Shown here: piece by piece, positions 1 through 64,000 of the stretch
Numbering within the stretch: the first letter of the stretch is position 1
How the letters are laid out: the number at the start of each line of letters is the position of its first letter
Assembly: GCA_018901125.1 (NCBI GenBank)
Contig: JAHIFE010000175.1
Location: 1-64,000, forward strand
From: Pseudomonadota bacterium
GTDB taxonomy: Bacteria > Desulfobacterota > Desulfobacteria > Desulfobacterales > RPRI01
Length of the DNA: 64,000 nucleotides
Reading direction: 5' to 3'
Made by a program: the position numbers and the translations under genes
Notes under the pieces: model-generated
The model's input: only the letters and a program-made list of their open reading frames with translations
Databases searched by the model: none
Told to the model about the DNA's origin: nothing

Positions 1-1
1 A

Positions 2-235
2 AGTCTTAATTTTTCACAAAATTTTGATGAAGGATATGAGCAATTTAAAATCGGTGTTCTTCTTAAGCAGGCCCGCCTTGAGGCAGGTCTTACCCAGCAA
101 GAAGTTGCTGACATATTAAACACTAAAAAATCTGCTATTTCTCGAATTGAAAATCATGCTGAAGATATCCGTCTCTCAACCTTAGTGAATTACGCACATG
201 CAGTTGGTAAAAGCCTTCAACTCAAGGTAGACTGA
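2..235 (+). CDS. XRE-family HTH protein, antitoxin-like (5' partial)
   Basis: The reading frame is open from the first bases of the window to a TGA at 233-235, giving 77 residues with no start, so the gene begins outside. The residues around [15 protein letters not shown] and the following [10 protein letters not shown] form a typical Cro/C1 helix-turn-helix. The short length and the C-terminus ending in LQLKVD are typical of HigA/RelB-type antitoxins, which bind their own operator and neutralise a toxin usually encoded just upstream. The toxin cannot be seen here. Could also be a stand-alone XRE regulator. Confidence 0.7.
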
Positions 236-252
236 TTACAGTGAACAAATCA

Positions 253-379
253 TTTGAAAGGGAGCGGGAAAAACTGCGGCTTTTTTATACGGCGTCGGTA
301 AGAGTTAATTTCTGTGCTCTATAGCTGAAAGAGTTTCGCGTTTCCCGCCCCTTCCATTCTATCGTTACTCTCTTTCAAA
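253..379. repeat. Inverted-repeat region downstream of the XRE gene
   Basis: An inner arm GGGAGCGGGAAA (260-271) faces TTTCCCGCCCC (341-351), and outer arms TTTGAAAG (253-260) and CTTTCAAA (372-379) also pair. The structure could end the upstream transcript or be a small extragenic palindrome. No coding potential was seen in 236-649 apart from this and the direct repeat at 428-498. Confidence 0.4.
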
Positions 380-427
380 CTATAATTCTCAATTTCGATT
401 GCTAACCAACATTAAGGACTTTTAGGT

Positions 428-498
428 GAAGACAGCAATTTTGGCAGTTTGGTGATCTTGAAAAATGTTAATGCTGTTTTTTTATTGAATCCTTCCTT
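428..498 (+). repeat. Direct repeat copy A (71 bp)
   Basis: An ungapped alignment by eye with 1472-1542 gives roughly 80% identity over 71 bases; both begin GAAGA and share the block ending in AATCCTTCCT. The two copies bracket the zinc-ribbon/PH gene at 650-1312. Neither copy holds a recognisable gene. Confidence 0.55.
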
Positions 499-649
499 GA
501 TGCAAATATAACAAATTCACAAAACTAGTAGATTTCTATCACAAATCATGATATCGAAATCCCCAAACTAATCAGAAAAGAAAACATCGGCATTGAACAG
601 TTAACCGTCTAAGAACATAAATTGGTGTGCAAGAACGGAGAAACCAAAG

Positions 650-1312
650 ATGAACCAAAGCGAAAAGAAATGCCCATACTGTGGAGAGATGATCAGGGCG
701 GAGGCAATCAAGTGTCGATTTTGTAAGGAGCATCTTGAAACACCTGCTGGGGGGTGCTTTGCAGGCGGCGAACGCGCCCGTCAAACCCCTCAAGGGCATG
801 CCATTGGAACAGACACAGAAGTGTTTTTTGAGGGCACTATTTCTCGCTTCGCATTGGTTAGCCCCACCATAGGCATGGTTTTAGGGGTCTCCATCGCAAT
901 TATTATTGTTTCTTTGGGTCAGTCAGCTACGGGTGGGTCTGAATTCGCCAAAGTACTCGTACTGTTTGGTATTGGTGTGGGTATAATCGCGCTGTTGTAT
1001 TGGATTTACAAATGGCTTGACCTAAAAAACAAAGTGTTCCGTATTACAAATGATCGCGTTGAGCTTGAACACGGGATACTCTCGAAAGCTGTGCGCAATA
1101 TGGATATGTGGAGAGTTCAAGACATCACATTTAATCAGAGTTTGATTCAGCGAATTCTTGGCTTGGGGCGGGTAGTCATATTGTCGTCCGACAAAGACAC
1201 CCCAGTACTCGAAGTCGGTCCGATTTACAACGCAAGATACCTATATGACAAGCTTAAAAAGGCCCAGCTTGAAGCCGACAGAAGACGTGGTGTCGTCCAT
1301 ATTGAGCAATAG
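650..1312 (+). CDS. Zinc-ribbon and bacterial PH-domain membrane protein
   Basis: A 220-residue protein. Residues 9-25 carry two CxxC pairs (CPYCGEM and CRFCKEH), a double zinc ribbon. Two hydrophobic helices follow at about 72-95 and 103-122. The C-terminal part, about 128-210 ([29 protein letters not shown]), is a bacterial PH-like domain of the bPH_2/YdbS type. Such proteins sit in the inner membrane with the PH domain in the cytoplasm; their function is poorly defined. The ATG at 650 follows a GGAG at 640. It stands alone, between two imperfect direct repeats, suggesting it may have moved as a unit. The family call is firm, the role is not. Confidence 0.8.
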
Positions 1313-1471
1313 GTAAATATTTAAATCTGTTATTAATTACATAAATATTTTTTAAAATCGTTTGTTTGTAGCATATTAACCCGAAGCTACATACCGAGTT
1401 ATTAATGGAAGAAACGTGCTTTTTCAATATGGTCTATATAAAATAGTGGAAGTGTAGTTTCTTAGGAGGTG

Positions 1472-1542
1472 GAAGAATACGATTTTGGCGGTTTGGAGAT
1501 CTCAATAAATCTTAATGCAGGTTATTTATTAAATCCTTCCTG
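1472..1542 (+). repeat. Direct repeat copy B (71 bp)
   Basis: Partner of the copy at 428-498, same orientation, about 80% identical by eye. The rest of 1313-1742 holds no gene I can support. Confidence 0.55.
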
Positions 1543-1742
1543 TAACAAAGCGTGCGACAAATTTGCCAGGCATACAATCTTTCAAGCGGTATTCAATATT
1601 AGCTGCTGGCATATTGATTGCTGTTAATCGGCGTGGCAGGCAACAAAATGGCTTCCCGGTTGATCAACGAAAAGATTACAGGGAAACTTGTCACCCGAGG
1701 GCCCACATTACTGTATTGGTGTACTAAAAAGACGGAGAAGCA

Positions 1743-2960
1743 TTAAAAATAATAGCCTAATGAGATCTGCACGTATTGGTCGGCCTTAAATTCCACAAGC
1801 GGATCTCTATCATCAACATTAGCCACTCCACGTATTTCCGCCGCTAATTTGAACGAATTGCCCAGGCGGCGGCTGGCCTCTAAGTAATAAGAACGCGAAC
1901 TGTATTTAGTATCCTGAATCAAAGCAGCAAGAACCTCCGTGGACTGCATATCATTAAAAGACAACCGCACACCCGCCGCGATGTCGCGGTTCATGGTCTT
2001 AAATTCGCGTTCATCATAGAGATATTCCCCGAATACTCCAAAATCAGTCCCGGATAAAGCAATGTTTTCAAAAGTATATTCAAAACCGGTTGCCGATGCG
2101 AAAAAATTATCTGTCTGCCCGGAACGATGTATAGCCTCCAATTTCAAGAGCCATCCCCCAATGGTACATTGTATGTCCATTCCGATCTGATTAGTAATTT
2201 CATAGATAGGGATTAATTCACGTTCTCCGCGGCTGTCGAGCGTAAACACAGAGGAGTCGAACCGCGGTTCCCTGCTTGTACCGTAGAAATCCGAAATCCC
2301 AATGTCCCACGGACCAATTGTTTTGGACCAACGCACAGCAAAATCTGTATGCCATTGCTTCGCGTCCGATTCATAAACTGCCTTGTCGTTACTGATTAAA
2401 ACAGAGGACCCTGGACGCCCATCCCTGCCGGGAAAAGTCCTTTCGCGGAATGCGGGCAAAACAAAAAGATTTAAATTACCCCAGTTCTGAATCAAGGTCA
2501 AATTAATCATGGGCTGTCCCAGTAGATCTTCCTCGTCGGGATTTTCGACCATATCGACTTGATTGATAATATTGACCAGGTGAACTGTCTCCGTTACCCC
2601 CCAGAAAACTTTGTCAATCCCGATGCGCAATTCCCATTGGCCACCGACTTTTTGCCACTTCAATTCACGGATATCCAAATGAGTCCGTTGCGGATCATTT
2701 TGGTCAAGCCTCACAAAAGGGATAAATGAGATGCTGTCGCGGGAATTGGCAAAAAGATGGTATAATTTTGGTTCAAAGGCTACAGAGAGATTGTGTTTTT
2801 CCAAATTGTCGCGGACAGGAGATTCAAAGAAATAGCGGTATTCCGCAGTCACATTCCCAGAAAGCTCAAGGGCATGCACGTTGGAACAAATGATAAAAAA
2901 CATGCCCAGAGCCAACAAAAGCGCCGTAAGCGGATTTAGCAAAAATATTCGCAACATCAT
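1743..2960 (-). CDS. Outer-membrane beta-barrel protein of an MMPL/LolA-like export operon
   Basis: A 405-residue protein with an N-terminal signal peptide (hydrophobic stretch about 10-28, then VHALELSGN). The rest is rich in alternating aromatic/polar strands and ends in an aromatic residue (LGYYF), the usual C-terminal signature of an outer-membrane barrel. It starts in a TAATG overlap with the LolA-like gene and is the last gene of a three-gene minus-strand operon. RND/MMPL exporter, LolA-like protein and barrel is a recurrent trio in Desulfobacterota and hydrocarbon- or steroid-using Proteobacteria, thought to move lipids or hydrophobic compounds to or from the outer membrane. Similar in style to DUF1302-type barrels; exact family uncertain. 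Confidence 0.65.
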   Translation of the reverse strand: MMLRIFLLNPLTALLLALGMFFIICSNVHALELSGNVTAEYRYFFESPVRDNLEKHNLSVAFEPKLYHLFANSRDSISFIPFVRLDQNDPQRTHLDIRELKWQKVGGQWELRIGIDKVFWGVTETVHLVNIINQVDMVENPDEEDLLGQPMINLTLIQNWGNLNLFVLPAFRERTFPGRDGRPGSSVLISNDKAVYESDAKQWHTDFAVRWSKTIGPWDIGISDFYGTSREPRFDSSVFTLDSRGERELIPIYEITNQIGMDIQCTIGGWLLKLEAIHRSGQTDNFFASATGFEYTFENIALSGTDFGVFGEYLYDEREFKTMNRDIAAGVRLSFNDMQSTEVLAALIQDTKYSSRSYYLEASRRLGNSFKLAAEIRGVANVDDRDPLVEFKADQYVQISLGYYF

Positions 2961-3766
2961 TAGTTAGACCGTTTCAAGGCATTTTGATCAAAATCCCGCT
3001 CTGTCAGGCCAAGCCTGAAACGGTATTTATCATAAGTTAATATAGTACTCCTGTTTTCCAGATGGTTTTGCATCTCCATGCGCATTGACCGCCAGTATTT
3101 TCCAAGAAATTGTTTGTATTCTTTCAATAACAAGGTCTTATAAAATTTATCCCCGCGATTATAATAATCAATTTTTAGAACCCGGTATTCCAACGTGTCA
3201 TGCCAGACTATCATACGTTTATAACCGGAATGTTCATACGCCGGTACCCATTCCGACACGAAACAATCCATACCTGCGAATTGTTCGTTGCGGAGATACT
3301 TGTAGGTATATTTTCTAATGTCATTAGTACTGCTGAAATCCTCAAAGGAAAATTCGCTGCCCATAAAGGCCCCTGATTTATTATTGGACGCGATTCTTTT
3401 TACTCTCTTGAGAGCCGGCATATAAAGCCATTGATCATCAGGGTCAATGCCGTGGCTATAGGTCAGCAAAGCCATGCCCTTAACATCTGCCGGTTCGTCG
3501 AATATGCTCAAGGACCAGTCGCCGTCGTTATGGCGTTCCAAGGTGCGTACGCGCATACGGCGCTTCACCGAACTGCCATGTTCATTGACAAGCGTCATGG
3601 TAAAGACTTCTTCGCTGTCGCCGAATCCTTCGTCGCGGCGGTCAGCCTCGCGGGCAATGGTAAGTCCTTTGTCTTCTGCAAACAATAATTTTGATTCTGC
3701 CGCACATATGGCCATAAAGCTTAATGCGGATATCAGCGTAACGAAAAAGAGTTTTGACACTTTCAT
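2960..3766 (-). CDS. LolA-like outer-membrane lipoprotein-sorting protein
   Basis: A 268-residue periplasmic protein with an N-terminal signal sequence (about 1-30). Segments such as RRMRVRTLERHNDGDWSLSI, DDQWLYMPALKRVKRI and GSEFSFEDFS are typical of the LolA-like family annotated as outer membrane lipoprotein-sorting protein. These fold as an open beta-barrel that holds a lipid or hydrophobic ligand. It is encoded between an RND/MMPL transporter (24 bases upstream) and an outer-membrane barrel (overlapping), so it probably ferries the transporter's substrate across the periplasm. It is not the classical LolA, which is shorter and not linked to MMPL. Confidence 0.8.
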   Translation of the reverse strand: MKVSKLFFVTLISALSFMAICAAESKLLFAEDKGLTIAREADRRDEGFGDSEEVFTMTLVNEHGSSVKRRMRVRTLERHNDGDWSLSIFDEPADVKGMALLTYSHGIDPDDQWLYMPALKRVKRIASNNKSGAFMGSEFSFEDFSSTNDIRKYTYKYLRNEQFAGMDCFVSEWVPAYEHSGYKRMIVWHDTLEYRVLKIDYYNRGDKFYKTLLLKEYKQFLGKYWRSMRMEMQNHLENRSTILTYDKYRFRLGLTERDFDQNALKRSN

Positions 3767-3790
3767 CTTGCCGCCTCCCCAGTGTGTTGC

Positions 3791-6193
3791 CTATTCTACC
3801 TGAAACTCCTTGCCAAACGGTTTAAACGTATAAATTATAACCGGTGTTAAAAACAAATCGGCAATCATGGCGGTAAAAACAGTAATGGCTAATATAACGC
3901 CGAAACTTGCCAGCACCGCGAGTTGCGAACTTAGATAGACAAGGAAGGAACAGAACAACACTACCGAAAAAATTATCACGGCATTCCCAACTGATTTTAT
4001 GCTGTTATCTGCCGCCTCGCGGTAATTGCCACAGCGCAAAAATTCCATCCTCATCCGCGTCACAAGATGAACGGTATCGTCAACCGATATTCCGATGGCA
4101 ACCGTTGCAATCATGACGCGGAAATAATCCAGATTCATTCCCATCCAGCCCATCGCGCCGAGAGTCATAAACACCGGCAGAAGGTTAGGAATCATGGCCA
4201 GCAGGCCGACCTTAACGGAACGGAATACCGCAATCAGAAAGCAAATAATCATCAATATGGCAATAAAATATCCTTTAGTCTGGCTGCTGGCAATATAATC
4301 GGCCATCTTCACCCATAAATACCCGATGCCGGTCAATTCCACTTTCGCAGCCTTAATCTGATTCTTGTCCATATAATCCTGCATATCTTTGACAAGACCG
4401 GCAAGAATATCCGAATCGGTGAAAATTGTGCGCAATTCGAGTACCGTGCGGGAATAGTCCTTCGTCACATAATCCTCAAGTTCCTTGCCCCCGGACATCT
4501 CATACATCAACAGATACTGGGCGATCAGGTTACGATCTTCAGGAAGTTTATAATAGGCAGGATCTCCGCCGTGGAAACTCTGATTCATGTCTTTTAACGT
4601 ATCTACTATGGAATATGTCTTTTTAACGAGCTTGTTTTTATCCGCATAGGCCTGTAGCTTTTCCACCTGCTTCAGGACTTCCGAGTTCTTTATCCCGTCG
4701 GTTTGGCCGGTATCAAACACATAAGCCAAGTTCACCAGGCCACCCATGGCATTTTGCACGTAGGTTAGTGTCTTGCGGATCTCTGTATGTTCCTTGAACT
4801 CCTCAAGGAAATTAAAAGCGACTCTTAACTGCGAAATTCCGGCAAAGGAAAGCAGATACATTGCCGCGGCGGCTATTATTATTATGCGCGAATGCTTAAG
4901 ATTAAATGAAACCAGCCAATGCAGAAAGCGTTGCAACATATCGCTAATCGGGTGAGAATGTTCCTTCTCCGGCGCCGGCGCATTCTTGCCGAAAGAAAGG
5001 AAAACAATCAGCAACGTAATCGATATCCCAAAGGCAAAGAGCACGCCCGCGCCGCCGAATATGGCAAACTCGGATAACGCTTCCAGAGGCGATCCAGCCA
5101 TGGAAAAGAATCCGGCCGCCGTAGTCGTTGCGCAGACAAGGCTGGGAACGGCCACACTCACGAGGGTCTGTTTAATCGCTTCCCTGCGCTCCAGGCCTAT
5201 CGCCCGGTTATGCTTGAATTCAGCAAGAATATGAATGGATTGCGCCACTCCGATTGCAGTCAGCATTGTCGGGGTCATTAAAAACATGACGTCCATGGGA
5301 TAACCCATTAATCCCATAAAACCAACAGTGAAAACAAGGCTCAGCAAAACCAGCATAAGCGGCCCGATAAACCCGACAAACCACTTGCCGAAAAACAATA
5401 TCAGGATAATGCCGACAACAAGAAATGTCCAAAGGGTGAGCGATCCGGTTTCCGAGCCGAGAACCTTATTGTAGGTCGTATTCATGGGCACGTCGCCGGT
5501 ATAATAATATTTAATACCCTGATACTCCGGCCGGGCTAAAATCTCCCTTATCTTCATGTCACTGACCTGTGGATAAAGATTATCCATGCCATCGCCGCCC
5601 TTGGGATCGAGACGTAATCGCTCCGCCGGATCGGCACTCGACCTGGTCATTTCGATAACGATTGCGGCATTGGTTGCATCCTTGCTAATTAAGCCGCCGA
5701 TATAGATCGGTTTTTTCATCACGATGTCGCGCGTCTTCAGCAACTCTGCCTGGGTCTTGGGAAAATCCAGCAGCAATTCGTGTATTTCTATGGTATCGCC
5801 CTTCGCCTCAATAAATTCCACGTTAGCGAGACTAGTAACTTCGCTGACAAAAGGAACTTCATTTTCCAGTGCCTCAGTCAAATGGGCGATTTTTTTCATG
5901 ACATCGATATCGAACGGCCCGTAAGGCTTGTCCGGGGCGTTATAGAGAATATAGCTGAGTTCGTCAGAACCAAAATCTTTCTGATAGTTCTTGTAGTAGG
6001 TAAAAGTGGGATCGTTTTTATCAAAATAAGAATCAAAACTGTTGTCCTTGTGCAATTTCCCTGCAAAGTACAAACTTATGGCGATCAGAAATACATAAAA
6101 GATGACAACGGTCCAGCGGTGATCGAAAATCCATTCGCCCAGACGTCCAAATCCCATGCCGATTTTTTTCAGGTAATCGTTATTTTTTTGCAT
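3791..6193 (-). CDS. RND superfamily (MMPL-type) transporter
   Basis: An 800-residue inner-membrane protein in the two-half RND arrangement: one transmembrane helix near 28-45, a periplasmic domain, a five-helix bundle at about 250-420, another single helix near 440, a second periplasmic domain, and a final bundle at about 640-785. The segments TIGVAQSIHILAEF and GISVDDTVHLVTRM are the conserved fourth-helix sequences of the MMPL branch; the aspartates in the second belong to the proton relay. Start ATG at 6193 follows AAGGAG. First gene of the operon with the LolA-like and barrel proteins; probably exports or imports a hydrophobic compound. Confidence 0.85.
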   Translation of the reverse strand: MQKNNDYLKKIGMGFGRLGEWIFDHRWTVVIFYVFLIAISLYFAGKLHKDNSFDSYFDKNDPTFTYYKNYQKDFGSDELSYILYNAPDKPYGPFDIDVMKKIAHLTEALENEVPFVSEVTSLANVEFIEAKGDTIEIHELLLDFPKTQAELLKTRDIVMKKPIYIGGLISKDATNAAIVIEMTRSSADPAERLRLDPKGGDGMDNLYPQVSDMKIREILARPEYQGIKYYYTGDVPMNTTYNKVLGSETGSLTLWTFLVVGIILILFFGKWFVGFIGPLMLVLLSLVFTVGFMGLMGYPMDVMFLMTPTMLTAIGVAQSIHILAEFKHNRAIGLERREAIKQTLVSVAVPSLVCATTTAAGFFSMAGSPLEALSEFAIFGGAGVLFAFGISITLLIVFLSFGKNAPAPEKEHSHPISDMLQRFLHWLVSFNLKHSRIIIIAAAAMYLLSFAGISQLRVAFNFLEEFKEHTEIRKTLTYVQNAMGGLVNLAYVFDTGQTDGIKNSEVLKQVEKLQAYADKNKLVKKTYSIVDTLKDMNQSFHGGDPAYYKLPEDRNLIAQYLLMYEMSGGKELEDYVTKDYSRTVLELRTIFTDSDILAGLVKDMQDYMDKNQIKAAKVELTGIGYLWVKMADYIASSQTKGYFIAILMIICFLIAVFRSVKVGLLAMIPNLLPVFMTLGAMGWMGMNLDYFRVMIATVAIGISVDDTVHLVTRMRMEFLRCGNYREAADNSIKSVGNAVIIFSVVLFCSFLVYLSSQLAVLASFGVILAITVFTAMIADLFLTPVIIYTFKPFGKEFQVE

Positions 6194-6334
6194 AATCTCT
6201 CCTTTGAAGATAGCCCCATAGGGGAAAAAACTGGAATTGAAAATCTGAAACTGAGGTTAGCTTTTGTTTTAATACAATAATAGATATCGTATATCAATAA
6301 AATTATACATAATTTCCATTTCGGTAAAACTTTC

Positions 6335-7038
6335 ATGGATGCGGTGAACATCACCATCGACAAGACCTATTGTACCTCTCACTCAGAATTTATTCCTGGC
6401 GAATATGTGCAGCTGGCTATTAGTGATAACGGTTGCGGTATGGATAAGAAAATTTTGTCACATCTTTTTGAGCCATTCTTCACGACCAAAGGGATAGGCA
6501 AAGGCACGGAGCTTAGTTTTCCCACGGTTTATGGCATCTTCAAGCAGAATAACGGCTTTATCAATGTTTACAGCGAGCCAGGCAGGGAACGACTTTTAGG
6601 ATATTTCCACCCAGGTACGTGGGTAAAGCCGATCGGGCTCTGCCGGAATGTACACATGGGGTAACCCTGCGTGGTAAAGAGACGATTCTCTTGGCGGAGG
6701 ACAACCCTGACATTCTGAGTATGACCAAGTTGATGCTCGAAGGACAGGTTGCACAGTTATTGCTACAAAGCAATCATAGAGAAGCCATCCGCCTGGCCCG
6801 TGAGCATGCTATTGAGATCGACCTACTCATAACCGATGTGGTGATGCCCGAAATGAGCGGGCTGGATCTGGTTAAATCTCTGCTGGACCTCTATCCCAAT
6901 TTCAAGCATCTGTTCACATCGGGGTTCGCGGCAGATATAATTGCTCACAATGGTGTGTTTGATGAGAGAGTGAATATCATCCAGAAGCCCTTTGGCATTA
7001 AGAACTTAGCCGCGAAAGTCCGTGAGGTGTTGGATTAG
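6335..7038 (+). pseudogene. Remnant of a hybrid histidine kinase/response regulator
   Basis: The first frame (6335-6590) encodes the end of a HATPase domain: ISDNGCGMDKKILSHLFEPF and FFTTKGIGKGTE, then NNGFINVYSEPG. The next frame (about 6589-7038) continues TTFRIFPPRYVGKA and then a full receiver domain (ETILLAEDNPDILSM, phosphoacceptor region LLITDVVMPEMSG, lysine in IQKPFG). The join at 6583-6592 is explained by loss of one base in the run ggcagggaacg. The kinase sensor, HisKA domain and N box are missing, and the G2 box is altered (GKGTEL instead of GTGLGL). It is a 5'-truncated, frameshifted copy; the receiver alone (6619-7038) could still be translated but lacks a clear ribosome site. 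Confidence 0.75.
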
Positions 7039-7381
7039 AAGTAGATGATGGCGTACCCAACATTACGAATAAAAATCATCGATTCTCAGTAAGGTTGCCA
7101 CTATTTGTTTGTAGATATACGTAGCAAAAAAGATTCGGTTTATTTGGCGGAAAAAGTTTGTTATATAAAAGGGAAATAAGGGATGTATTAATCTTTTAAA
7201 CTTGCTGGGAATCGTTCAAGCGCGCAGCCCGTATACCTCAGAATTTAAAAAAATTGTGTTAGGTTGCTTGAAACTATCCGTTCTCAGACAGGGGTAAGAA
7301 ACATAGTGATTGTCTCCGGAGGTGGTGTGAAAATCCAAAGTTGAACTTGATATTTTCACAAAAACAGGGTACTCTGCCGGC

Positions 7382-7921
7382 ATGATAAAAAGAGATATAA
7401 CTACAGAACTGCTTGAGGCCTCAGGCGAATACCCGGTGGTAACAGTATTCGGGCCGCGCCAATCGGGAAAAACTACGCTCGTTAAGATGGCTTTTCCCGG
7501 CAAATCATATTATTCTCTGGAAGATCCGGATGTGCTTATGGCTGCTGAAACAGATCCGGAGCAGACTTTTAGGGACCCATTACGTGGTGGCCTCTTTGAA
7601 AATCTGGTTATAACGGAAATTCTAAAAGGACATCTTAATTGCGGGAAGCATCCGGAACTCTTCTTTTACAGAGACACACACGGCAATGAAGTTGATTTAA
7701 TTATCAGAAATGGAAGAAAGCTGATTCCGGTTGAAATAAAATCAGCGGCAACCTTCACGCCCGACTTTCTTAGAGGTATTGAACAATTTCAAAAAACTGC
7801 CGGCGAAAGATGCGCACCTGGATTTGTTTGCTACAACGGCTCCTACGAATATACACTTAAAGGTATTCGTGTGTTGAATCCCATAAAAAATGGGAAGTTC
7901 GAAACAATTATATCTTCGTAA
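7382..7921 (+). pseudogene. Internally deleted AAA ATPase (DUF4143 family)
   Basis: The 179-residue frame starts with the family's AAA N-terminus, including a Walker A motif GPRQSGKTT at about 25-33, and ends with the DUF4143 C-terminal half (LFENLVITEILKGHLN, FFYRDTHGNEVDLIIRNG, PVEIKSA, the last resembling a nuclease-like core). Intact members are about 380-400 residues. Here the sequence jumps at about residue 62 (TFRDPLRGGLFEN) from the beginning of the ATPase domain to the C-terminal domain, so Walker B, the sensor residues and the winged helix are missing. The deletion is in frame. It is very unlikely to work as an ATPase. ATG at 7382 has no strong ribosome site. Confidence 0.75.
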
Positions 7922-7993
7922 AAAGTCCGGGAAAGTACTGGGATGTTGATATATTGAAAAGTTAAAAAACATCACAAAAACAATAAAAAGATA

Positions 7994-8905
7994 ATGATTT
8001 TAGAAAAAGAGAATAAGATGGGGAAAAATAATAACACGGAAAATAAAGATCCGCTCATCAACATGCTTAATGCTGCTACCAAAAATGATGATCATCTAAG
8101 TGAGTTAGCAAAACGGTTTGAAGATCTTAAACAAGATTGGCCTATTGAACACGCAAGGCGTATTTACAAAAAAATCGGGAATCATGAAAAATATCTTGAG
8201 CTCCGCTCACTAAAAATGCATTACGGTGCGGATTACTATGATTTAGCTTCATTTTATTGGGGAATCGGAGAAAAAGATAAAGCCATTAATACTGCTAAAA
8301 AAGGTATGGATTTAGCTGAAGGCAGAATGGATGAGCTAAGAATGTTCCTGGCTGAAAGGGCAAAAGAGGCAGGGGATCGGGAAACTTATTTGAAGTATTA
8401 TTTTTCTCAGAAAACAGATTGTCTTACGTTAACTTCTTATAAAGAATTTGAAGAAGAATGCCGAAAAGAAGAATGGGAAAAATACGAGGATAAGATACTT
8501 GACTTGTTGAAAAAAGATTTTAATATTCAGGCTGTAAAAATTCATTTGTATAGAAAAGAATATGAAAAGGCTCTTCAGTATTTTAAAACCCATTCCGGAT
8601 CTGCTTATTATTTTTCAGGTGATTCCGAGGTGTTTTCAGTAGCAAAAGAACTTGAAGCTCGATATCCAACGCAAATACTTTCATTTTATAAATTATCTAT
8701 TGGTAACCTTAACGTATCGGCATCAAGAAAAGTCTATTCTCAAAATGCCGAAGCAGTCGCAAGGGTTCGACGAGTCCTTGTTGATGTTATGAAAAGACCC
8801 GATGAATGGAAAAAATTCGCGTTGCCTATAAAATTAAACAATATTAAAAGACCTGCATTTCAGGAAGAGTTCTCAAGAATTATCCCTGATTGGTATAACT
8901 TATAA
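7994..8905 (+). CDS. Helical-repeat protein, resembles C-terminal region of SWIM-finger proteins
   Basis: A 303-residue soluble protein, almost entirely alpha-helical and rich in Lys/Glu/Tyr. Segments such as YYDLASFYWGIGEKDKAINT and MDELRMFLAERAKEAGDRE look like TPR-type helical pairs. The last part (KVYSQNAEAVARVRRVLVDV, then PAFQEEFSRIIPDW) resembles the C-terminal tail of long SWIM zinc-finger proteins, but no SWIM motif (CxCxnCxH) is present. It may be a free-standing version or the surviving end of a broken gene, since it follows two pseudogenes. ATG at 8018 is a possible later start. I do not know its function. Confidence 0.5.
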   Translation: MILEKENKMGKNNNTENKDPLINMLNAATKNDDHLSELAKRFEDLKQDWPIEHARRIYKKIGNHEKYLELRSLKMHYGADYYDLASFYWGIGEKDKAINTAKKGMDLAEGRMDELRMFLAERAKEAGDRETYLKYYFSQKTDCLTLTSYKEFEEECRKEEWEKYEDKILDLLKKDFNIQAVKIHLYRKEYEKALQYFKTHSGSAYYFSGDSEVFSVAKELEARYPTQILSFYKLSIGNLNVSASRKVYSQNAEAVARVRRVLVDVMKRPDEWKKFALPIKLNNIKRPAFQEEFSRIIPDWYNL

Positions 8906-8969
8906 AAGCTCCCCGCCGCAGGCAACTGGAAATGGGATTGCTATTGCAGTTTAATAAGCTCCGGACTTT

Positions 8970-10523
8970 TCATGCAGTAACTTTTCTGCCAAAGGGGATG
9001 CCGAGTTTGCGCATTTTCGTACGTAGAGTTGAAGGGTTTATTTTAAGAAGCTTTGCCACGCCTTTTTCGCCCTCTATACGGCCACCGGTTATCTTTAATG
9101 CCTTTATAATTGCTTGTGAGTTTACTGCTTCAAGACTGAAAGTACTTTCCATGTCAGGTGCGGGTATCATGGTATTTGTTCGAGGTATACTGTATCCTAT
9201 ATTGTCAAAGGTAAGCGGTTGCTTCCTGTTGAGGATAAGAGCGCGCTCTACAGCATTTTGTAATTCTCTGACATTGCCGGGCCAGTTATAATTCATCAGT
9301 TTGTCAATAGCTCCCGAAGCGAGGGTAGGAACTTCTACAAAACCCATTTCCCGGTTCTTCTTCATCATGAAATATTGGACTAATACCGGAATATCGGCGC
9401 GTCGGTCACGTAGAGAAGGAATCACAATGGGAAATACCTTGAGGCGGAAATAGAGATCCTCGCGGAACTTACCTTCAGCCAGCATGGTCTCCAGATTGCG
9501 GTGTGTAGCTGCGATGACGCGAATGTCTACCTTGATAGTCTCTATTCCCCCAACCCGTTCAATCTCCTTCTCCTGAATCACCCGCAAGAGCTTGATCTGT
9601 GCTCCCGGCGTTAACTCACCGATCTCATCAAGAAAGATCGTTCCGCCCTGGGCCCGCTCGAAGCGGCCGCGTTTCTGAAAAAAGGCTCCTGTAAAGGCTC
9701 CCTTCTCATGGCCGAAAAGCTCACTGTCCATAAGGGATTCCGGGATAGCGCCACAATTTATCTTAATAAAGGGACCGTTTCTGCGCAGCGACAGATTATG
9801 GATGGCTGTAGCTATGACTTCTTTCCCGGTTCCCGTTTCCCCTAACAAGAGAACAGGGCTTGTCAGGGGCGCTACCTGGCCGACCATTTCCATGACCTGC
9901 TTTAAACCAAAATGTGCGCCAACGATCTCTTCTCCCGTTTGCTGCCGCAGCTCTTCCTGTAAATACCGGTTGTCATCCGTCAGGATCTCTTTGAGTCGCA
10001 AAACCTCCCGGTAACGAAGATAATTGGAAAGGGCCATAGCAAAGGGTTCGTTCAAAAGCGAAAACAGTCGTATATGTTTCTCAGAATACTTTTTAACTCC
10101 GTTATTGCCGACAAAAATGCCGGCGATAAAATCCCATTCCAGCTTTGGACCGATCGCCATAAAAGTTGCATCAGGATAGCCCGTCACTTCTGATATATAA
10201 CCCATCAACGGATGTTTGCCGATTCGGTCGGCTACCAATACCTTAGGTCTCATCTGAGGGTTTGTTTTCATTTCCTCGATTAGTTTTTTTGTATCTGCCA
10301 TTGTGACGCTTTTGATGGAGGTAAGTTCTCCTCCGCTTAAATCTGCTTTTGCAATGATTTCTGCAATCTCGTGGACAGGATCATAAACAGCGATAAGCAT
10401 GATATCCGCCGGTATATAGTCACGGATGAACATAAAACAATCCCAAAGAGATTTTTCGATCTCCAGGTTGCTGCAAATCCGTAGCGTGGCTTCCCGGAAA
10501 AAAGAATTTTCATCTATTCTCAT
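8970..10523 (-). CDS. Sigma-54-dependent transcriptional activator, copy 1
   Basis: An enhancer-binding protein of about 517 residues. Order of parts: GAF-like sensory domain (about 1-190), AAA+ domain (about 203-435) with Walker A GETGTGKE, sigma-54 contact motif GAFTGA and Walker B IFLDEIGE, then a Fis-type helix-turn-helix ([19 protein letters not shown]). It should open sigma-54 promoters by ATP hydrolysis when the GAF domain senses a signal. The start at 10523 has a GGAG six bases upstream and matches the start of the two paralogues at 13500-15053 and 30318-31871. It is divergent from the CrtC-like/phosphotransferase operon, which has a -24/-12 promoter, so it probably controls that operon. 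Confidence 0.93.
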   Translation of the reverse strand: MRIDENSFFREATLRICSNLEIEKSLWDCFMFIRDYIPADIMLIAVYDPVHEIAEIIAKADLSGGELTSIKSVTMADTKKLIEEMKTNPQMRPKVLVADRIGKHPLMGYISEVTGYPDATFMAIGPKLEWDFIAGIFVGNNGVKKYSEKHIRLFSLLNEPFAMALSNYLRYREVLRLKEILTDDNRYLQEELRQQTGEEIVGAHFGLKQVMEMVGQVAPLTSPVLLLGETGTGKEVIATAIHNLSLRRNGPFIKINCGAIPESLMDSELFGHEKGAFTGAFFQKRGRFERAQGGTIFLDEIGELTPGAQIKLLRVIQEKEIERVGGIETIKVDIRVIAATHRNLETMLAEGKFREDLYFRLKVFPIVIPSLRDRRADIPVLVQYFMMKKNREMGFVEVPTLASGAIDKLMNYNWPGNVRELQNAVERALILNRKQPLTFDNIGYSIPRTNTMIPAPDMESTFSLEAVNSQAIIKALKITGGRIEGEKGVAKLLKINPSTLRTKMRKLGIPFGRKVTA

Positions 10524-10576
10524 GAGCATCTCCAATTATTGGTGTGTAAAGTCTGTCTTATACCATAGTTAAGCAT

Positions 10577-10624
10577 ATTACCCATGGAATACAACAGATA
10601 AAACTGTTAAATTTCATGGGTAAT
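10577..10624. promoter_or_regulatory. Candidate enhancer site for regulator 1
   Basis: A perfect 10-bp inverted repeat, ATTACCCATG (10577-10586) and CATGGGTAAT (10615-10624), lies about 50-95 bp upstream of the -24 element, a common position for an enhancer-binding protein site. Binding by the adjacent regulator is inferred. Confidence 0.4.
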
Positions 10625-10648
10625 GTTGCTACCTTTGCTTAAGCATTT

Positions 10649-10686
10649 GTATTTATAGATATAAATATTTTGGCATGATTTAAGCT
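10649..10686 (+). promoter_or_regulatory. Sigma-54 promoter of the CrtC-like/phosphotransferase operon
   Basis: TTGGCATGATTTAAGCT has GG at 10672-10673 and GC at 10684-10685, exactly ten bases apart, as in -24/-12 promoters. Just upstream is an AT-rich block GTATTTATAGATATAAAT (10649-10666) shared with the promoters at 15352 and 32020. The transcript would have an untranslated leader of about 230 bases (10697-10925) in which I see no known riboswitch. Confidence 0.75.
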
Positions 10687-10925
10687 AAAGTAATAAAAAA
10701 ACAGATAAATCTAAATAAAACATCCGGAGATATTTTCCGTTTGCAAGAAAGTGAACAACGCAAAAGCTGCATCGGTATGAACGGGTCTATCTGAGCAAAT
10801 AGCGAACCTGAGCGGATTATGTTTTATGTTACTCCCACTTTGAAATAGAGGGTAAAAGAATTGTGGCAGATTCAATGGAATCCCATGAAGTGGGGAAATG
10901 ATAATATTTAGGAAGGAGGTTGTTC

Positions 10926-12017
10926 ATGCTTACCAAATACGATGAGTTCCTTTGCCATCAATTTCCCTCCACCTTCGACCACGTGGCAGACAGTGGCGAT
11001 AATTGGCGGGAAAACGTCTGGTGCTGCGCCTATGATGTTTCAGGAAAGATTTTTTTGAGTGCTGTTTTCGGGGTTTCCACCAATCGCAATGTGATGGATA
11101 GTTCCGGCTTGCTTACCATAGACGGTAAGACGCAATACAACATCAGGGCATCGCGGGAGCTGCGGCCCCGCAATGATGAAGTAAAGGTTGGCCCCCTTTC
11201 CTACGAGGTAATTGAGGGGCTGAAAACGGTTAAGTGGCTATTGGCGGAAAATGAGTATGGCATAAGTTGGAAAGTGGAATTCGAGGCCCGGATGCCCCCT
11301 CACGAGGAAAAGCCCCAATTTGCCCGCAGCCGTGGCCGGATGCAGGAAAACATGTACCGTTACGGGCAGTCGGGAAGGGCCATGGGCTGGGTAAAGGTAG
11401 AGGGTAAAACCTATGACATCGATCCTGATAGCTGGATCGCCCACAGGGACCATTCCTGGGGTTTGCGCTGGCACGCTAACCTGCATGCAGAAGAGCAGGG
11501 TTTGCAGCCTCCAGAGCCGATGTTGGGCATCACGTTTGATTGGAATATTCTTCAATTCGAAAAATGGAATATACTTTCCACACATAGGGAAGACTATCAC
11601 GGTAAGCAATTGGATTTCAGCGGTGGCCTCTGCTATGCGTACAGCGATTCCAGGCCGGAACTGAAGCTTGTTGGCGAAACAATAGAAATTGAGTTGGTTC
11701 CGGGCACCAAACGGATGAAGGCGGGGCGGGTCGTATATACAGCAGCCGATGGCTCCAGTATTGAGATCTCCTTTCGTGTCGTAACGGTTATCTACATACA
11801 TGCCGGCGGTTACTGGCCTTACAAGGGATATCGGCTCGGAAGGTGGATGGGATCTGAGTGGATTGAAGGGGAAAAGCTGGATATCACGGATCCCGCCGTA
11901 TTGAAGAACATTTCCGAGGGGCCCACCTATATGGTGGAATGCCGCTGTGGCAATGAGACCGGCACCGGGATGATTCAGTTTGGTATTCACGGAAAACATC
12001 ACCGTTATGCGCCATGA
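10926..12017 (+). CDS. CrtC-like lipocalin-fold protein (DUF7064/7065 type)
   Basis: About 363 residues, no signal peptide or membrane helix. The central segment around SWIAHRDHSWGLRWH and a beta-rich make-up resemble the carotenoid 1,2-hydratase (CrtC)/AttH-like fold, often annotated as DUF7064/DUF7065 when next to an aminoglycoside-phosphotransferase-like gene, as here. These pairs occur in bacteria that use terpenoid, steroid or other hydrophobic substrates, but no reaction is established to my knowledge. The ATG at 10926 sits six bases after a strong GGAAGGAGG; an upstream TTG in frame is less likely. First gene of a two-gene sigma-54 operon. The domain assignment is from pattern memory and is moderate. 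Confidence 0.65.
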   Translation: MLTKYDEFLCHQFPSTFDHVADSGDNWRENVWCCAYDVSGKIFLSAVFGVSTNRNVMDSSGLLTIDGKTQYNIRASRELRPRNDEVKVGPLSYEVIEGLKTVKWLLAENEYGISWKVEFEARMPPHEEKPQFARSRGRMQENMYRYGQSGRAMGWVKVEGKTYDIDPDSWIAHRDHSWGLRWHANLHAEEQGLQPPEPMLGITFDWNILQFEKWNILSTHREDYHGKQLDFSGGLCYAYSDSRPELKLVGETIEIELVPGTKRMKAGRVVYTAADGSSIEISFRVVTVIYIHAGGYWPYKGYRLGRWMGSEWIEGEKLDITDPAVLKNISEGPTYMVECRCGNETGTGMIQFGIHGKHHRYAP

Positions 12018-12028
12018 AGGAGACTATC

Positions 12029-13081
12029 ATGTCAAAAGAGATGGACATAGAGAATATCCGGGGCAGACTAAAGGAATGGTTTAAGAGCAAAATTCCCCAG
12101 GCAAGCCAAATTTCGCTTTCACCTTTGAAAAAACCGGTATCCGGGCTTTCCAATCAGACCTTTTTTTTCGAACTCAGTTGGTGGCAAGCCGGGGAGATGC
12201 GGGTGGAGAATTTAGTTCTGCGCTGTGCCCCTACGGGTTTTTTGATGTTTCCCAAATACGATATGAAAGAACAATTTATATTAATGAAGAATCTGGAGAA
12301 TACTGCCGTACCTGTTCCAAGGTCGCGATGGCTGGAGGAGGATGAATCTGTAATCGGCGTTCCTTTCTACATCGTGGATCAGGTTCAGGGATGGATTCCC
12401 GGTGACCATCCGCCCTATCATGTGGCTGGGCCCCTTTACGAGGCAACACCGGAGGAAAAGGCCAGGATATGGTGGAAGGCCGTGGATATCATGGCTAAGA
12501 TCCATACCCTCGACTTGGGGGAGGTGGATCTTGGCTTTCTGGGGGTTCCCAAAGGCGGCACAGACCCCATTGATCAGGAGATAGCATATTACGATAAGAT
12601 GCTTAAGATGAATGAGGAGCCACCTCCGCCTATACTGGAACGCACCAGAAACTGGCTCAAAGAAAACATTTTTGAACCTAAGCATGTTTCGTTGTGTTGG
12701 GGGGATGCCAGACTGGCTAACCTGATGTACCAAAGCGATGAGGTTGTAGCAGTACTGGACTGGGAAATGGCATTCCTTGGAGATCCGGAATCCGATCTGG
12801 GGTGGTTCATCCATATGGACTGGGCTACCAGCGAAGGTCTCCAGACCAAACCATCTCCACGTCTTGCGGGGCTTCCGGGAACACAAGAAACTCTTGCCCA
12901 CTATGAGCGGATAACAAATAGAAAAGTAGAAAATTTTTTCTATCACGAAGTATTTGCAACCTGGCGTATGGCAGTGGTGTATACCAGGTTGGCGAAACAT
13001 CAAAGATTCATATCCAACTTTACTAAAATCGATATTACCCGGTCGCATTTTGACAAGCTGACGCGATTATTGTCTCTGTAA
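12029..13081 (+). CDS. Phosphotransferase family protein (APH/ACAD10-11-like kinase)
   Basis: About 350 residues with the APH/choline-kinase fold. The N-lobe has PVSGLSNQTFFFEL (nucleotide-binding loop) and VLRCAPTGF. The catalytic loop LCWGDARLANLMY corresponds to the HGDxxxxN motif, with Cys-Trp-Gly-Asp replacing His-Gly-Asp, and VVAVLDWEMAFLGDPESDLG holds the metal-binding Asp. In the ACAD10/11 branch such kinases phosphorylate hydroxyacyl-CoAs or other hydroxylated lipids; substrate here unknown. An AAGGAG six bases ahead supports ATG at 12029; ATG at 12014, overlapping the previous stop, is also in frame. Second gene of the operon with the CrtC-like protein. Confidence 0.8.
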   Translation: MSKEMDIENIRGRLKEWFKSKIPQASQISLSPLKKPVSGLSNQTFFFELSWWQAGEMRVENLVLRCAPTGFLMFPKYDMKEQFILMKNLENTAVPVPRSRWLEEDESVIGVPFYIVDQVQGWIPGDHPPYHVAGPLYEATPEEKARIWWKAVDIMAKIHTLDLGEVDLGFLGVPKGGTDPIDQEIAYYDKMLKMNEEPPPPILERTRNWLKENIFEPKHVSLCWGDARLANLMYQSDEVVAVLDWEMAFLGDPESDLGWFIHMDWATSEGLQTKPSPRLAGLPGTQETLAHYERITNRKVENFFYHEVFATWRMAVVYTRLAKHQRFISNFTKIDITRSHFDKLTRLLSL

Positions 13082-13168
13082 GATGCCGGATATGATCCTG
13101 AACCGCAACAGCAAGCGGATCTTAAATCAATTAAAAGTTTTTACGGTTGCTGCTAAGCAATGCTGTGA

Positions 13169-13247
13169 GAGCCGGTTTCAAAACGCCCCATTTTGGCCGA
13201 TCTCTGCGTTGGGCTCAAATTTCAATCCTCGAAATACTATGTTGTAT
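13169..13247 (+). repeat. Palindromic element, left-half copy (R1)
   Basis: Begins GAGCCGGTTTCAAAACG and continues through TTTTGGCCGATCTCTGCGTT to about GAAATACT, matching the left arm of the full element at 15087-15228; the right arm is missing. It lies in 13082-13499, which contains no gene I accept: an open frame over it is formed largely by the element itself. Confidence 0.8.
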
Positions 13248-13374
13248 GCTGAATCTGAAAGCTGTGGTTTAGAAGGAGACCTTCTCGTTCTTCATGTTAA
13301 AATGGTTTCACAGGTACAGCGGTATATCAGAACCGGGATTACATACGGGGGGGATGATAAAGCTATTGTGGTTC

Positions 13375-13398
13375 ATTCTTAAGACTTAAGAATTTTTT
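13375..13398 (+). terminator. Possible Rho-independent terminator
   Basis: ATTCTTAAG-A-CTTAAGAAT (13375-13393) is a perfect palindrome ending in a run of six T. The stem is AT-rich, so termination may be weak. It would end transcripts from the phosphotransferase operon before regulator 2, which ends at 13500 on the other strand. Confidence 0.45.
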
Positions 13399-13499
13399 CG
13401 TAGTCAAATTTCTGTTTTTCGGTTTTCTTAGATTTAAGAATCCTATATTGACTGAGGAATTTTGAAGAATTTAAGGGCTAAACAATGATATCTTTATAT

Positions 13500-15053
13500 T
13501 CAAACTGCACCTTTTCGTCCAAAGGGGATGACGAGTTTGCGCATTTTTGCCCGGAGCGTAGAAGGATTTATTTTCAGAAGCTTTGCTGCACCCTTCTCCC
13601 CGCCTACACGACCATCGGCCATCACCAGGGCCTTTATAATCGTTTGGGAGGTTACTTGTTCAAGGCTGGTGCTGGTTCCCCTGTCATTCTCGGATTTCGT
13701 GACAGATGCACGGGGGATAATGCCACTCAGATTGTCAAAGGTCAGTGGTTGCTGTCTGCTGAGAATAAGAGCGCGCTCTACAGCGTTCTGTAGTTCCCGG
13801 ACATTGCCTGGCCAGTCGTAATCCATCAGTTTGTCGATTGCTCCGGGCGCGAGGGTGGGGATTTCAACAAAGCCCATCTCCCGGGTCTTCTTTACCATGA
13901 AATACTGGATCAGGGCGGGAATATCGGTATATCGGTCACGCAACGGCGGAATCACAACGGGAAAAACCCGGAGGCGGAAATAGAGGTCTTTGCGGAATTT
14001 GCCTTCCGCCAGCATAGACTCCAGATCGCGGTGCGTAGCTGCAATTACGCGGATGTCAACCTTGATGGTTTCTGTTCCGCCAACCCGTTCTATCTCCTTT
14101 TCCTGGATTACCCGTAAAAGCCTGATCTGCGCTCCCGGCGTTAACTCGCCGATCTCATCAAGAAAGATCGTGCCGCTCTGGGCCCGTTCGAAGCGTCCGC
14201 GTTTCTGAAAAAAGGCTCCTGTAAAAGCTCCTTTTTCATGGCCGAAGAGTTCGCTGTCCATTAGGGATTCGGGTATAGCACCGCAATTCACCTTGATAAA
14301 AGGGCCGTTTCTGCGTGGAGATAGATTATGAATAGCCGTGGCAATGACCTCTTTGCCGGTTCCGGTTTCTCCCAACAACAAAACAGGGCTGGACATGGGC
14401 GCCACTTGATTAACCATTTCCATGACCTGCTTTAAGCCGAAATGTGCGCCGACGATTTCTTCTCCTGTTTGCTGCCGCAATTCTTCCTGCAAATACCGGT
14501 TATCATCTGTAAGTATTTCCTTGAGTCGCAGAAGCTCACGGTAACGCAGATAATTGGAAAGAGCTATGGCAAAGGGTTCGTGCAAAAGCGAAAACAGCCG
14601 CACATGTTCTTCAGAGTACTTTTCTCCCCCATTCTTACCGACAAGAATTCCGCTAAGAAAATCCCATTCCGGTTTTGGCCCGATCGCCATAAATGCTGCA
14701 TCAGGATGCCCTATAATTTCCGACATATATCCCATAATGGGATGATCGCTGAATCGGTCTGCCACAAAAACCTTCTGTCTCATCTGAGGATTTATTCTCA
14801 TTTCCTCGATAAGTTGTCTCACTTCTGCCGGGGCGACGTTTTTTATGGAGGTAAGTTCTCCTCCGCTTAAATCCGCCTTTGCAATGATTTCCCCAGTCCC
14901 GGTTACCGGATCATAAAGATCGATATGCATGATATCTGCCGGGATATAGTTACGGATGTACATAAAGCAATCCCACAGCGCTTTTTCAATCTCCAGACTT
15001 CCGCAGATTCTCAGCGTAGCCTCCCGGAAAAAATAATTTTCATCTATCGGCAT
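13500..15053 (-). CDS. Sigma-54-dependent transcriptional activator, copy 2
   Basis: A close paralogue of the proteins at 8970-10523 and 30318-31871, about 517 residues. It has the same N-terminal GAF-like domain ([17 protein letters not shown]), AAA+ domain with [14 protein letters not shown] and IFLDEIGE, and the C-terminal helix-turn-helix ([16 protein letters not shown]). The AAA+ and linker parts are nearly unchanged between copies while the sensor half is more divergent, as expected if each copy sees a different signal. It faces the operon starting at 15475, whose promoter is of the sigma-54 type, so it is the likely activator of the lipoate/Hdr-type locus. The start at 15053 is chosen by analogy with the two paralogues. 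Confidence 0.92.
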
Positions 15054-15086
15054 GAACATCTCACATTGAAAATAAAATAATTTAAT

Positions 15087-15228
15087 GAGCCAGTTTCAAA
15101 ACGTCCCATTTTGGCCGATCTCTGCGTTGGATGAAAATTTTAATCCTCGAAATACTCCATGTATTCCTGCGGTTAAAATTTTCACCCGCCTTGATCTTGA
15201 CCAAACTGAAACGTTTTGAAAGTGGCTC
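15087..15228. repeat. Palindromic element, full copy (R2), MITE-like
   Basis: A 142-bp imperfect inverted repeat along its whole length: the left end GAGCCAGTTTCAAAACGT pairs with the right end ACGTTTTGAAAGTGGCTC, and the inner arms AAAATTTTAATCC and GGTTAAAATTTT also pair, leaving a short centre. Both sides are flanked by TAAT, a likely 4-bp target duplication. No coding capacity. Confidence 0.85.
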
Positions 15229-15248
15229 TAATGTATTCTATTTAACAC

Positions 15249-15299
15249 TTTGACACAATAAATGTCAAATATGATATATAAAAATGTCAAATATGATAT
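15249..15299. promoter_or_regulatory. Candidate enhancer sites for regulator 2
   Basis: Two identical 17-mers, AATGTCAAATATGATAT, lie at 15261-15277 and 15283-15299, a 22-bp period (about two helical turns). The first is overlapped by an inverted repeat TTTGACA-N7-TGTCAAA (15249-15269). They sit 50-100 bp upstream of the -24 element, where enhancer-binding proteins usually bind. Confidence 0.5.
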
Positions 15300-15328
15300 T
15301 ATTGATTTCTGTGTTCGTTTAACTATCT

Positions 15329-15366
15329 GTATTTACTAATATAAATATTTAGGCACGTTTTGTGCT
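15329..15366 (+). promoter_or_regulatory. Sigma-54 promoter of the lipoate/Hdr-type locus
   Basis: TTAGGCACGTTTTGTGCTC has GG at 15352-15353 and GC at 15364-15365, ten bases apart. The preceding GTATTTACTAATATAAAT (15329-15346) is the same AT-rich block seen before the other two sigma-54 promoters. The first gene starts about 100 bases later at 15475. Confidence 0.75.
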
Positions 15367-15474
15367 CAGAAAATATAGATTAAAGGGGATAAAGATATAG
15401 TATAATTGTTTTCCAATGAATTTCTGTTTTAAGTTTGCTAATAATAAAATAAAACTAAAGGAGAAAAGATACAA

Positions 15475-16383
15475 ATGAAACAATCTCGAAAATTAAAATA
15501 TTCAGGATTGTCACTGTATTTATTTTTTGTTCTTCTTTTTTGTTGCGGTATCGTGCAGGCTAAAGAAACAGTTGATTACGGGAACCTCATTCCTTTACAA
15601 GTAAACCAAATAGCACCCCACTTCATACAAGTTTATCAGATTATCTGGATGACTGTACTGCTCGTGGGTATCATTGCTTATGCGATATATAGACTCATAA
15701 GCCATAAGGACTCAATTCTTCTCTTCACGATGGGTGCCGGGGTTATCGCCTTTTTTAATGAGGCGAACCTTGAAGTCCTTGTCCACGTTACAATGCCGGC
15801 AAATGCAATAATGCCTGTATACCGGGCATATGGAATAATCATGCCGTTGTGGATGCTGATTGGTTACATCGCTGTATTTCCGCTAGTGTCTTACATTGCC
15901 TACCGTTACCTGAAAAAGGGATTGGACACCAGAGGCTTTATCATTCTGTGGGCTGTGTTTTGTCTGTTTGACTTTGTGGCGGAGGTCCCAGGCGTCGCTA
16001 TGGGGGCATATGTGTATCAACCGCCCCAAATGCTTAGCGTCTTGGGTTTTCCGTTGTATAACATTTGGATCAATGGGACCTCATGGCTCCTGGGTGGTGT
16101 TCTGATGTACTTTTTTGTGCCGGTGCTGACGGGCTGGAAACGGCCACTCATTTCCTTCTTGCCATTCTTTGCATTTGCCGCCGGGTGGGGCATAATGGAT
16201 GTTCCGATTGTATGTGCGCTGAACATTGCCGGGATGCCTGTCTGGGGTCAGTGGGTGCTGTGGTTTGTTTCGCTTGGACTTAGCGTTCTCATAATAGTCG
16301 CTTTGCATAATATGATTACTGTAACATCCAAGACGAGATGGAAATTGCCGTGGGCAACGTTGGACAAGCAAGTAGCGGCATAA
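15475..16383 (+). CDS. Multi-span membrane protein, unknown family, copy 1
   Basis: A 302-residue inner-membrane protein. Residues about 12-30 are a signal-like hydrophobic segment ending VQA, followed by about seven more hydrophobic helices (near 52-70, 78-97, 120-143, 153-173, 195-215, 224-246, 256-280) and a Lys/Arg-rich tail (SKTRWKLPWATL). Polar residues inside helices (FFNEANLEVLVHV, GWGIMDVPIVC) suggest a pathway or cofactor site. I do not recognise a named family. About 75-80% identical by eye to the protein at 29318-30235, at the other end of the same gene run. First gene after the sigma-54 promoter; possibly the membrane partner (quinone reduction or transport) of the soluble Fe-S/flavin proteins encoded downstream. 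Confidence 0.8.
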   Translation: MKQSRKLKYSGLSLYLFFVLLFCCGIVQAKETVDYGNLIPLQVNQIAPHFIQVYQIIWMTVLLVGIIAYAIYRLISHKDSILLFTMGAGVIAFFNEANLEVLVHVTMPANAIMPVYRAYGIIMPLWMLIGYIAVFPLVSYIAYRYLKKGLDTRGFIILWAVFCLFDFVAEVPGVAMGAYVYQPPQMLSVLGFPLYNIWINGTSWLLGGVLMYFFVPVLTGWKRPLISFLPFFAFAAGWGIMDVPIVCALNIAGMPVWGQWVLWFVSLGLSVLIIVALHNMITVTSKTRWKLPWATLDKQVAA

Positions 16384-16519
16384 GCGAAAGTGTCTGAGTA
16401 AGTCTTTGTTGTATTTCTAAGAATAGTTTTTTTATCTTAATTGGGATAATAATTTTAGAACAATATAAGTGTGTTCTGAGAGAGTAATTAAAGAATACAA
16501 TCATGGAAAGGAGTGAAAA

Positions 16520-17965
16520 ATGAATGTAGTACGAGTCAAAGAACATCATCCATTGTATAGTGAATTGTCGGTGATTGTTGGTTCCAAATATACAACAGAT
16601 AGCGACTTTGCCGTGTGGGCATATTCCCGCGATTCAAGTCCGGTTCCTGGCAAAGTTCCGGGAATAATCGTAAGACCCGGCAGCACCGAGGAAGTATCGG
16701 AGATCATCAAACTGGCAAATATAACTCATACCCCGGTAATCCCACGGGGCGGAGGCGCCTCTATTTTTGGTTTTCCGGCAGGTATTCCCGGAAGAAGTAT
16801 AGTAATTGACACGACACGGCTGGACAAATTAATTGAGATCAATGAAGAAAATATGACGGTAACCGCTGAGGCCGGCATCGGTGTATGCGAGCTGGGAACC
16901 AAGTTGACCGAAAAGGGATATTATGCAAATCTTGTCTGGGCTCCATATTATGCGGATACACTTGGTGGCCTGATAGGTGGCGTTATGGGTGGAGGCTGGT
17001 CGACGAGAACTCAAGTAGTAGGACCCAATGCGAATCATATACTGGGTATGAAAGTGGTTACGCCCACCGGAGGCATAATTCAAACCGGGGGAGGTCCGGG
17101 AACTAATGTGCATCGTAAAACCACCTTCATGCGCGATGGGGGCGGACCCGATACGACCGGTTTGTTCATCGGTGATGGAGGAACATTCGGCATTAAAACC
17201 GAAATAACGCTTTCAATTTACCCCCTCGAAACGGTTGCCAAACCAAGAGGCTTTCTCTTCAAGAGTTTTGATGATATCTGGAGCGCGATATCCAAGTTGA
17301 TGGCGATAGAGCCCTTTCCTTATACGAATCTTGTCGGACTTGCACCCAATGCCACGGCGCTGTTTATGAGTGATCCTTGTTGGGTTTTATTATGCTATAC
17401 CAGAGGATATGAGGAAGAGGAGGTAACAACCAAGATTAAGGTAGTAGATGAGGTTTGCAAGGCGGCAGGGGGGGAACTAGGTTCGGAAGCGATTCATATG
17501 CAGGCCAGCGCCGCCGGCACCGGAGAAATGTATCGTGAAATGGGCAAGCTTGCTTCGATAGGTATGTGGGTATTTCTTGAGACGCATGTTCCCAAAGAAG
17601 ATCTTCCGAGACTCTTTAACAAGTATGCTGAGCTGATTGATCAAAGATTCGAGGAAAAAGGCATAAAGGAATATGGCGGTATCAGAATGGATGTTATGTT
17701 GCCTGTGGGGCACGGCGAGTGCTATCTTTCGACAAATGTTTACTGGCAGGTAAATGTTCCGGAAGCAAGAAAGAAAGTTATGGAAATAGCTGATGAATTC
17801 GTTAATGTAACGATAAATGACGGGCTGTTTGCAACAACCGCCCAGCGTATACCCGCCGGAGTAACAGGCGCCAACTGGTCACCCAGTTACTATGAATTTA
17901 TGCGCACCTTGAAGAGGGCTATGGACCCCAACAACATCATTAATCCCGGACATTGGGGACTATAA
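16520..17965 (+). CDS. FAD-binding oxidase, GlcD/LDH-D type, copy 1
   Basis: A 481-residue flavoprotein. The PCMH-type FAD domain covers about 45-225, with PRGGGAS (75-81) and GGLIGGVMGGGWSTRTQ contacting FAD and a glycine-rich block at GLFIGDGGTFGIKTE; the C-terminal FAD-oxidase cap follows and ends DPNNIINPGHWGL, the usual family ending. GlcD-type subunits oxidise 2-hydroxy acids or similar alcohols and pass electrons to a GlcF/HdrD-type Fe-S subunit, which is encoded 18 bases downstream. ATG at 16520 is preceded by AAAGGAG. Substrate unknown. Confidence 0.88.
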   Translation: MNVVRVKEHHPLYSELSVIVGSKYTTDSDFAVWAYSRDSSPVPGKVPGIIVRPGSTEEVSEIIKLANITHTPVIPRGGGASIFGFPAGIPGRSIVIDTTRLDKLIEINEENMTVTAEAGIGVCELGTKLTEKGYYANLVWAPYYADTLGGLIGGVMGGGWSTRTQVVGPNANHILGMKVVTPTGGIIQTGGGPGTNVHRKTTFMRDGGGPDTTGLFIGDGGTFGIKTEITLSIYPLETVAKPRGFLFKSFDDIWSAISKLMAIEPFPYTNLVGLAPNATALFMSDPCWVLLCYTRGYEEEEVTTKIKVVDEVCKAAGGELGSEAIHMQASAAGTGEMYREMGKLASIGMWVFLETHVPKEDLPRLFNKYAELIDQRFEEKGIKEYGGIRMDVMLPVGHGECYLSTNVYWQVNVPEARKKVMEIADEFVNVTINDGLFATTAQRIPAGVTGANWSPSYYEFMRTLKRAMDPNNIINPGHWGL

Positions 17966-17983
17966 AGAGGAGGATAGAAAGAT

Positions 17984-19162
17984 ATGTTAGAGAAATATCG
18001 TTATAATGTTGCCAGATGTGCAAGGTGTGGTATCTGTCGAGCAAAATACTCCGAAAAGGTTCATTATGTTTGCCCCGTCAGGGAGCATACCGGAGGATTT
18101 GAACATTATTTCAGCAGAGGAAGAGTTGCTGTTGCCGCAGGAATTCTGGAGGGCGCCATTGATTATTCTCCAGAACTTGTTGATGTGCTTTATACCTGTC
18201 TTGGCTGTAAAAGTTGCGTGGAGCAATGCGGGTCAGTAGATATGAGAAACGGCAAATCCCTGGTTGATACGGCAAAAATAGTCCGTGAAATGAGAGAAGA
18301 TGCGATTGCATTGGGTTTGGAACCCAAAATAATGCAGGAACTTCACGCTACCGTATCTAAAACCAAGAACACCTTTGGGGGAAACCTGGAGGAGAAGAAT
18401 AAACTGGCTAAAAAGTTTGAACTCCCGGAAAAGGGTGACACAATCTTTTTTTCCGGGTGCTATGGTGTCTATCGGGATCGTAAAGAAGCGGAAGCGACAA
18501 TAAAAATTCTCAAGGCTACAGGAGCAGCACCCGCATATCTGGCCGATAAGGAGTGGTGTTGCGGGGTTATGGAGTACTGGGGCGGCAATACCAAAGTGGC
18601 TAGAGATATGGCCCTGCATAACCTTGAGGCCTTAACTACAGCAGGGGTTAAGACATTGGTAACCGCATGTTCCGGTTGCTTAGATACCATTAAGGATATA
18701 TATCCCGAGATTATAGAAGACAAGCTTCCCTTCAAGGTCATTCACATAAGTGAATATCTGGCGGATCTGGTTGAGAAAGGGGAGTTGAAATTTACCAAAG
18801 AGATCAATAAAACCGTGACCTACCATGACCCCTGTCATTTAGGAAGGCACGCAAGGATATTTGACGCACCCAGGAAAGTAATCGAAAGCATACCCGGTAT
18901 CACACTCAAGGAGATGGAAAGAAACAGAGAGGCTTCCGGTTGTTGTGGTAGTGGCATAGGGGCGGTTAGGGCATTGGAACCTGATTTAGCATTGGCTATT
19001 ACCAATGACAGAATTAAAGAGGCTGTAGCAACGGGTGCCGAAGTCCTTACATCGGCCTGCCCCATGTGTGTGGAACAACTTACGCTGGCAGGTAGGGCAT
19101 CAAAGGCTAAACTGGAATACATAAATCTTCCGGCATTGGTGGCTGAGGCTATGGGGCTATAA
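17984..19162 (+). CDS. GlcF/HdrD-type Fe-S protein with two CCG domains, copy 1
   Basis: A 392-residue electron-transfer subunit. The N-terminus has a cluster motif C12-C15-C18 with C30-Pro and a second CLGCKSCVEQC (near 72-82), for two 4Fe-4S clusters. Two CCG (DUF3390/HdrB-type) domains follow: the first with SGCYG, EWCCG and ACSGC, the second with DPCHLGRH, SGCCGSG and ACPMC, the ligand sets that hold non-cubane 4Fe-4S clusters in heterodisulfide reductases. The first N-terminal cluster has an unusually long 11-residue gap before the fourth cysteine. Pairs with the GlcD-type gene just upstream. Confidence 0.88.
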   Translation: MLEKYRYNVARCARCGICRAKYSEKVHYVCPVREHTGGFEHYFSRGRVAVAAGILEGAIDYSPELVDVLYTCLGCKSCVEQCGSVDMRNGKSLVDTAKIVREMREDAIALGLEPKIMQELHATVSKTKNTFGGNLEEKNKLAKKFELPEKGDTIFFSGCYGVYRDRKEAEATIKILKATGAAPAYLADKEWCCGVMEYWGGNTKVARDMALHNLEALTTAGVKTLVTACSGCLDTIKDIYPEIIEDKLPFKVIHISEYLADLVEKGELKFTKEINKTVTYHDPCHLGRHARIFDAPRKVIESIPGITLKEMERNREASGCCGSGIGAVRALEPDLALAITNDRIKEAVATGAEVLTSACPMCVEQLTLAGRASKAKLEYINLPALVAEAMGL

Positions 19163-19183
19163 TTTGGTTTCGGGTGTCAGGCG

Positions 19184-19216
19184 TCAGGTGTCAGAAACTA
19201 AACTGCTGACACCTGA
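19184..19216. repeat. Hairpin between GlcF-type gene and lipoate carrier
   Basis: TCAGGTGTCAG (19184-19194) and CTGACACCTGA (19206-19216) form a perfect 11-bp stem with an 11-base loop; degenerate GTCAG/CACTGA copies flank it. There is no T run, so it more likely stabilises or processes the message than ends it. It may set the carrier gene apart in expression level. Confidence 0.6.
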
Positions 19217-19260
19217 ACACTGAAAACTGATCCCTTATTTATATTTCGAAAGGAAAGAAA

Positions 19261-19701
19261 ATGGCAGAGATTAACGGATATGATATGCCCGATGATTTGT
19301 ACTATCATAAGGAACACATCTGGGCCAGGGTTGAATTCAAAAAGGTCAGAGTTGGAGTAACTGATTTTGCGCAGAAATCGGCTGGCGATATAGTTTATGT
19401 CGACCTGCCGTTTGAAGGAGATGAAGTAAAGCAGGGTGAACCATTCGGCAAGATGCAATCCGCCAAATGGATTGGCGAATTGTATGCGCCGATAAGCGGT
19501 GAAATCATTTCAGTCAATGAGATTTTGGGCGGGAAACCTACACTGATAAACCAAAGCCCATATGAATCCGGCTGGGTAATTGTTATCAGGCCAAGTAATC
19601 TTGAAGAAGAACTTAAGACACTGATGACGCATAAGACCGGATTGGCGGATTGGTTACAAGGAGAAATAGACAGGGTTAAGGTCCAAACGGAAGGAGCGTA
19701 A
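19261..19701 (+). CDS. GcvH-like lipoate-binding carrier protein (LbpA-like)
   Basis: A 146-residue lipoyl-carrier protein. It follows the glycine-cleavage H protein pattern: HIWARVE, VGVTDFAQKSAGDIVYVDLP, then GKMQSAKWIGELYAPISGE, in which Lys69 is at the position that receives lipoate. The gene lies inside a redox gene run with no gcvT, gcvP or lpd, and close to genes for an alternative lipoate assembly route, so it is more likely a dedicated carrier like the LbpA of sHdr sulfur-oxidation systems than part of glycine cleavage. The lipoyl arm would carry a substrate fragment or electrons between the GlcD/GlcF and HdrBC modules (inference). It ends 10 bases before the second GlcD-type gene. 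Confidence 0.85.
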   Translation: MAEINGYDMPDDLYYHKEHIWARVEFKKVRVGVTDFAQKSAGDIVYVDLPFEGDEVKQGEPFGKMQSAKWIGELYAPISGEIISVNEILGGKPTLINQSPYESGWVIVIRPSNLEEELKTLMTHKTGLADWLQGEIDRVKVQTEGA

Positions 19702-19711
19702 GAAATATCTG

Positions 19712-21181
19712 ATGTCTGTATATGAAGATATAGCGGCAATAGTCGGTGAGGAAAGGATAAGCGAAAGCAATCTTGATCGTATTTGCTATAGTCATGATCT
19801 GGCTCCTCTTCCTGATGATTTGCTTAAGGGATTTGGGGCAACCAAACCTGATGTTGTTGTTAGGCCCGGCAATTTATCACACGTTGCAGACATCATGAAA
19901 TATGCATCCGGTAAGAACATTCCCGTTTCACCCAGGGGCGGAGGTTCATGGGGGCTTGGAGGAGTTATTCCGGTTGGCGGAGGAATTGTTTTAGATTTAA
20001 GCGGAATGAACCGCATTATAGAAGTAAACATTGAAGATGAGTATGTGACGGTAGAAACCGGTGTAGAGTGGAAACGACTAACAAATGCTATCAAAAAACA
20101 TGGATTTTATGTTGGTGCTTGTCCTACAAGCGCTCCGGTTGCTACTGTCGGCGGTTATATTTCAACAGGAGGTTCTTCCGGCATAGGTGTTTCTCAGCAC
20201 GGGCCGCTTGGTGACCATATAATATCTCTAAAAGTTGTACTTGCAGATGGAACGGTTGTCCAGACGAACCCATGGGATTCATGGGTTTTTGTAGGTTCTG
20301 AAGGAACTTTGGGAATAGTTTGTGAAGCAACCATCAAGATATTCAAGAAGAGTAAAATGAAACATATGCTGTTTGGCTTTGACAGCCTTGATGCCGGATT
20401 GGAGGCTGTTATAAAGTTAAACGAAATAAATCCTTATTATTTTACAATTATGGATGATGGCTTTATCAGGTTGTTAAAAGAAAAAGGAAGTCAGCTTCCT
20501 GAAAGTAAAATGATATTGTCGATTACTTTAAATGATATGGACGGTGTGCAGGAAGAAAAAGAAAAAATAATAGAATCAGTTTGCCGTGGAACCAGATTAT
20601 CTGATGATATGGCTGAAGAAGAATGGGAAAACAGATATAAGACAGCACTTAGCATTAAAAGCCTTGGGCCTACGCTGTTGACACAGGAAATCAGACTTCC
20701 TGCCAGATTTCTGGGGCAGGCGCTGAGCGAATGGAAAACCGTTTTAAAGGGAAAAAGGTTCGCTTTCAAAGGTGTTTGCAGTGATAATGGGGCTATAAAT
20801 CTTTTTCCTGTAGTACTGACAGATGAAAGAAATAAAAATGAGTTTATTAAGACTCTTTCTTATACCCGTGAAATTGCAAGAATTGGAAGAAAATATAATG
20901 GCGATGTTTATGGTATAGGACTTTTTAACTCAAACCAGATGACAGATATTCATGGCAAATCACTTGAAGTAATGAAAGAGATAAAAATGATTTTGGATTC
21001 AAAGAACATACTTAATCCGGGTAAAACGGTTGAAAGCCCAATCCCTGATTTCTTCTTATCTTTTATTTTCACACTGATGAAACATGCGACACCTCTTTTT
21101 GCTTTCCTTGCAAAAAGCGTAAATCGCCTTCCGGATAGTTTTGTAAATAATGCTTCAAAGTTCTTAAAGGGTAGAAAGTGA
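19712..21181 (+). CDS. FAD-binding oxidase, GlcD type, copy 2
   Basis: A 489-residue flavoprotein. The PCMH FAD domain (about 45-220) shows PRGGGSWGLGG (74-84), TVGGYISTGGSSGIG and VGSEGTLGIVCEAT; the cap domain ends in DSKNILNPGKTVE. Unlike copy 1 it has a C-terminal extension of about 50 residues with a hydrophobic stretch (FFLSFIFTLMKH and LFAFLAKSVNRL), which may anchor it to the membrane. It overlaps the GlcF-type gene downstream by four bases, so the two are translationally coupled. Sequence similarity to copy 1 is low, indicating a different substrate or an old duplication. Confidence 0.87.
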   Translation: MSVYEDIAAIVGEERISESNLDRICYSHDLAPLPDDLLKGFGATKPDVVVRPGNLSHVADIMKYASGKNIPVSPRGGGSWGLGGVIPVGGGIVLDLSGMNRIIEVNIEDEYVTVETGVEWKRLTNAIKKHGFYVGACPTSAPVATVGGYISTGGSSGIGVSQHGPLGDHIISLKVVLADGTVVQTNPWDSWVFVGSEGTLGIVCEATIKIFKKSKMKHMLFGFDSLDAGLEAVIKLNEINPYYFTIMDDGFIRLLKEKGSQLPESKMILSITLNDMDGVQEEKEKIIESVCRGTRLSDDMAEEEWENRYKTALSIKSLGPTLLTQEIRLPARFLGQALSEWKTVLKGKRFAFKGVCSDNGAINLFPVVLTDERNKNEFIKTLSYTREIARIGRKYNGDVYGIGLFNSNQMTDIHGKSLEVMKEIKMILDSKNILNPGKTVESPIPDFFLSFIFTLMKHATPLFAFLAKSVNRLPDSFVNNASKFLKGRK

Positions 21182-22290
21182 AACAACAAATAAACGATTT
21201 AATATCCAAGGATGTTTATACCTGTGCCAGCTGCGGCTTCTGCCGTTTTGGGTGCCCCGTATCCAAGAATGTGGGTTTTGAAAGCCAAACGGCAAGAGGA
21301 AGAATGTATCTTCTGAAAAAATATCTTGAGGGCGGATTGGAATATGACAAAGATTTGATTGAATCATTTTATACTTGCGCTTTATGCGGAAACTGTAATG
21401 AGATCTGTCCGACAGGTGTTGATTATCTTGAAATTGTCTCACATTTAAGAAAACAGTTCGTAGAATCGGGGAAACTTCCTGAATCCCAAAAAATGTTAAG
21501 AGATAATCTGACAAAATGCGGAAATCCTTTTGCCAAGGATAAAGAAGAAAGAGGGGCATGGCTTCCTCCCCAATACCGTGAGCCCAAAAAAAGCAAATAT
21601 CTTTATTTTGTAGGCTGTTCATCTTCATATTCTTCTACAAGAATCGCCAAATCAATTATGAGAATATTAGAGAGTGTGAAATTTGATTTTACTGTAATGG
21701 GAAATCTGGAAAGCTGCTGTGGAGATCCTTTGTTTCGAATGGGTGAAGAAGATCAGGCAAATGCATTGATGCAGAAAAATATTGATGTATTTGATAATCT
21801 TGGGGTTGAAACTATTTTTGCCTCCTGCGCCGGATGTTATAAAACATTAAAAAACAAGTTTCCAAAAAAATATAAGGTGCTGCATATAACCCAACTTCTC
21901 CATCAGTTGGTTGAACAGAAAACACTAGTATTCAAAAAAGAACTCCCCAATAAAATTATATACTTTGACGGATGCGACATAGGAAGACATTGCAAAACTT
22001 ATGAAGAACCCAGGGAATTGTTGAAAGCAATCCCGGGGGTTGAATTGCTTGAGTTCGACTACAACAGAGATGAAGCCATGTGTTGCGGAGGCCCTTTTGC
22101 AGCGAGTGATCCGAACCTTGCGGCAAAAATAGCCGAAGACAGAGTGAGAGAAGCGGAAGAACAAGGAGCAGAGATCATTGCCACCGCCTGTCCCACCTGT
22201 ATGGTTAATTTGAGGGAAGGGGCAAGAAGAATAGGAAGTGAAATAGAAGTTCAGGATATCACATTAATGCTGCCAAAATTAATTCGGTGA
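21178..22290 (+). CDS. GlcF/HdrD-type Fe-S protein with two CCG domains, copy 2
   Basis: A 370-residue Fe-S protein started by GTG inside the stop of the preceding gene. Two N-terminal 4Fe-4S motifs (CASCGFCRFGCP near 16-27 and CALCGNCNEICP near 67-78) are followed by two CCG domains: VGCSS, ESCCGDP and ASCAGC, then DGCDIGRH, AMCCGGP and ACPTC. All cysteines of both sets are present. It should accept electrons from the GlcD-type partner and hand them on to a quinone or another carrier. Confidence 0.88.
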   Translation: MKQQINDLISKDVYTCASCGFCRFGCPVSKNVGFESQTARGRMYLLKKYLEGGLEYDKDLIESFYTCALCGNCNEICPTGVDYLEIVSHLRKQFVESGKLPESQKMLRDNLTKCGNPFAKDKEERGAWLPPQYREPKKSKYLYFVGCSSSYSSTRIAKSIMRILESVKFDFTVMGNLESCCGDPLFRMGEEDQANALMQKNIDVFDNLGVETIFASCAGCYKTLKNKFPKKYKVLHITQLLHQLVEQKTLVFKKELPNKIIYFDGCDIGRHCKTYEEPRELLKAIPGVELLEFDYNRDEAMCCGGPFAASDPNLAAKIAEDRVREAEEQGAEIIATACPTCMVNLREGARRIGSEIEVQDITLMLPKLIR

Positions 22291-22294
22291 AAAA

Positions 22295-23101
22295 TTGAAT
22301 AATATACTTAAATGGATAGATACAGAAATTGTTGAGTTAAACGGCGACGCTACTATTAGCGATGTTAATGCCGAACTGGGAGAATATTGCCTTCCTGTTG
22401 AGCCGTTAAGCGCAAAAAAAACAATCAGCCGGTTTGTTAAAGAAGGCGGGATAGGGTATAATTCCCTGCGAAACGGAACGCTCGGTTCTTCAATATTTCA
22501 GTTGTCCTCAACATTTTCCGGTACCAAGTTTACTTATGGCAGCAAATATAAAACTCTTTACAATGCAGGGTATCCATTGCACAGGATCATCGAGGCGCCA
22601 TCATTTTTTAAAGAAATGACCCAAAAATTTGACCAAATAGAAAATATAGTATTGCCTGTCAGAAAAAATAAAGCCGTAGAACTGACTTTTAACAATGGCC
22701 AACTTGATCAATTTAATCAAAATCATACCCCTGACCATGCATCCAATATTATTTTTATTAATGATTTTGGAGCTAAACTAATGGGCTTGGAAGGAGAAGG
22801 AGTTGTTACAACTTATCTTCGTTACAACCAGACGAATGGAGAAATAAAAAAGGGAATATGGGAAAAAAGGTTTCTGGAAGACATGATTCCTGATGATCAC
22901 AATACTATAAAGTTTCTTACAATGAACAGCCGGGTTACGGAAATATATAAGGTTTTTAATGAAAACTCAAAAGGTCTTTTTTTTGCATTACGTGTACATA
23001 AGGGTATCCTGGTTTTGATGTCCGGGGAAAAAAGACAGCTTGATACGATCGGTGAAAGTATTCGTAGTATTCCTCTGACCTTTGAAATAGGGGCTTTATA
23101 A
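22295..23101 (+). CDS. GlcE-like protein with a reduced FAD-binding domain
   Basis: A 268-residue protein placed directly after GlcD/GlcF copy 2, where glcE sits in many glycolate oxidase operons. The N-terminal half (EYCLPVEPLSAKKTISRFVK, GIGYNSLRNGTLGSSIFQLS, LYNAGYPLHRI) follows the pattern of the GlcE/PCMH domain, but the usual PRGGG loop is missing, the domain is short and the C-terminal half has no known motif. It may be a structural subunit that no longer binds FAD. The last base of its stop codon is the first base of the next gene's ATG, indicating coupling. Assignment is tentative. Confidence 0.5.
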   Translation: MNNILKWIDTEIVELNGDATISDVNAELGEYCLPVEPLSAKKTISRFVKEGGIGYNSLRNGTLGSSIFQLSSTFSGTKFTYGSKYKTLYNAGYPLHRIIEAPSFFKEMTQKFDQIENIVLPVRKNKAVELTFNNGQLDQFNQNHTPDHASNIIFINDFGAKLMGLEGEGVVTTYLRYNQTNGEIKKGIWEKRFLEDMIPDDHNTIKFLTMNSRVTEIYKVFNENSKGLFFALRVHKGILVLMSGEKRQLDTIGESIRSIPLTFEIGAL

Positions 23102-24660
23102 TGGATGATTGGCGGTTATTGGATACGGGAGTCTTAAGCGCAGCAGAAAACATGGCCTTAGATGAGGTGATATTAGAGGCGAGAAGTAAGGAATTTATTC
23201 CCAATACCCTTCGTTTTTTACAATTTAACCCACCGGCGGTCCTGGTCGGCTACTATCAAGGCGTAGAGCAGGAAGTGAGAACAAAATATTGTCGGGAACA
23301 AACCATTGATATTAACAGACGAATGACCGGGGGCGGGGCTATATTTTTTGACCGTTCGCAGCTTGGCTGGGGGATATATGCCTTAAAAAAAGATATAGGA
23401 GCTGCAAATTTAGAGATATTATTTAAAAAGATATGTCAGGCCGTTATTCTTGGGTTAAAGAGGTTTGGCATTGATGCTAAATATCGGCCTAAAAATGATA
23501 TAGAAGTAGCAGGCAAAAAGATTTCAGGAACAGGCGGCACTGAAGAAAAAAGCGCATTTTTATTTCAGGGAACCCTGCTTATGGATTTTGACGTTGATAC
23601 CATGCTTAAATCTCTCCGAATCCCAACTGAGAAGTTAATGGATAAAGGGATAGAGTCCGCCAGAGAACGCATTACATGTCTTAAGTGGGAACTGGGATAC
23701 CTGCCAAAGTTGAGCGAGGTCAAGGATGCGATCAGAGAAGGCTTCGAAGAAACATTTAAAATCAAATTTGCAGAAGGCCGATTGACAGAATATGAACAGG
23801 GGCTGCTTGCGAATAAGATAGATAGATTTAAATCGAATGAGTGGATTTATCAAAGAAAAGGATCTGTTGAAAAACTTCCGATCTTAACCTCAAGTTACAG
23901 AACAAAAGGCGGATCAATTCAGGTTTCTTTAGCTATTAATGTTGAGACCAATATCATTCAGAGTGTTTTAATTACGGGTGATTTCTTTGCCCATCCGAAA
24001 AGCGCCTTATTTGACCTGGAAGCGGCCTTAAAATTTACTCGTGCTGAAAAAGAAAGAATACAGGAAGTAGTTTATGATTTCTTTGAAAAGGAAAAGGGGT
24101 TATTTCCGGATATATCTCCTTCTGATTTTGTCGATGCAATATATGAGGCGGTAGAAAAAGGTGAATGCTTAAAACATGGAATCTCTTCGCCTGAAGCTAA
24201 CAGGATCTTTACCGTAAATGGTACTTTTGATGAGATAATCAAACAGAAACCATCTTACTTATTGCTTCCATATTGCGCCAAGCTTGTTGATTGTGAACAT
24301 AGACATAAGAGGGAGTGCGTGGACTGCGGGGAATGCAGTGTTGGTGATGTTTATCGTTTGGCAAGTGAAAAAGGATTAAGCCCTGTTACTATTACCAGTT
24401 TTGAGGACTTGATGGAAACCCTTGCCGATATGGAATCTAAAGGGATTAAGTCTTATATCGGAAGCTGCTGCAGACAGTTTTATATCAAACACCGGAAGGA
24501 CTTTGAAATGGCAAAGCTTTGCGGCATATTGATCGATATTGAAAATACTACCTGTTATGAACTGGGAAAAGAGAATGAGGCCTATAGCGGTGTCTTTAAA
24601 GGTCAAACCGAACTGGATGCAGGATTGATCAGCAAGATATTGAATAGTTGCGAGCAGTAA
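23101..24660 (+). CDS. Lipoate-protein ligase fused to DUF116
   Basis: A 519-residue two-part enzyme. Residues 1-250 are an LplA-type catalytic domain: NRRMTGGGAIFFD (72-84) binds lipoyl-AMP and KNDIEVAGKKISG contains the conserved lysine (Lys140). Residues about 255-355 match the LplB-like accessory domain needed for adenylation. Residues about 380-515 are a DUF116 domain with a Cys-rich cluster (C392, C398, C406, C409, C412, then C456-C457, C474, C485), probably a metal or Fe-S site. It should attach octanoate or lipoate to the nearby carrier, as sLpl does in sHdr systems. The fusion to DUF116 hints that redox or metal chemistry is coupled to ligation. Confidence 0.85.
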   Translation: MDDWRLLDTGVLSAAENMALDEVILEARSKEFIPNTLRFLQFNPPAVLVGYYQGVEQEVRTKYCREQTIDINRRMTGGGAIFFDRSQLGWGIYALKKDIGAANLEILFKKICQAVILGLKRFGIDAKYRPKNDIEVAGKKISGTGGTEEKSAFLFQGTLLMDFDVDTMLKSLRIPTEKLMDKGIESARERITCLKWELGYLPKLSEVKDAIREGFEETFKIKFAEGRLTEYEQGLLANKIDRFKSNEWIYQRKGSVEKLPILTSSYRTKGGSIQVSLAINVETNIIQSVLITGDFFAHPKSALFDLEAALKFTRAEKERIQEVVYDFFEKEKGLFPDISPSDFVDAIYEAVEKGECLKHGISSPEANRIFTVNGTFDEIIKQKPSYLLLPYCAKLVDCEHRHKRECVDCGECSVGDVYRLASEKGLSPVTITSFEDLMETLADMESKGIKSYIGSCCRQFYIKHRKDFEMAKLCGILIDIENTTCYELGKENEAYSGVFKGQTELDAGLISKILNSCEQ

Positions 24661-24682
24661 TGATTCTGCGCAAGGTGGGTAA

Positions 24683-25753
24683 TTGAGCCGGAAATTAAAC
24701 TATGATTTAGTGATAGTTGGAGCAGGGCCTGCGGGTACTACGGCAGCTAGTATTGCATCCGGGAAGGGAATTCGCACATTAATAGTAGAGAAGAAGACCT
24801 GCATAGGATCGCCGGTTCAATGCGCTGAACATATTCCCAGACTATTGACGCAACAGGTTAATTTTAATAGCCGTTGTATCGCTCAGGAAGTCGGTATGAT
24901 GATAACGTATATGCCGGGTGGGGATATAATAGAGACAAAGGCGCCTGGGTATATAATAGACAGGTCGCTATTTGATAAAGGATTGGCCCTTGATGCAATC
25001 AGCAAAGGCGCTGATTTAATGATCAGGACTGTTGCTGTTTCCCGCAATGAGAAAGGTATTATTGTAAAAACGGGAGGCAAAGAAGTAAGTATTGAGGCAA
25101 AAGTGATTATCGGGGGCGATGGCCCAAACTCCACAGTAGGCGGTTGGATCAATCGGAGAAATAATGAATTTGTATCTGCCGCACAATGCGAAGTACTTCT
25201 CAATAAACCTATAGAATCAACACTTATCTATTTTGGCTTAGAATATATGGGTGGATATGGCTGGCTGTTTCCTAAAGGGCAAACGGCAAATGTTGGTGTA
25301 GGAATAAACAATAAGATCGGCCGCCAAAAACTTTCGGTATGCTTAAAACATTTATTAGACAGGTTGCAAAAGGAAGAAAAAATCAGGGACAAGAGTGCCG
25401 TTTCTTATACCGCAGGGCTGATTCCGGTTGGCGGGTGTCTTGATACCAGCCCATACGAAAACATATTGATAATTGGAGATGCCGCCGGACAGACAGATCC
25501 CATAACAGGCGCAGGTATTCCCCAGGCCGTTTCCTGCGGAAGGATTGCCGGAGAGGTCGCCGCAAAAGCCATTAAAGAAAATAATCTGGTGATTCTCGGT
25601 GAATATGAAAAGAGATGGAAAAATCTTTTTGGAAGATCGCTTGATAATGCTTATCAGAAGAGAAAGTTATTGGACAATCACTGGAAGGACGAACAATTAG
25701 ATCAAATTATCAGAAAAACATGGGTGGCCTTTGATGAGTATTGGAGACAATAA
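24683..25753 (+). CDS. lipT: Geranylgeranyl-reductase-family flavoprotein (LipT-like)
   Basis: A 356-residue FAD oxidoreductase. The dinucleotide fold is at the N-terminus (IVGAGPAGTTAA, glycines 13, 15, 18), followed by CIGSPVQCAEHIP and the second FAD contact IIGDAAGQTDPITGAGIPQA. By general family it is a geranylgeranyl-reductase-like protein, but in lipoate assembly clusters with LipS1/LipS2 such a protein is known as LipT and is thought to supply electrons for sulfur insertion. The surrounding ligase and radical SAM genes make that reading likely. The start is TTG at 24683 with AAGGTGGG upstream. A role in lipid saturation cannot be excluded. Confidence 0.75.
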   Translation: MSRKLNYDLVIVGAGPAGTTAASIASGKGIRTLIVEKKTCIGSPVQCAEHIPRLLTQQVNFNSRCIAQEVGMMITYMPGGDIIETKAPGYIIDRSLFDKGLALDAISKGADLMIRTVAVSRNEKGIIVKTGGKEVSIEAKVIIGGDGPNSTVGGWINRRNNEFVSAAQCEVLLNKPIESTLIYFGLEYMGGYGWLFPKGQTANVGVGINNKIGRQKLSVCLKHLLDRLQKEEKIRDKSAVSYTAGLIPVGGCLDTSPYENILIIGDAAGQTDPITGAGIPQAVSCGRIAGEVAAKAIKENNLVILGEYEKRWKNLFGRSLDNAYQKRKLLDNHWKDEQLDQIIRKTWVAFDEYWRQ

Positions 25754-26669
25754 TATTTCAGGGCTGATGTCTGAGGCCAGAGAACTTACATGGAAAAAAT
25801 GGGGGAAAAACATAGATTTCTATCTTCCGGGGATGATCACCTTAAATAAAGAAAAGGGGAAATATCCCGCTTTTTCCATTACCGGAGAATATTGTGAATT
25901 GAACTGCGACCATTGTGGTGGTCAACTATTAAAATCCATGATTCCTGCCGTTACTCCGGATCAATTAATAGAAAAATGTCTAAAGATAAATGAGTCCGGC
26001 AATCAGGGTTGTCTGATCAGCGGCGGTTGTCTTAAAAATGGAAGATTGCCCTGGGAGCCTTTCATTGATGCCATTTCTGAAGTTAAAAAACTTACCAACC
26101 TGAACATATCTATCCATTCCGGTCTGATAGATCTTGAAACGGCCAAAAGATTCAAGGATGCAGGAGTAGATCAGGTTCTGATCGATGTAATCGGAGATGA
26201 CGAAACTTTTAATACCGTTTGCCATACAAGTGCAGGCATTGAATCAATAAAAAATTCATTAATGGCCTTAAAGCAGACAGGAATTTCTATCGCCCCTCAC
26301 ATTGTGGCCGGTTTATACTATGGAAAGATTAAGGGTGAATTGGATGCATTAAGGATGATTGCCGAATTTAAACCCCCGATTCTGGTCATTGTAGTATTGA
26401 TGCCTTTGACCGGGACTCCGATGCAAAACATTTTACCGCCGGATCCTTTTGAGGTGGCAAAGCTCATAGCTATGGCAAGAATAGAAATGCCGGATACCAT
26501 TATTTCTCTGGGTTGCGCCCGCCCACGGGGAAAGATTAGTGAAAAGCTGGAAACACTGGCTATTGATTCCGGGGCGAATCGGATCGCTATCTGGTCCGAT
26601 GCAGCGATAAACAGAGCAAAGGAATACGGGTTAGAGATCGGATTCCATAAGACTTGTTGTAGTGTTTAG
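25734..26669 (+). CDS. Radical SAM protein, LipS-like lipoyl synthase component (first)
   Basis: A 311-residue radical SAM enzyme. The cluster motif is C54-x3-C58-x2-C61 in TGEYCELNCDHCGG. It overlaps the end of the LipT-like gene by 20 bases, so ATG 25734 is used rather than the TTG one codon earlier. In the alternative lipoate pathway two radical SAM proteins, LipS1 and LipS2, together insert two sulfur atoms into the octanoyl chain. This gene and the one at 28065-29099 are the candidates; I cannot say which is which from sequence alone. Several conserved cysteines near the C-terminus (LGCARPRGK, KTCCSV) may hold the second, sulfur-donating cluster. Confidence 0.78.
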   Translation: MSIGDNNISGLMSEARELTWKKWGKNIDFYLPGMITLNKEKGKYPAFSITGEYCELNCDHCGGQLLKSMIPAVTPDQLIEKCLKINESGNQGCLISGGCLKNGRLPWEPFIDAISEVKKLTNLNISIHSGLIDLETAKRFKDAGVDQVLIDVIGDDETFNTVCHTSAGIESIKNSLMALKQTGISIAPHIVAGLYYGKIKGELDALRMIAEFKPPILVIVVLMPLTGTPMQNILPPDPFEVAKLIAMARIEMPDTIISLGCARPRGKISEKLETLAIDSGANRIAIWSDAAINRAKEYGLEIGFHKTCCSV

Positions 26670-26678
26670 GAGGAGTTT

Positions 26679-27038
26679 GTGCCTGAATGTACTGGTTGTA
26701 TGGATTGCGAAAAGGTGTGTCCCCTCACTCCCTTCGGTATTGGAATCGGCAATATAATCAGAAAGCATATTGCCGGAAAAGAAGAAGACCTTATTGATAC
26801 GAAAGATATATGGCAATGCACAATGTGCTTTGCCTGCGACGATTCCTGTCCTATTGGCTTTAAGCCCAGAGAACTGATGATTCGTCTTCGGAGAAGATCC
26901 AAAAACTACCCTGAAGCCTACAAAAAACTGATAGCCGGAATAAGAAAATCCGGAAATGCTTTTCCCATGAAGGGAGAAGTTAACACAGATTACTCAGAAC
27001 TTTTCAAGTTGTGTATGCCCATGGATTTTTATAAATGA
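26679..27038 (+). CDS. HdrC-like 2x[4Fe-4S] protein
   Basis: A 119-residue ferredoxin-like subunit started by GTG, with AGGAGG nine bases upstream. Two cluster motifs are complete: C4-C7-C10-C14-Pro and C47-C50-C53-C57-Pro. The size and the helical linker between the clusters match HdrC of heterodisulfide reductases. It overlaps by four bases the HdrB-like gene that follows; the two should form one complex. Confidence 0.85.
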   Translation: MPECTGCMDCEKVCPLTPFGIGIGNIIRKHIAGKEEDLIDTKDIWQCTMCFACDDSCPIGFKPRELMIRLRRRSKNYPEAYKKLIAGIRKSGNAFPMKGEVNTDYSELFKLCMPMDFYK

Positions 27039-27874
27039 AATACGCTCTTTTTAAAGGTTGTATCATACCTTACAGGCTTTCATATTATGAAATATCCGCC
27101 CGAAGAGTATTGGCAATTTTAGGGATAGAACTGGTTGATCTTGATTTTGGTTGCTGTGGTTCACAAATGCTGGAATCAGGAAACGAAGATTTATGGCTTG
27201 CAGTAGCAGCTAGAAATCTCGCACTGGCGGAAAGAGAAAATGTAGATATACTGACCCTGTGTGGAAGCTGTACCAATACCTTATCCAGGGCAAGGCAACT
27301 AATGAAAAGCGATATGGACAAAGCTCTTCATGTGAAAAGGATTCTAAGAAAAATAGGAATTGAATTCAAAAACAAGACAAGAGTCTTACATATTTTAAAA
27401 CTTTTGGCTGGTGAAACAGGAATTGGAAAAGTACATAAACATATCAGGAAGAATCTGGATTTCAAGGTTGCTCTGCAACATCCTTGTCAGATTTACCGGC
27501 CAGCCGAAATAATGAATTTAGGCAAGGATGCTGTTAAAGATTTCGTTTCTTCTTTTATATCTGAGGTCTTTTATCTGGATGACTGCTGCGGGGAAACTTT
27601 GATCGCTACGGATCAGGGTTTGTGCATCAGTATTTTAAAACAAAATCTAAAAGCTTGTCATGCCAAAGGTGTAAACGTAATCGTAACGGCCTGTGGGAAT
27701 TGCCAGATGACATATGATGTAAATCAGATGGGGTTAAAAGTAAAAGATGAAATTATAAAGGCTCTGCCCTCCTTAACAATAACTCAAGCGTTAGGAATTG
27801 CCATGGGATTTGGATATGATGAACTTGGGTTGAGGCAGAACCTTATAAAGGTTGATAACAAGGTTTTTGGATAA
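27035..27874 (+). CDS. HdrB-like protein with two non-cubane cluster (CCG) motifs
   Basis: A 279-residue protein with both CCG ligand sets intact: C9, C40-C41, C76, C79 and C151, C184-C185, C220, C223. In HdrB these hold the twin non-cubane 4Fe-4S clusters that cleave or form disulfide bonds. With the HdrC-like partner it forms an HdrBC unit; there is no HdrA in the window, so electrons must come from or go to another subunit, perhaps the GlcD/GlcF pairs. A disulfide on the lipoyl carrier would be a natural substrate (inference). Confidence 0.88.
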   Translation: MKYALFKGCIIPYRLSYYEISARRVLAILGIELVDLDFGCCGSQMLESGNEDLWLAVAARNLALAERENVDILTLCGSCTNTLSRARQLMKSDMDKALHVKRILRKIGIEFKNKTRVLHILKLLAGETGIGKVHKHIRKNLDFKVALQHPCQIYRPAEIMNLGKDAVKDFVSSFISEVFYLDDCCGETLIATDQGLCISILKQNLKACHAKGVNVIVTACGNCQMTYDVNQMGLKVKDEIIKALPSLTITQALGIAMGFGYDELGLRQNLIKVDNKVFG

Positions 27875-27904
27875 CCTTTTTGGGCAAGATGGCATATGAA
27901 TGTA

Positions 27905-28013
27905 ATTTGAATATTGAACAAGAAATAATGAATATTGAATAATGAAGGTAAGAATCAAAAATTTTCATAATTCGAAATTCCTTGTTCAATATTCGATATT
28001 CAATATTTATTAT
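27905..28013. repeat. AT-rich inverted repeat between hdrB-like and radical SAM genes
   Basis: The stretch TTGAATATTGAACAAG (27907-27922) faces CTTGTTCAATATTCGATATT (27981-28000), and outer AATATTGAAT-type repeats also pair, so the two sides are imperfect reverse complements. It has no T run. It looks like a common extragenic palindrome and may separate or tune expression of the last radical SAM gene. Confidence 0.55.
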
Positions 28014-28064
28014 CAAACTTGATAAAGTTAATGAGCGCGATAGGACAGGAGGGAGTAGTATTAC

Positions 28065-29099
28065 ATGATAATTGAAGAACAACAAAGCCCTGAATACTTG
28101 AAGATGAGCATGGCTGCTGCGCTGACCTTAGGTTTTAAAAACGGGCGTTTCTTTCGAAATGCCAGGTTATATTGTATCAATTTGCTACAAATATATTCCG
28201 GGGGATGTACTGCTAACTGCGCTTATTGTGGTCTTTCCAGAGACAGGTTCAATAATTTTAAAGAAAATAGTTTCATCAGGGTAGATTGGCCCACCTACGC
28301 CCTGGATGACATCATAGAAAAGATGGACGTAAATAAAAATATGTTCAAAAGAATCTGTATATCCATGATAACCAATAAAAGGTCGCCGGATGATGTTCTT
28401 TGCATCATCGAAAAAATAAGAGCCAAATTGGACACCCCCATCTCCGTTCTTATCTGTCCCACAATTATCACGGAAGTTGACTTGGCTAAATTTAAGGAAA
28501 GCGGCGCTGATAAGATAGGGGTAGCTATAGATGCTGCAACCCCGGAGCTGTTTGATAAATACAGGGGCAAGGGAGTAAGAGGTCCTCACCGGTGGGAAAA
28601 ATACTGGGATACTTACCAGAAAGTAATAGAAGTATTTGGCGGTGAAAATTCCGGAGTTCATCTCATCGTTGGATTGGGCGAAACAGAAAAAGAAATGGTC
28701 GATACTATCCAAAGGTCATCCGATATGGGTGGAGGCACCCATCTCTTCTCATTTTACCCCGAACCTGCCTCTCAAATGGAACAACAACAACCGCCCCCTG
28801 TCGGTCAATATCGAAGAATTCAACTGGCCAGATATCTGATTGATGAAAATATCACCAGCATCAACAATTTCGATTTCGATAGCTTGGGGAAGATCAAAGA
28901 TTTTGGATTACCTGAATATGAATTGGAAAAAATCATTAATTCCGGGCTACCTTTTATGACCAGCGGATGTAAGGGAAAAGACGGAATGGTTGCTTGCAAC
29001 AGGCCCTATGGCAACTATCCTCCACCTGAGATAAGGAATTATCCATTCCATTTGACACCTGATGATGTAGAGATTGTGAAAAATCAGTTGTGGTCATAA
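28065..29099 (+). CDS. Radical SAM protein, LipS-like lipoyl synthase component (second)
   Basis: A 344-residue radical SAM enzyme with the cluster motif C48-x3-C52-x2-C55 in YSGGCTANCAYCGLS. It resembles biotin-synthase-like members (IRVDWPTYALDDII, then VGLGETEKEMV, SFYPEP). A C-terminal FMTSGCKGKDGMVACNRPYG may carry ligands of a second cluster. With the radical SAM protein at 25734-26669 it would make the LipS1/LipS2 pair. ATG 28065 follows AGGAGG. Last gene of the lipoate group before the second membrane protein. Confidence 0.78.
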   Translation: MIIEEQQSPEYLKMSMAAALTLGFKNGRFFRNARLYCINLLQIYSGGCTANCAYCGLSRDRFNNFKENSFIRVDWPTYALDDIIEKMDVNKNMFKRICISMITNKRSPDDVLCIIEKIRAKLDTPISVLICPTIITEVDLAKFKESGADKIGVAIDAATPELFDKYRGKGVRGPHRWEKYWDTYQKVIEVFGGENSGVHLIVGLGETEKEMVDTIQRSSDMGGGTHLFSFYPEPASQMEQQQPPPVGQYRRIQLARYLIDENITSINNFDFDSLGKIKDFGLPEYELEKIINSGLPFMTSGCKGKDGMVACNRPYGNYPPPEIRNYPFHLTPDDVEIVKNQLWS

Positions 29100-29176
29100 C
29101 CGGAAAGCTGTGGGTTTAAAAGTATAAGTAAGGAAAATGACCACGATGACAATGCCGTTTCTTAGAAGTCAATGGA

Positions 29177-29274
29177 TTCTTTGGCATGAATCAGCTCTTT
29201 TGTTGTTTCATGTTTAGCCTGACAGCGCTTAGTAGTTGATGTGATCCTTAAAAGGGCTGTTTCATGCCAAAGAA
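29177..29274. repeat. Long inverted repeat ahead of membrane protein copy 2
   Basis: TTCTTTGGCATGAATCAGC (29177-29195) is the near-perfect reverse complement of GCTGTTTCATGCCAAAGAA (29256-29274), with about 60 bases between. The right arm contains an in-frame ATG (29264) upstream of the chosen start of the membrane protein. May be an operator or an mRNA structure. Confidence 0.6.
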
Positions 29275-29317
29275 AATATATTCGATAACGAGGAAGAATA
29301 ATATTAAAGGAGAAAAG

Positions 29318-30235
29318 ATGGAAGTGAAACAATTGAGAAATTTAAAATGTTTAAGATTGTCACTGTATTTACTTCTTGTTCTGTTATTTTGCAGCAGTAT
29401 CGTTCAGGCTCAGGAAATGGCTGATTACGGAAATCTATTTCCCTTACAAGTGAATCAATTAGCACCTGACTTTATACAAAAGTATCAGATTTTCTGGACG
29501 TCTCTTATGCTCGTTGGTATTATCGCTTATGCGGTATATAGACTTCTGCGTCATAAGGACTCGATACTTCTCTTCACGATGGGCGCCGGTGTTATCGCCT
29601 TTTTTAATGAGGGAAACCTTGAAGTCCTTGTCCACGTCACACAGCCGGCCAACACAATGTTGCCTGTATTCTGGAACTACGGTATGCCTATGGGTTTGGG
29701 TTTAGGCATTGGTTACGTCGCTGTATTTCCGCTCGTGTCTTACATTGCTTACCGCTACTTAAAAAAAGGACTAAGTACCAGGGGTTTTATCATTCTGTGG
29801 GCTGCAATTGCTCTGAGTAATTTGGCGATGGAAGTTCCGGGCATCGCCCTGGGGGAGCAATATGTATATCAACCGCCGCAAATGCTTACAATCCTTGGCT
29901 TTCCTGTGTATAATGTCTGGATCAACGCGACCTCATGGCTTTTCAGCGGTGTTCTGATGTACTTTTTTGTTCCGGTGCTGAAGGGCTGGAAGCGGCCACT
30001 CATTTCCTTGTTGCCATTTTTTGCATTTGCCGCCGGCTGGGGTATAATGGATGTTCCGATCGTGTGCGCCCTGAACATCGCCGGAATGCCTGCCTGGGGT
30101 CAATGGGTGCTGTGGTTCGCATCGCTCGGTCTTAGCATCATCATACTGGTCACTTTGCATAATATGGTTACTGTGACTTCCAAAACAAGATGGAAATTGC
30201 CGTGGGCGACATTGGATTCGGAAGTAGCGCTGTAA
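29318..30235 (+). CDS. Multi-span membrane protein, unknown family, copy 2
   Basis: About 305 residues, close paralogue of the protein at 15475-16383. Both share the signal-like N-terminus ending VQA, the segments FTMGAGVIAFFNE and AAGWGIMDVPIVCALNIAGMP, and the C-terminal SKTRWKLPWATLD. About eight hydrophobic helices in all. The start at 29318 is preceded by AAAGGAG and matches copy 1; the upstream ATG at 29264 lies in an inverted repeat and is unlikely. It ends 82 bases before regulator 3, which is on the opposite strand. Function unknown; the two copies bracket the lipoate/Hdr-type genes. Confidence 0.8.
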   Translation: MEVKQLRNLKCLRLSLYLLLVLLFCSSIVQAQEMADYGNLFPLQVNQLAPDFIQKYQIFWTSLMLVGIIAYAVYRLLRHKDSILLFTMGAGVIAFFNEGNLEVLVHVTQPANTMLPVFWNYGMPMGLGLGIGYVAVFPLVSYIAYRYLKKGLSTRGFIILWAAIALSNLAMEVPGIALGEQYVYQPPQMLTILGFPVYNVWINATSWLFSGVLMYFFVPVLKGWKRPLISLLPFFAFAAGWGIMDVPIVCALNIAGMPAWGQWVLWFASLGLSIIILVTLHNMVTVTSKTRWKLPWATLDSEVAL

Positions 30236-30317
30236 AGCGTTAGTCGTAGTAAATATTCCATGTAATAATGCTGGACTGCCTCAACTTCCCGGAGATATTT
30301 AATAAGTTTTGGACTTT

Positions 30318-31871
30318 TCACTTAGCCCTTATTGAGCCGGCACGGATACCGAGCTTGCGCATTTTTGTCCGAAGTGTCGAAGGATTTATTTTAAGGAGTT
30401 TTGCTGCACCCTTTTCTCCGTCCACACGGCCACCGGTCATGTTCAGTGCATTCACAATCGCATGTGACATCGCTTGTTCAAGGCTTTGAGGGTTTCTCTC
30501 ATTACTCTGGGGCATAATGGTCTCTTCGCAAGGGTTAATGTCGCTCAGATTGTCAAAGGCCAGCGGTTTTTCCCTGCTTAGGATAAGAGCATGTTCTATT
30601 GTATTTTGAAGTTCCCGGACATTTCCCGGCCAGTTGTAGTTCATCAGTTTTTCTATGGCTCCGGGTGCAAGACTGGGGACCTCTGAAAAACCCAGTTCTT
30701 GAGTCTTCTTTACCATGAAATATTGCACCAGGGCAGGGATATCGGCGCGCCGGTCACACAGAGGTGGGATTACAATGGGAAAAACCCGCAAGCGGAAATA
30801 GAGATCTGTGCGGAACTTGCCTTCTGCCAGCATTGCTTCCAGATTGCGGTGCGTAGCAGCGATAATGCGGATATCAACCTTGATGGTTTCTGATCCGCCA
30901 ACCCGTTCAATTTCCTTTTCATGGATCACCCGCAGGAGTCTGATTTGTGCCCCAGGTGTTAACTCACCGATTTCATCAAGAAAGATTGTGCCTCCCTGAG
31001 CCCTTTCAAAGCGGCCCCGCTTCTGAGAAAAGGCTCCTGTAAATGCTCCCTTCTCATGACCAAATAACTCGCTATCCATAAGGGACTCAGGAATAGCTCC
31101 ACAATTTACCTTAATAAAAGGGCCGTTTCTTCGCAGCGAAAGATTATGAAGAGCAGTGGCTATGACTTCTTTTCCCGTTCCCGTTTCCCCCAGCAAGAGA
31201 ACAGGGCTGGTCAGTGGCGCCACCTGGCCGACCATTTCCATAACCTGCTTCAGGCCGAATCTGGCCCCCACGATCTCTTCTCCTGCTTGTTGCCGCAACT
31301 CTTCCTGTAAATACCGGTTATCATCCGCAAGGATTTCTTTGAGTCGCAGGACTTCCCGGTAACGCAGAAAATTGCTTAGCGCTATAGTAAAAGGCTCATT
31401 CAATAGTGTAAAAAGCTGTATGTGTTTTTCTGAGTATTTTTCTCCTCTGTTATTACCAACAAGAATACCGGCGACAAAACCCCATTCCGGATTTGGCCAG
31501 ATCGCCATAAAAGCAGAATCAGGATGGCCAATAATTTCAGACATTGGTCCCATAATCGGATGATCGCCAATTCGGTCGGCCACCAAGACCTTCGGTGTCA
31601 TTTCAAGATTTTTTCTCATTTCCTTAATCAGCTTTTTAGTTTCCGCCGGGGCAACGGTTTTGATGGAGATAAGTTTTCCTCCGCTTAAATCCGCCTTTGC
31701 AATGGTTTCCCCAAGCCCAACAATTGGATCATAAATATCTATAAGCATGCTGTCTGCCGGGATGTATTCACGAATATACATAAAGCAGTCCCATAGCGCT
31801 TTCTCGATCTCCAGACTACTGCAGATCCGCAAGGTGGCCTCCCGGAAAAAATAATTTTTATCTATCTGCAT
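30318..31871 (-). CDS. Sigma-54-dependent transcriptional activator, copy 3
   Basis: A 517-residue paralogue of the two regulators at 8970 and 13500, with GAF-like sensor, AAA+ domain ([22 protein letters not shown]) and C-terminal helix-turn-helix ([16 protein letters not shown]). The C-terminal tail differs after the recognition helix (RAGSIRAK instead of the PFGRK ending). Start ATG 31871 has GGGAG six bases ahead. It is divergent from the RND efflux operon at 32066-37916, which has its own sigma-54 promoter, and is therefore the likely activator of the pump. Confidence 0.93.
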   Translation of the reverse strand: MQIDKNYFFREATLRICSSLEIEKALWDCFMYIREYIPADSMLIDIYDPIVGLGETIAKADLSGGKLISIKTVAPAETKKLIKEMRKNLEMTPKVLVADRIGDHPIMGPMSEIIGHPDSAFMAIWPNPEWGFVAGILVGNNRGEKYSEKHIQLFTLLNEPFTIALSNFLRYREVLRLKEILADDNRYLQEELRQQAGEEIVGARFGLKQVMEMVGQVAPLTSPVLLLGETGTGKEVIATALHNLSLRRNGPFIKVNCGAIPESLMDSELFGHEKGAFTGAFSQKRGRFERAQGGTIFLDEIGELTPGAQIRLLRVIHEKEIERVGGSETIKVDIRIIAATHRNLEAMLAEGKFRTDLYFRLRVFPIVIPPLCDRRADIPALVQYFMVKKTQELGFSEVPSLAPGAIEKLMNYNWPGNVRELQNTIEHALILSREKPLAFDNLSDINPCEETIMPQSNERNPQSLEQAMSHAIVNALNMTGGRVDGEKGAAKLLKINPSTLRTKMRKLGIRAGSIRAK

Positions 31872-31940
31872 GAGAATCTCCCTTTATTGATTGATAAAAT
31901 ATATCTTATCCCGGTCTTTAAAGCAATAACCGTGAAATGC

Positions 31941-31987
31941 AACGGATAAAAACGTGGCATACCGCGGCCTTGCCTGTCGTATCCGTT
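31941..31987. promoter_or_regulatory. Candidate enhancer site for regulator 3
   Basis: An 8-bp inverted repeat AACGGATA (31941-31948) and TATCCGTT (31980-31987) lies 30-80 bp upstream of the -24 element. The sequence differs from the inverted repeats near the other two promoters, so the binding role is uncertain. Confidence 0.35.
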
Positions 31988-31994
31988 TAGGTAT

Positions 31995-32034
31995 TTGTAT
32001 TTACTGATATAAATATTTTGGCACGATTTAAGCT
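31995..32034 (+). promoter_or_regulatory. Sigma-54 promoter of the RND efflux operon
   Basis: TTTGGCACGATTTAAGCTT has GG at 32020-32021 and GC at 32032-32033, ten bases apart. The AT-rich block GTATTTACTGATATAAAT just upstream is shared with the other two sigma-54 promoters. The first gene starts at 32066. Confidence 0.75.
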
Positions 32035-32065
32035 TAAGTAGTTAAGGAAATGGAGGCAAATTATA

Positions 32066-32347
32066 ATGAAACTTCTGGAGATCATAGCCGTTCGGGCGTC
32101 CGGTGATTTTGAGGAGCAGGCCCGTCAATATTTGATTCAATTTCGTCACACCTTCAAAGGGCCAGCCCTCCCGGAGGTAAATCTTTATATTGATTCCACC
32201 ATAAGCGGAGATTTTGCTGTAATACTCTCCTGGCAGAAGCAGAAACGTGCAGGCAATAAAACGGATGTGGGGCGTTGTCTGGCCGAAGCTTTGAAGCGGT
32301 TCGGTCTGGTCGATCATACCTGCTGGATCACAATGGAAGATAAATGA
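32066..32347 (+). CDS. Small ABM-like dimeric alpha/beta-barrel protein
   Basis: A 93-residue protein with a beta-alpha-beta pattern (LEIIAVRA, then AVILSWQKQ, then GLVDHTCWITMED) that suggests an antibiotic-biosynthesis-monooxygenase-like or other dimeric ferredoxin-like fold. I do not recognise a specific family. It is the first gene of the RND operon; its stop overlaps the start of the TolC-like gene. It may bind or sense the pump's substrate. ATG follows GGAGG. Confidence 0.55.
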   Translation: MKLLEIIAVRASGDFEEQARQYLIQFRHTFKGPALPEVNLYIDSTISGDFAVILSWQKQKRAGNKTDVGRCLAEALKRFGLVDHTCWITMEDK

Positions 32348-33708
32348 AAAATGCAATAATTAAGCAATATAGCAAGAGCAGTTTACAATTAAGCATGAAG
32401 TGGCAGGCAATCTGGCTGACAACGGCACTCCTCTGCTGTTATGCTGTCGGTTCCGCTGCTGCGGATGCTTTGCCTGTGATCACTCTTGAGAAAGGTCTTA
32501 AAATTGTCACTGAGAAGAGCCGGGTAGTTAAAATTGCAGGGTTTGGTGAAAGCATAGCCGAGTCAGATGTTCATGTAGCCCGCTCCGCTCTTCTGCCGAG
32601 AATCGATGCTTCTGCCGGGCATACAAACCTTGCCCATCAACCGGCAATGACTTTCAACGGTATGGCGATCAATACTTCTGACCCGCAACACTATGCGTAC
32701 AGCATCAGTATCCAGCAAATTCTGTTCGATTTTTATGGCAGCCTCTCGCAATATGAGGCCAGCCGCATGCTTCTCGAAGCAAAAAAAATCGATTCGGTAA
32801 GAATAAAGAATACTGTCGCTCTTGAATTCACTTTAGCTTTTTACGAATTTCTGGAATCCCGGCATCTAACCGCAGCTGCAGACAAGGAGATTGAGCGGCT
32901 GGATGCTCACTACCGTGATGCCGAACAGCTTTATAAGGCAGGGGTTACTACCAGAAATGATCTCTTGCAGGTTCAGGTCCGTCTGTCCGATGCCAGACAA
33001 AAAAGCTTGTCGCTGAAAAATATGGAGGCCTTACGTGCGGCAAACCTTAATAATCTTCTTTTAAGACCCATAAACAATCCGGTCAGGGCCGAGGAGATAA
33101 ATAATCCCATTTTACCACCTTCCGATTTTGACCTGGAACATTTATGGACGGATGCCTCAATAAAGCGTGCTGAAATCCAAATCGTTGATCGGACATTGGG
33201 CGCAATCGATCTCGAAGAGATTGCAAAAAAGTCGGAATTTCTTCCAAAATTTTACGTGAGAGCAGCAAATGATTATATGGAAAATTCCTATCAGCTCCAT
33301 GAAAATAACTGGTCATTAACTTTTGGCGTCAATATAAATCTCTTTGAAGGCGGGCGGTCTATGGCCGATCTTCAGAAAACAAGATATCGAAAGAATCAGC
33401 TTCTGGAGCAAAGGGCCAAGCTTGTTGACGATATCAAACTGGAACTTCAACGCTGCACCCTTGATCTGCATAACGCCTATGCACGAATTCTGGCAAACCA
33501 GGATTCAGTGGACCAGGCGCAGGAGAATCTGCGTATCAACAAAAGAAGATATGAGGAAGGAGAAGGTACGGCTACTGAGGTTCTTGACGCCGTAACCCTT
33601 CTTACGAATTCTGAGACGAATCGCATCCGCTCCGTCTATGATTACCGTAAAGCGGAAGCTGCTACCCATTATTCTACCGGAACCGACCTTCTGGAGATTT
33701 ATAAATAA
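32344..33708 (+). CDS. TolC-family outer-membrane efflux protein
   Basis: A 454-residue protein with an N-terminal hydrophobic signal (about 18-40, ending SAAA) and two internal OEP repeats. Helical segments such as LYKAGVTTRNDLLQVQVRLS and RRYEEGEGTATEVLDAVTLL are the paired motifs of TolC-type proteins. It forms the trimeric outer-membrane channel of the pump completed by the adaptor and RND genes that follow. An internal ATG at 32395 is an alternative start. Confidence 0.88.
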   Translation: MKNAIIKQYSKSSLQLSMKWQAIWLTTALLCCYAVGSAAADALPVITLEKGLKIVTEKSRVVKIAGFGESIAESDVHVARSALLPRIDASAGHTNLAHQPAMTFNGMAINTSDPQHYAYSISIQQILFDFYGSLSQYEASRMLLEAKKIDSVRIKNTVALEFTLAFYEFLESRHLTAAADKEIERLDAHYRDAEQLYKAGVTTRNDLLQVQVRLSDARQKSLSLKNMEALRAANLNNLLLRPINNPVRAEEINNPILPPSDFDLEHLWTDASIKRAEIQIVDRTLGAIDLEEIAKKSEFLPKFYVRAANDYMENSYQLHENNWSLTFGVNINLFEGGRSMADLQKTRYRKNQLLEQRAKLVDDIKLELQRCTLDLHNAYARILANQDSVDQAQENLRINKRRYEEGEGTATEVLDAVTLLTNSETNRIRSVYDYRKAEAATHYSTGTDLLEIYK

Positions 33709-33723
33709 TAAAGGAGTTATTAA

Positions 33724-34845
33724 TTGTCTGTCTTTAATCTCAGCAAAAAACAAATATACCGGGTCCTGGCTGTATTGGCTGTATTTTGTTCCATACTCGC
33801 CGTGTTCTTCTACAAAGACCGTTTTAAAGAAACTGCTTTGATAGAAGATGATACTCCACTTGTTCGTACTATGATTGTTGATAATACTGATAGTATAAAA
33901 CACTATTCGTATTCGGGAGAGGTCCGTGGTCGCCGGGAAAGTCAATTGGCCTTTCAGGTGGGCGGCAAAATCATCAAAAGACATGTGGAGCTGGGTTCAA
34001 TAGTCAAACAAGGCCAGATCCTGATGGAAATTGATCCCCAGGATATCATAGAGACTGTAAACAGCCATATCGCTCAGGTTGCTTCTGCCAAGTCCCAGTT
34101 GCAATTGGCAACAAACAATCTGAATCGCTATCGGCAATTATACGAGCAGGATGTCATAAGCCGCGCACAACTGGACAGATATCAAAGCGCCTATGAGGTA
34201 GCGCAAGCAGGACATCAGCAGGCTAATGCCCAGTATGTTCAGGTATCTAATCAATTAAAATACAGTTCCTTGCATACAGACCGCTCTGGGGTGATTTCAG
34301 GAATAAGCGCTGAAGTTGGACAAGTCGTGGGCTCCGGGCAGATCGTAGTAACTCTGGTTGAAGATAAAGAACTTGAGATTGAAATCTATGTTCCGGAAAA
34401 CCGTATTGGTGAACTAAAAAATGCTTCTCAAATCAAGATTGTTTTCTGGGCTCTGCCCGATTTGAAGGTTTCAGGCAAAATACGTGAAATAGCGCCTATA
34501 GCGGATACTATTTCCCGCACTTACAAGGTTCGCGTAAGCCTTTTGAATCAATTGCCGGAAATTAAACCGGGCATGACAGCTACAGCGGAAATCTCTGTTC
34601 CTGATGATCAAGCCGTTATTGCGTCTATTCCCCTGTCGGCTCTGTACCAGACTGATGAAACTCCCGGCGTATGGATAGTCAAGGATGGAAAGGTCCGGTT
34701 TAAAACGATCAAGACAGGTTCTTTCGGAAATAACCGGGTTCAGGTTATAGCCGGGTTGAAAACAGGAGAAGTTATCGTTACAGCCGGGGTTCACAAGTTG
34801 CGTGAAGGCCAGAAGGTGAAAGTCATGGAAGGTGATAAAACGTGA
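33724..34845 (+). CDS. RND efflux periplasmic adaptor (MFP)
   Basis: A 373-residue membrane-fusion protein. An N-terminal membrane anchor (about 13-30) is followed by lipoyl-like halves (GGKIIKRHVELGSIVKQGQI and SGVISGISAEVGQVV) on either side of a coiled-coil hairpin (about 105-165), then the beta-barrel and membrane-proximal domains (ELEIEIYVPENRIG, ITAGVHKLREGQKV-type ending). Start is TTG with AAGGAG upstream. It overlaps the RND gene by four bases. Confidence 0.88.
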   Translation: MSVFNLSKKQIYRVLAVLAVFCSILAVFFYKDRFKETALIEDDTPLVRTMIVDNTDSIKHYSYSGEVRGRRESQLAFQVGGKIIKRHVELGSIVKQGQILMEIDPQDIIETVNSHIAQVASAKSQLQLATNNLNRYRQLYEQDVISRAQLDRYQSAYEVAQAGHQQANAQYVQVSNQLKYSSLHTDRSGVISGISAEVGQVVGSGQIVVTLVEDKELEIEIYVPENRIGELKNASQIKIVFWALPDLKVSGKIREIAPIADTISRTYKVRVSLLNQLPEIKPGMTATAEISVPDDQAVIASIPLSALYQTDETPGVWIVKDGKVRFKTIKTGSFGNNRVQVIAGLKTGEVIVTAGVHKLREGQKVKVMEGDKT

Positions 34846-37800
34846 AATCCTTCAATCTGACAGAATGGGCGCTGAATCATAAACAGTTCGTTTACTATTT
34901 TATCTTTATCACCTTCATCGGCGGCTGCTTTTCTTATCAAAACCTGGGACGTATGGAAGATCCCGACTTCACGATCCGTATGATGATAGTTGGTGTCACC
35001 TGGCCGGGCGCCAGTGCCAGAGAAGTGGAAGAGCAGGTGACGGACAAGATAGAGAAAAAACTTCAGGAAATACCGCATCTGGATTATCTCAAGAGTTACT
35101 CCACGCCGGGACAGTCCGTAATCTACGTTGCGCTTAAAGAAGATGAAGTCCATGCAAGTCAGATCCATCCGATCTGGCTGGAAGTGCGTAACATGGTCAA
35201 CGATATAAAGGGAACACTTCCACAGGGGGTAGTAGGACCTTTCTTTAACGATCGTTTTGATGATGTATTCGGCTGTGTCTATGCACTGACGGGTGACGGT
35301 TTTACATATGAAGATATTCGGGAAAATGCTGAAAAAATCCGCCGGAGCCTTTTGAGCATAAGCAATATTAAAAAAGTAGAACTTATAGGTGTCCAACCGG
35401 AGAAAATCACAATCGAAGTGGAAAACAGCAAGCTTGCCTTATTGGGCATCGATCCGGCTCTTATTGCCCGATCTGTAGAGGCTCAGAATGCCATGTCGCC
35501 TTCCGGCGAAATGGAAACATCCTCCGATAAAGTATATCTTCGTACAACCGGTATGTTTGAAAAACTTGAAGACCTGCAGAGTCTGCCCATTCGAGCCGGA
35601 GGACGTACTTTTCGCCTGGGTGATATTGCAGGTATCAAGCGCGGATATGCCGACCCGCCGGAACCAAAGATGTTTTATAACGGCCGGCCTGCCATCGGCC
35701 TGGCTGTTTCCATGGAAAAGGGCGGCAATATTCTGACCCTTGGGGAAAATATCGAGCAGATCTTGAAACGCGTTAAAAAAGATCTACCACTAGGCCTGGA
35801 GCTCAGTACCGTATCGAACCAGCCACAAGTCGTGAAAGCCGCGATCAATGAATTCATCAAAGTTCTGGCGGAAGCTGTGGCTATTGTCCTCATTGTCTGC
35901 TTTCTCAGTTTGGGGCTGAGATCCGGAATAGTAGTTGCTTTTTGCATTCCCCTGGTTATTTGCGGTGTGTTTATTGCTATGAAAATGTTAGGGATTGACC
36001 TCCATAAGATTTCGCTAGGGGCTCTGATCATTGCCTTAGGGCTTTTAGTTGATGATGCCATAATTGCCGTCGAAATGATGAGTGTCAAGCTGGAAGAGGG
36101 TTGGGACCGTTTTGACGCTGCTTCTTTTGCTTATAAGGCTACAGCATTTCCTCTTCTAACGGGCACATTGATCACCTGTGCAGGATTCATTCCTGTAGCC
36201 TTTGCCAAAGGCAGTGCTTCCGAATTTCTGAACAGCCTATTTTCGGTAGTGACGATTGCCTTGCTGATTTCCTGGGTAGTGGCTGAAACCGCCACGCCGA
36301 TGATCGGAGCGGCTCTGATTAAAAGTAAACGAACCCATGCCGGACAGGATCATGACATCTATAACACTATCTTCTACAGGTTCTTCAAAAAGATTCTTAC
36401 GTGGTGTCTGATACACCGTTGGTGGGTAATCGGGGTCGCAACAGCCTGTTTTATCGGCTCCATATTTTTAATGGGAATGGTGAAGCAGGAATTTTTTCCT
36501 GCCTCAACGAGACCGGAAGTCATTGTAGAATTGCGCCTGCCTGAAGGGGCATCGCTTGTGGCCACTGAAAAACAAGCGCATAGATTCTCAGAATTCATTG
36601 CCAAAGATCCGGATATTGTGCAATATTCCTACTATATTGGCCAGGGGGCGCCACGTTTTGTATTGACCGCCGAACCCATACTTCCCAATACTAATTTTGC
36701 ACAGTTTATCGTTTTGGCCAAGGACTTTGATGCACGCAACAGGCTTGAAAAAAAAGCAAAAAAAATATTTGCCGCTCACTTTACCAATGTACGCGGCATC
36801 ACCAAAGTAATAAACACCGGCCCATCCGATGCCTATCCGGTAATGCTTCGCGTTTCAGGGAGCGACCATCAAAAAGTCCGCGAAATCGCAGGACAGGTGA
36901 GTGATATTATGGCGGTCGATAAAAATCTTAGAGATATCAATCTGGACTGGAATGAAAAGAACAAGGTTATGCATGTGGAAGTCGATCAGGACAAGGCCAG
37001 GATTATGGGAATCGACAGCCGGGCTTTGTCGCTTAACCTACAGACCCTTCTGTCGGGCGCTCCCATTGCCGAATTTCGGGAAAATGACAAGACCATCAGC
37101 ATTCTACTTCGCTCAGATACAAAAGACCGGAACGATTTGTCCAGGTTAAAAGATCTGAATATACACATCGGCGGAGGCCGGTTTATCCCCCTCGATCAAA
37201 TCGCCAAAATCAGCTACGATGCAGAAGACGGCCTGATCTGGCGGCGAAATCTGAAGCCGACCATAACAGTTCAGGCAAGCACCATTCCCGGCGTCATGGG
37301 AAATGATGCCACATTAAAAGTATATAAAAATATGTCAAACCTTCGGAAATCTCTGCCCCAGGGTTACAGCATTGATATCGGAGGCGCCATGGAGCTAAGC
37401 ATCAATGCCACCCGCTGGCTTCTGGAACCTGTGCCGGCCATGATCCTTGTCATCATGACACTTCTCATGATTCAGTTGCAGAGCATTTCCAAGATGGTTC
37501 TGACCTTGCTGACGGCCCCTATGGGTTTAATAGGAGTCAGCCTGGGACTACTTCTTACGGGGAGGCCCATGGGAATGGTGGTTCAGTTTGGAATATTGGC
37601 CCTGTCAGGGATTATAATGCGCAATACCGTTATCCTGATAGATCAGATCGACCAGCAGCTTAAGGCTGGGCAATCCGTCTGGAATTCGATTATCAACGCA
37701 ACAGTTCTGCGGTTTCGACCCATCATGCTGACTGCGGCAGCGGCCATTTTAGCTATGTTTCCCATCTTCTTCAGCGAATTCTGGGGGCCTATGGCTGTTG

Positions 37801-37916
37801 CCATAGGCGGTGGGCTGTTTGGTGCTACGGTGATGACCCTTCTCGTCCTGCCAGCCATATATGCAGTGTGGTACAAGGCAAGGCCGGAAGAAAAAGCACC
37901 TGCCCTTACGCTTTAA
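34842..37916 (+). CDS. RND efflux permease (AcrB/TriC-like)
   Basis: A 1024-residue inner-membrane proton-driven pump with the twelve-helix RND plan: helix 1 near 15-32, a porter domain, helices 2-6 at about 335-465, helix 7 near 525, a second porter domain, helices 8-12 at about 860-1010. The proton-relay aspartates are in LGLLVDDAIIAVEMM. Start GTG overlaps the adaptor gene. The N-terminus GRMEDPDFTIRMM is typical of the TriC/VexF branch, which exports hydrophobic compounds and detergents; substrate here is not determined. Confidence 0.92.
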   Translation: MKSFNLTEWALNHKQFVYYFIFITFIGGCFSYQNLGRMEDPDFTIRMMIVGVTWPGASAREVEEQVTDKIEKKLQEIPHLDYLKSYSTPGQSVIYVALKEDEVHASQIHPIWLEVRNMVNDIKGTLPQGVVGPFFNDRFDDVFGCVYALTGDGFTYEDIRENAEKIRRSLLSISNIKKVELIGVQPEKITIEVENSKLALLGIDPALIARSVEAQNAMSPSGEMETSSDKVYLRTTGMFEKLEDLQSLPIRAGGRTFRLGDIAGIKRGYADPPEPKMFYNGRPAIGLAVSMEKGGNILTLGENIEQILKRVKKDLPLGLELSTVSNQPQVVKAAINEFIKVLAEAVAIVLIVCFLSLGLRSGIVVAFCIPLVICGVFIAMKMLGIDLHKISLGALIIALGLLVDDAIIAVEMMSVKLEEGWDRFDAASFAYKATAFPLLTGTLITCAGFIPVAFAKGSASEFLNSLFSVVTIALLISWVVAETATPMIGAALIKSKRTHAGQDHDIYNTIFYRFFKKILTWCLIHRWWVIGVATACFIGSIFLMGMVKQEFFPASTRPEVIVELRLPEGASLVATEKQAHRFSEFIAKDPDIVQYSYYIGQGAPRFVLTAEPILPNTNFAQFIVLAKDFDARNRLEKKAKKIFAAHFTNVRGITKVINTGPSDAYPVMLRVSGSDHQKVREIAGQVSDIMAVDKNLRDINLDWNEKNKVMHVEVDQDKARIMGIDSRALSLNLQTLLSGAPIAEFRENDKTISILLRSDTKDRNDLSRLKDLNIHIGGGRFIPLDQIAKISYDAEDGLIWRRNLKPTITVQASTIPGVMGNDATLKVYKNMSNLRKSLPQGYSIDIGGAMELSINATRWLLEPVPAMILVIMTLLMIQLQSISKMVLTLLTAPMGLIGVSLGLLLTGRPMGMVVQFGILALSGIIMRNTVILIDQIDQQLKAGQSVWNSIINATVLRFRPIMLTAAAAILAMFPIFFSEFWGPMAVAIGGGLFGATVMTLLVLPAIYAVWYKARPEEKAPALTL

Positions 37917-37984
37917 ACCGTCATATAATTGCTTATCATATTCAAGGGTAATCCCTTACTTAAAAACATGGTTATCTGCGAAAA

Positions 37985-39268
37985 TTACATATCATCTGTC
38001 ATCTTATCCTGAAAAACAGTAATTTCTCCCGTTTTCAGATTATCTATTGTCTCCATAAACATATTTTTTACGACCTTAAAATTTTCCATATACTTGTCAG
38101 GTAATGGATGAGAAGGAGGCATCTTCAACGCAAGAAAATTAACAAACTTCTTACCATTCTGTAAACGGAAGTCAAGATGAGGGCCGGTCGCAAGACCTGT
38201 TGCTCCTACATACCCTATAACCTGGCCTTTTTTTACCCTTGAACCCCTTGAGACTCCTTTTGCTATTTTAGACAGATGCCCATACCAGGATCTGTGATTA
38301 TTTGGATGCTTTACTATTATAGCTATTCCTAGCCCGTCTTTTCTTTTTCCAGCAGCTGTAACAAGGCCGTCGCCTATTGAAGAAATTGGAGTGCCCTTCG
38401 GTGCAGCATAGTCAATGCCAAGATGAGGACGGTATCTTTTTAATATAGGATGAAACCTTCTGCGGGTAAAATAGGAAGATATCCTTCTGTAGTTAAGAGG
38501 AGCTTTTAAAAATGCCGCTTCAACACTTTCTCCTTTTTCATCGTAATATTCATCGTTTCCATCAGGCGCTCTAAAATAAAAGGCGTAATATGTATCGTTT
38601 GCTCTTGTATAGGAAGCGGCAAGTATATTCATATCTTTCAAAACAGCACCTTTTTTATCAAGATATGAATTCCACAAAATACTGAATTCATCTCCTGCAC
38701 GGCAGTCTGTAAAAAAATCTATTTTAGAGGCGAAGATTTCGGCGAATTGGATAACCAGTTCAGGATTAACATTTAAAGAAGTCATGCTTTCATGCAAAGA
38801 GCTGGTTATTTCCCCCTTTGTTCCTCTTATCACCCTTTTCGACTCTAATTCATGGGCAGAAGCAATATAAGTACTATTCTCTGTGTCAGTTTGCACTACA
38901 TAAAAATTCATAGGTCCATCATAGTATATAAATTTTATAAAATTACTTTCACTATCAAGACAGAGCTCCCACCTGTCCCCGATATTGCATTGTCTCACAT
39001 TAAAAACCTTCTTCAACGCGTTTGTTATCGAATAGGCCTTTGAGAATTCTATTCCATGTTCTGCCAGGATATTGCCGAGATGCTCCCCTTCCGAGAGACG
39101 TCCGTCTATAATAGTAAAACGCTTTTCATCAAGATGTTCGTTTATAGTAGTAAAATGCTTTTCATCTGCCCTTTGAGAAAACTTTGGTTTTATAGCAATG
39201 ATGAAGAAAAGAAGGAAAACAATTGATATAATAGCTGAAACAGCAATTATCTTTGTTCTTTGACTCAT
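37985..39268 (-). CDS. M23-family peptidoglycan endopeptidase (MepM-like)
   Basis: About 427 residues. One N-terminal membrane anchor, an OapA/LysM-like region (EGEHLGNILAEHGIEFS), a second beta domain, and a C-terminal LytM domain with intact zinc ligands (HLGIDYAAPKGT, WYGHLSKI, GPHLDFRL). It should cut cross-links in the periplasm. The ATG at 39268 is eight bases after AAGGAG; longer frames to 39361 have no ribosome site. Convergent with the RND operon. Confidence 0.85.
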   Translation of the reverse strand: MSQRTKIIAVSAIISIVFLLFFIIAIKPKFSQRADEKHFTTINEHLDEKRFTIIDGRLSEGEHLGNILAEHGIEFSKAYSITNALKKVFNVRQCNIGDRWELCLDSESNFIKFIYYDGPMNFYVVQTDTENSTYIASAHELESKRVIRGTKGEITSSLHESMTSLNVNPELVIQFAEIFASKIDFFTDCRAGDEFSILWNSYLDKKGAVLKDMNILAASYTRANDTYYAFYFRAPDGNDEYYDEKGESVEAAFLKAPLNYRRISSYFTRRRFHPILKRYRPHLGIDYAAPKGTPISSIGDGLVTAAGKRKDGLGIAIIVKHPNNHRSWYGHLSKIAKGVSRGSRVKKGQVIGYVGATGLATGPHLDFRLQNGKKFVNFLALKMPPSHPLPDKYMENFKVVKNMFMETIDNLKTGEITVFQDKMTDDM

Positions 39269-39415
39269 AGGCATATCTCCTTGTAAATATAAGGGAAAAC
39301 ATATTATAAACAGAGGCACGGCTATTCTGTAATAACTGTAAAAGCCAGAACAGGGTGGCAAGAGATCAGGATGCCATGCTTGTCTGTTTTGAGAAGCAGA
39401 GTATTATTACAAGCA

Positions 39416-39601
39416 TTATTGCTTGAGGATAGGAAGTAATTCCTGCGTGCCGATTATTTTATCGATAAAGTTATTAAAATGCCCGGGCATATTAACAACT
39501 ATATTAAAAAGATATCTGTAGTACAGAATGCCGGATACCAGTGTTTTCTTTTCGGGTCTGAGCAAGCGGAGAAAAGCGCCTTTTATTTTTCTATTCCCAC
39601 T
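39416..39601 (-). other. Short coding-like stretch, unassigned
   Basis: On the minus strand a frame without a clear start reads about 55 residues, including RLLRPEKKTLVSGILYYRYL and MPGHFNNFIDKIIG, ending TAA at 39418-39416. It overlaps the last bases of cobO in another frame. The composition is protein-like. It could be the C-terminal remnant of a lost gene or a small protein using TTG. I do not recognise it. The rest of 39362-39582 shows nothing. Confidence 0.3.
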
Positions 39602-40098
39602 CTCGCCTGCACCCCTTTTTGGTAGTAATGTTTTATTTCTTTCATTTCCGTAACAAGGTCGGCTTTTTCAATTACTTTTGGATCGGCTCCCCGGCCTGTA
39701 ATTACAAGCTCAATATTATCAGGTTTTAATGAGATCAATTCAAGGATGTCTTCAACAGATATAACGCCGCATGCTGCTGCTACATTTGCTTCTTCAAGAA
39801 CTATTATATCGTATTTCGCTAAACCCATTAAGGATTTTACTTTAGATATTCCATTACGGGCTGCTTCGATATCTTCTTCTGAAGGTTTGCCTTTAATAAA
39901 GCGCCCGAGTCCGAATTGTTCAACTGTTATCAGGTCGGAAAATTTTGCAAGCGCCTTTATTTCGCTGTATTCACCCATCTTGATAAACTGAGCTATATAA
40001 ACCCTTAAACCGGACCCTGCTGCTCTTATTGACAGGCCTAAAGCTGCGGTTGTCTTCCCCTTTCCGTCTCCGGTATAAACCTGGACATAACCTTTCAT
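39583..40098 (-). CDS. cobO: Cob(I)yrinic acid a,c-diamide adenosyltransferase
   Basis: A 171-residue cytoplasmic enzyme that transfers the adenosyl group of ATP to reduced corrinoid in cobalamin synthesis or salvage. The P-loop variant GDGKGKTTAALGL is at 10-22, and VLEEANVAAACGVI, ELVITGRGADP and VTEMKEIKHYYQKGV are CobO/BtuR signatures. Length is normal for the family. No other cobalamin gene is in the window. It lies 18 bases downstream of the U32 gene on the same strand. Confidence 0.93.
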   Translation of the reverse strand: MKGYVQVYTGDGKGKTTAALGLSIRAAGSGLRVYIAQFIKMGEYSEIKALAKFSDLITVEQFGLGRFIKGKPSEEDIEAARNGISKVKSLMGLAKYDIIVLEEANVAAACGVISVEDILELISLKPDNIELVITGRGADPKVIEKADLVTEMKEIKHYYQKGVQARVGIEK

Positions 40099-40116
40099 GT
40101 TTTTCCTCCGATTATA

Positions 40117-41352
40117 TCATTGTTCTATTTTTCTTATAAGATCATTTATTTCACATTTATTGTCAAACAGTATATTGACAATACTTCCGGGTTGGGCAAA
40201 ATTAACCTGTTGCCCTTGTGCATCCGTTATTCTTATGATAGTATCGTGCTTTGCCGGTCCCTTGGTACTTAGTATATCAACCTTGTCGTTTAGAAATAAT
40301 TTGTTTCGCACTTGTATAATTGCAATATTTCCATTTTCAGAGCCAATGACTTTGCCTATAAATGTGCGCTCTGTCGCAGGTTTTATATCCAGATAATTTG
40401 GAACGGTTTCTCTCATATTGCCAAAATAGAATCCGGTGCAGTATCCTCTGTTGCTTATTCTGCCAAGCTCTTCTATCCATTCGTCTTTCACTTTATACCC
40501 GGATGAAGATTCATACCACGAATCGATAGCCTCCCTGTAAACCTTAACTGTTGACGCAAGATAGTTTATTCCTTTCATGCGACCTTCTATTTTTAAAGAA
40601 GATATACCGGCGTCTATCATTTCGGGAATATGTCTTATCATACACAGGTCTTTTGAGTTGAATATATATGTACCACGGTTATCCTCTTCTATCGGCATAT
40701 ATTCGCCAGGTCTTGTCTGCTCTACCACCGCATAACTGAATCTACATGGATGGCAGCACATTCCGTGATTGCTGTCGCGGTTTTCCATAAAATTGCTGAG
40801 CAAACAGCGCCCGGAATATGAGATGCACATTGCACCGTGAACAAATGCTTCAACCTCAACTTCACTTAAGGAGGCAATCTCTTTAATTTCTTTTAAGGAA
40901 AGCTCACGTGCTGTATTTATCCTAGTTACCCCTGCATTTTTCCAGAAATTAGCAGCCTTGTAACTGGTTGTGTTTGCCTGTGTGCTTAAGTGTATGGGAA
41001 TACCGGGCATTATGCTTTTCGCCTCAAGCAATATTCCGGGGTCTGCAATAATTACTGCATCAGGAGCAATTTCGAAAAGACTCTTTAAATAATCTTTAAT
41101 GGCCCCCTGTTCGCTGTTTCTTGAAAATATATTGCATGCAACATAAACTTTTACTCCCGCTCTTCCGGCAAACTGTACCGCTTCGTTTAACTCTTCTAAA
41201 GTAAAGTTCCCTGAGAAATTTCTTAAAGAAAAGTCTTTTCCCGCCAAATAAACCGCATCTGCACCATAATGGACGGCAATTTCAAGCTTTTCAAAATTTC
41301 CAGCCGGGGCAAGAAGTTCGATTTTTCTATTTTTATTTATCTGAATAGACAT
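40117..41352 (-). CDS. U32-family peptidase-like protein (TrhP/RlhA-type)
   Basis: A 411-residue protein with the U32 start (LLAPAGNFEKLEIAVHYGAD) and the signature around EAFVHGAMCISYSGRC followed by MCCHPCRFSY, whose cysteines are thought to bind an Fe-S cluster. Despite the name, studied U32 proteins such as TrhP and RlhA are RNA hydroxylation factors; TrhP acts on tRNA uridine 34. The length fits the short TrhP-like form. Located between cobO and rfbD. Confidence 0.87.
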   Translation of the reverse strand: MSIQINKNRKIELLAPAGNFEKLEIAVHYGADAVYLAGKDFSLRNFSGNFTLEELNEAVQFAGRAGVKVYVACNIFSRNSEQGAIKDYLKSLFEIAPDAVIIADPGILLEAKSIMPGIPIHLSTQANTTSYKAANFWKNAGVTRINTARELSLKEIKEIASLSEVEVEAFVHGAMCISYSGRCLLSNFMENRDSNHGMCCHPCRFSYAVVEQTRPGEYMPIEEDNRGTYIFNSKDLCMIRHIPEMIDAGISSLKIEGRMKGINYLASTVKVYREAIDSWYESSSGYKVKDEWIEELGRISNRGYCTGFYFGNMRETVPNYLDIKPATERTFIGKVIGSENGNIAIIQVRNKLFLNDKVDILSTKGPAKHDTIIRITDAQGQQVNFAQPGSIVNILFDNKCEINDLIRKIEQ

Positions 41353-41377
41353 AGGCCAGTCTTGACAGAAAGCACTG

Positions 41378-42262
41378 TCATGTGTTACTGCAAATTATTT
41401 TTATCGCTGTTTTCAGGCTTTCCTGCCATGGTTTTGAAGCTATCCCGAAATGTCTGTTCATCAGACTGCAATCAAGAGCAGAATAATAAGGTCTTCTGGC
41501 TTTTGTGGGATACTCTTTTGAAGTAATCGGTTTAACCAGGATAGTTTTTATATCCATGTATTTTCTTGCTTCTTCTATTATCTTTTCGGCAAATCCATGC
41601 CAGGTGGTTATTCCAGTGCCACAAAAATTATAAGTTCCCCAATTACCGCAGGAACTGTTTTGAATTTGAGAAGAAATAGTCAACACTGCATTGGCAAGTT
41701 CGGTGGCAAAAGTAGGAGAGCCAAACTGATCGGATACGACCTCAATTACTTCTTTTTCTTCTCCGAGTTGTAAAATGGTTTTAAGAAAATTATGGCCGTG
41801 TATTCCGTATAACCATGACGTTCTTATTATTATATGTTTTTGCAGAATATTTCTTACCGCATCATCACCTTCTGCCTTGCATTTTCCATAAGCATTTATC
41901 GGTGATATAATATCTTTTTCAGTATAAGGAGTATTTCCGCTTCCATCAAAAACATAATCGGTTGAAATATGAATCAGCGGAATTTCAAGACTGCTGCAAA
42001 CGGCAGCAATATTTCCCGGTCCAATACAGTTTACGGCAAAACAAATTTCCTTTTCCTCTTCAGCCCTGTCTACATTTGTATAACCAGCAGCATTTATAAC
42101 AATATCCGGCCTGGTGTTATTTATAACTTTTTCCACATCCGATTTTATGGTTATGTCAATTTGCGGAAGATCAAAACCTACGGTTTCAAATCCTAAAGAT
42201 TTTGCCTCTCTTAATATCTCCCACCCTAATTGTCCTTGTGATCCTGTTACAAGTATTTTCAT
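41378..42262 (-). CDS. rfbD: dTDP-4-dehydrorhamnose reductase
   Basis: A 294-residue extended SDR enzyme, last step of dTDP-L-rhamnose synthesis. N-terminal NAD(P) motif VTGSQGQLGWEI, later STDYVFDGSGNTPYTE with Tyr of the catalytic triad context, and INAYGKCKAEGD containing the YxxxK pair. It overlaps rfbC by four bases. rfbA and rfbB are not in the window. Confidence 0.92.
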   Translation of the reverse strand: MKILVTGSQGQLGWEILREAKSLGFETVGFDLPQIDITIKSDVEKVINNTRPDIVINAAGYTNVDRAEEEKEICFAVNCIGPGNIAAVCSSLEIPLIHISTDYVFDGSGNTPYTEKDIISPINAYGKCKAEGDDAVRNILQKHIIIRTSWLYGIHGHNFLKTILQLGEEKEVIEVVSDQFGSPTFATELANAVLTISSQIQNSSCGNWGTYNFCGTGITTWHGFAEKIIEEARKYMDIKTILVKPITSKEYPTKARRPYYSALDCSLMNRHFGIASKPWQESLKTAIKIICSNT

Positions 42263-42813
42263 TTTATATTACCGAATACTTCAAAAAAGGCAGGAAGCTT
42301 TCTGTCTTTTTCGGATATTATAGGATTTTTTACAGGCCAATCAATGTTCAAGGCATCGTCGCACCAAAGGATTCCTCCTTCATCACCAGGAGCATAATAC
42401 TCGGAGCACTTGTATAAAAGATAAGCTGTATCGCTTAGCACGCAGAAGCCGTGGGCGAAATCTTCAGGGATAAAAACCCGCCGGTTGTTTTTATCCGAGA
42501 GGATATAACTCTCCCATTTGCCAAAGGTTTTTGAGTGCGGTCGCAGATCAACGGCCACATCAAAAATTTCCCCCTTAATAACCTGAACCAGTTTTGCCTG
42601 TTTTTGTGTTATCTGATAGTGCAAACCCCTTAATACATCTTTTGCAGAACAGGAAAGGTTATCCTGCACAAAATTTCTTTCTATACCAAGATTATCATAT
42701 ATGCTCTTTTTGTATACTTCTGTAAAATATCCTCTGTTGTCTGAAAAAACAGGAGGTTCAATTAAAATCACACCATCAAGATAAGTTGGAATTATATTCA
42801 TTATTATTTCCAC
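42259..42813 (-). CDS. rfbC: dTDP-4-dehydrorhamnose 3,5-epimerase
   Basis: A 184-residue cupin enzyme. The signature RGLHYQITQKQAKLVQVIKG holds the catalytic His, and GEIFDVAVDLRPHSKTFGKW and PEDFAHGFCVLSD are conserved. A second ATG at 42801 (MNIIPTYLDGV) is an equally good start. It provides the substrate of rfbD, with which it overlaps. Confidence 0.92.
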   Translation of the reverse strand: MEIIMNIIPTYLDGVILIEPPVFSDNRGYFTEVYKKSIYDNLGIERNFVQDNLSCSAKDVLRGLHYQITQKQAKLVQVIKGEIFDVAVDLRPHSKTFGKWESYILSDKNNRRVFIPEDFAHGFCVLSDTAYLLYKCSEYYAPGDEGGILWCDDALNIDWPVKNPIISEKDRKLPAFFEVFGNIK

Positions 42814-42834
42814 AACTATTGGACTGCATTAAAT

Positions 42835-43818
42835 TCAATTTAAAACTTTCACAATCGCTGAAGCAGGGACGAAATTTATTTTTTCCTTCATATAAGGAAG
42901 CATCTCTGAAAGAACCTCATATGTTACAGGATACGGGTGTATTATTGCAACGGCTTCGCCATGCTGGTTTGCGATTTTAATCAACTCATAAATTTGCTTT
43001 CGTATAAATTCGCGATTCTGCTTATGATCAATAAAAACATCTCTTTCTGCAAAAGGTACTTTGAACAATCGTGCTGATTGTTTGCCATAAGTTTTTGGAC
43101 CTGTTCTGCTGTCGATGAAATAAAGCCCTCTTTTTTTAAGAACCGAAAAAATCTGATTCATTTGAGTATCTGAGGCAGTCATTTTTGAACCCATATGATT
43201 GTTTACGCCTTTAATTAAAGGAATATCATCAATATTTTCCTCAATCTGGCTTATCAGCTGGTCGGGATTCATGGATGTGAGCAGAGCTCCGGGACCCGGA
43301 GAAATCGCAGGATATTCATCCGGTTCCATCGGAAGGTGTAGCATTATTTCGCTTCCGTTTTTACGCGCCGCATCAATTATAATTTTTTTATACGGACTGA
43401 AAGGAAGCACTGAAAAGGTAAAGATGGCATCGAGTTTTAAGTATTTTTTTTCAAGATCAGGGTGATACCCGACATCATCGATGATTATTGCCACATCAGG
43501 CAAATGGCGGTCGGAAATTATTTTTTCTTTTGGTTTAATTTTTACATAAAATTTTTCTTCTTTCGGATATACTTCAAAAACAGGCGGTTTTGATGCAGCT
43601 TTTTTCTTTTGTGCAACTATTTTTACAGGAGCATGTTTTTTTACATGAACAGGAATCGGTTTGTTTTTTGAAATATAATATTTAGATAGAAAAACAGCCC
43701 CAAAAACTAAAAGCAGCAGAATTGTAAAGCCAGTAAACGCTCTTATAATATTAGATTTTAAAGATTTTCCCTTTTTCGATCCCGGTTTTTTCTTTTTAGC
43801 CTTTTTTCTTTTCGCCAT
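42835..43818 (-). CDS. Divergent polysaccharide deacetylase (YibQ-like)
   Basis: A 327-residue protein with a Lys-rich N-terminus, one membrane anchor (about 30-50) and a C-terminal divergent polysaccharide deacetylase domain (VAIIIDDVGYHPDLEKKYL, IMLHLPMEPDEYP, GVNNHMGSKMT, YFIDSRTGPK). In E. coli yibQ is next to envC, and here it follows envC and ctpA on the same strand, though the palindromic element at 43868-44008 lies between. Probably acts on peptidoglycan or glycan in the periplasm. Confidence 0.85.
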   Translation of the reverse strand: MAKRKKAKKKKPGSKKGKSLKSNIIRAFTGFTILLLLVFGAVFLSKYYISKNKPIPVHVKKHAPVKIVAQKKKAASKPPVFEVYPKEEKFYVKIKPKEKIISDRHLPDVAIIIDDVGYHPDLEKKYLKLDAIFTFSVLPFSPYKKIIIDAARKNGSEIMLHLPMEPDEYPAISPGPGALLTSMNPDQLISQIEENIDDIPLIKGVNNHMGSKMTASDTQMNQIFSVLKKRGLYFIDSRTGPKTYGKQSARLFKVPFAERDVFIDHKQNREFIRKQIYELIKIANQHGEAVAIIHPYPVTYEVLSEMLPYMKEKINFVPASAIVKVLN

Positions 43819-43867
43819 AACTCACAAGTGAAACGCCGCCCAGTATAGAGACCTTTGAATAACATTC

Positions 43868-44008
43868 GAGCCAATTCCAAAACGTCCCGATTTGGCCGAT
43901 CTCTGCGTTGGGCAATAATTTTAATCCTCAAAATACTCCGTGTATTTCTGCGGTAAAATTTTCGTCCGCCTTGATCTTGACCAAACTGAAACGTTTTAAA
44001 ACCGGCTC
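43868..44008. repeat. Palindromic element, full copy (R3), MITE-like
   Basis: A 141-bp copy of the element at 15087-15228, starting GAGCCAATTCCAAAACGT and ending ACGTTTTAAAACCGGCTC, with an internal hairpin AAATAC-TCCGT-GTATTT. Both sides are flanked by ATTC, a likely 4-bp target duplication. It lies between ctpA and the yibQ-like gene. Confidence 0.85.
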
Positions 44009-44016
44009 ATTCGGTA

Positions 44017-45426
44017 TTAATTTATCAGCCTATCCTTGAATATTTCATAACTTAATAAAATTTCAAGCGCATGCATCACCTGATTATCGGATTTGAGGCC
44101 TTCTGTAGTTAGTGGACCAAGTCTGTAATCAAAGTCATGCGTTTTTGATTTCTTTCTTAAATCTTTTTTATCTTTATCCTTATTAATTTCAGAATCTTTA
44201 CTTTTTTCTTCTTTTGAATCGGCTTCCATAGCTTTTTTCTTTTCATCAGGATTTGCATCGAGATGGTTTTTCAAATCCTTTTCTTTCAACATGCCGCCAT
44301 CATCATAACTGCTTTCATCACCAATTGTTCTATGCCGAAGTTCAATATCGGGCTCGATTCCCTTAGCTTGTATAGATCGGCCACTTGGCGTGTAATATCT
44401 GGCTATTGTCAGCTTAAGAGCATAACCGTCCCTTAAAGGTTCAACGCTTTGCACCGATCCTTTACCGAACGAAGTTGTACCAAGAATCAGAGCCCTTTTA
44501 TGATCCTGCAATGCTCCGGCAACTATTTCCGAAGCGCTAGCTGTCCCACCATTAATAATGATTATTATAGGGTATGAACGCTTTACCTTATCGGGATGAG
44601 CCATAAAAACTCTCGAATTTTTCTTATGCCTTCCCTCTATTGACAGAATTTTTCCTTTTTCAAGGAAAACATCAGAAATGCTGATAGCCTGTTTTAAAAG
44701 ACCTCCTCCATTATCGCGAAGATCAAGTATAAGACCTTTTAGGGGAACAGGGTCCGACTCAAGTTTTTCAAGAGCTTTTAAAAAATCATCGGTGGTATTT
44801 CCTGTAAAATTGGTTATCCATATATACCCATATCCCGGCTTGATTGATATATATTTTATGCTTTTTACAGGAATGATATCGCGTACAAGGGTAAAATCAA
44901 TCGGATCAGTAACTCCTTCACGCAATATTGTAACAACAACTGTCGTGCCTTTCGGACCTCTCATTTTGCTTACTGCATCCCTCAAATCTTTAGGGATAAC
45001 CCCATCTATTTTAATTATTTTATCCCTTGCTTTTACTCCGGCTTTAAAAGCCGGTGTTCCTTCGATAGGAGAAATAACTGTAACTATATCATTTTGGAGA
45101 GTTATATGTATGCCTATACCTGGAAATTCGCCTTCAGAATCAATCTGCAAATCTTCAAGAGCTTCGGGGGGAAGAAGCGCAGAATGAGGGTCAAGACCTC
45201 TAATCATACCCTGAATTGCCTTTGGCACCAGTTCTTTTGTATCAACAGGATCTACATAGTTTTTTTCTATCATTTCAAGAACATCGCTAAATATTTTCAA
45301 ACCCTTGTAGGTTTCTTCATTATATGCCGAAAGATCGCGGTACGAACCTGCGCCAATGGTCAACAAACCGGCAGCAATAATAACCGTAATCCAAAGTCTA
45401 ATATGGCAACATTTTTTATGGTCCAT
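44017..45426 (-). CDS. ctpA: C-terminal processing peptidase (S41 family)
   Basis: A 469-residue periplasmic serine protease. N-terminal anchor (about 10-28), a PDZ domain (about 95-180), and the S41 domain with catalytic Ser in GGTASASEIVAG and Lys in TTSFGKGSVQ. A charged, low-complexity Lys/Glu/Asp region (about 385-425) precedes the C-terminus. Encoded directly after envC (14 bases), a common order. CtpA-type proteases trim or degrade periplasmic cell-wall enzymes and lipoproteins. Confidence 0.92.
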   Translation of the reverse strand: MDHKKCCHIRLWITVIIAAGLLTIGAGSYRDLSAYNEETYKGLKIFSDVLEMIEKNYVDPVDTKELVPKAIQGMIRGLDPHSALLPPEALEDLQIDSEGEFPGIGIHITLQNDIVTVISPIEGTPAFKAGVKARDKIIKIDGVIPKDLRDAVSKMRGPKGTTVVVTILREGVTDPIDFTLVRDIIPVKSIKYISIKPGYGYIWITNFTGNTTDDFLKALEKLESDPVPLKGLILDLRDNGGGLLKQAISISDVFLEKGKILSIEGRHKKNSRVFMAHPDKVKRSYPIIIIINGGTASASEIVAGALQDHKRALILGTTSFGKGSVQSVEPLRDGYALKLTIARYYTPSGRSIQAKGIEPDIELRHRTIGDESSYDDGGMLKEKDLKNHLDANPDEKKKAMEADSKEEKSKDSEINKDKDKKDLRKKSKTHDFDYRLGPLTTEGLKSDNQVMHALEILLSYEIFKDRLIN

Positions 45427-45440
45427 GTTTTCTCCTTTTA

Positions 45441-46739
45441 TTACTTCTTAAACCAATCTATAGGATCAATAGGTTTCCCATGGTGTCGGATTTCAAAATA
45501 AACTCCGGTACCGAAAAATAAACCGGTATCACCAGTGGATGCAATTACTTCATCAGCTTCGACCATATCACCTTTTGATTTAAAACTTTCTTCAAGATGA
45601 GCATATACAGTATAATAACTTTTACCGTGATCTATAATAATCATGTTACCATAGCCTTTAAACCAGCCGGAATATATTATTTTCCCAGGGATAACTGATC
45701 TTATGGGCTCGCCTATTTCAGCCTTAATATCAATTCCGCTCCTGAAATTGACAATATTATATTTAGGGTCATGATAAGTGCCAAAATTTGATATTATCTT
45801 ACCCTTGACAGGCAAGTCAAGCAACCCCTTAAATGATTCCGGGTCCTTGAAAAAATCTTTTTGAAGAAAATTAGTCCCGCCATTTTTTGCTGCAAAGGAT
45901 TTAATAGCATCATCAAGCTGTTTTGCGGCTTCTTCAAGAGATTTTACTGCAGCAATTTCAAGAGATTTTTTACTGCGGATTTCACCAAGAAACTCTGCTC
46001 GTTTTTGTCTTTCAAAAGATATTTTTTCGACCTGTTCTTCAAGAGATTTTTCCCCCAGCTTCTGCTTTGCTTTTTTTTCATTCAAATTGATCTGCAATTG
46101 ATTCAGCCGATTCCTGTTTTCAGACAATTTATCCATTTCTATTTTATCACTAGCCAGGATTCGTTCAAAATACATTTTGCGCTGAATAATTTCATAGATG
46201 GAATCCACAGAGGCAAGAACATTCATACTGCCTATCTGGTTAAGTTTATAAAGAGCAACGAGACGCTTTGCAACATAGCGTTCCGATTCTTGTATTTCAT
46301 TATCGAGCGTTTTTATTTTCTCATTGATTTTTATTATTTGACTGTTTGCAGCTTCGAGTTCATCTCTTAAAGAAGATATATTTTTTCTTATATTATCAAT
46401 TGCAATATCCTGTTCATTCAGGCTGTTTAAAACCAGCGATTCTTTTTTCCTTATACTTTCTATTTCGACTTTGCTTTGCTCGATCCGGCTATCAATAAGT
46501 TTTGCCCGCTGTTGCAGCTTACCTATGCCGAGATATTGTTTCGTTTTTGTATTCTTTAAAGACGTCTTGTCTGCAGCCGACTTCGAAATATTTAGTTTAA
46601 CGTCTTTATTGCGTATATCTCCTGTGTTCCCGGGAGCAGAGCCGCCATCTGCTCCTGCAACAAAAATAAGCAATATGGCACAAAGAACAGAAGTTTTAAA
46701 AACTGATATCTTAGAAAAAAACATATCGTAATCCAGCAA
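45441..46739 (-). CDS. envC: Murein hydrolase activator EnvC
   Basis: A 432-residue periplasmic protein: signal-like N-terminus (about 13-32), a long coiled coil (about 75-275), and a C-terminal LytM domain (about 310-430). The first zinc-ligand motif is degenerate (FRSGIDIKAEIG with Arg in place of His), which fits EnvC, an activator of amidases and not itself an enzyme. It is recruited by FtsEX, encoded just upstream on the same strand. A hairpin lies in the 78-base gap to ftsX. Confidence 0.9.
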   Translation of the reverse strand: MLDYDMFFSKISVFKTSVLCAILLIFVAGADGGSAPGNTGDIRNKDVKLNISKSAADKTSLKNTKTKQYLGIGKLQQRAKLIDSRIEQSKVEIESIRKKESLVLNSLNEQDIAIDNIRKNISSLRDELEAANSQIIKINEKIKTLDNEIQESERYVAKRLVALYKLNQIGSMNVLASVDSIYEIIQRKMYFERILASDKIEMDKLSENRNRLNQLQINLNEKKAKQKLGEKSLEEQVEKISFERQKRAEFLGEIRSKKSLEIAAVKSLEEAAKQLDDAIKSFAAKNGGTNFLQKDFFKDPESFKGLLDLPVKGKIISNFGTYHDPKYNIVNFRSGIDIKAEIGEPIRSVIPGKIIYSGWFKGYGNMIIIDHGKSYYTVYAHLEESFKSKGDMVEADEVIASTGDTGLFFGTGVYFEIRHHGKPIDPIDWFKK

Positions 46740-46753
46740 TAACTATAGGGATA

Positions 46754-46810
46754 AGGGATCGGGGGTCAGGAAGAAAAACCGGTGAGTTCTTAAGCTGATC
46801 CCCGATCCCT
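46754..46810. repeat. Hairpin between ftsX and envC
   Basis: AGGGATCGGGGGTCAG (46754-46769) and CTGATCCCCGATCCCT (46795-46810) pair over 16 bases with one mismatch. In the direction of the operon (minus strand) no T run follows, so it is more likely an mRNA-stability or processing element than a terminator. Confidence 0.6.
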
Positions 46811-46817
46811 ATTTTTA

Positions 46818-47699
46818 CTATGTTTTCATATAGTTTTTTAAAGACATAAAGCAACCAAACCATCCTATAAACATGCTGCAGATTAAAATTGCAGACAAGG
46901 AAGTGAAAGAAAAAAATTTTATATTTATAAGATCTGATGTTATGCCCTGATCAACATTCGAAGTAAAAGATGAAAAAACAAGAAAAAGCAAAAGCAGGCC
47001 AATAATTCCGCCCACAGCCCCTTGTATAATGCATTCAATATAAAACGGAGTTTTAATAAAACGATCGGAAGCTCCGACAAGACGCATAATTTCTATCTCA
47101 TCGCGCCTTGCATAAAGAACAAGACGTACCATATTGGCAACTATAAATACCGAAGCAATAAAAAAAAGAATCCCCAGAGCATATCCTGATAATTTGAATA
47201 TATAAACAATTCCTGAAAATCGGGCCAGCCATTTTTGGCCGTACTCTACCTCTTCAACCTTTGGTATCGATTCAACCTGAGATACAAGGCTTTCAATTTT
47301 TTCCCATACCTCCGAAGATTCAATTAAATGTATTTCAAATGCATCAGGAAGCGGATTTTCCTTAAGATTATCAAGCAGTGAAGATTGTCTTTTCATCTGT
47401 TGCTTAAGTACTTTAAGAGCTTCTTCTTTTGAAATGAATGCAATATCCTTTACACCATACATTCCTAAAATTTTCTTTTGTATTTCATTTATGTCTTCAT
47501 TTGAAACTTCCGGAGAAAGATAAACCATTACCTTTACCCCTTTTTTCCATATGTTTAATATGCTGGTTGTGTTTGTGAAAAAAAGAATAATAGAACTCGT
47601 AATAATTACAGAGAAAGCAATTGTAATAATCGACACGATGTTTAAGAGCCTGTTATTCGAAATATCACTGAGTGCATGTTTAAAATGAAGTGGTTTCAT
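46818..47699 (-). CDS. ftsX: Cell-division ABC transporter permease FtsX
   Basis: A 293-residue inner-membrane protein with four helices (about 22-43, 170-192, 220-243, 260-285) and a periplasmic loop between the first two that contains the usual FtsX features (VKVMVYLSPEVSNEDI). FtsE-FtsX uses ATP hydrolysis to activate EnvC and thus septal amidases during division. One base separates it from ftsE. Confidence 0.93.
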   Translation of the reverse strand: MKPLHFKHALSDISNNRLLNIVSIITIAFSVIITSSIILFFTNTTSILNIWKKGVKVMVYLSPEVSNEDINEIQKKILGMYGVKDIAFISKEEALKVLKQQMKRQSSLLDNLKENPLPDAFEIHLIESSEVWEKIESLVSQVESIPKVEEVEYGQKWLARFSGIVYIFKLSGYALGILFFIASVFIVANMVRLVLYARRDEIEIMRLVGASDRFIKTPFYIECIIQGAVGGIIGLLLLFLVFSSFTSNVDQGITSDLINIKFFSFTSLSAILICSMFIGWFGCFMSLKNYMKT

Positions 47700-47700
47700 A

Positions 47701-48393
47701 TTAGTGCTGATTTGATGGGGACCACAAACGTCCTTGTTTTAAATGTATCATTCTGCCGCCTGTTTTCTTTATGAGTTTGGTATCATGAGTTGTTATAATT
47801 ATAGTAGATCCGCGTGCATGAAATTCTTTAATAAGTTCTATTACCTGTTCCGCGGAATCATCGTCAAGGCTTCCTGTAGGTTCATCTGCAAGAATTATCT
47901 TTGGATCGCCCGCCATTGCTCTGGCTATTGCAACACGTTGTTGCTCTCCTCCCGAGAGACTGAGCGGAAAAGAGTTTTGCCGGTCTTCCATGCCAACAGC
48001 TCTTAGCATGCTGCTCACTTTTTTTTGTATATATCTGCTCTGTTTGCCGGCCGCCTCAAGAACAAGAGCAACATTTTCAAAAACATTTTTTGTTGGTATT
48101 AACTTGAATTCCTGGAATATTATTCCAAATTTTCTTCTAAGTAGAGGTATTTTATTTTTTTTTATCCTGGCCAGATTAACTCCATCTATGATAATTTGAC
48201 CTTCGGATATGGGTTCTCCAAGATATAGCAGTTTCAGGAGAGTTGTTTTTCCGGCTCCGCTCGGACCTGTTATATAGATAAATTCGTTTTTTTTTATATC
48301 TATGTTAATATCCACAAGAGCAGTCTTGTTCCCGTATCGCCTGTAAACATGAAACATTCTTATTAAATTATTTTCGTTGTTTCCATTGCTCAT
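47701..48393 (-). CDS. ftsE: Cell-division ABC transporter ATPase FtsE
   Basis: A 230-residue ABC ATPase. Walker [10 protein letters not shown], signature [10 protein letters not shown], Walker [13 protein letters not shown] and the H-loop TTHD are all present. First gene of the ftsE-ftsX-envC-ctpA(-yibQ) set. Length matches FtsE. Confidence 0.93.
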
Positions 48394-48550
48394 TCACTAA
48401 GCTCCATACTCATAGCCCCGTAAAGGGCAGCTTTTGATATTTTGCAATCATAAACAGCACAATTTATGTTTCATAAAAACTTTTTGCCACCTTTTCATGC
48501 ACTGATAGTTGTTCCACCGTTTACTGCAATCCGCTCTTTTAGAGTTTTAA

Positions 48551-48579
48551 TTGACCCGATAGAAATTAATTGCTATATA
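48551..48579 (+). promoter_or_regulatory. Sigma-70-type promoter upstream of pyrE
   Basis: TTGACC (48551-48556) and TATATA (48574-48579) are separated by exactly 17 bases. Transcription would begin near 48586 and first meet the terminator at 48625-48678, then pyrE at 48807. Confidence 0.65.
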
Positions 48580-48597
48580 AAAATCGAGTCTGAAGGA

Positions 48598-48687
48598 ATG
48601 CTTCTTAGAGTTTTCCTTGCTCAAAGCCTCCGCCGAGTCCCCATAAAAAGCTTCTTCCCTTTCGGTGGGGGCTTTTTTATACACTAA
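48598..48687 (+). promoter_or_regulatory. Possible pyrE leader peptide overlapping an attenuator
   Basis: A 29-codon frame starts at ATG 48598 and runs through the terminator hairpin to a TAA at 48685-48687. The peptide contains RVPIKSFFPFGGGFFIH. In E. coli pyrBI and pyrE, ribosomes translating up to or through a leader prevent terminator formation when UTP is low; this arrangement could act in the same way. The ribosome site (GAAGGA) touches the ATG, which is too close, so translation is uncertain. Confidence 0.35.
48625..48680 (+). terminator. Rho-independent terminator or attenuator before pyrE
   Basis: AGCCTCCGCCGA (48625-48636) pairs with TCGGTGGGGGCT (48662-48673) over 12 bases with two G-T pairs; six T follow. 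It lies about 45 bases after a predicted start point and 127 bases before pyrE. The loop of 25 bases is long for a simple terminator, leaving room for a competing fold. Confidence 0.65.
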
Positions 48688-48806
48688 AGAACAGATTAAA
48701 ATCAACATTTTATTAATATTTTATAGGTAATTTGCACAGAACTTTAAAACTGGAGTTTTGCAAAGGGTTCTTACTTTAAAACATTTTAGAGGATTTTATA
48801 TTTATA

Positions 48807-49376
48807 ATGAAAAAGGAGCTTATTGACTTATTGTGCCGCAAATCTTTTCAATACAGTAAAGAACCTGTATTTAAACTTGCATCAGGAAGGATTAGCAATT
48901 TCTATATTAACTGCAAGCCAGTAACACTTAACCCAAGGGGTATGTTTGTTATAGGCCATCTGGTGTTTGATGCAATTAAAGATTCAAATATAGCCGGAGT
49001 GGGAGGGCTTACTTTTGGAGCAGATCCCATAGCTGTTGCAACAGCTTTTGTTTCAGGATTGAAAGAAAAACCTATTGATGCTTTTTCAATCAGAAAAAAC
49101 ATTAAAGACCATGGAATTATCCGGTGCATAGAAGGAGATCTGAAGCGCGGCAGTAGAGTTGCCATAATAGATGATGTCGCTACTACAGGAGCATCCACAA
49201 TTACAGCCATAGAAAGGGCGCGTGCAGAAGGTATGGAAGTTGTTAAAGCAGTAATTCTTGTTGACCGGCAGGAAGGGGGCTCAGACAACATCAGAAAATA
49301 TATCGACGACGTAACAGCAATAATAACAAGAGATGAGTTATTGGCCTGCTGGAATATATTAAATTCAGACAAATGA
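48807..49376 (+). CDS. pyrE: Orotate phosphoribosyltransferase
   Basis: A 189-residue enzyme that makes orotidine monophosphate from orotate and PRPP in pyrimidine synthesis. The PRPP-binding motif is [13 protein letters not shown] (about 114-126) and the N-terminus has [16 protein letters not shown]. Its TGA stop overlaps the first bases of a palindromic element copy (49375). A terminator/attenuator precedes it. Confidence 0.94.
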
Positions 49377-49470
49377 GCCGGTAAACGTTTTAGTTTGTTT
49401 AAGGTCAAGGTGCGGGCAAAATTTTAATCGCCGGAATACATAGAGTCTTTTAAGGATTAAAATTTAAGCC
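49375..49470 (-). repeat. Palindromic element, partial inverted copy (R5)
   Basis: Reading on the plus strand it begins GAGCCGG, then TAAACGTTTTAGTTTG and GGTCAAGGTGCGGG, and ends GGATTAAAATTTAAGCC, matching the reverse complement of the right half and centre of the element at 43868-44008. It is degenerate and truncated. It begins within the pyrE stop codon. Confidence 0.7.
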
Positions 49471-49541
49471 TGACACAGACACCATTAATGCAGGAGATGT
49501 TTTCTTTACAGCCGAGCCGATTTAGATGTCAGGTAAATTGA

Positions 49542-49913
49542 TCATGCCATTTTCGAAAGATCCTTTAGTACAAAAAATATGACTAGTATGGGTATCAGCA
49601 AAGCCACCACGCTCCAGAACCCAATTGCAAGTAAAACAATCTGGTTCAGGACTAAAAAGGCTGTATATGTGTAAGCGGCCCATTTTTTCATCATCCACAA
49701 ACCGGCTATACAAACCAGCCCTATAATAATCGAAAAGCCCAGGTATGGTGGATACCAGGAACCGACCAGTTGCGCTTTAGGCGAGAAAATCAAAGGGACA
49801 ATGTATATTGCCCCAATAAGTCCGATTATACATATTATTATTATTGAGGCGGGGCGTTTTGTTTTTTCTGCTTTTTCATCCATGGTTTTTGTTTCCTTTC
49901 TTCGCTTCCTCAT
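49542..49913 (-). CDS. Small four-helix membrane protein
   Basis: A 123-residue inner-membrane protein with four hydrophobic segments (about 23-45, 55-75, 78-95, 97-118). A soluble charged N-terminus precedes them. It follows the RDD-family gene by four bases, so they are co-transcribed. No named family recognised. ATG at 49883 (MDEKAEKTKRP) is another possible start. Confidence 0.65.
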   Translation of the reverse strand: MRKRRKETKTMDEKAEKTKRPASIIIICIIGLIGAIYIVPLIFSPKAQLVGSWYPPYLGFSIIIGLVCIAGLWMMKKWAAYTYTAFLVLNQIVLLAIGFWSVVALLIPILVIFFVLKDLSKMA

Positions 49914-49917
49914 TATT

Positions 49918-50946
49918 CTATTTATAATCTGATTTCAATAGTAAGTCCTTCCACTCCTGGGGAGAATGCTGAACTCTTTGGCTTTTCCAGGCACTTGCTA
50001 TTCCGATGTCGTAGCCATAGGAAGCGTTAATAACAAGGGAATCTTTTTCCATAATTTTCGGATAAGTTTTAAAAATGATGGAAGCTATTTGTGTTGCTAC
50101 TGCGTTATAATCAGACGGGCGATGGATTAGCACAGCATTTGTTGCGAAGAAGGTCGATTCCCATTTGCCACTTTGCTCAGTACCTATATTAGTTACGGAA
50201 CTTTTTCCTACTGTGACAGTCGCCACATGGACTAAACCGGATTGCTGGATATTTTTTTGAACCGCGAGAAGATCGGAAAAGGGCTCTTTGGCAGCAAACT
50301 TGGGGACAACAAAGACGGTTAGACCTATAACCGTAAAGAATAAGATACTAACAACAACCAAATGCCCTTTCCATACCGGCTTGATAATTAATTCTTTTTC
50401 GGAGCCAACGTTTATAACGTAAGTGCCTATAATTAAATCATGGAGAGATTGTCTGGTTTCACGATTAAATATGTAAAGATAGGCGATAGCGCCGCAGCCA
50501 AAAAACACTATTAAACCAAGAATAAGCGAAATGAAGGTATTAATTAATATGTCTGGTGGGATAAGGGCTCCATTAAGGAAATATGGGATCCCAAGAAGCA
50601 TAAACCGAAGGATTGATTTTGAAATTGAAATAGTTTTTGAATCTTTGTCCACGACCTGAATTTTTAATAGACGCTTTCCAAAAGTCTGGCCGTTACCAAT
50701 CGAACTATTGAGTAGACCAAAATAAAGAAAAGCGACTGTGAAACCCAATAACCGACCCCACCCGCCGAGTTCAGCAAAAGAATCATAGAACATTGCCCCC
50801 ATGGCTATTCCAACGATACCAAGGATAGAAACATCTATGATAAAGGCAAACAGACGTCTCCAAAATCCACATATTTTAGGTTTTGGCTTTTCCGGCTGTT
50901 GTATATCGTTCGATTCAGCTTGACTGTTATGCTCCATTGTTCTCAC
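49918..50946 (-). CDS. RDD-family membrane protein
   Basis: A 342-residue protein. The RDD domain is at about 25-170: GFWRRLFAFIIDVSILG with the conserved Arg and Asp, then NGQTFGKRLLKIQVVDKDSK, and SLHDLIIGTYVI at its end. A further helix (about 192-215) leads to a periplasmic or cytoplasmic C-terminal domain of about 120 residues with no recognised family. Members are membrane proteins linked in some cases to ion transport; function here unknown. Confidence 0.75.
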   Translation of the reverse strand: MRTMEHNSQAESNDIQQPEKPKPKICGFWRRLFAFIIDVSILGIVGIAMGAMFYDSFAELGGWGRLLGFTVAFLYFGLLNSSIGNGQTFGKRLLKIQVVDKDSKTISISKSILRFMLLGIPYFLNGALIPPDILINTFISLILGLIVFFGCGAIAYLYIFNRETRQSLHDLIIGTYVINVGSEKELIIKPVWKGHLVVVSILFFTVIGLTVFVVPKFAAKEPFSDLLAVQKNIQQSGLVHVATVTVGKSSVTNIGTEQSGKWESTFFATNAVLIHRPSDYNAVATQIASIIFKTYPKIMEKDSLVINASYGYDIGIASAWKSQRVQHSPQEWKDLLLKSDYK

Positions 50947-51016
50947 CTTTGTTTTTTAAAGTATATCGAACGGCTTCACGTGCGGCGGCTTTTTCCCGTT
51001 GCCGTGGAAGCAAAGA

Positions 51017-51247
51017 TTATGGATGATGGGCTGAGTATTCATCTAACAGCCGACGAATCATTTTTTGATACTGCGTATTATATTTTTTCGCTTCATTTTT
51101 AAAAAATTCTATACTGGATTTGCTTAGAGAAATTGTGACCTTGACGGTTTCGTCCTTCAAGGCAAGCTCTTCAGGTGAAGGAAGAAAGTCGGAAATGACC
51201 TTAACCTTTCCAAGAGGCTCATCCGTGTATTTTATTTTGGCTGTCAT
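51017..51247 (-). CDS. BrnA-like antitoxin
   Basis: A 76-residue protein with a charged N-terminus (DEPLGKVKVISDFLPSPEEL) and a C-terminal ribbon-helix-helix-like part (VKVTISLSKSSIEFFKNEA, YQKMIRRLLDEY), typical of BrnA/CopG-type antitoxins that repress their operon and bind a BrnT toxin. ATG at 51247 is taken as start because the frame upstream is the end of the broken brnT gene. Still looks intact although the toxin is not. Confidence 0.75.
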   Translation of the reverse strand: MTAKIKYTDEPLGKVKVISDFLPSPEELALKDETVKVTISLSKSSIEFFKNEAKKYNTQYQKMIRRLLDEYSAHHP

Positions 51248-51508
51248 ATATTTTTTCCCTTTCCGCCAATAACCGGCGCCGATAATTCTGATTTTGTTTT
51301 TTCTGTAGGTAAACCTGACTGTCATTATTCCGTCAGAGACCCTGCCAAGGCAATAAAACCGCTTTTCTTCATCACTATGCTCAAGAATCCTCCAGAATTA
51401 CACGGTTATGATCCAAGAAAGCAAGCTGCGCCAAGGCAAAAGGAACTCCACTTCTCGATTAATTAAGTCTTTGTTGGAATCCCACTCAAAATCAGATCGT
51501 TTTTGCAT
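51245..51508 (-). pseudogene. Decayed BrnT-family toxin
   Basis: Three frames of the minus strand give pieces of one BrnT: FEWDSNKDLINRE after ATG 51508, VPFALAQLAFLDHNRVILEDS in a second frame, and EHSDEEKRFYCLGRVSDGIM to IRIIGAGYWRKGKKY in a third. The breaks are a small deletion near 51450, an extra base near 51380 (tctTgag), and a lost A in the run near 51253, which fuses the end of brnT to the brnA frame. With one A added, the toxin would end in KIYDSQNKIHG at a stop inside brnA. The protein cannot be made whole. Confidence 0.75.
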
Positions 51509-51582
51509 GAAGATATGATAGTTTCGGAAAGGTTATATGTCAATATATAATTATGGCTATTTATATGGTTTATATTCCATAA

Positions 51583-51665
51583 CGCCGGTCGACTCCGGCG
51601 TTGATCAGGTTGAGCGGAGCGAAACCTGATCAACCATTTATTATCAGGTCAATTTTCCCTGATAA
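51583..51665. repeat. Cluster of three tandem hairpins
   Basis: CGCCGG/CCGGCG (51583-51600), a perfect 12-bp stem GTTGATCAGGTT/AACCTGATCAAC (51600-51634), and TTATCAGG/CCTGATAA (51641-51665). All lie in 51509-51885, which has no gene I can support. They could be extragenic palindromes. Confidence 0.65.
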
Positions 51666-51885
51666 TATGATATTAAAGGTGTTTTCGGGCACTTTTTCCC
51701 TGTGTTAATATAAGAAATTAATTGTATGTCAGCATATGATAACCGAAAAAATAGATTAAATTTGTTTTGAATAAAGCATGTTATGGCTAATAAGTCAATA
51801 CAAAGAGAATGGAATATTGGATTAAGTTTGGATGGAAAAAGCTAAAATGATGTTTTAGGACTTGTAGCAGACTGATACATATCAA

Positions 51886-51937
51886 CAGGGTTGCTCTTGC
51901 CGCTTTTAGCTTTCAGGTTGCGGCAAGAGCAACCCTG
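51886..51937. terminator. Perfect 18-bp hairpin after the OmpA-like gene
   Basis: CAGGGTTGCTCTTGCCGC (51886-51903) and GCGGCAAGAGCAACCCTG (51920-51937) pair perfectly with a 16-base loop. It is 50 bases past the stop of the OmpA-like lipoprotein gene. There is no clear T run on the coding side, so it may stop RNA decay or act with other factors. Confidence 0.6.
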
Positions 51938-51988
51938 TTTAAAAGTATAAAAAATATTTAACGAGGAAAGAATAGGTTCAGACTGTAT

Positions 51989-52678
51989 TTATCCTTGCAT
52001 TGGTATTATGCGGATCTCAACACGCCTGTTCTGCTGCCTGCCGGCTTCGTTAACGTTGTTTGCTATAGGCTTGTTCTCGCCGTAACCTATGGCGGATATT
52101 CTCGCTGCACTTACTCCCTTGCCAACTAGTGCAGTTTTGACCCCGTCAGCACGCCGCTCGGAAAGTTTCTGGTTATAGTCCGCCTCACCAATGCTGTCAG
52201 TATGACCACCAATCTGAATTCGTGTTTCAGGATATTGATTAAGCACTTTTGCCACTCGATCTATCTCATCATAAGCGCCTGGAAACAGTGTAGAAGAATT
52301 TACAGCGAAAAGCAGATCAGATTTGAAGGTTACAGTAAGTACATCCTGAACTTTTCTTGTGCTGTCCGCCTGTGCTTGTGACAATGTTTCTTGTTCACGT
52401 CTTATGCTTGCCGCCTCCGAATCAGCCAGAGCCTGGCGCATTGCCGCCTCCTGCTTGTCCATATAATTGCCTATAGCACCCCCGGCCAGGCCTCCGGCAG
52501 CCGCACCGATGGCAGCACCAAGAAGAGTTGCTTTAGTATCGCCTCCTATCGCCTGTCCAAGACCGGCCCCAACTGCAGCCCCCACTCCTGTGCCAATAAG
52601 AGCACCTGTTTGTGTTTTAGTTGCACAGCCTGCAAGCGCGAAAACAACAATACTTAACCAGATTATCAGCTTTTTCAT
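51989..52678 (-). CDS. OmpA-family lipoprotein with glycine zipper
   Basis: A 229-residue outer-membrane lipoprotein (YiaD-like). The lipobox is FALAGC with Cys18. A glycine-zipper region (about 26-70, GTGVGAAVGAGLG and GAAIGAAAGGLAG) follows, then a helical linker and a C-terminal OmpA domain (about 112-225) with the peptidoglycan-binding signature QIGGHTDSIGEADYNQKLSE and NRRVEIRI. It anchors the outer membrane to the cell wall. Confidence 0.92.
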   Translation of the reverse strand: MKKLIIWLSIVVFALAGCATKTQTGALIGTGVGAAVGAGLGQAIGGDTKATLLGAAIGAAAGGLAGGAIGNYMDKQEAAMRQALADSEAASIRREQETLSQAQADSTRKVQDVLTVTFKSDLLFAVNSSTLFPGAYDEIDRVAKVLNQYPETRIQIGGHTDSIGEADYNQKLSERRADGVKTALVGKGVSAARISAIGYGENKPIANNVNEAGRQQNRRVEIRIIPMQG

Positions 52679-52958
52679 ATCAATTTTCCTCTCTTGATCC
52701 TCTATGTATAAAAGTTAACAGTTCGCAGAAATTATACTGCCATGGTTGTAGCCTTATACTGCATGATACCAAGCAAGCAATTCAATATCAAGTTCAATTT
52801 TTGTTCAATTCCCTTGCATGGTGCCCTGTTTTCTACCTGAAAGAAATTTAATTGTTGTCATTCGTATAGTTAACATGCATAAAAATATTGGTGATTTGCA
52901 GCTTGATCGCTTATTCAACTTAAGCCTTGACACAAAACGCTTAACTCAATATTGTCTT

Positions 52959-53012
52959 GAGCCAATTGCAAAACGTCCCATTTTGGCCGATCTTTGCGTT
53001 GGGCTCAAGTTT
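52959..53012 (+). repeat. Palindromic element, left-end copy (R4)
   Basis: GAGCCAATTGCAAAACGT through TTTTGGCCGATCTTTGCGTT to GGGCTCAAG matches the left arm of the element at 15087-15228. The rest is missing. It is about 120 bases upstream of the phospholipase gene. Apart from this, 52679-53134 shows no gene. Confidence 0.75.
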
Positions 53013-53134
53013 TCCATGTCGGGGCAGGGGGCACAAGCTTATAGGATACAACGTACATCTATTTGCGCTATTAGATATTTAATTGTATTTTGATCGGATT
53101 TTTAATTTGATTATTGGCTTTCAGGAGTAACAAC

Positions 53135-54346
53135 ATGCTTAGAATATTGATTGCAGCCATTTTAGTTTTATTTAACTCGGCAGCATTTGCGGCTGAGTTT
53201 GAAACAATTGTTGTCCCGCCATCCGAACCGGTTGTGGCAGGTAATACTATAACTGTTGAAGTATATTTTATGAACACTTCAGATCATATCGTTACAGTTC
53301 AAACCCCTGAGTTTATTGAATCCAGATTAATAAGCGGAAATACAAGTCCAAGTGTGCGACTAACTCCAAAACCTTTTGAACCTTTACACGAAATCGTTGT
53401 TCCGGCAAACGGCTTTCTGAAAAAACTATACACATTAGACGTTCCTGAATCTATTGAAGGCAGCGTGGGCATAGAACTTGTTACGTTTACTTCAAAAAGA
53501 GCTTTATTTAGCGTAATTAAAACGGATATAAAAAATGCAAAGTGTGTATCCGAAACGCCAAAAAATTACGATACCGTTGAGGAGATTCAGGCTCTATTCC
53601 AAACCGACTTCCCTTATTTTCCTTCTAATGAACCAACCTATTTTGGCGTTGGTACAGATCCTGAAAAAAGCAAATTTCAATTCAGCTTTAAATACCGGAT
53701 TCTTGATGTTGATAAGCATGAATGGGCAAAAAACAGACCGTGGTTAAGTGGGTTCCATTTTGGTTATACACAAACATCGTTATGGGATCTAAAGTCTGAT
53801 TCCAAACCTTTTGATGATACAAGCTACAAACCGGAGATTTTTTATCTTACAAAAAACATCAACCCTGACTTTCCGTTAATATCACATTTATGCGTACAGT
53901 CCGGTTTTCAGCATGAATCAAACGGTAAGGGCGGTACAGATTCCCGCAGTACCAATTTCCTCTATATTAAACCTATTTTCGCCTTTGATTTAGGCAATGA
54001 TTATCATTTAAAAGTAGGGCCAAAAGCTTGGTTATATACAGGCAATGATAACGAAACCAACCCGGATATAGAAAAATACAGAGGTTACTTTGACCTCGAA
54101 TTCAAAGTCGGAAAGCGCGACAGTCTTGTTGTGGGTTCAAACCTGCGTTATGGCAGCCAAGGCGGCAGCATACAGGTTGATGCAACATATCCGTTTTACA
54201 AGATTCTTTTTTTAGATGGAATACAGGACTGGCTTAACCCGAATTTATACTTCCTTGTTCAGTACTATAACGGTTATGCAGAAAGTCTTATCCGGTATAA
54301 TGAAAAGAGCCATGCGCTTCGAATAGGAATTGCTCTTGTACGGTAG
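53135..54346 (+). CDS. pldA: Outer-membrane phospholipase A with extra N-terminal domain
   Basis: About 403 residues. Signal peptide 1-19 (LIAAILVLFNSAAFAA), a beta-rich N-terminal domain of about 120 residues (PVVAGNTITVEVYFMNTSD), then the OMPLA barrel. The active-site region reads GFQHESNGKGGTDSRSTNFLY with the catalytic His and Ser (about 260 and 262) and a downstream Asn. The barrel ends in LRIGIALVR. E. coli PldA has 289 residues, so the N-terminal domain is additional. The enzyme hydrolyses phospholipids that reach the outer leaflet. ATG 53135 follows AGGAG; an in-frame TTG earlier is unlikely. Confidence 0.88.
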   Translation: MLRILIAAILVLFNSAAFAAEFETIVVPPSEPVVAGNTITVEVYFMNTSDHIVTVQTPEFIESRLISGNTSPSVRLTPKPFEPLHEIVVPANGFLKKLYTLDVPESIEGSVGIELVTFTSKRALFSVIKTDIKNAKCVSETPKNYDTVEEIQALFQTDFPYFPSNEPTYFGVGTDPEKSKFQFSFKYRILDVDKHEWAKNRPWLSGFHFGYTQTSLWDLKSDSKPFDDTSYKPEIFYLTKNINPDFPLISHLCVQSGFQHESNGKGGTDSRSTNFLYIKPIFAFDLGNDYHLKVGPKAWLYTGNDNETNPDIEKYRGYFDLEFKVGKRDSLVVGSNLRYGSQGGSIQVDATYPFYKILFLDGIQDWLNPNLYFLVQYYNGYAESLIRYNEKSHALRIGIALVR

Positions 54347-54473
54347 TAATAATATAAAATAATCGGAAAGATAATTAATGTGCTCATATAAAGGCTGTCA
54401 TAGGGCCGAGGACGGGTTAGATCGCGTCTGTGGTGAGGGCGAAACCATTTGAATTTAATTCAAGTGGGAGGAA

Positions 54474-54499
54474 GAGGGGAGCTTTTCCCCGTTTTGCAA
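54474..54499 (+). terminator. Weak terminator-like hairpin
   Basis: GGGGAGCTTTTCCCCGTTTT forms a short stem followed by T residues, in the 225-base gap between pldA and recQ. The rest of the gap shows nothing clear. Confidence 0.35.
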
Positions 54500-54570
54500 A
54501 AAGTCGGTTTTGAATTTTTACAAAAGTTCATAAAAATTAGAATTGGTAAGATAAACTTTGATATTATGTT

Positions 54571-56772
54571 ATGACGAACAAGGCAAAAAGCATTCTTGGT
54601 GAAGTATTCGGATATAGCGAATTCAGATCTCATCAGAAAAAAATAATAGAAAATGTTATTAATAAAAAAGACACCCTTGTTATTATGCCCACTGGAGGTG
54701 GCAAATCGCTTTGTTACCAGATCCCGGCTCTGATATTTAAGGGCCTGACCGTTGTTGTTTCTCCTCTGATTTCACTGATGAAGGATCAGGTGGAGCAATT
54801 AAGCGAACTGGGTGTTTCGGCGTTGTTTTTGAATAGCACTTTATCCGGCGAAGAGTATAGCAGAAATGTTGAACTTCTTAAGAAAAACGAAGTGAAACTG
54901 CTCTACCTTGCACCCGAGAATCTTTTATCTCAAAGAACACTGTCTCTTCTTTCCTCGCTTCAGATTGATTGCCTGGCGATTGATGAGGCTCACTGCATTT
55001 CGGAATGGGGACACGATTTTCGGCCTGAATACCGAAAGCTTGCAGATGTAAGAAGCCGCTTTCCCTCTGCAACATGTATTGCTCTTACGGCAACAGCAAC
55101 TCAAAGAGTTCGGGAAGATATAAAATCCAGCCTTGGTTTTGATGTCTCAAATGAATTTATCGCAAGCTTTGACAGGCAAAATCTCTATCTTCATATTACA
55201 CCCAAAAACAAACCTGTGGCTCAAACTATGGATTTTCTCTCAAACCATTTGGGGGAGTCCGGTATCATATATTGTTTTTCTAGAAGACAGGTAGACAGCC
55301 TGTATGAGGTCTTAGAAGACAGCGGTTATTCCGTAAGGCCTTATCATGCAGGCCTATCCGATAAAGAACGTGCTGACAATCAGGATTTGTTTATAAAAGA
55401 TGATGTGCAGATTATTGTAGCTACAATCGCATTCGGAATGGGAATAAACAAGCCTAATGTTCGTTTTGTCATTCATTTTGATCTTCCTAAAAATATTGAA
55501 ACTTATTATCAGGAAATCGGCCGTGCCGGACGCGACGGTTTGAAAGCATATTGCCTGTTGCTTTTTGGCTATGGGGATATCCAGAAAATCAAATATTTTA
55601 TTAACCAGAAAAGTGAAGATGAACAGCGGACTGCAAATATTCATCTTAATGCCCTTTTGCAGTTTACCGAAACCGAAATATGCCGACGCCGGCCTTTACT
55701 TGCATATTTTGGAGAAGAATATCATGCCGATAAATGCAATATGTGCGACAACTGTCTTGCAGAAGACAAAAAACTTGTCGATATCACCATTTTGGCTCAG
55801 AAGTTTCTTTCATGTGTCAAGCGTACCGATGAGATGTTTGGAATAAATCACATTATCGATATACTGCGCGGTTCACAATCACAAAAAATATGTAATTTTG
55901 AGCATGAAAAATTATCAACTTACGGGATAGGAAAAGAGTATACAAGAAAACAGTGGTTTCATCTTGCAAGACAGTTTATAAATAAAGGATTAATGATTCA
56001 GGATGCAAAATATGGAGGATTGAAGCTTACAGACCGGTCTTATGATGTTTTTAAAGGAAAGGAAGCAGTTTTTGGAATGATCGAAGAAGAACATATTCTG
56101 CATGTTAAAAAGAAGGAAATGGAAACAGAATATGATTATGATCGTGTATTGTTTGAAAAGCTGAGAATTATGAGAAAAGAGCTTGCCGATAATGCAGGCG
56201 TACCTCCTTACGTCATTTTTTCGGACAAAACCTTGATAGAAATGTCAGCGTTTTATCCGCGCTCTGAAGAAAGTCTGCTTCACATACACGGAGTCGGGGC
56301 TGTAAAACATAAGAAATACGGTGCTTGCTTTTTAGATATTATAGACAGCCACTGCAAAGAACACCGAATTGAGATACAGCCTGTTAATAAACAAAAAGTT
56401 CCGCCGCATATGCCGCAACCTTCCCGAAAATCAGAGAAGAAAAGATACATGATTATCGGCGAAACATACAACATGGGAAAATCCGTTGACCAAATCATGG
56501 AGATGTTTAATATTAAAAAGGTTACGGCTATTGATCATCTTTACAACTATCTGCAATCAGGTCAAACTTTAAGATCCGATGGAATACTTGAGATATCAGA
56601 AGTATCTTCAGATCAGCATAGAATAATCCTCGAAACATTTCACAAATTTGGGACGGAGTTTCTAAAACCGGTTTTTGATGCTCTTGAAGGCAGAGTAAGT
56701 TATGACGAGCTGAAAATATTCAGGCTGTATTGTATAAGTATGGATAATACTTCGCGTGATTTTATTCAGTAG
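54571..56772 (+). CDS. recQ: RecQ-family ATP-dependent DNA helicase
   Basis: A 733-residue 3'-5' helicase for repair and replication restart. DEAH-type core: Walker A MPTGGGKSLCYQ (about 40-51), DEAHCISEWGHDFRPEY, then helicase-C motif EIGRAGRDG. The RecQ zinc site is at CRRRPLLAYFGE and CNMCDNC, followed by a winged helix, an HRDC domain (about 520-600) and a C-terminal HTH segment (KSVDQIMEMFNIKKVTAIDH). The domain order is that of full RecQ. It heads a run with a SNF2 helicase (14 bases later) and a SWIM protein. Confidence 0.9.
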   Translation: MTNKAKSILGEVFGYSEFRSHQKKIIENVINKKDTLVIMPTGGGKSLCYQIPALIFKGLTVVVSPLISLMKDQVEQLSELGVSALFLNSTLSGEEYSRNVELLKKNEVKLLYLAPENLLSQRTLSLLSSLQIDCLAIDEAHCISEWGHDFRPEYRKLADVRSRFPSATCIALTATATQRVREDIKSSLGFDVSNEFIASFDRQNLYLHITPKNKPVAQTMDFLSNHLGESGIIYCFSRRQVDSLYEVLEDSGYSVRPYHAGLSDKERADNQDLFIKDDVQIIVATIAFGMGINKPNVRFVIHFDLPKNIETYYQEIGRAGRDGLKAYCLLLFGYGDIQKIKYFINQKSEDEQRTANIHLNALLQFTETEICRRRPLLAYFGEEYHADKCNMCDNCLAEDKKLVDITILAQKFLSCVKRTDEMFGINHIIDILRGSQSQKICNFEHEKLSTYGIGKEYTRKQWFHLARQFINKGLMIQDAKYGGLKLTDRSYDVFKGKEAVFGMIEEEHILHVKKKEMETEYDYDRVLFEKLRIMRKELADNAGVPPYVIFSDKTLIEMSAFYPRSEESLLHIHGVGAVKHKKYGACFLDIIDSHCKEHRIEIQPVNKQKVPPHMPQPSRKSEKKRYMIIGETYNMGKSVDQIMEMFNIKKVTAIDHLYNYLQSGQTLRSDGILEISEVSSDQHRIILETFHKFGTEFLKPVFDALEGRVSYDELKIFRLYCISMDNTSRDFIQ

Positions 56773-56786
56773 GGTCAGACAGGATT

Positions 56787-59504
56787 TTGCAAATGACGGA
56801 AACAGAATCGCTTAAATCGGAAAATATAAATCGCGATTTAATTGTAGTTACCATGTCAAACGGTTCCCTGGAACTGGAATGGGCAGATGCTAAAAAGCCT
56901 CTTTCTCATAACAGCAGATTGTTGCAGGAAGAAGTATACAGGCGTTATTTGTCAAATAGCGATTCTTGTCTTCTTTTTTTAGGGTTTTGCGATAAAAATA
57001 TACTTCTTTCTTCTTCCCTCGATTACTGGCGAAGCTTTGCCGGATTGTTTGTGAAAAAGCTTTCCCGAACGCCCGATCTCGAATTGTTGAGGCATCAAGC
57101 CGAAATCGCCATTGAAGAAGACGAGCTAAGGCGCTTTCTTGAAGATGCGCCGCTTATGGAAGGCTCCGATTACCTTAACGACAGATTACTTGAAAATACA
57201 TGGTTACGGCTTAAAAACACTTATATAAGTGAGATTAAGACTTATGACGGAACTGTTGAGGATTTCATCCGTTCATACAGTCCCGATGTTAATCTTGTAG
57301 GCAGGATTTTTTTCCATCTTGTGGAAAACAAAAAGGAAGAACTGCCCTTCGCCTTTCTGGCAACGTATTCCACAAGACTTAATGATAAAGGAAAATCAAA
57401 ACATCTCCCGCTAAAATATGCACTCCAGGAATATGAACAGGACAGCGAAAAACTTTTGCAGTTGCTTACAACAGTCCATCGGGCAGCCGAAAAAAGTAAT
57501 CTTATTTCCGAACTTCTTGAAAATGGAGAATTGTTTCATCCTTTGGCTTGGAATGCAAAAGAGGCTTTTTCTTTTCTAAAGGAGATTTCCGTATATGAAG
57601 AATGCGGCATTCTGTGCCGGATTCCAAACTGGTGGAAAGGCAGCACTTCGGGTATCAGGCTTAATGTAAGCCTGGGTGATAACGCACCGTCTTTTGTGGG
57701 AATGGGCGCTCTTGTAGATTTTAACGCGCAACTATATCTGGGAGACACGCAAATTTCCGAAGAAGAGGCAAAAAAGCTGCTGAATGAATATGAAGGGCTT
57801 GCCTTTATCAAAAACAAATGGGTGGCAGTAGATCCTGATAAACTGAAGCAAACGCTGGATGCATACGAAAAAGCAAAGGAGTTGACAGGAGAAGAAGGAT
57901 TAGGCCTTCTGGATGCATTGCGTTTTCATCTTCAGCCGGAGAGGCTTCTGGGAGATAACGGAGCACAGATAGATCATAGTGTCACAAACGGGAAATGGCT
58001 GGAATCGGTAATTGATAAAATGGCAGATCCTCAAAAAATTTCTTGTATGATACCGGATCGTACGTTTAAAGCAAAGCTAAGAGAATATCAGCAAAAAGGA
58101 GTAAACTGGCTTTATTTTCTTCATTCACTGCAATTCGGAGCTTGTCTTGCCGATGATATGGGTCTTGGCAAAACCATTGAAGTACTGGCTTTTTTACATA
58201 TCTTAAAATCGGAGAATAATAAAAACAAAGCCTCTCATAAAGCAAGCCTTCTGGTTGTGCCGGCTTCTCTTATTTTTAACTGGACTTGTGAAATTGAGCG
58301 TTTTTCTCCTGATCTTCGTTTTTATGTGGCGCATAGCAGCGCGAAAAACAACTTCGCTGTTGAAGGGAAATCTTCGGATAATATTGCGGATAATTTTGAT
58401 CTTGTTATAACGACTTATGCCATGGTTCAAAGATATGAATGGCTTCAGTCTTATGCATGGAACTATATTATTCTTGATGAAGCTCAGGCTATCAAGAATC
58501 CGGGCGCAAAGCAGGCCCGTGCTGTAAAAAAGCTGATCTCTAAAAACAGGATTATAATGACAGGAACGCCTATAGAAAACAGGCTTTCCGATTTGTGGTC
58601 ACTGTTTGATTTTTTAAATCCGGGATTACTTGGCAATATAAATGAATTTAAAGGATTTTCGGAAAAGCTTAAACGCAACCATTCCGGATATTCAAAATTA
58701 CGCAAACTCATAAGTCCCTATGTTTTACGGCGTCTGAAAACCGATAAATCGGTTATTTCCGACCTTCCTGATAAGGTGGAAATGAAAACCTATGCGGATT
58801 TGAGTAAAAAACAGGTATTATTATACAATAAAGTAGTGGAAGAGCTGAAAAGGGCAATAGTAGAAACGGAAGGCATTCAAAGAAAAGGACTGGTACTGTC
58901 TTCCATAATCAAATTCAAGCAGCTCTGTAATCACCCCGATCAGTATAACGGGACAACTGGATTTGAGGAAAAAGACAGCGGAAAATTTGCAAGGCTTAGA
59001 GAAATATGTGAAACCATTTATGAAAAAAGAGAAAAAATACTTGTTTTTACACAGTTTAAGGAGATGACCGAACCTCTTTCCGATTTTCTGGAAGGCATAT
59101 TCTATCGGAAAGGCTTGATTCTGCATGGAGGTGTGCCTGTTAGCAGGAGAAAAAAAATCGTTGAAGAATTTCAGAGCCAAAGCTATATCCCCTTTATGGT
59201 GCTTTCTCTTAAAGCAGGCGGTGTGGGCTTGAATCTCACCGAAGCAAATCATGTGATTCATTTCGACCGCTGGTGGAATCCCGCCGTTGAAGACCAGGCA
59301 ACCGACAGAGCTTTTCGTATCGGACAAAAAAAGAATGTCATTGTGCATAAGTTTATAACAAAGGGAACTGTAGAAGAAAAAATAGATACAATGCTTGAAG
59401 AAAAGAAAAAACTTTCGAATGATGTTATTTCGTGTTACGGCGAAACATTGATAACTGAGATGAAAAACGATGAGCTGATGGAACTCTTTAAATTAACGTT
59501 ATAA
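56787..59504 (+). CDS. SNF2-family DNA helicase/translocase
   Basis: A 905-residue protein. The first 410 residues are the poorly conserved part that precedes bacterial SNF2 cores (including the SNF2_assoc-like region around FLKEISVYEECGILCRIPNW). The core starts at about 430: LADDMGLGKTIEVLAFL (Walker A), LDEAQAIKN (motif II), MTGTPIENRLSDLW, and helicase-C with VLSLKAGGVGLNLTEANHVI and DRAFRIGQKKNV. A gene for a SWIM-finger protein follows, as often seen with bacterial SNF2 proteins. Role in DNA repair or chromatin-like remodelling is inferred. An ATG at 56793 is also possible. Confidence 0.9.
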   Translation: MQMTETESLKSENINRDLIVVTMSNGSLELEWADAKKPLSHNSRLLQEEVYRRYLSNSDSCLLFLGFCDKNILLSSSLDYWRSFAGLFVKKLSRTPDLELLRHQAEIAIEEDELRRFLEDAPLMEGSDYLNDRLLENTWLRLKNTYISEIKTYDGTVEDFIRSYSPDVNLVGRIFFHLVENKKEELPFAFLATYSTRLNDKGKSKHLPLKYALQEYEQDSEKLLQLLTTVHRAAEKSNLISELLENGELFHPLAWNAKEAFSFLKEISVYEECGILCRIPNWWKGSTSGIRLNVSLGDNAPSFVGMGALVDFNAQLYLGDTQISEEEAKKLLNEYEGLAFIKNKWVAVDPDKLKQTLDAYEKAKELTGEEGLGLLDALRFHLQPERLLGDNGAQIDHSVTNGKWLESVIDKMADPQKISCMIPDRTFKAKLREYQQKGVNWLYFLHSLQFGACLADDMGLGKTIEVLAFLHILKSENNKNKASHKASLLVVPASLIFNWTCEIERFSPDLRFYVAHSSAKNNFAVEGKSSDNIADNFDLVITTYAMVQRYEWLQSYAWNYIILDEAQAIKNPGAKQARAVKKLISKNRIIMTGTPIENRLSDLWSLFDFLNPGLLGNINEFKGFSEKLKRNHSGYSKLRKLISPYVLRRLKTDKSVISDLPDKVEMKTYADLSKKQVLLYNKVVEELKRAIVETEGIQRKGLVLSSIIKFKQLCNHPDQYNGTTGFEEKDSGKFARLREICETIYEKREKILVFTQFKEMTEPLSDFLEGIFYRKGLILHGGVPVSRRKKIVEEFQSQSYIPFMVLSLKAGGVGLNLTEANHVIHFDRWWNPAVEDQATDRAFRIGQKKNVIVHKFITKGTVEEKIDTMLEEKKKLSNDVISCYGETLITEMKNDELMELFKLTL

Positions 59505-59554
59505 ATTATATAGACTTTCGGATAATGTTTTTGGCAAGGATAGGAGGAGTCCCC

Positions 59555-59599
59555 ATGAGTAAAGCATATAATTGGTATGTTGTCGAAGGGGACGACTGA
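59555..59599 (+). CDS. Very short leader-like ORF
   Basis: ATG 59555, seven bases after a strong AGGAGG, encodes a 14-residue peptide (MSKAYNWYVVEGDD) ending TGA at 59599, 29 bases before the SWIM gene. The ribosome site is better than that of the SWIM gene itself. It may be a translational coupling leader; no known peptide family. Confidence 0.4.
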   Translation: MSKAYNWYVVEGDD

Positions 59600-59627
59600 T
59601 AACTCAGAAAACTAAGGTAAGGTGATT

Positions 59628-60698
59628 ATGGGACGCTGGAACTACTACCCTCGATATGTATCTGTTGGCGAAAAGAAAGAAAAAGCACAAAAGCAATTAA
59701 AAAAACTATTGCAAAAAGACCCTAACATAACGCCGGTTATTATTGAAGGAAATACACTGGCAAAAACATGGTGGGGCAAATCCTGGAATCATAACCTTGA
59801 ACGATATGCCGATTACAGCAATCGTATAGGTCGCGGACGCAGCTATGTCCGAATGGGTGCCGTGCTGGATATTAAAATAAGCTCAGGCAGAGTTGATGCC
59901 ATTGTTCAGGGAACAAGAACAAAACCCTATAATGTTACTATAAAGATAAAGGCTATTGCTTTATCTGTGTGGAACAGGATGAAAGCGTCCGGTGCAAAAG
60001 AACTTGATTCATTGCAGGATCTTCTGGCCGGCAAATTCCCGAAGGCTCTTGGCGAGATTTTTATGGAAAAAGATAATGGGCTTTTCCCATCGCCAAAAGA
60101 AATAGAATTTGATTGTTCTTGTCCGGACTGGGCAAGTATGTGCAAACATGTTGCTGCAACACTTTATGCCGTGGGAGCAAGGCTTGATGAAGACCCCGGC
60201 CTTTTTTTTAAACTAAGACAAGTAGAAATGAACGATTTAATTAGCTATGTGGTTAAAGACAGGACAAGCAACCTGCTAAAGGCTGCCAAAAAGAAAACTT
60301 CCAGGGTTATCGATGATTCCGGTCTAAGTGATATATTCGGTATTGATCTGGAAACGGAGGCTGTGGAGCAAATAGCTGCCGCGGCAAAACCGGCAAAGAA
60401 AAAAGATACTCTCAAACCGGAAAAGAAAACGGCTGCTTTGAAAAAAACAAAAGCAACTGGAAAGGTCATTAAGCTACCGGTAAAAGCTTCGAAATCGTTT
60501 AATAAAAATATAGGGGATGCTCAGGCAACCCGGATTATTAGAATTGTAAAACGAGCAAAGAATGGGATCGATGTTTCCACATTGAAAAAGAAAACAGGAA
60601 TTGATGATAAGAAGATCAGAAGTACTTTATACAGCGCACTTAAAAAAGGAACGATAGAAAGAGTGGGCAGGGGAATTTATACCGGAAACCAAACCTGA
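59628..60698 (+). CDS. SWIM zinc-finger protein with C-terminal winged-helix-like segment
   Basis: About 356 residues. N-terminal region typical of SWIM proteins (KTWWGKSWNHNLERYADYSN), a SWIM finger with CxCx6CxH in DCSCPDWASMCKHVAATLY (about 161-179), then a Lys/Ala-rich linker (about 240-290) and a C-terminal segment (IRIVKRAKNGIDVSTLKKKT and IRSTLYSALKKGTIERVGRG) that looks like a winged helix. SWIM proteins bind DNA or protein and are often encoded with SNF2 helicases. ATG 59628 is preferred over GTG 59622. Confidence 0.88.
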   Translation: MGRWNYYPRYVSVGEKKEKAQKQLKKLLQKDPNITPVIIEGNTLAKTWWGKSWNHNLERYADYSNRIGRGRSYVRMGAVLDIKISSGRVDAIVQGTRTKPYNVTIKIKAIALSVWNRMKASGAKELDSLQDLLAGKFPKALGEIFMEKDNGLFPSPKEIEFDCSCPDWASMCKHVAATLYAVGARLDEDPGLFFKLRQVEMNDLISYVVKDRTSNLLKAAKKKTSRVIDDSGLSDIFGIDLETEAVEQIAAAAKPAKKKDTLKPEKKTAALKKTKATGKVIKLPVKASKSFNKNIGDAQATRIIRIVKRAKNGIDVSTLKKKTGIDDKKIRSTLYSALKKGTIERVGRGIYTGNQT

Positions 60699-60808
60699 TC
60701 CTACACTCGGCAAGATAGTCTTTAAAAAACTTCTCTTTATTTCCGCTACAACGATATTCAGGCAGGAGTTTTGCGCGGATTGGGCTGCGCATTTTCATTT
60801 TGGTTATT

Positions 60809-61669
60809 TTAAGGATTTGGCGGCTTAGTGATCGCCCATATCTTGATCGTGCCTTTCTTGGCATCTCCCGAGGCCAGTACCCGGCCATCTCCGCTAAATG
60901 CCAAGGCACCTGCCGGACCTTCATTATTTAAAGTCTGGATGAGGGAGCCGTCGGTTATATCCCAAAGCTTGATAACGCCGGAAGAAAACCCGGCTGAGAG
61001 CATTAATCCCCGAGTATTTCTAAAAGCCAAACAGGTTACTCCGCCGTCAGTATCACTATGTAAGTTCAGCTTTATGGAGCCGCTGGCCGCATCTCTTATA
61101 TAGATCGTTCCGTCGTTCTCGAAACCACCTGATGCTATCAGGCTTCCATCCTGGCTAAAAGCCAAGGTTCCGACTGGCGGGGATAATTCCTCCCATTTAA
61201 CTTGACCGGTGGTGGTATCCCATAATCTTATAGCCGTTTTTTCTGCAGTAGTAATTGCTGCCGCAATGACACTTCCGTCACTGCTCAGTGCCATTGCACT
61301 GACTACTCCTCGAAATGTCAAAGACTGTTTGAAATCAGAACGAATCATTTTCCAGAGCTTGATAGTCGAATTTCCGGAACTTTCAATCTCCCCGGTAGCT
61401 GCCATGTTTTGATCGGAGCTGATAGACACAGGTCCGACTATCCCAGGCACATCAACTTTAAGTTTGCTTTGTGATGTGTTGCTCGCCAAAAAATACATAT
61501 AATTGAATCTTAACCCGTGTCCTTTCTTGCAAATACCTGTCATATAAAGGTCTACGCCCTTCTCCCTTGTTTTTGGCCTGTAAGAAACATTTACTGAACC
61601 CTTTTTCCCGCCTAAGTCGCTAGTGTCGCAAAAAGAACCGGTATGGAGTAGTGTTGATGTACGTCCCAA
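60809..61669 (-). CDS. WD40-like repeat protein, possibly a fragment
   Basis: A 286-residue frame. Residues about 75-286 are four or five WD40/beta-propeller repeats (TIKLWKMIRSD, AIRLWDTTTGQVKW, TIYIRDAASGSIKL, VIKLWDITDGSLIQ, TIKIWAITK). A full propeller needs seven, and the N-terminal 70 residues look unlike a signal or a natural domain start, so the gene may be truncated at its 5' end. No ribosome site is evident. The next 229 bases (61670-61898) hold only a 26-codon plus-strand frame starting at 61751 that I cannot assign. Confidence 0.6.
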   Translation of the reverse strand: MGRTSTLLHTGSFCDTSDLGGKKGSVNVSYRPKTREKGVDLYMTGICKKGHGLRFNYMYFLASNTSQSKLKVDVPGIVGPVSISSDQNMAATGEIESSGNSTIKLWKMIRSDFKQSLTFRGVVSAMALSSDGSVIAAAITTAEKTAIRLWDTTTGQVKWEELSPPVGTLAFSQDGSLIASGGFENDGTIYIRDAASGSIKLNLHSDTDGGVTCLAFRNTRGLMLSAGFSSGVIKLWDITDGSLIQTLNNEGPAGALAFSGDGRVLASGDAKKGTIKIWAITKPPNP

Positions 61670-61898
61670 ATAGTCCCTATTGGAGCAGGATGGTGGACAT
61701 TCTCAACATATGAACTTGGAATGGAATATTAGCCTTACACAGGATATTCATGCCACGCAAATCACAAACAGGCCTATCAGAAGGATTTTATCTTGAAAAA
61801 GTTGCTCAGAGTATTTTGATAACTATATGATATGAAACCGGAACAAATAATGGTGAATTATAAGAACTTTAGTTTAAAGCAGATAAGAAATCTATTTT

Positions 61899-62672
61899 TC
61901 AATCGCTTGCAACGTGGGCATAAGCATTGTGATTGTGTATGGATTCAAAGTTTTCAGCACTTACGGAAAACCAGATGATGTTATCATCTTTATTTATTTT
62001 TCCGGCAATATCACGCACGATATCTTCAACAAACTTGGGATTAGAAAAAGCCTTTTCCGTTACGTTTTTCTCATCTACTCGTTTTAAAACCGAATAAACA
62101 TCGCAGGAGGCAGAACTCTCAACAAGCTCTATCATATCTTCCATCCAGATAAATTTTTTAAATCTTGTTGAAAGCCTCACTTCTCCCCTCTGGTTGTGCG
62201 CTCCGATTTCGCTTATTTCTTTTGAACAGGGACATACTGATGAGATGGGAACAATTACTTCCGAGATAATATCAATTTTATTTTCAGGATCACTTGATCC
62301 TATAATACGGCAGGTATAATCCATAAGGCCGGGAGCCTTACTTACCGGGGCTTTTTTCTCTATAAAATAAGGAAAAGTAACTTCGATATGTGCTGATTCT
62401 GCATTCAGATGCTTTTTCATCTGATTTAATATAGCTGCAATTTTTATTAATGATACTTCAGCATGGCGGAATAGGTGGAGGAGCTCGACAAAACGGCTCA
62501 TGTGTGTCCCCTTGTATTTGTGGGGCAAATCAACGTACATGTTGATTGTCGCAACCGTATTCTGCACCCTGTTTCGCCGGTCAAGAACCGTGATTGGATA
62601 ACGAATATTTTTTATACCAACCTTGTTGATCGATATATTCCTGTGATCTAACTGACTCTGAACATCTTTCAT
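61899..62672 (-). CDS. folE2: GTP cyclohydrolase FolE2
   Basis: A 257-residue enzyme of the COG1469 family that turns GTP into 7,8-dihydroneopterin triphosphate for folate synthesis, using a metal other than zinc. The catalytic motif is PISSVCPCSKEISEIGAHNQ, and YVDLPHKYKGTHMSRF and IHNHNAYAHV are conserved. It is co-directional with rpoZ and greA, 38 bases after rpoZ. Confidence 0.92.
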   Translation of the reverse strand: MKDVQSQLDHRNISINKVGIKNIRYPITVLDRRNRVQNTVATINMYVDLPHKYKGTHMSRFVELLHLFRHAEVSLIKIAAILNQMKKHLNAESAHIEVTFPYFIEKKAPVSKAPGLMDYTCRIIGSSDPENKIDIISEVIVPISSVCPCSKEISEIGAHNQRGEVRLSTRFKKFIWMEDMIELVESSASCDVYSVLKRVDEKNVTEKAFSNPKFVEDIVRDIAGKINKDDNIIWFSVSAENFESIHNHNAYAHVASD

Positions 62673-62710
62673 CTAAAAATATGCCGCCTCTTCAATTGGC
62701 TGTTTTGCAA

Positions 62711-62950
62711 TTATTCTTTGTTATCAATATTGCCGGTATCAATTTTCTTATCTTTAATTTCATTTTGTACAAGAATAATTTTACCCGCGGCGATTTCTCT
62801 TAGCGCAATAACAATATCCTCGTTTTTCGGTGCGTTGACAAGATATTCGGAGCCTTCACGAATCTGCCTGACTCTTTTTGCAACCATGTTGACAAGTAAA
62901 AAACGGTTCGGTACTCTTTTCATACAATCTTCAATTGTTATTCTTGCCAA
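62711..62950 (-). CDS. rpoZ: RNA polymerase omega subunit
   Basis: A 79-residue protein with the omega pattern: MARITIEDCMKRVPNRFLLV near the N-terminus and VKAPKNE-like DIVIALREIAAGKI in the centre. It helps assemble the RNA polymerase core. The gene is 39 bases downstream of greA. Confidence 0.92.
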   Translation of the reverse strand: MARITIEDCMKRVPNRFLLVNMVAKRVRQIREGSEYLVNAPKNEDIVIALREIAAGKIILVQNEIKDKKIDTGNIDNKE

Positions 62951-62989
62951 AATATAACCTCCGTCTGCAACACATATTTTTGAATAAAA

Positions 62990-63457
62990 TTATAATATTT
63001 CAACCAGTTCATAAAACCTTTTTCCGCCGGGCGCCTGAAGCACAATCTCTTCACCCGATTTCTTTCCTATAATAGCCATCCCAAGAGGAGAAGATACTGA
63101 TATTCGTCCTTTCCCTATGTCAGATTCATCCGGACCTACAAGCTGATACTTTATATTTTCTCCTGTGTCTATATTTTCAAGAACTACCGTGCAACCAAAA
63201 ACGGCCCGATCTTTTGGCAGCAAATCAGGATCAATAACATCTGCATTTCCAATTTTGTAACTAAGCTCGCCTATCCGGCCTTCCAGAAATGCCTGACGGT
63301 CTTTTGCGGCGGCAAACTCGGCATTTTCGGAAAGATCACCATGTGCTCTTGCTTCCTCAATAGCTTTTATATTACTAGGTCTTTCAACTCTTTTTAAATG
63401 TTCAAGCTCTTTTTTAAGAGTTTCATAACCTGTTTTTGTAATTGGTATTCGATCCAA
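62990..63457 (-). CDS. greA: Transcription elongation factor GreA
   Basis: A 155-residue protein. N-terminal coiled coil with EEARAHGDLSENAEF (the acidic tip) and a C-terminal FKBP-like domain (GPDESDIGKGRISVSSPLG, VLQAPGGKRFYELV). GreA stimulates cleavage of backtracked RNA in stalled RNA polymerase. It starts 15 bases after the asd stop. Confidence 0.94.
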   Translation of the reverse strand: MDRIPITKTGYETLKKELEHLKRVERPSNIKAIEEARAHGDLSENAEFAAAKDRQAFLEGRIGELSYKIGNADVIDPDLLPKDRAVFGCTVVLENIDTGENIKYQLVGPDESDIGKGRISVSSPLGMAIIGKKSGEEIVLQAPGGKRFYELVEIL

Positions 63458-63472
63458 CTTTACACTCCTGTA

Positions 63473-64000
63473 TCACAAATATTTATCTGCCAGAATTTCC
63501 GCAATCTGTACGGCATTCGTTGCCGCTCCTTTACGGATGTTATCAGCAACAATCCACATGTTTATACCATTTGGAATTGATTCGTCCTGCCTGATGCGTC
63601 CTACCATCGTTAGATCCTGGCCGGCTGCATCCGTCTGCAGAGGGTAAATATTGTTTTTAATATCATCAACCAGTTTAATTCCAGGGGCTTTTTCAAGCAA
63701 TGCTTTGACATCACTGGCCGAAATGTATGTTTGTGTTTCTATGTTGACTGACTCAGCATGGCTAAAAAAAACCGGAACCCTTACCGTTGTGGCTGTAACT
63801 CCGATAGTGTTATCTTCCATTATCTTTCTGGTCTCATTTAACATTTTCATTTCTTCTTTTGTATAGCCGTTATCAAGAAAAACATCTATATGAGGAAGAC
63901 AATTAAATGCTATTCTGTGCGGATAAACATTCTTTTTATAGTCAAGAAAATTTATCATGGCTCTTGTCTGATCAAAAAGCTCATCAATAGCTTTTTTTCC
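63473..64000 (-). CDS. asd: Aspartate-semialdehyde dehydrogenase (C-terminal part)
   Basis: The minus-strand frame runs open to the window edge; 176 codons are present and the 5' end lies outside. The upstream codons read GKKAIDELFDQT, so the internal ATG at 63958 is not the start. Conserved segments are AFNCLPHIDVFLDNGYTKEE, VTATTVRVPVFFSHAES and NIRKGAATNAVQIAE, all of the Asd dimerisation and catalytic domain. It reduces aspartyl phosphate in the lysine/threonine/methionine pathway. The catalytic Cys is beyond the edge. Confidence 0.92.
   Translation of the reverse strand, partial: GKKAIDELFDQTRAMINFLDYKKNVYPHRIAFNCLPHIDVFLDNGYTKEEMKMLNETRKIMEDNTIGVTATTVRVPVFFSHAESVNIETQTYISASDVKALLEKAPGIKLVDDIKNNIYPLQTDAAGQDLTMVGRIRQDESIPNGINMWIVADNIRKGAATNAVQIAEILADKYL

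Follow-up and report, generated by a model that had tools for sequence, protein, structure and literature searches.

A lipoate-protein ligase fused to a cysteine-rich DUF116-like tail, with a proposed role in LipS1/LipS2 lipoyl synthesis

A lipoate-protein ligase and a C-terminal DUF116 domain with eight conserved cysteines are encoded together, as one protein of 519 residues, by a single uninterrupted open reading frame (23101-24660, plus strand) in the 64,000-nucleotide stretch of DNA that we analysed, here called the window. The fusion is real and old, and has a near-single origin. Our overall reading, tentative and at less than even confidence, is that the protein would combine a ligase with an iron-sulfur tail that serves sulfur insertion by the two-part lipoyl synthase LipS1/LipS2, most likely as a relay from the FAD protein LipT.

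The first-pass annotation had described a ligase with its accessory domain followed by a Cys-rich DUF116 domain, and this architecture is confirmed by three Pfam domains that exceed their cut-offs within the one frame. The catalytic domain, LplA-B_cat, covers residues 14-216 (23140..23748, +; 159 bits, cut-off 27), and the Lip_prot_lig_C or LplB-like accessory domain covers residues 266-347 (23896..24141, +; 31.5 bits, cut-off 24); the protein passes the curated cut-offs of PF21948 and PF10437, of the lipoate-protein ligase family. It stays below those of two NCBIfam models: NF053749 (LplB) scores 46.3 bits against the accessory domain, with a cut-off of 65, and the LplA equivalog TIGR00545, which spans residues 10-347, scores 182.6 bits, with a cut-off of 280. 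Lys140 (23518..23520, +) is invariant in all 76 rows of our alignment and is paired by phmmer with a lysine of Listeria LplA1; we take these to be the catalytic lysines. The RRxTGGG stretch is also kept, R73, R74, T76 and G77-79 being as invariant as K140. When the predicted model of the whole protein was compared with the PDB by Foldseek, the top matches were lipoate-protein ligase structures. Because its mean pLDDT is 89.2 but its pTM 0.53, the predicted domains appear well formed and their mutual arrangement uncertain. Judged by its sequence, the ligase half is most likely a lipoate/octanoate-protein ligase of the type that works with LipS1/LipS2.

The tail occupies residues 366-519 (24196..24657, +) and was recognised by its model, by Pfam and by a profile match. 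Pfam DUF116 (PF01976) aligns with residues 380-487 at 35.3 bits (cut-off 25; model positions 36-143 of 155), and this is the only DUF116 match in the window's genome. Where at least nine cysteines had been claimed for the last 140 residues, we count ten: 392, 398, 406, 409, 412, 456, 457, 474, 485 and 517. Eight are kept in at least 75 of the 76 aligned fused proteins. They comprise a box of C392, C398 and C406-x2-C409-x2-C412 (24274..24336, +), the pair C456-C457 after the third strand (24466..24471, +) and C485 of a TCY motif (24553..24555, +); all are present in 76 of 76 rows except C456, present in 75. Residues 474 (1/76) and 517 (5/76) are poorly kept, and position 455, a serine in the window protein, is cysteine in 55 of the 76 rows. 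Stand-alone DUF116 proteins have seven cysteines (30/30 proteins), which line up with tail residues 392, 398, 406, 409, 412, 457 and 485 when the two profiles are aligned (prob 94, E 1.6e-7). By this alignment, C456 is an addition of the fused subfamily to the seven of its parent family.

Modelled alone, the tail reaches a pLDDT of 90.9 and a pTM of 0.87; its four strands, each alternating with a helix, take a flavodoxin-like/Rossmann 2x2 arrangement, and the model thus assigns it with confidence to the flavodoxin-like fold class. In the model's secondary structure the cysteines lie in the loops that follow strands 1, 3 and 4 of a parallel-type core, a topology in which they could meet at one edge. 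Searches of the PDB returned no sequence relative at E up to 10 and, with Foldseek and VIA-align, no structural relative with a metal site. The best Foldseek match has an E of 0.058, and the best VIA-align match (Z 8.8) is a designed Rossmann protein, followed by type II dehydroquinases (Z 7-8, about 4 A rmsd); we take these to show no more than a common fold. The PDB matches are generic Rossmann/flavodoxin-like ones, and they and the modelled fold class agree with a prediction of 2015, in the available part of PMC5898192, that stand-alone DUF116 is flavodoxin-like; the same source predicts it to be metal-binding and electron-transferring. Eight near-invariant cysteines on a flavodoxin-like model make metal binding by the tail plausible, and we consider it probable that they would hold one or two iron-sulfur clusters.

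How widespread is this architecture? A species genome collection scanned with the tail alignment yielded 117 relatives, of which the best 80 were kept, and in each of these 80 the tail is preceded, in frame, by a ligase. These best 80 of 117 include Desulfobacterota, Chloroflexota, Actinomycetota, WOR-3, Sumerlaeota, Thermoplasmatota, Bathyarchaeota and Asgard lineages, among others. Because the scan query stemmed from fused proteins, searches with a profile of the tail only are the fairer test. Such a profile gave 48 matches (E up to 1e-20) in 47 of 395 genomes of the window's phylum, and every one of the 48 sits in an open frame 519 residues long or longer. Of the 30 phylum loci fetched, 29 run from ligase to tail with no intervening stop, and at the 30th, L212, the two likewise share a frame that no stop interrupts. 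The phylum of L085, searched in 151 genomes, yielded seven strong tail matches, and in six of these a single frame encodes both ligase and tail; at L198 of this phylum the two are adjacent and the frame changes within the ligase, and two weak matches were to short open frames. The full profile matched 54 of 116 Thermoplasmatota genomes, in 10 of them extending into the tail, and 20 of 151 Chloroflexota genomes, in 3 of them extending into the tail (each count including the centre genome). The recurrence of the same architecture in all of the best 80 of 117 loci, and in same-phylum relatives, leads us to reject chance, a local fusion or an assembly join. An apparently longer frame in G674, of 1330 residues, turned out to contain an ordinary fused protein, with read-through in GC-rich DNA on either side of it.

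In a quick tree of 106 ligase domains, 90 fused rows fall into one group (SH-aLRT 88), which contains one unfused row, L062, and two state changes are needed. Long branches among the unfused rows make their own placement unsure. The simplest reading of the tree would be one gain of the fusion, wide transfer and one loss. The underlying alignment (A3) holds 75 named rows and the window; it and the tree omit L089, L091, L105, L116 and L121, which are truncated or of odd length, and the tail alignment (A4) additionally omits L104 and L111. Some of the 80 named loci also belong to the phylum set (for example, L066 is L051, L139 is L039, L118 is L041 and L112 is L040). Of the first phylum set, L039, L040, L041, L043 and L051 were kept out of the tree because they duplicate, or were assumed nearly to duplicate, named rows (L043 by assumption only); L054, lost at the ORF filter, and the unfused L062_unf1, L196_unf0 and L197_unf0 are absent too. 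The tail is absent from the one same-genus genome and from the listed same-order genomes. The nearest relative of the fused protein is L066, from the uncultured Desulfobacterium TRIP AH-1, which has the same operon. Together these observations may point to horizontal gain by the window's lineage.

The fused genes are closely associated with genes of lipoyl synthesis. Within about 6 kb of the fusion, the best 80 of 117 loci have lipS1 in 64 cases, lipS2 in 63 and lipT in 68; at least one of the three is present in 77, and none was found at L076, L102 and L130. Of the 34 loci whose flanks are complete, all but L143 (33 of 34) have lipS1 or lipS2; lipT is present in 31 and was not found in the other 3. 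A GcvH-like gene lies near the fusion in 34 of the best 80 of 117 loci. Co-occurrence across genomes gives the same picture. A first draw of 148 phylum genomes contained 22 with the fusion, 21 found by Pfam and one (G118) by tblastn. A strong LipS1 match, defined as more than 180 bits (a threshold that we set at a wide score gap; only 2 of the matches pass the NCBIfam cut-off), was present in 26. The two occur together in 21 genomes; one genome (G094, on a short contig) has the fusion only and 5 have LipS1 only (Fisher p = 8e-20, a value that does not count independent events because the genomes are related).

Ordinary DUF116 behaves differently. It is present (>160 bits) in 50 of the 148 genomes, only 6 of them shared with LipS1 (Fisher p = 0.26), and no lip gene was found in any of 11 wider loci around stand-alone DUF116 genes. 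At L167 the stand-alone gene stands in a row with those for deformylase, methionyl-tRNA formyltransferase and RsmB (def-fmt-DUF116-rsmB), and at L166 the deformylase and formyltransferase genes precede it. We therefore reject a general link between DUF116 and lipoate: because the fusion tracks LipS1 and ordinary DUF116 does not, the link belongs to the fused subfamily. The first-pass annotation had tied DUF116 to lipoylation, had asked whether its genes, fused or not, always neighbour LipS genes, and had named homologues with no lipoate link as evidence against the idea. Such homologues do exist, in the parent family. The tie therefore has to be narrowed to the fused proteins, for which it is strongly supported: they form a separate, lipoate-tied group that is ligase-joined wherever aligned and mostly, though not always, near lipS1, lipS2 or lipT.

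In the window, the fusion gene stands in a row of plus-strand genes, most of them separated by gaps of fewer than 25 bases. Upstream lie a GlcD-like FAD protein (16520..17965, +; FAD_binding_4, FAD-oxidase_C), a GlcF/HdrD-like Fe-S protein with two CCG domains (17984..19162, +; CCG, Fer4_8), a GcvH-like lipoyl carrier with Lys69 in an SAKW motif (19261..19701, +; TIGR00527, 132 bits, cut-off 115.85), and a second GlcD-like (19712..21181, +; FAD_binding_4, FAD-oxidase_C) and a second GlcF/HdrD-like protein, again with two CCG domains (21178..22290, +; CCG, Fer4_8). The gene immediately before the fusion (22295..23101, +) encodes a 268-residue protein with no Pfam match, which is perhaps a degenerate relative of FAD_binding_4, a family that matched one of five homologues at E 0.0078. 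Neither a profile comparison with GlcD (prob 0.2) nor PDB matches at E 1.9-2.2 offered a convincing family. Downstream follow an FAD oxidoreductase of the geranylgeranyl reductase family (24683..25753, +; TIGR02032, 201 bits, cut-off 158.8), which we take for LipT by its neighbourhood, and lipS1 (25731..26669, +; NF053742, 232.9 bits, cut-off 230), a radical SAM lipoyl synthase half. A 4Fe-4S dicluster protein (26679..27038, +; Fer4 families) and a CCG-domain protein (27035..27874, +; CCG, 73.9 bits) separate these from the other half, lipS2 (28065..29099, +), whose best family, NF053743, scores 239.1 bits and misses its cut-off of 270. A sigma-54 promoter pattern was matched 9 times against 7.45 expected, which we do not count as evidence.

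The ligase half would attach octanoate or lipoate to a carrier, and its likely substrate, we infer, is the GcvH-like protein encoded upstream. The lipoyl lysine is kept in 39 of 40 aligned GcvH-like neighbours, the window's included, the remaining one being a fragment; the next residue is mostly Trp, Phe or Tyr. The window's carrier contains no cysteine. Most LbpA of sulfur oxidisers are reported to have two conserved cysteines, some archaeal LbpA excepted (available part of PMC6067878), and by this criterion we reject sHdr-type sulfur oxidation as the setting. On another contig of the same genome, C195, a further protein of the ligase family and LipA are encoded next to each other, with a fragment of GcvH, so the window holds a second, separate lipoylation system. 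LipA is also found over its cut-off in 23 of 38 genomes with the fusion.

Comparable clusters exist without the tail. L061 (G031) has GcvH, GlcD, GlcF, the 268-residue protein, a tail-less ligase, LipS2 and LipS1; an equal set of upstream genes is found at L196 (G068, of the same family), where the contig end cuts the ligase. L062 (G001) has GcvH, ligase, lipT, lipS1 and lipS2. Several unfused Chloroflexota ligases adjoin GcvH-like and CCG genes; lipS1 and lipS2 are present at L186-L188, and lipT was not found near these ligases. Because unfused ligases occur in similar clusters, the tail is best regarded as an accessory domain.

We lean towards the view that the tail would act at the step after attachment, sulfur insertion by LipS1/LipS2. 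Both a relay and a cluster donor would suit a domain attached to the enzyme that supplies the octanoyl carrier. A possible role at this step, which we put forward with some doubt, is that of a one-electron relay: electrons would pass from LipT through the tail's iron-sulfur centre to the radical SAM clusters of LipS1/LipS2, where metal, partner and direction are what we infer, and the ligase would keep the octanoyl carrier at hand meanwhile. LipT has itself been proposed as the electron donor for LipS1/LipS2 (available part of PMC10332631). Three things incline us to the relay: the conserved cysteines resemble fixed ligands, electron transfer is predicted for stand-alone DUF116, and lipT often lies nearby. 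Counting against it are the tail-less systems, namely L061, L062 and Thermococcus, whose LipS1/LipS2 are active in vitro without a tail (available part of PMC9585515), together with the 3 of 34 complete-flank loci where lipT was not found, the three loci (L076, L102 and L130) where no lip gene was found, the uncertain arrangement of the domains in the model, and the failure of the PDB searches to find a relative with a metal site.

Lipoyl synthases destroy their auxiliary clusters at each turnover. This bears on a second, unlikely role, in which the tail would pass its [4Fe-4S] cluster, or the sulfur of it, to LipS1/LipS2 and rebuild the sacrificed clusters, much as NfuA does for LipA. The auxiliary clusters of LipS1/LipS2 are the sulfur source, and with ferredoxin, reductase and NADPH the enzymes completed only about 1.5 and 1 turnovers (available part of PMC9585515); the genetic tie of the tail to lipS1/lipS2 and the two or three consecutive cysteines at 455-457 are also consistent with such a donor. 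On the other hand, eight tightly kept cysteines would suggest a protein with a fixed cluster rather than a labile carrier, stand-alone DUF116 is found outside any lipoate setting, and the Thermococcus SmsB-SmsC scaffold can itself fill the LipS1/LipS2 clusters (PMC12442378, in the part available).

A third possibility is that the tail is purely structural: with a zinc site or structural cluster, and without redox function, it would dock LipS1, LipS2 or LipT onto the ligase. In favour of this, related systems manage without the domain and the PDB searches brought up no known redox relative; elsewhere DUF116 is fused to polyprenyl synthetase (available part of PMC5898192). We judge this unlikely: eight cysteines are kept almost totally across bacteria and archaea, and one zinc site needs fewer. 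Less likely again is a dedicated turnover module for LipS1/LipS2, which would both take electrons from LipT and renew the consumed auxiliary clusters. The first-pass annotation had suggested redox sensing or sulfur shuttling, for which we found no direct support, and we prefer the relay or the cluster donor. Paired cysteines could support a sensor of redox state or sulfur acting as a switch on the ligase, but a general sensor of this kind would not need constant linkage to LipS, and ligases outside LipS clusters showed no tail in the scans made, so it is improbable. A neutral hitchhiker, for which L062 might speak as one lineage within the fused clade that lacks the tail, is very improbable for a domain kept with invariant cysteines in many phyla and two domains of life.

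Joined to a ligase and tied to lipS1/lipS2 in both bacteria and archaea, the tail is a concrete candidate for the source of reductant or of cluster renewal for LipS1/LipS2, and the fusion offers a testable setting for DUF116, whose role in electron transfer has so far been no more than a prediction. Were the turnover module correct, it would give DUF116 its first function and explain how LipS1/LipS2 exceed one turnover in these organisms; one polypeptide would load the octanoyl carrier and sustain the enzymes that insert sulfur.

The ligase, the LipS pathway and DUF116 are each known; their fusion was not found described in the literature searched. We found no paper joining DUF116 with lipoate (most subscription papers lay outside the search), none on a lipoate ligase fused to an iron-sulfur domain in sulfate reducers, and none combining GcvH, lipoate, heterodisulfide reductase and glycolate oxidase. 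The closest known system is the sLpl(AB)-LipS1/LipS2-LipT pathway (Tanabe et al., 2023, PMC10332631, available part), which shares with the window LplA and LplB domains in one chain, with lipS1, lipS2, lipT and a GcvH-like carrier close by; the window protein has the C-terminal DUF116 in addition, and the main text of that paper, as far as available, does not mention DUF116. Stand-alone DUF116 (COG1852, arCOG02078), also predicted to be flavodoxin-like, has seven of the tail's cysteines in the same order, but it has one cysteine fewer, is encoded in open frames of 256-398 residues and sits in a def-fmt-rsmB operon where checked, without lip genes. Two N-terminal transmembrane segments are reported for stand-alone COG1852 (available part of PMC5898192); in the window protein the ligase precedes the tail instead. 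NfuA is an iron-sulfur carrier that refills the clusters of LipA, and, should the tail do the same for LipS1/LipS2, the two might be functionally analogous. Finally, the ligase/lipoyl synthase fusion NF053790 (NCBIfam) likewise joins a ligase to a sulfur-insertion module. Its partner is LipA, by the model's name, and of its 606 positions the window protein covers only 35-305, but it is a precedent for joining attachment and sulfur insertion.

Three genes encoding sigma-54 activators lie on the minus strand of the window (8970-10535, 13500-15059 and 30318-31871). Two of them adjoin the ends of the lipoyl cluster, and the activators are possible regulators of it. On each side of the cluster there is also one of two similar genes (15475-16383 and 29264-30235), whose products are identical at 231 of 301 aligned residues; both products appear hydrophobic by eye, and a Pfam search returned no match for either.

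In most of the GcvH-like neighbors of fused ligases, which carry the C-terminal DUF116 tail, at loci L066-L141, the lipoyl lysine is directly followed by an aromatic residue (SAKW, SGKW, SAKF). This residue is possibly a mark of the carriers that the fused ligase serves. Elsewhere in the source genome, contig C16 (L175) holds an adjoining pair of larger GcvH-like open frames, of 307 and 335 aa. At a Thermoplasmatota locus (L241, genome G360), an unfused ligase adjoins a diverged fused ligase; lip genes were sought within that stretch and none was found.

Within the carrier/ligase block of the window lies a 268-aa protein (22295-23101), present in 4 of 148 genomes of the phylum. It had no match in a Pfam search; a homologue gave a weak FAD_binding_4 signal.

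The GcvH-like carrier itself is flanked by two GlcD-like/GlcF-like pairs (FAD plus CCG Fe-S; 16520-23101). The order gcvH-glcD-glcF-268 aa-ligase recurs in the nearest relative, uncultured Desulfobacterium TRIP AH-1 (L066), and at L067 and L061, and L196 holds the same block, cut by a contig end. At five further loci (L085, L115, L127, L237 and L240), gcvH occurs together with glcD- and glcF-type genes. The GlcD/GlcF and GcvH-like block may constitute a lipoyl-dependent oxidoreductase separate from sHdr, the sulfur-oxidation system with the LbpA carrier.
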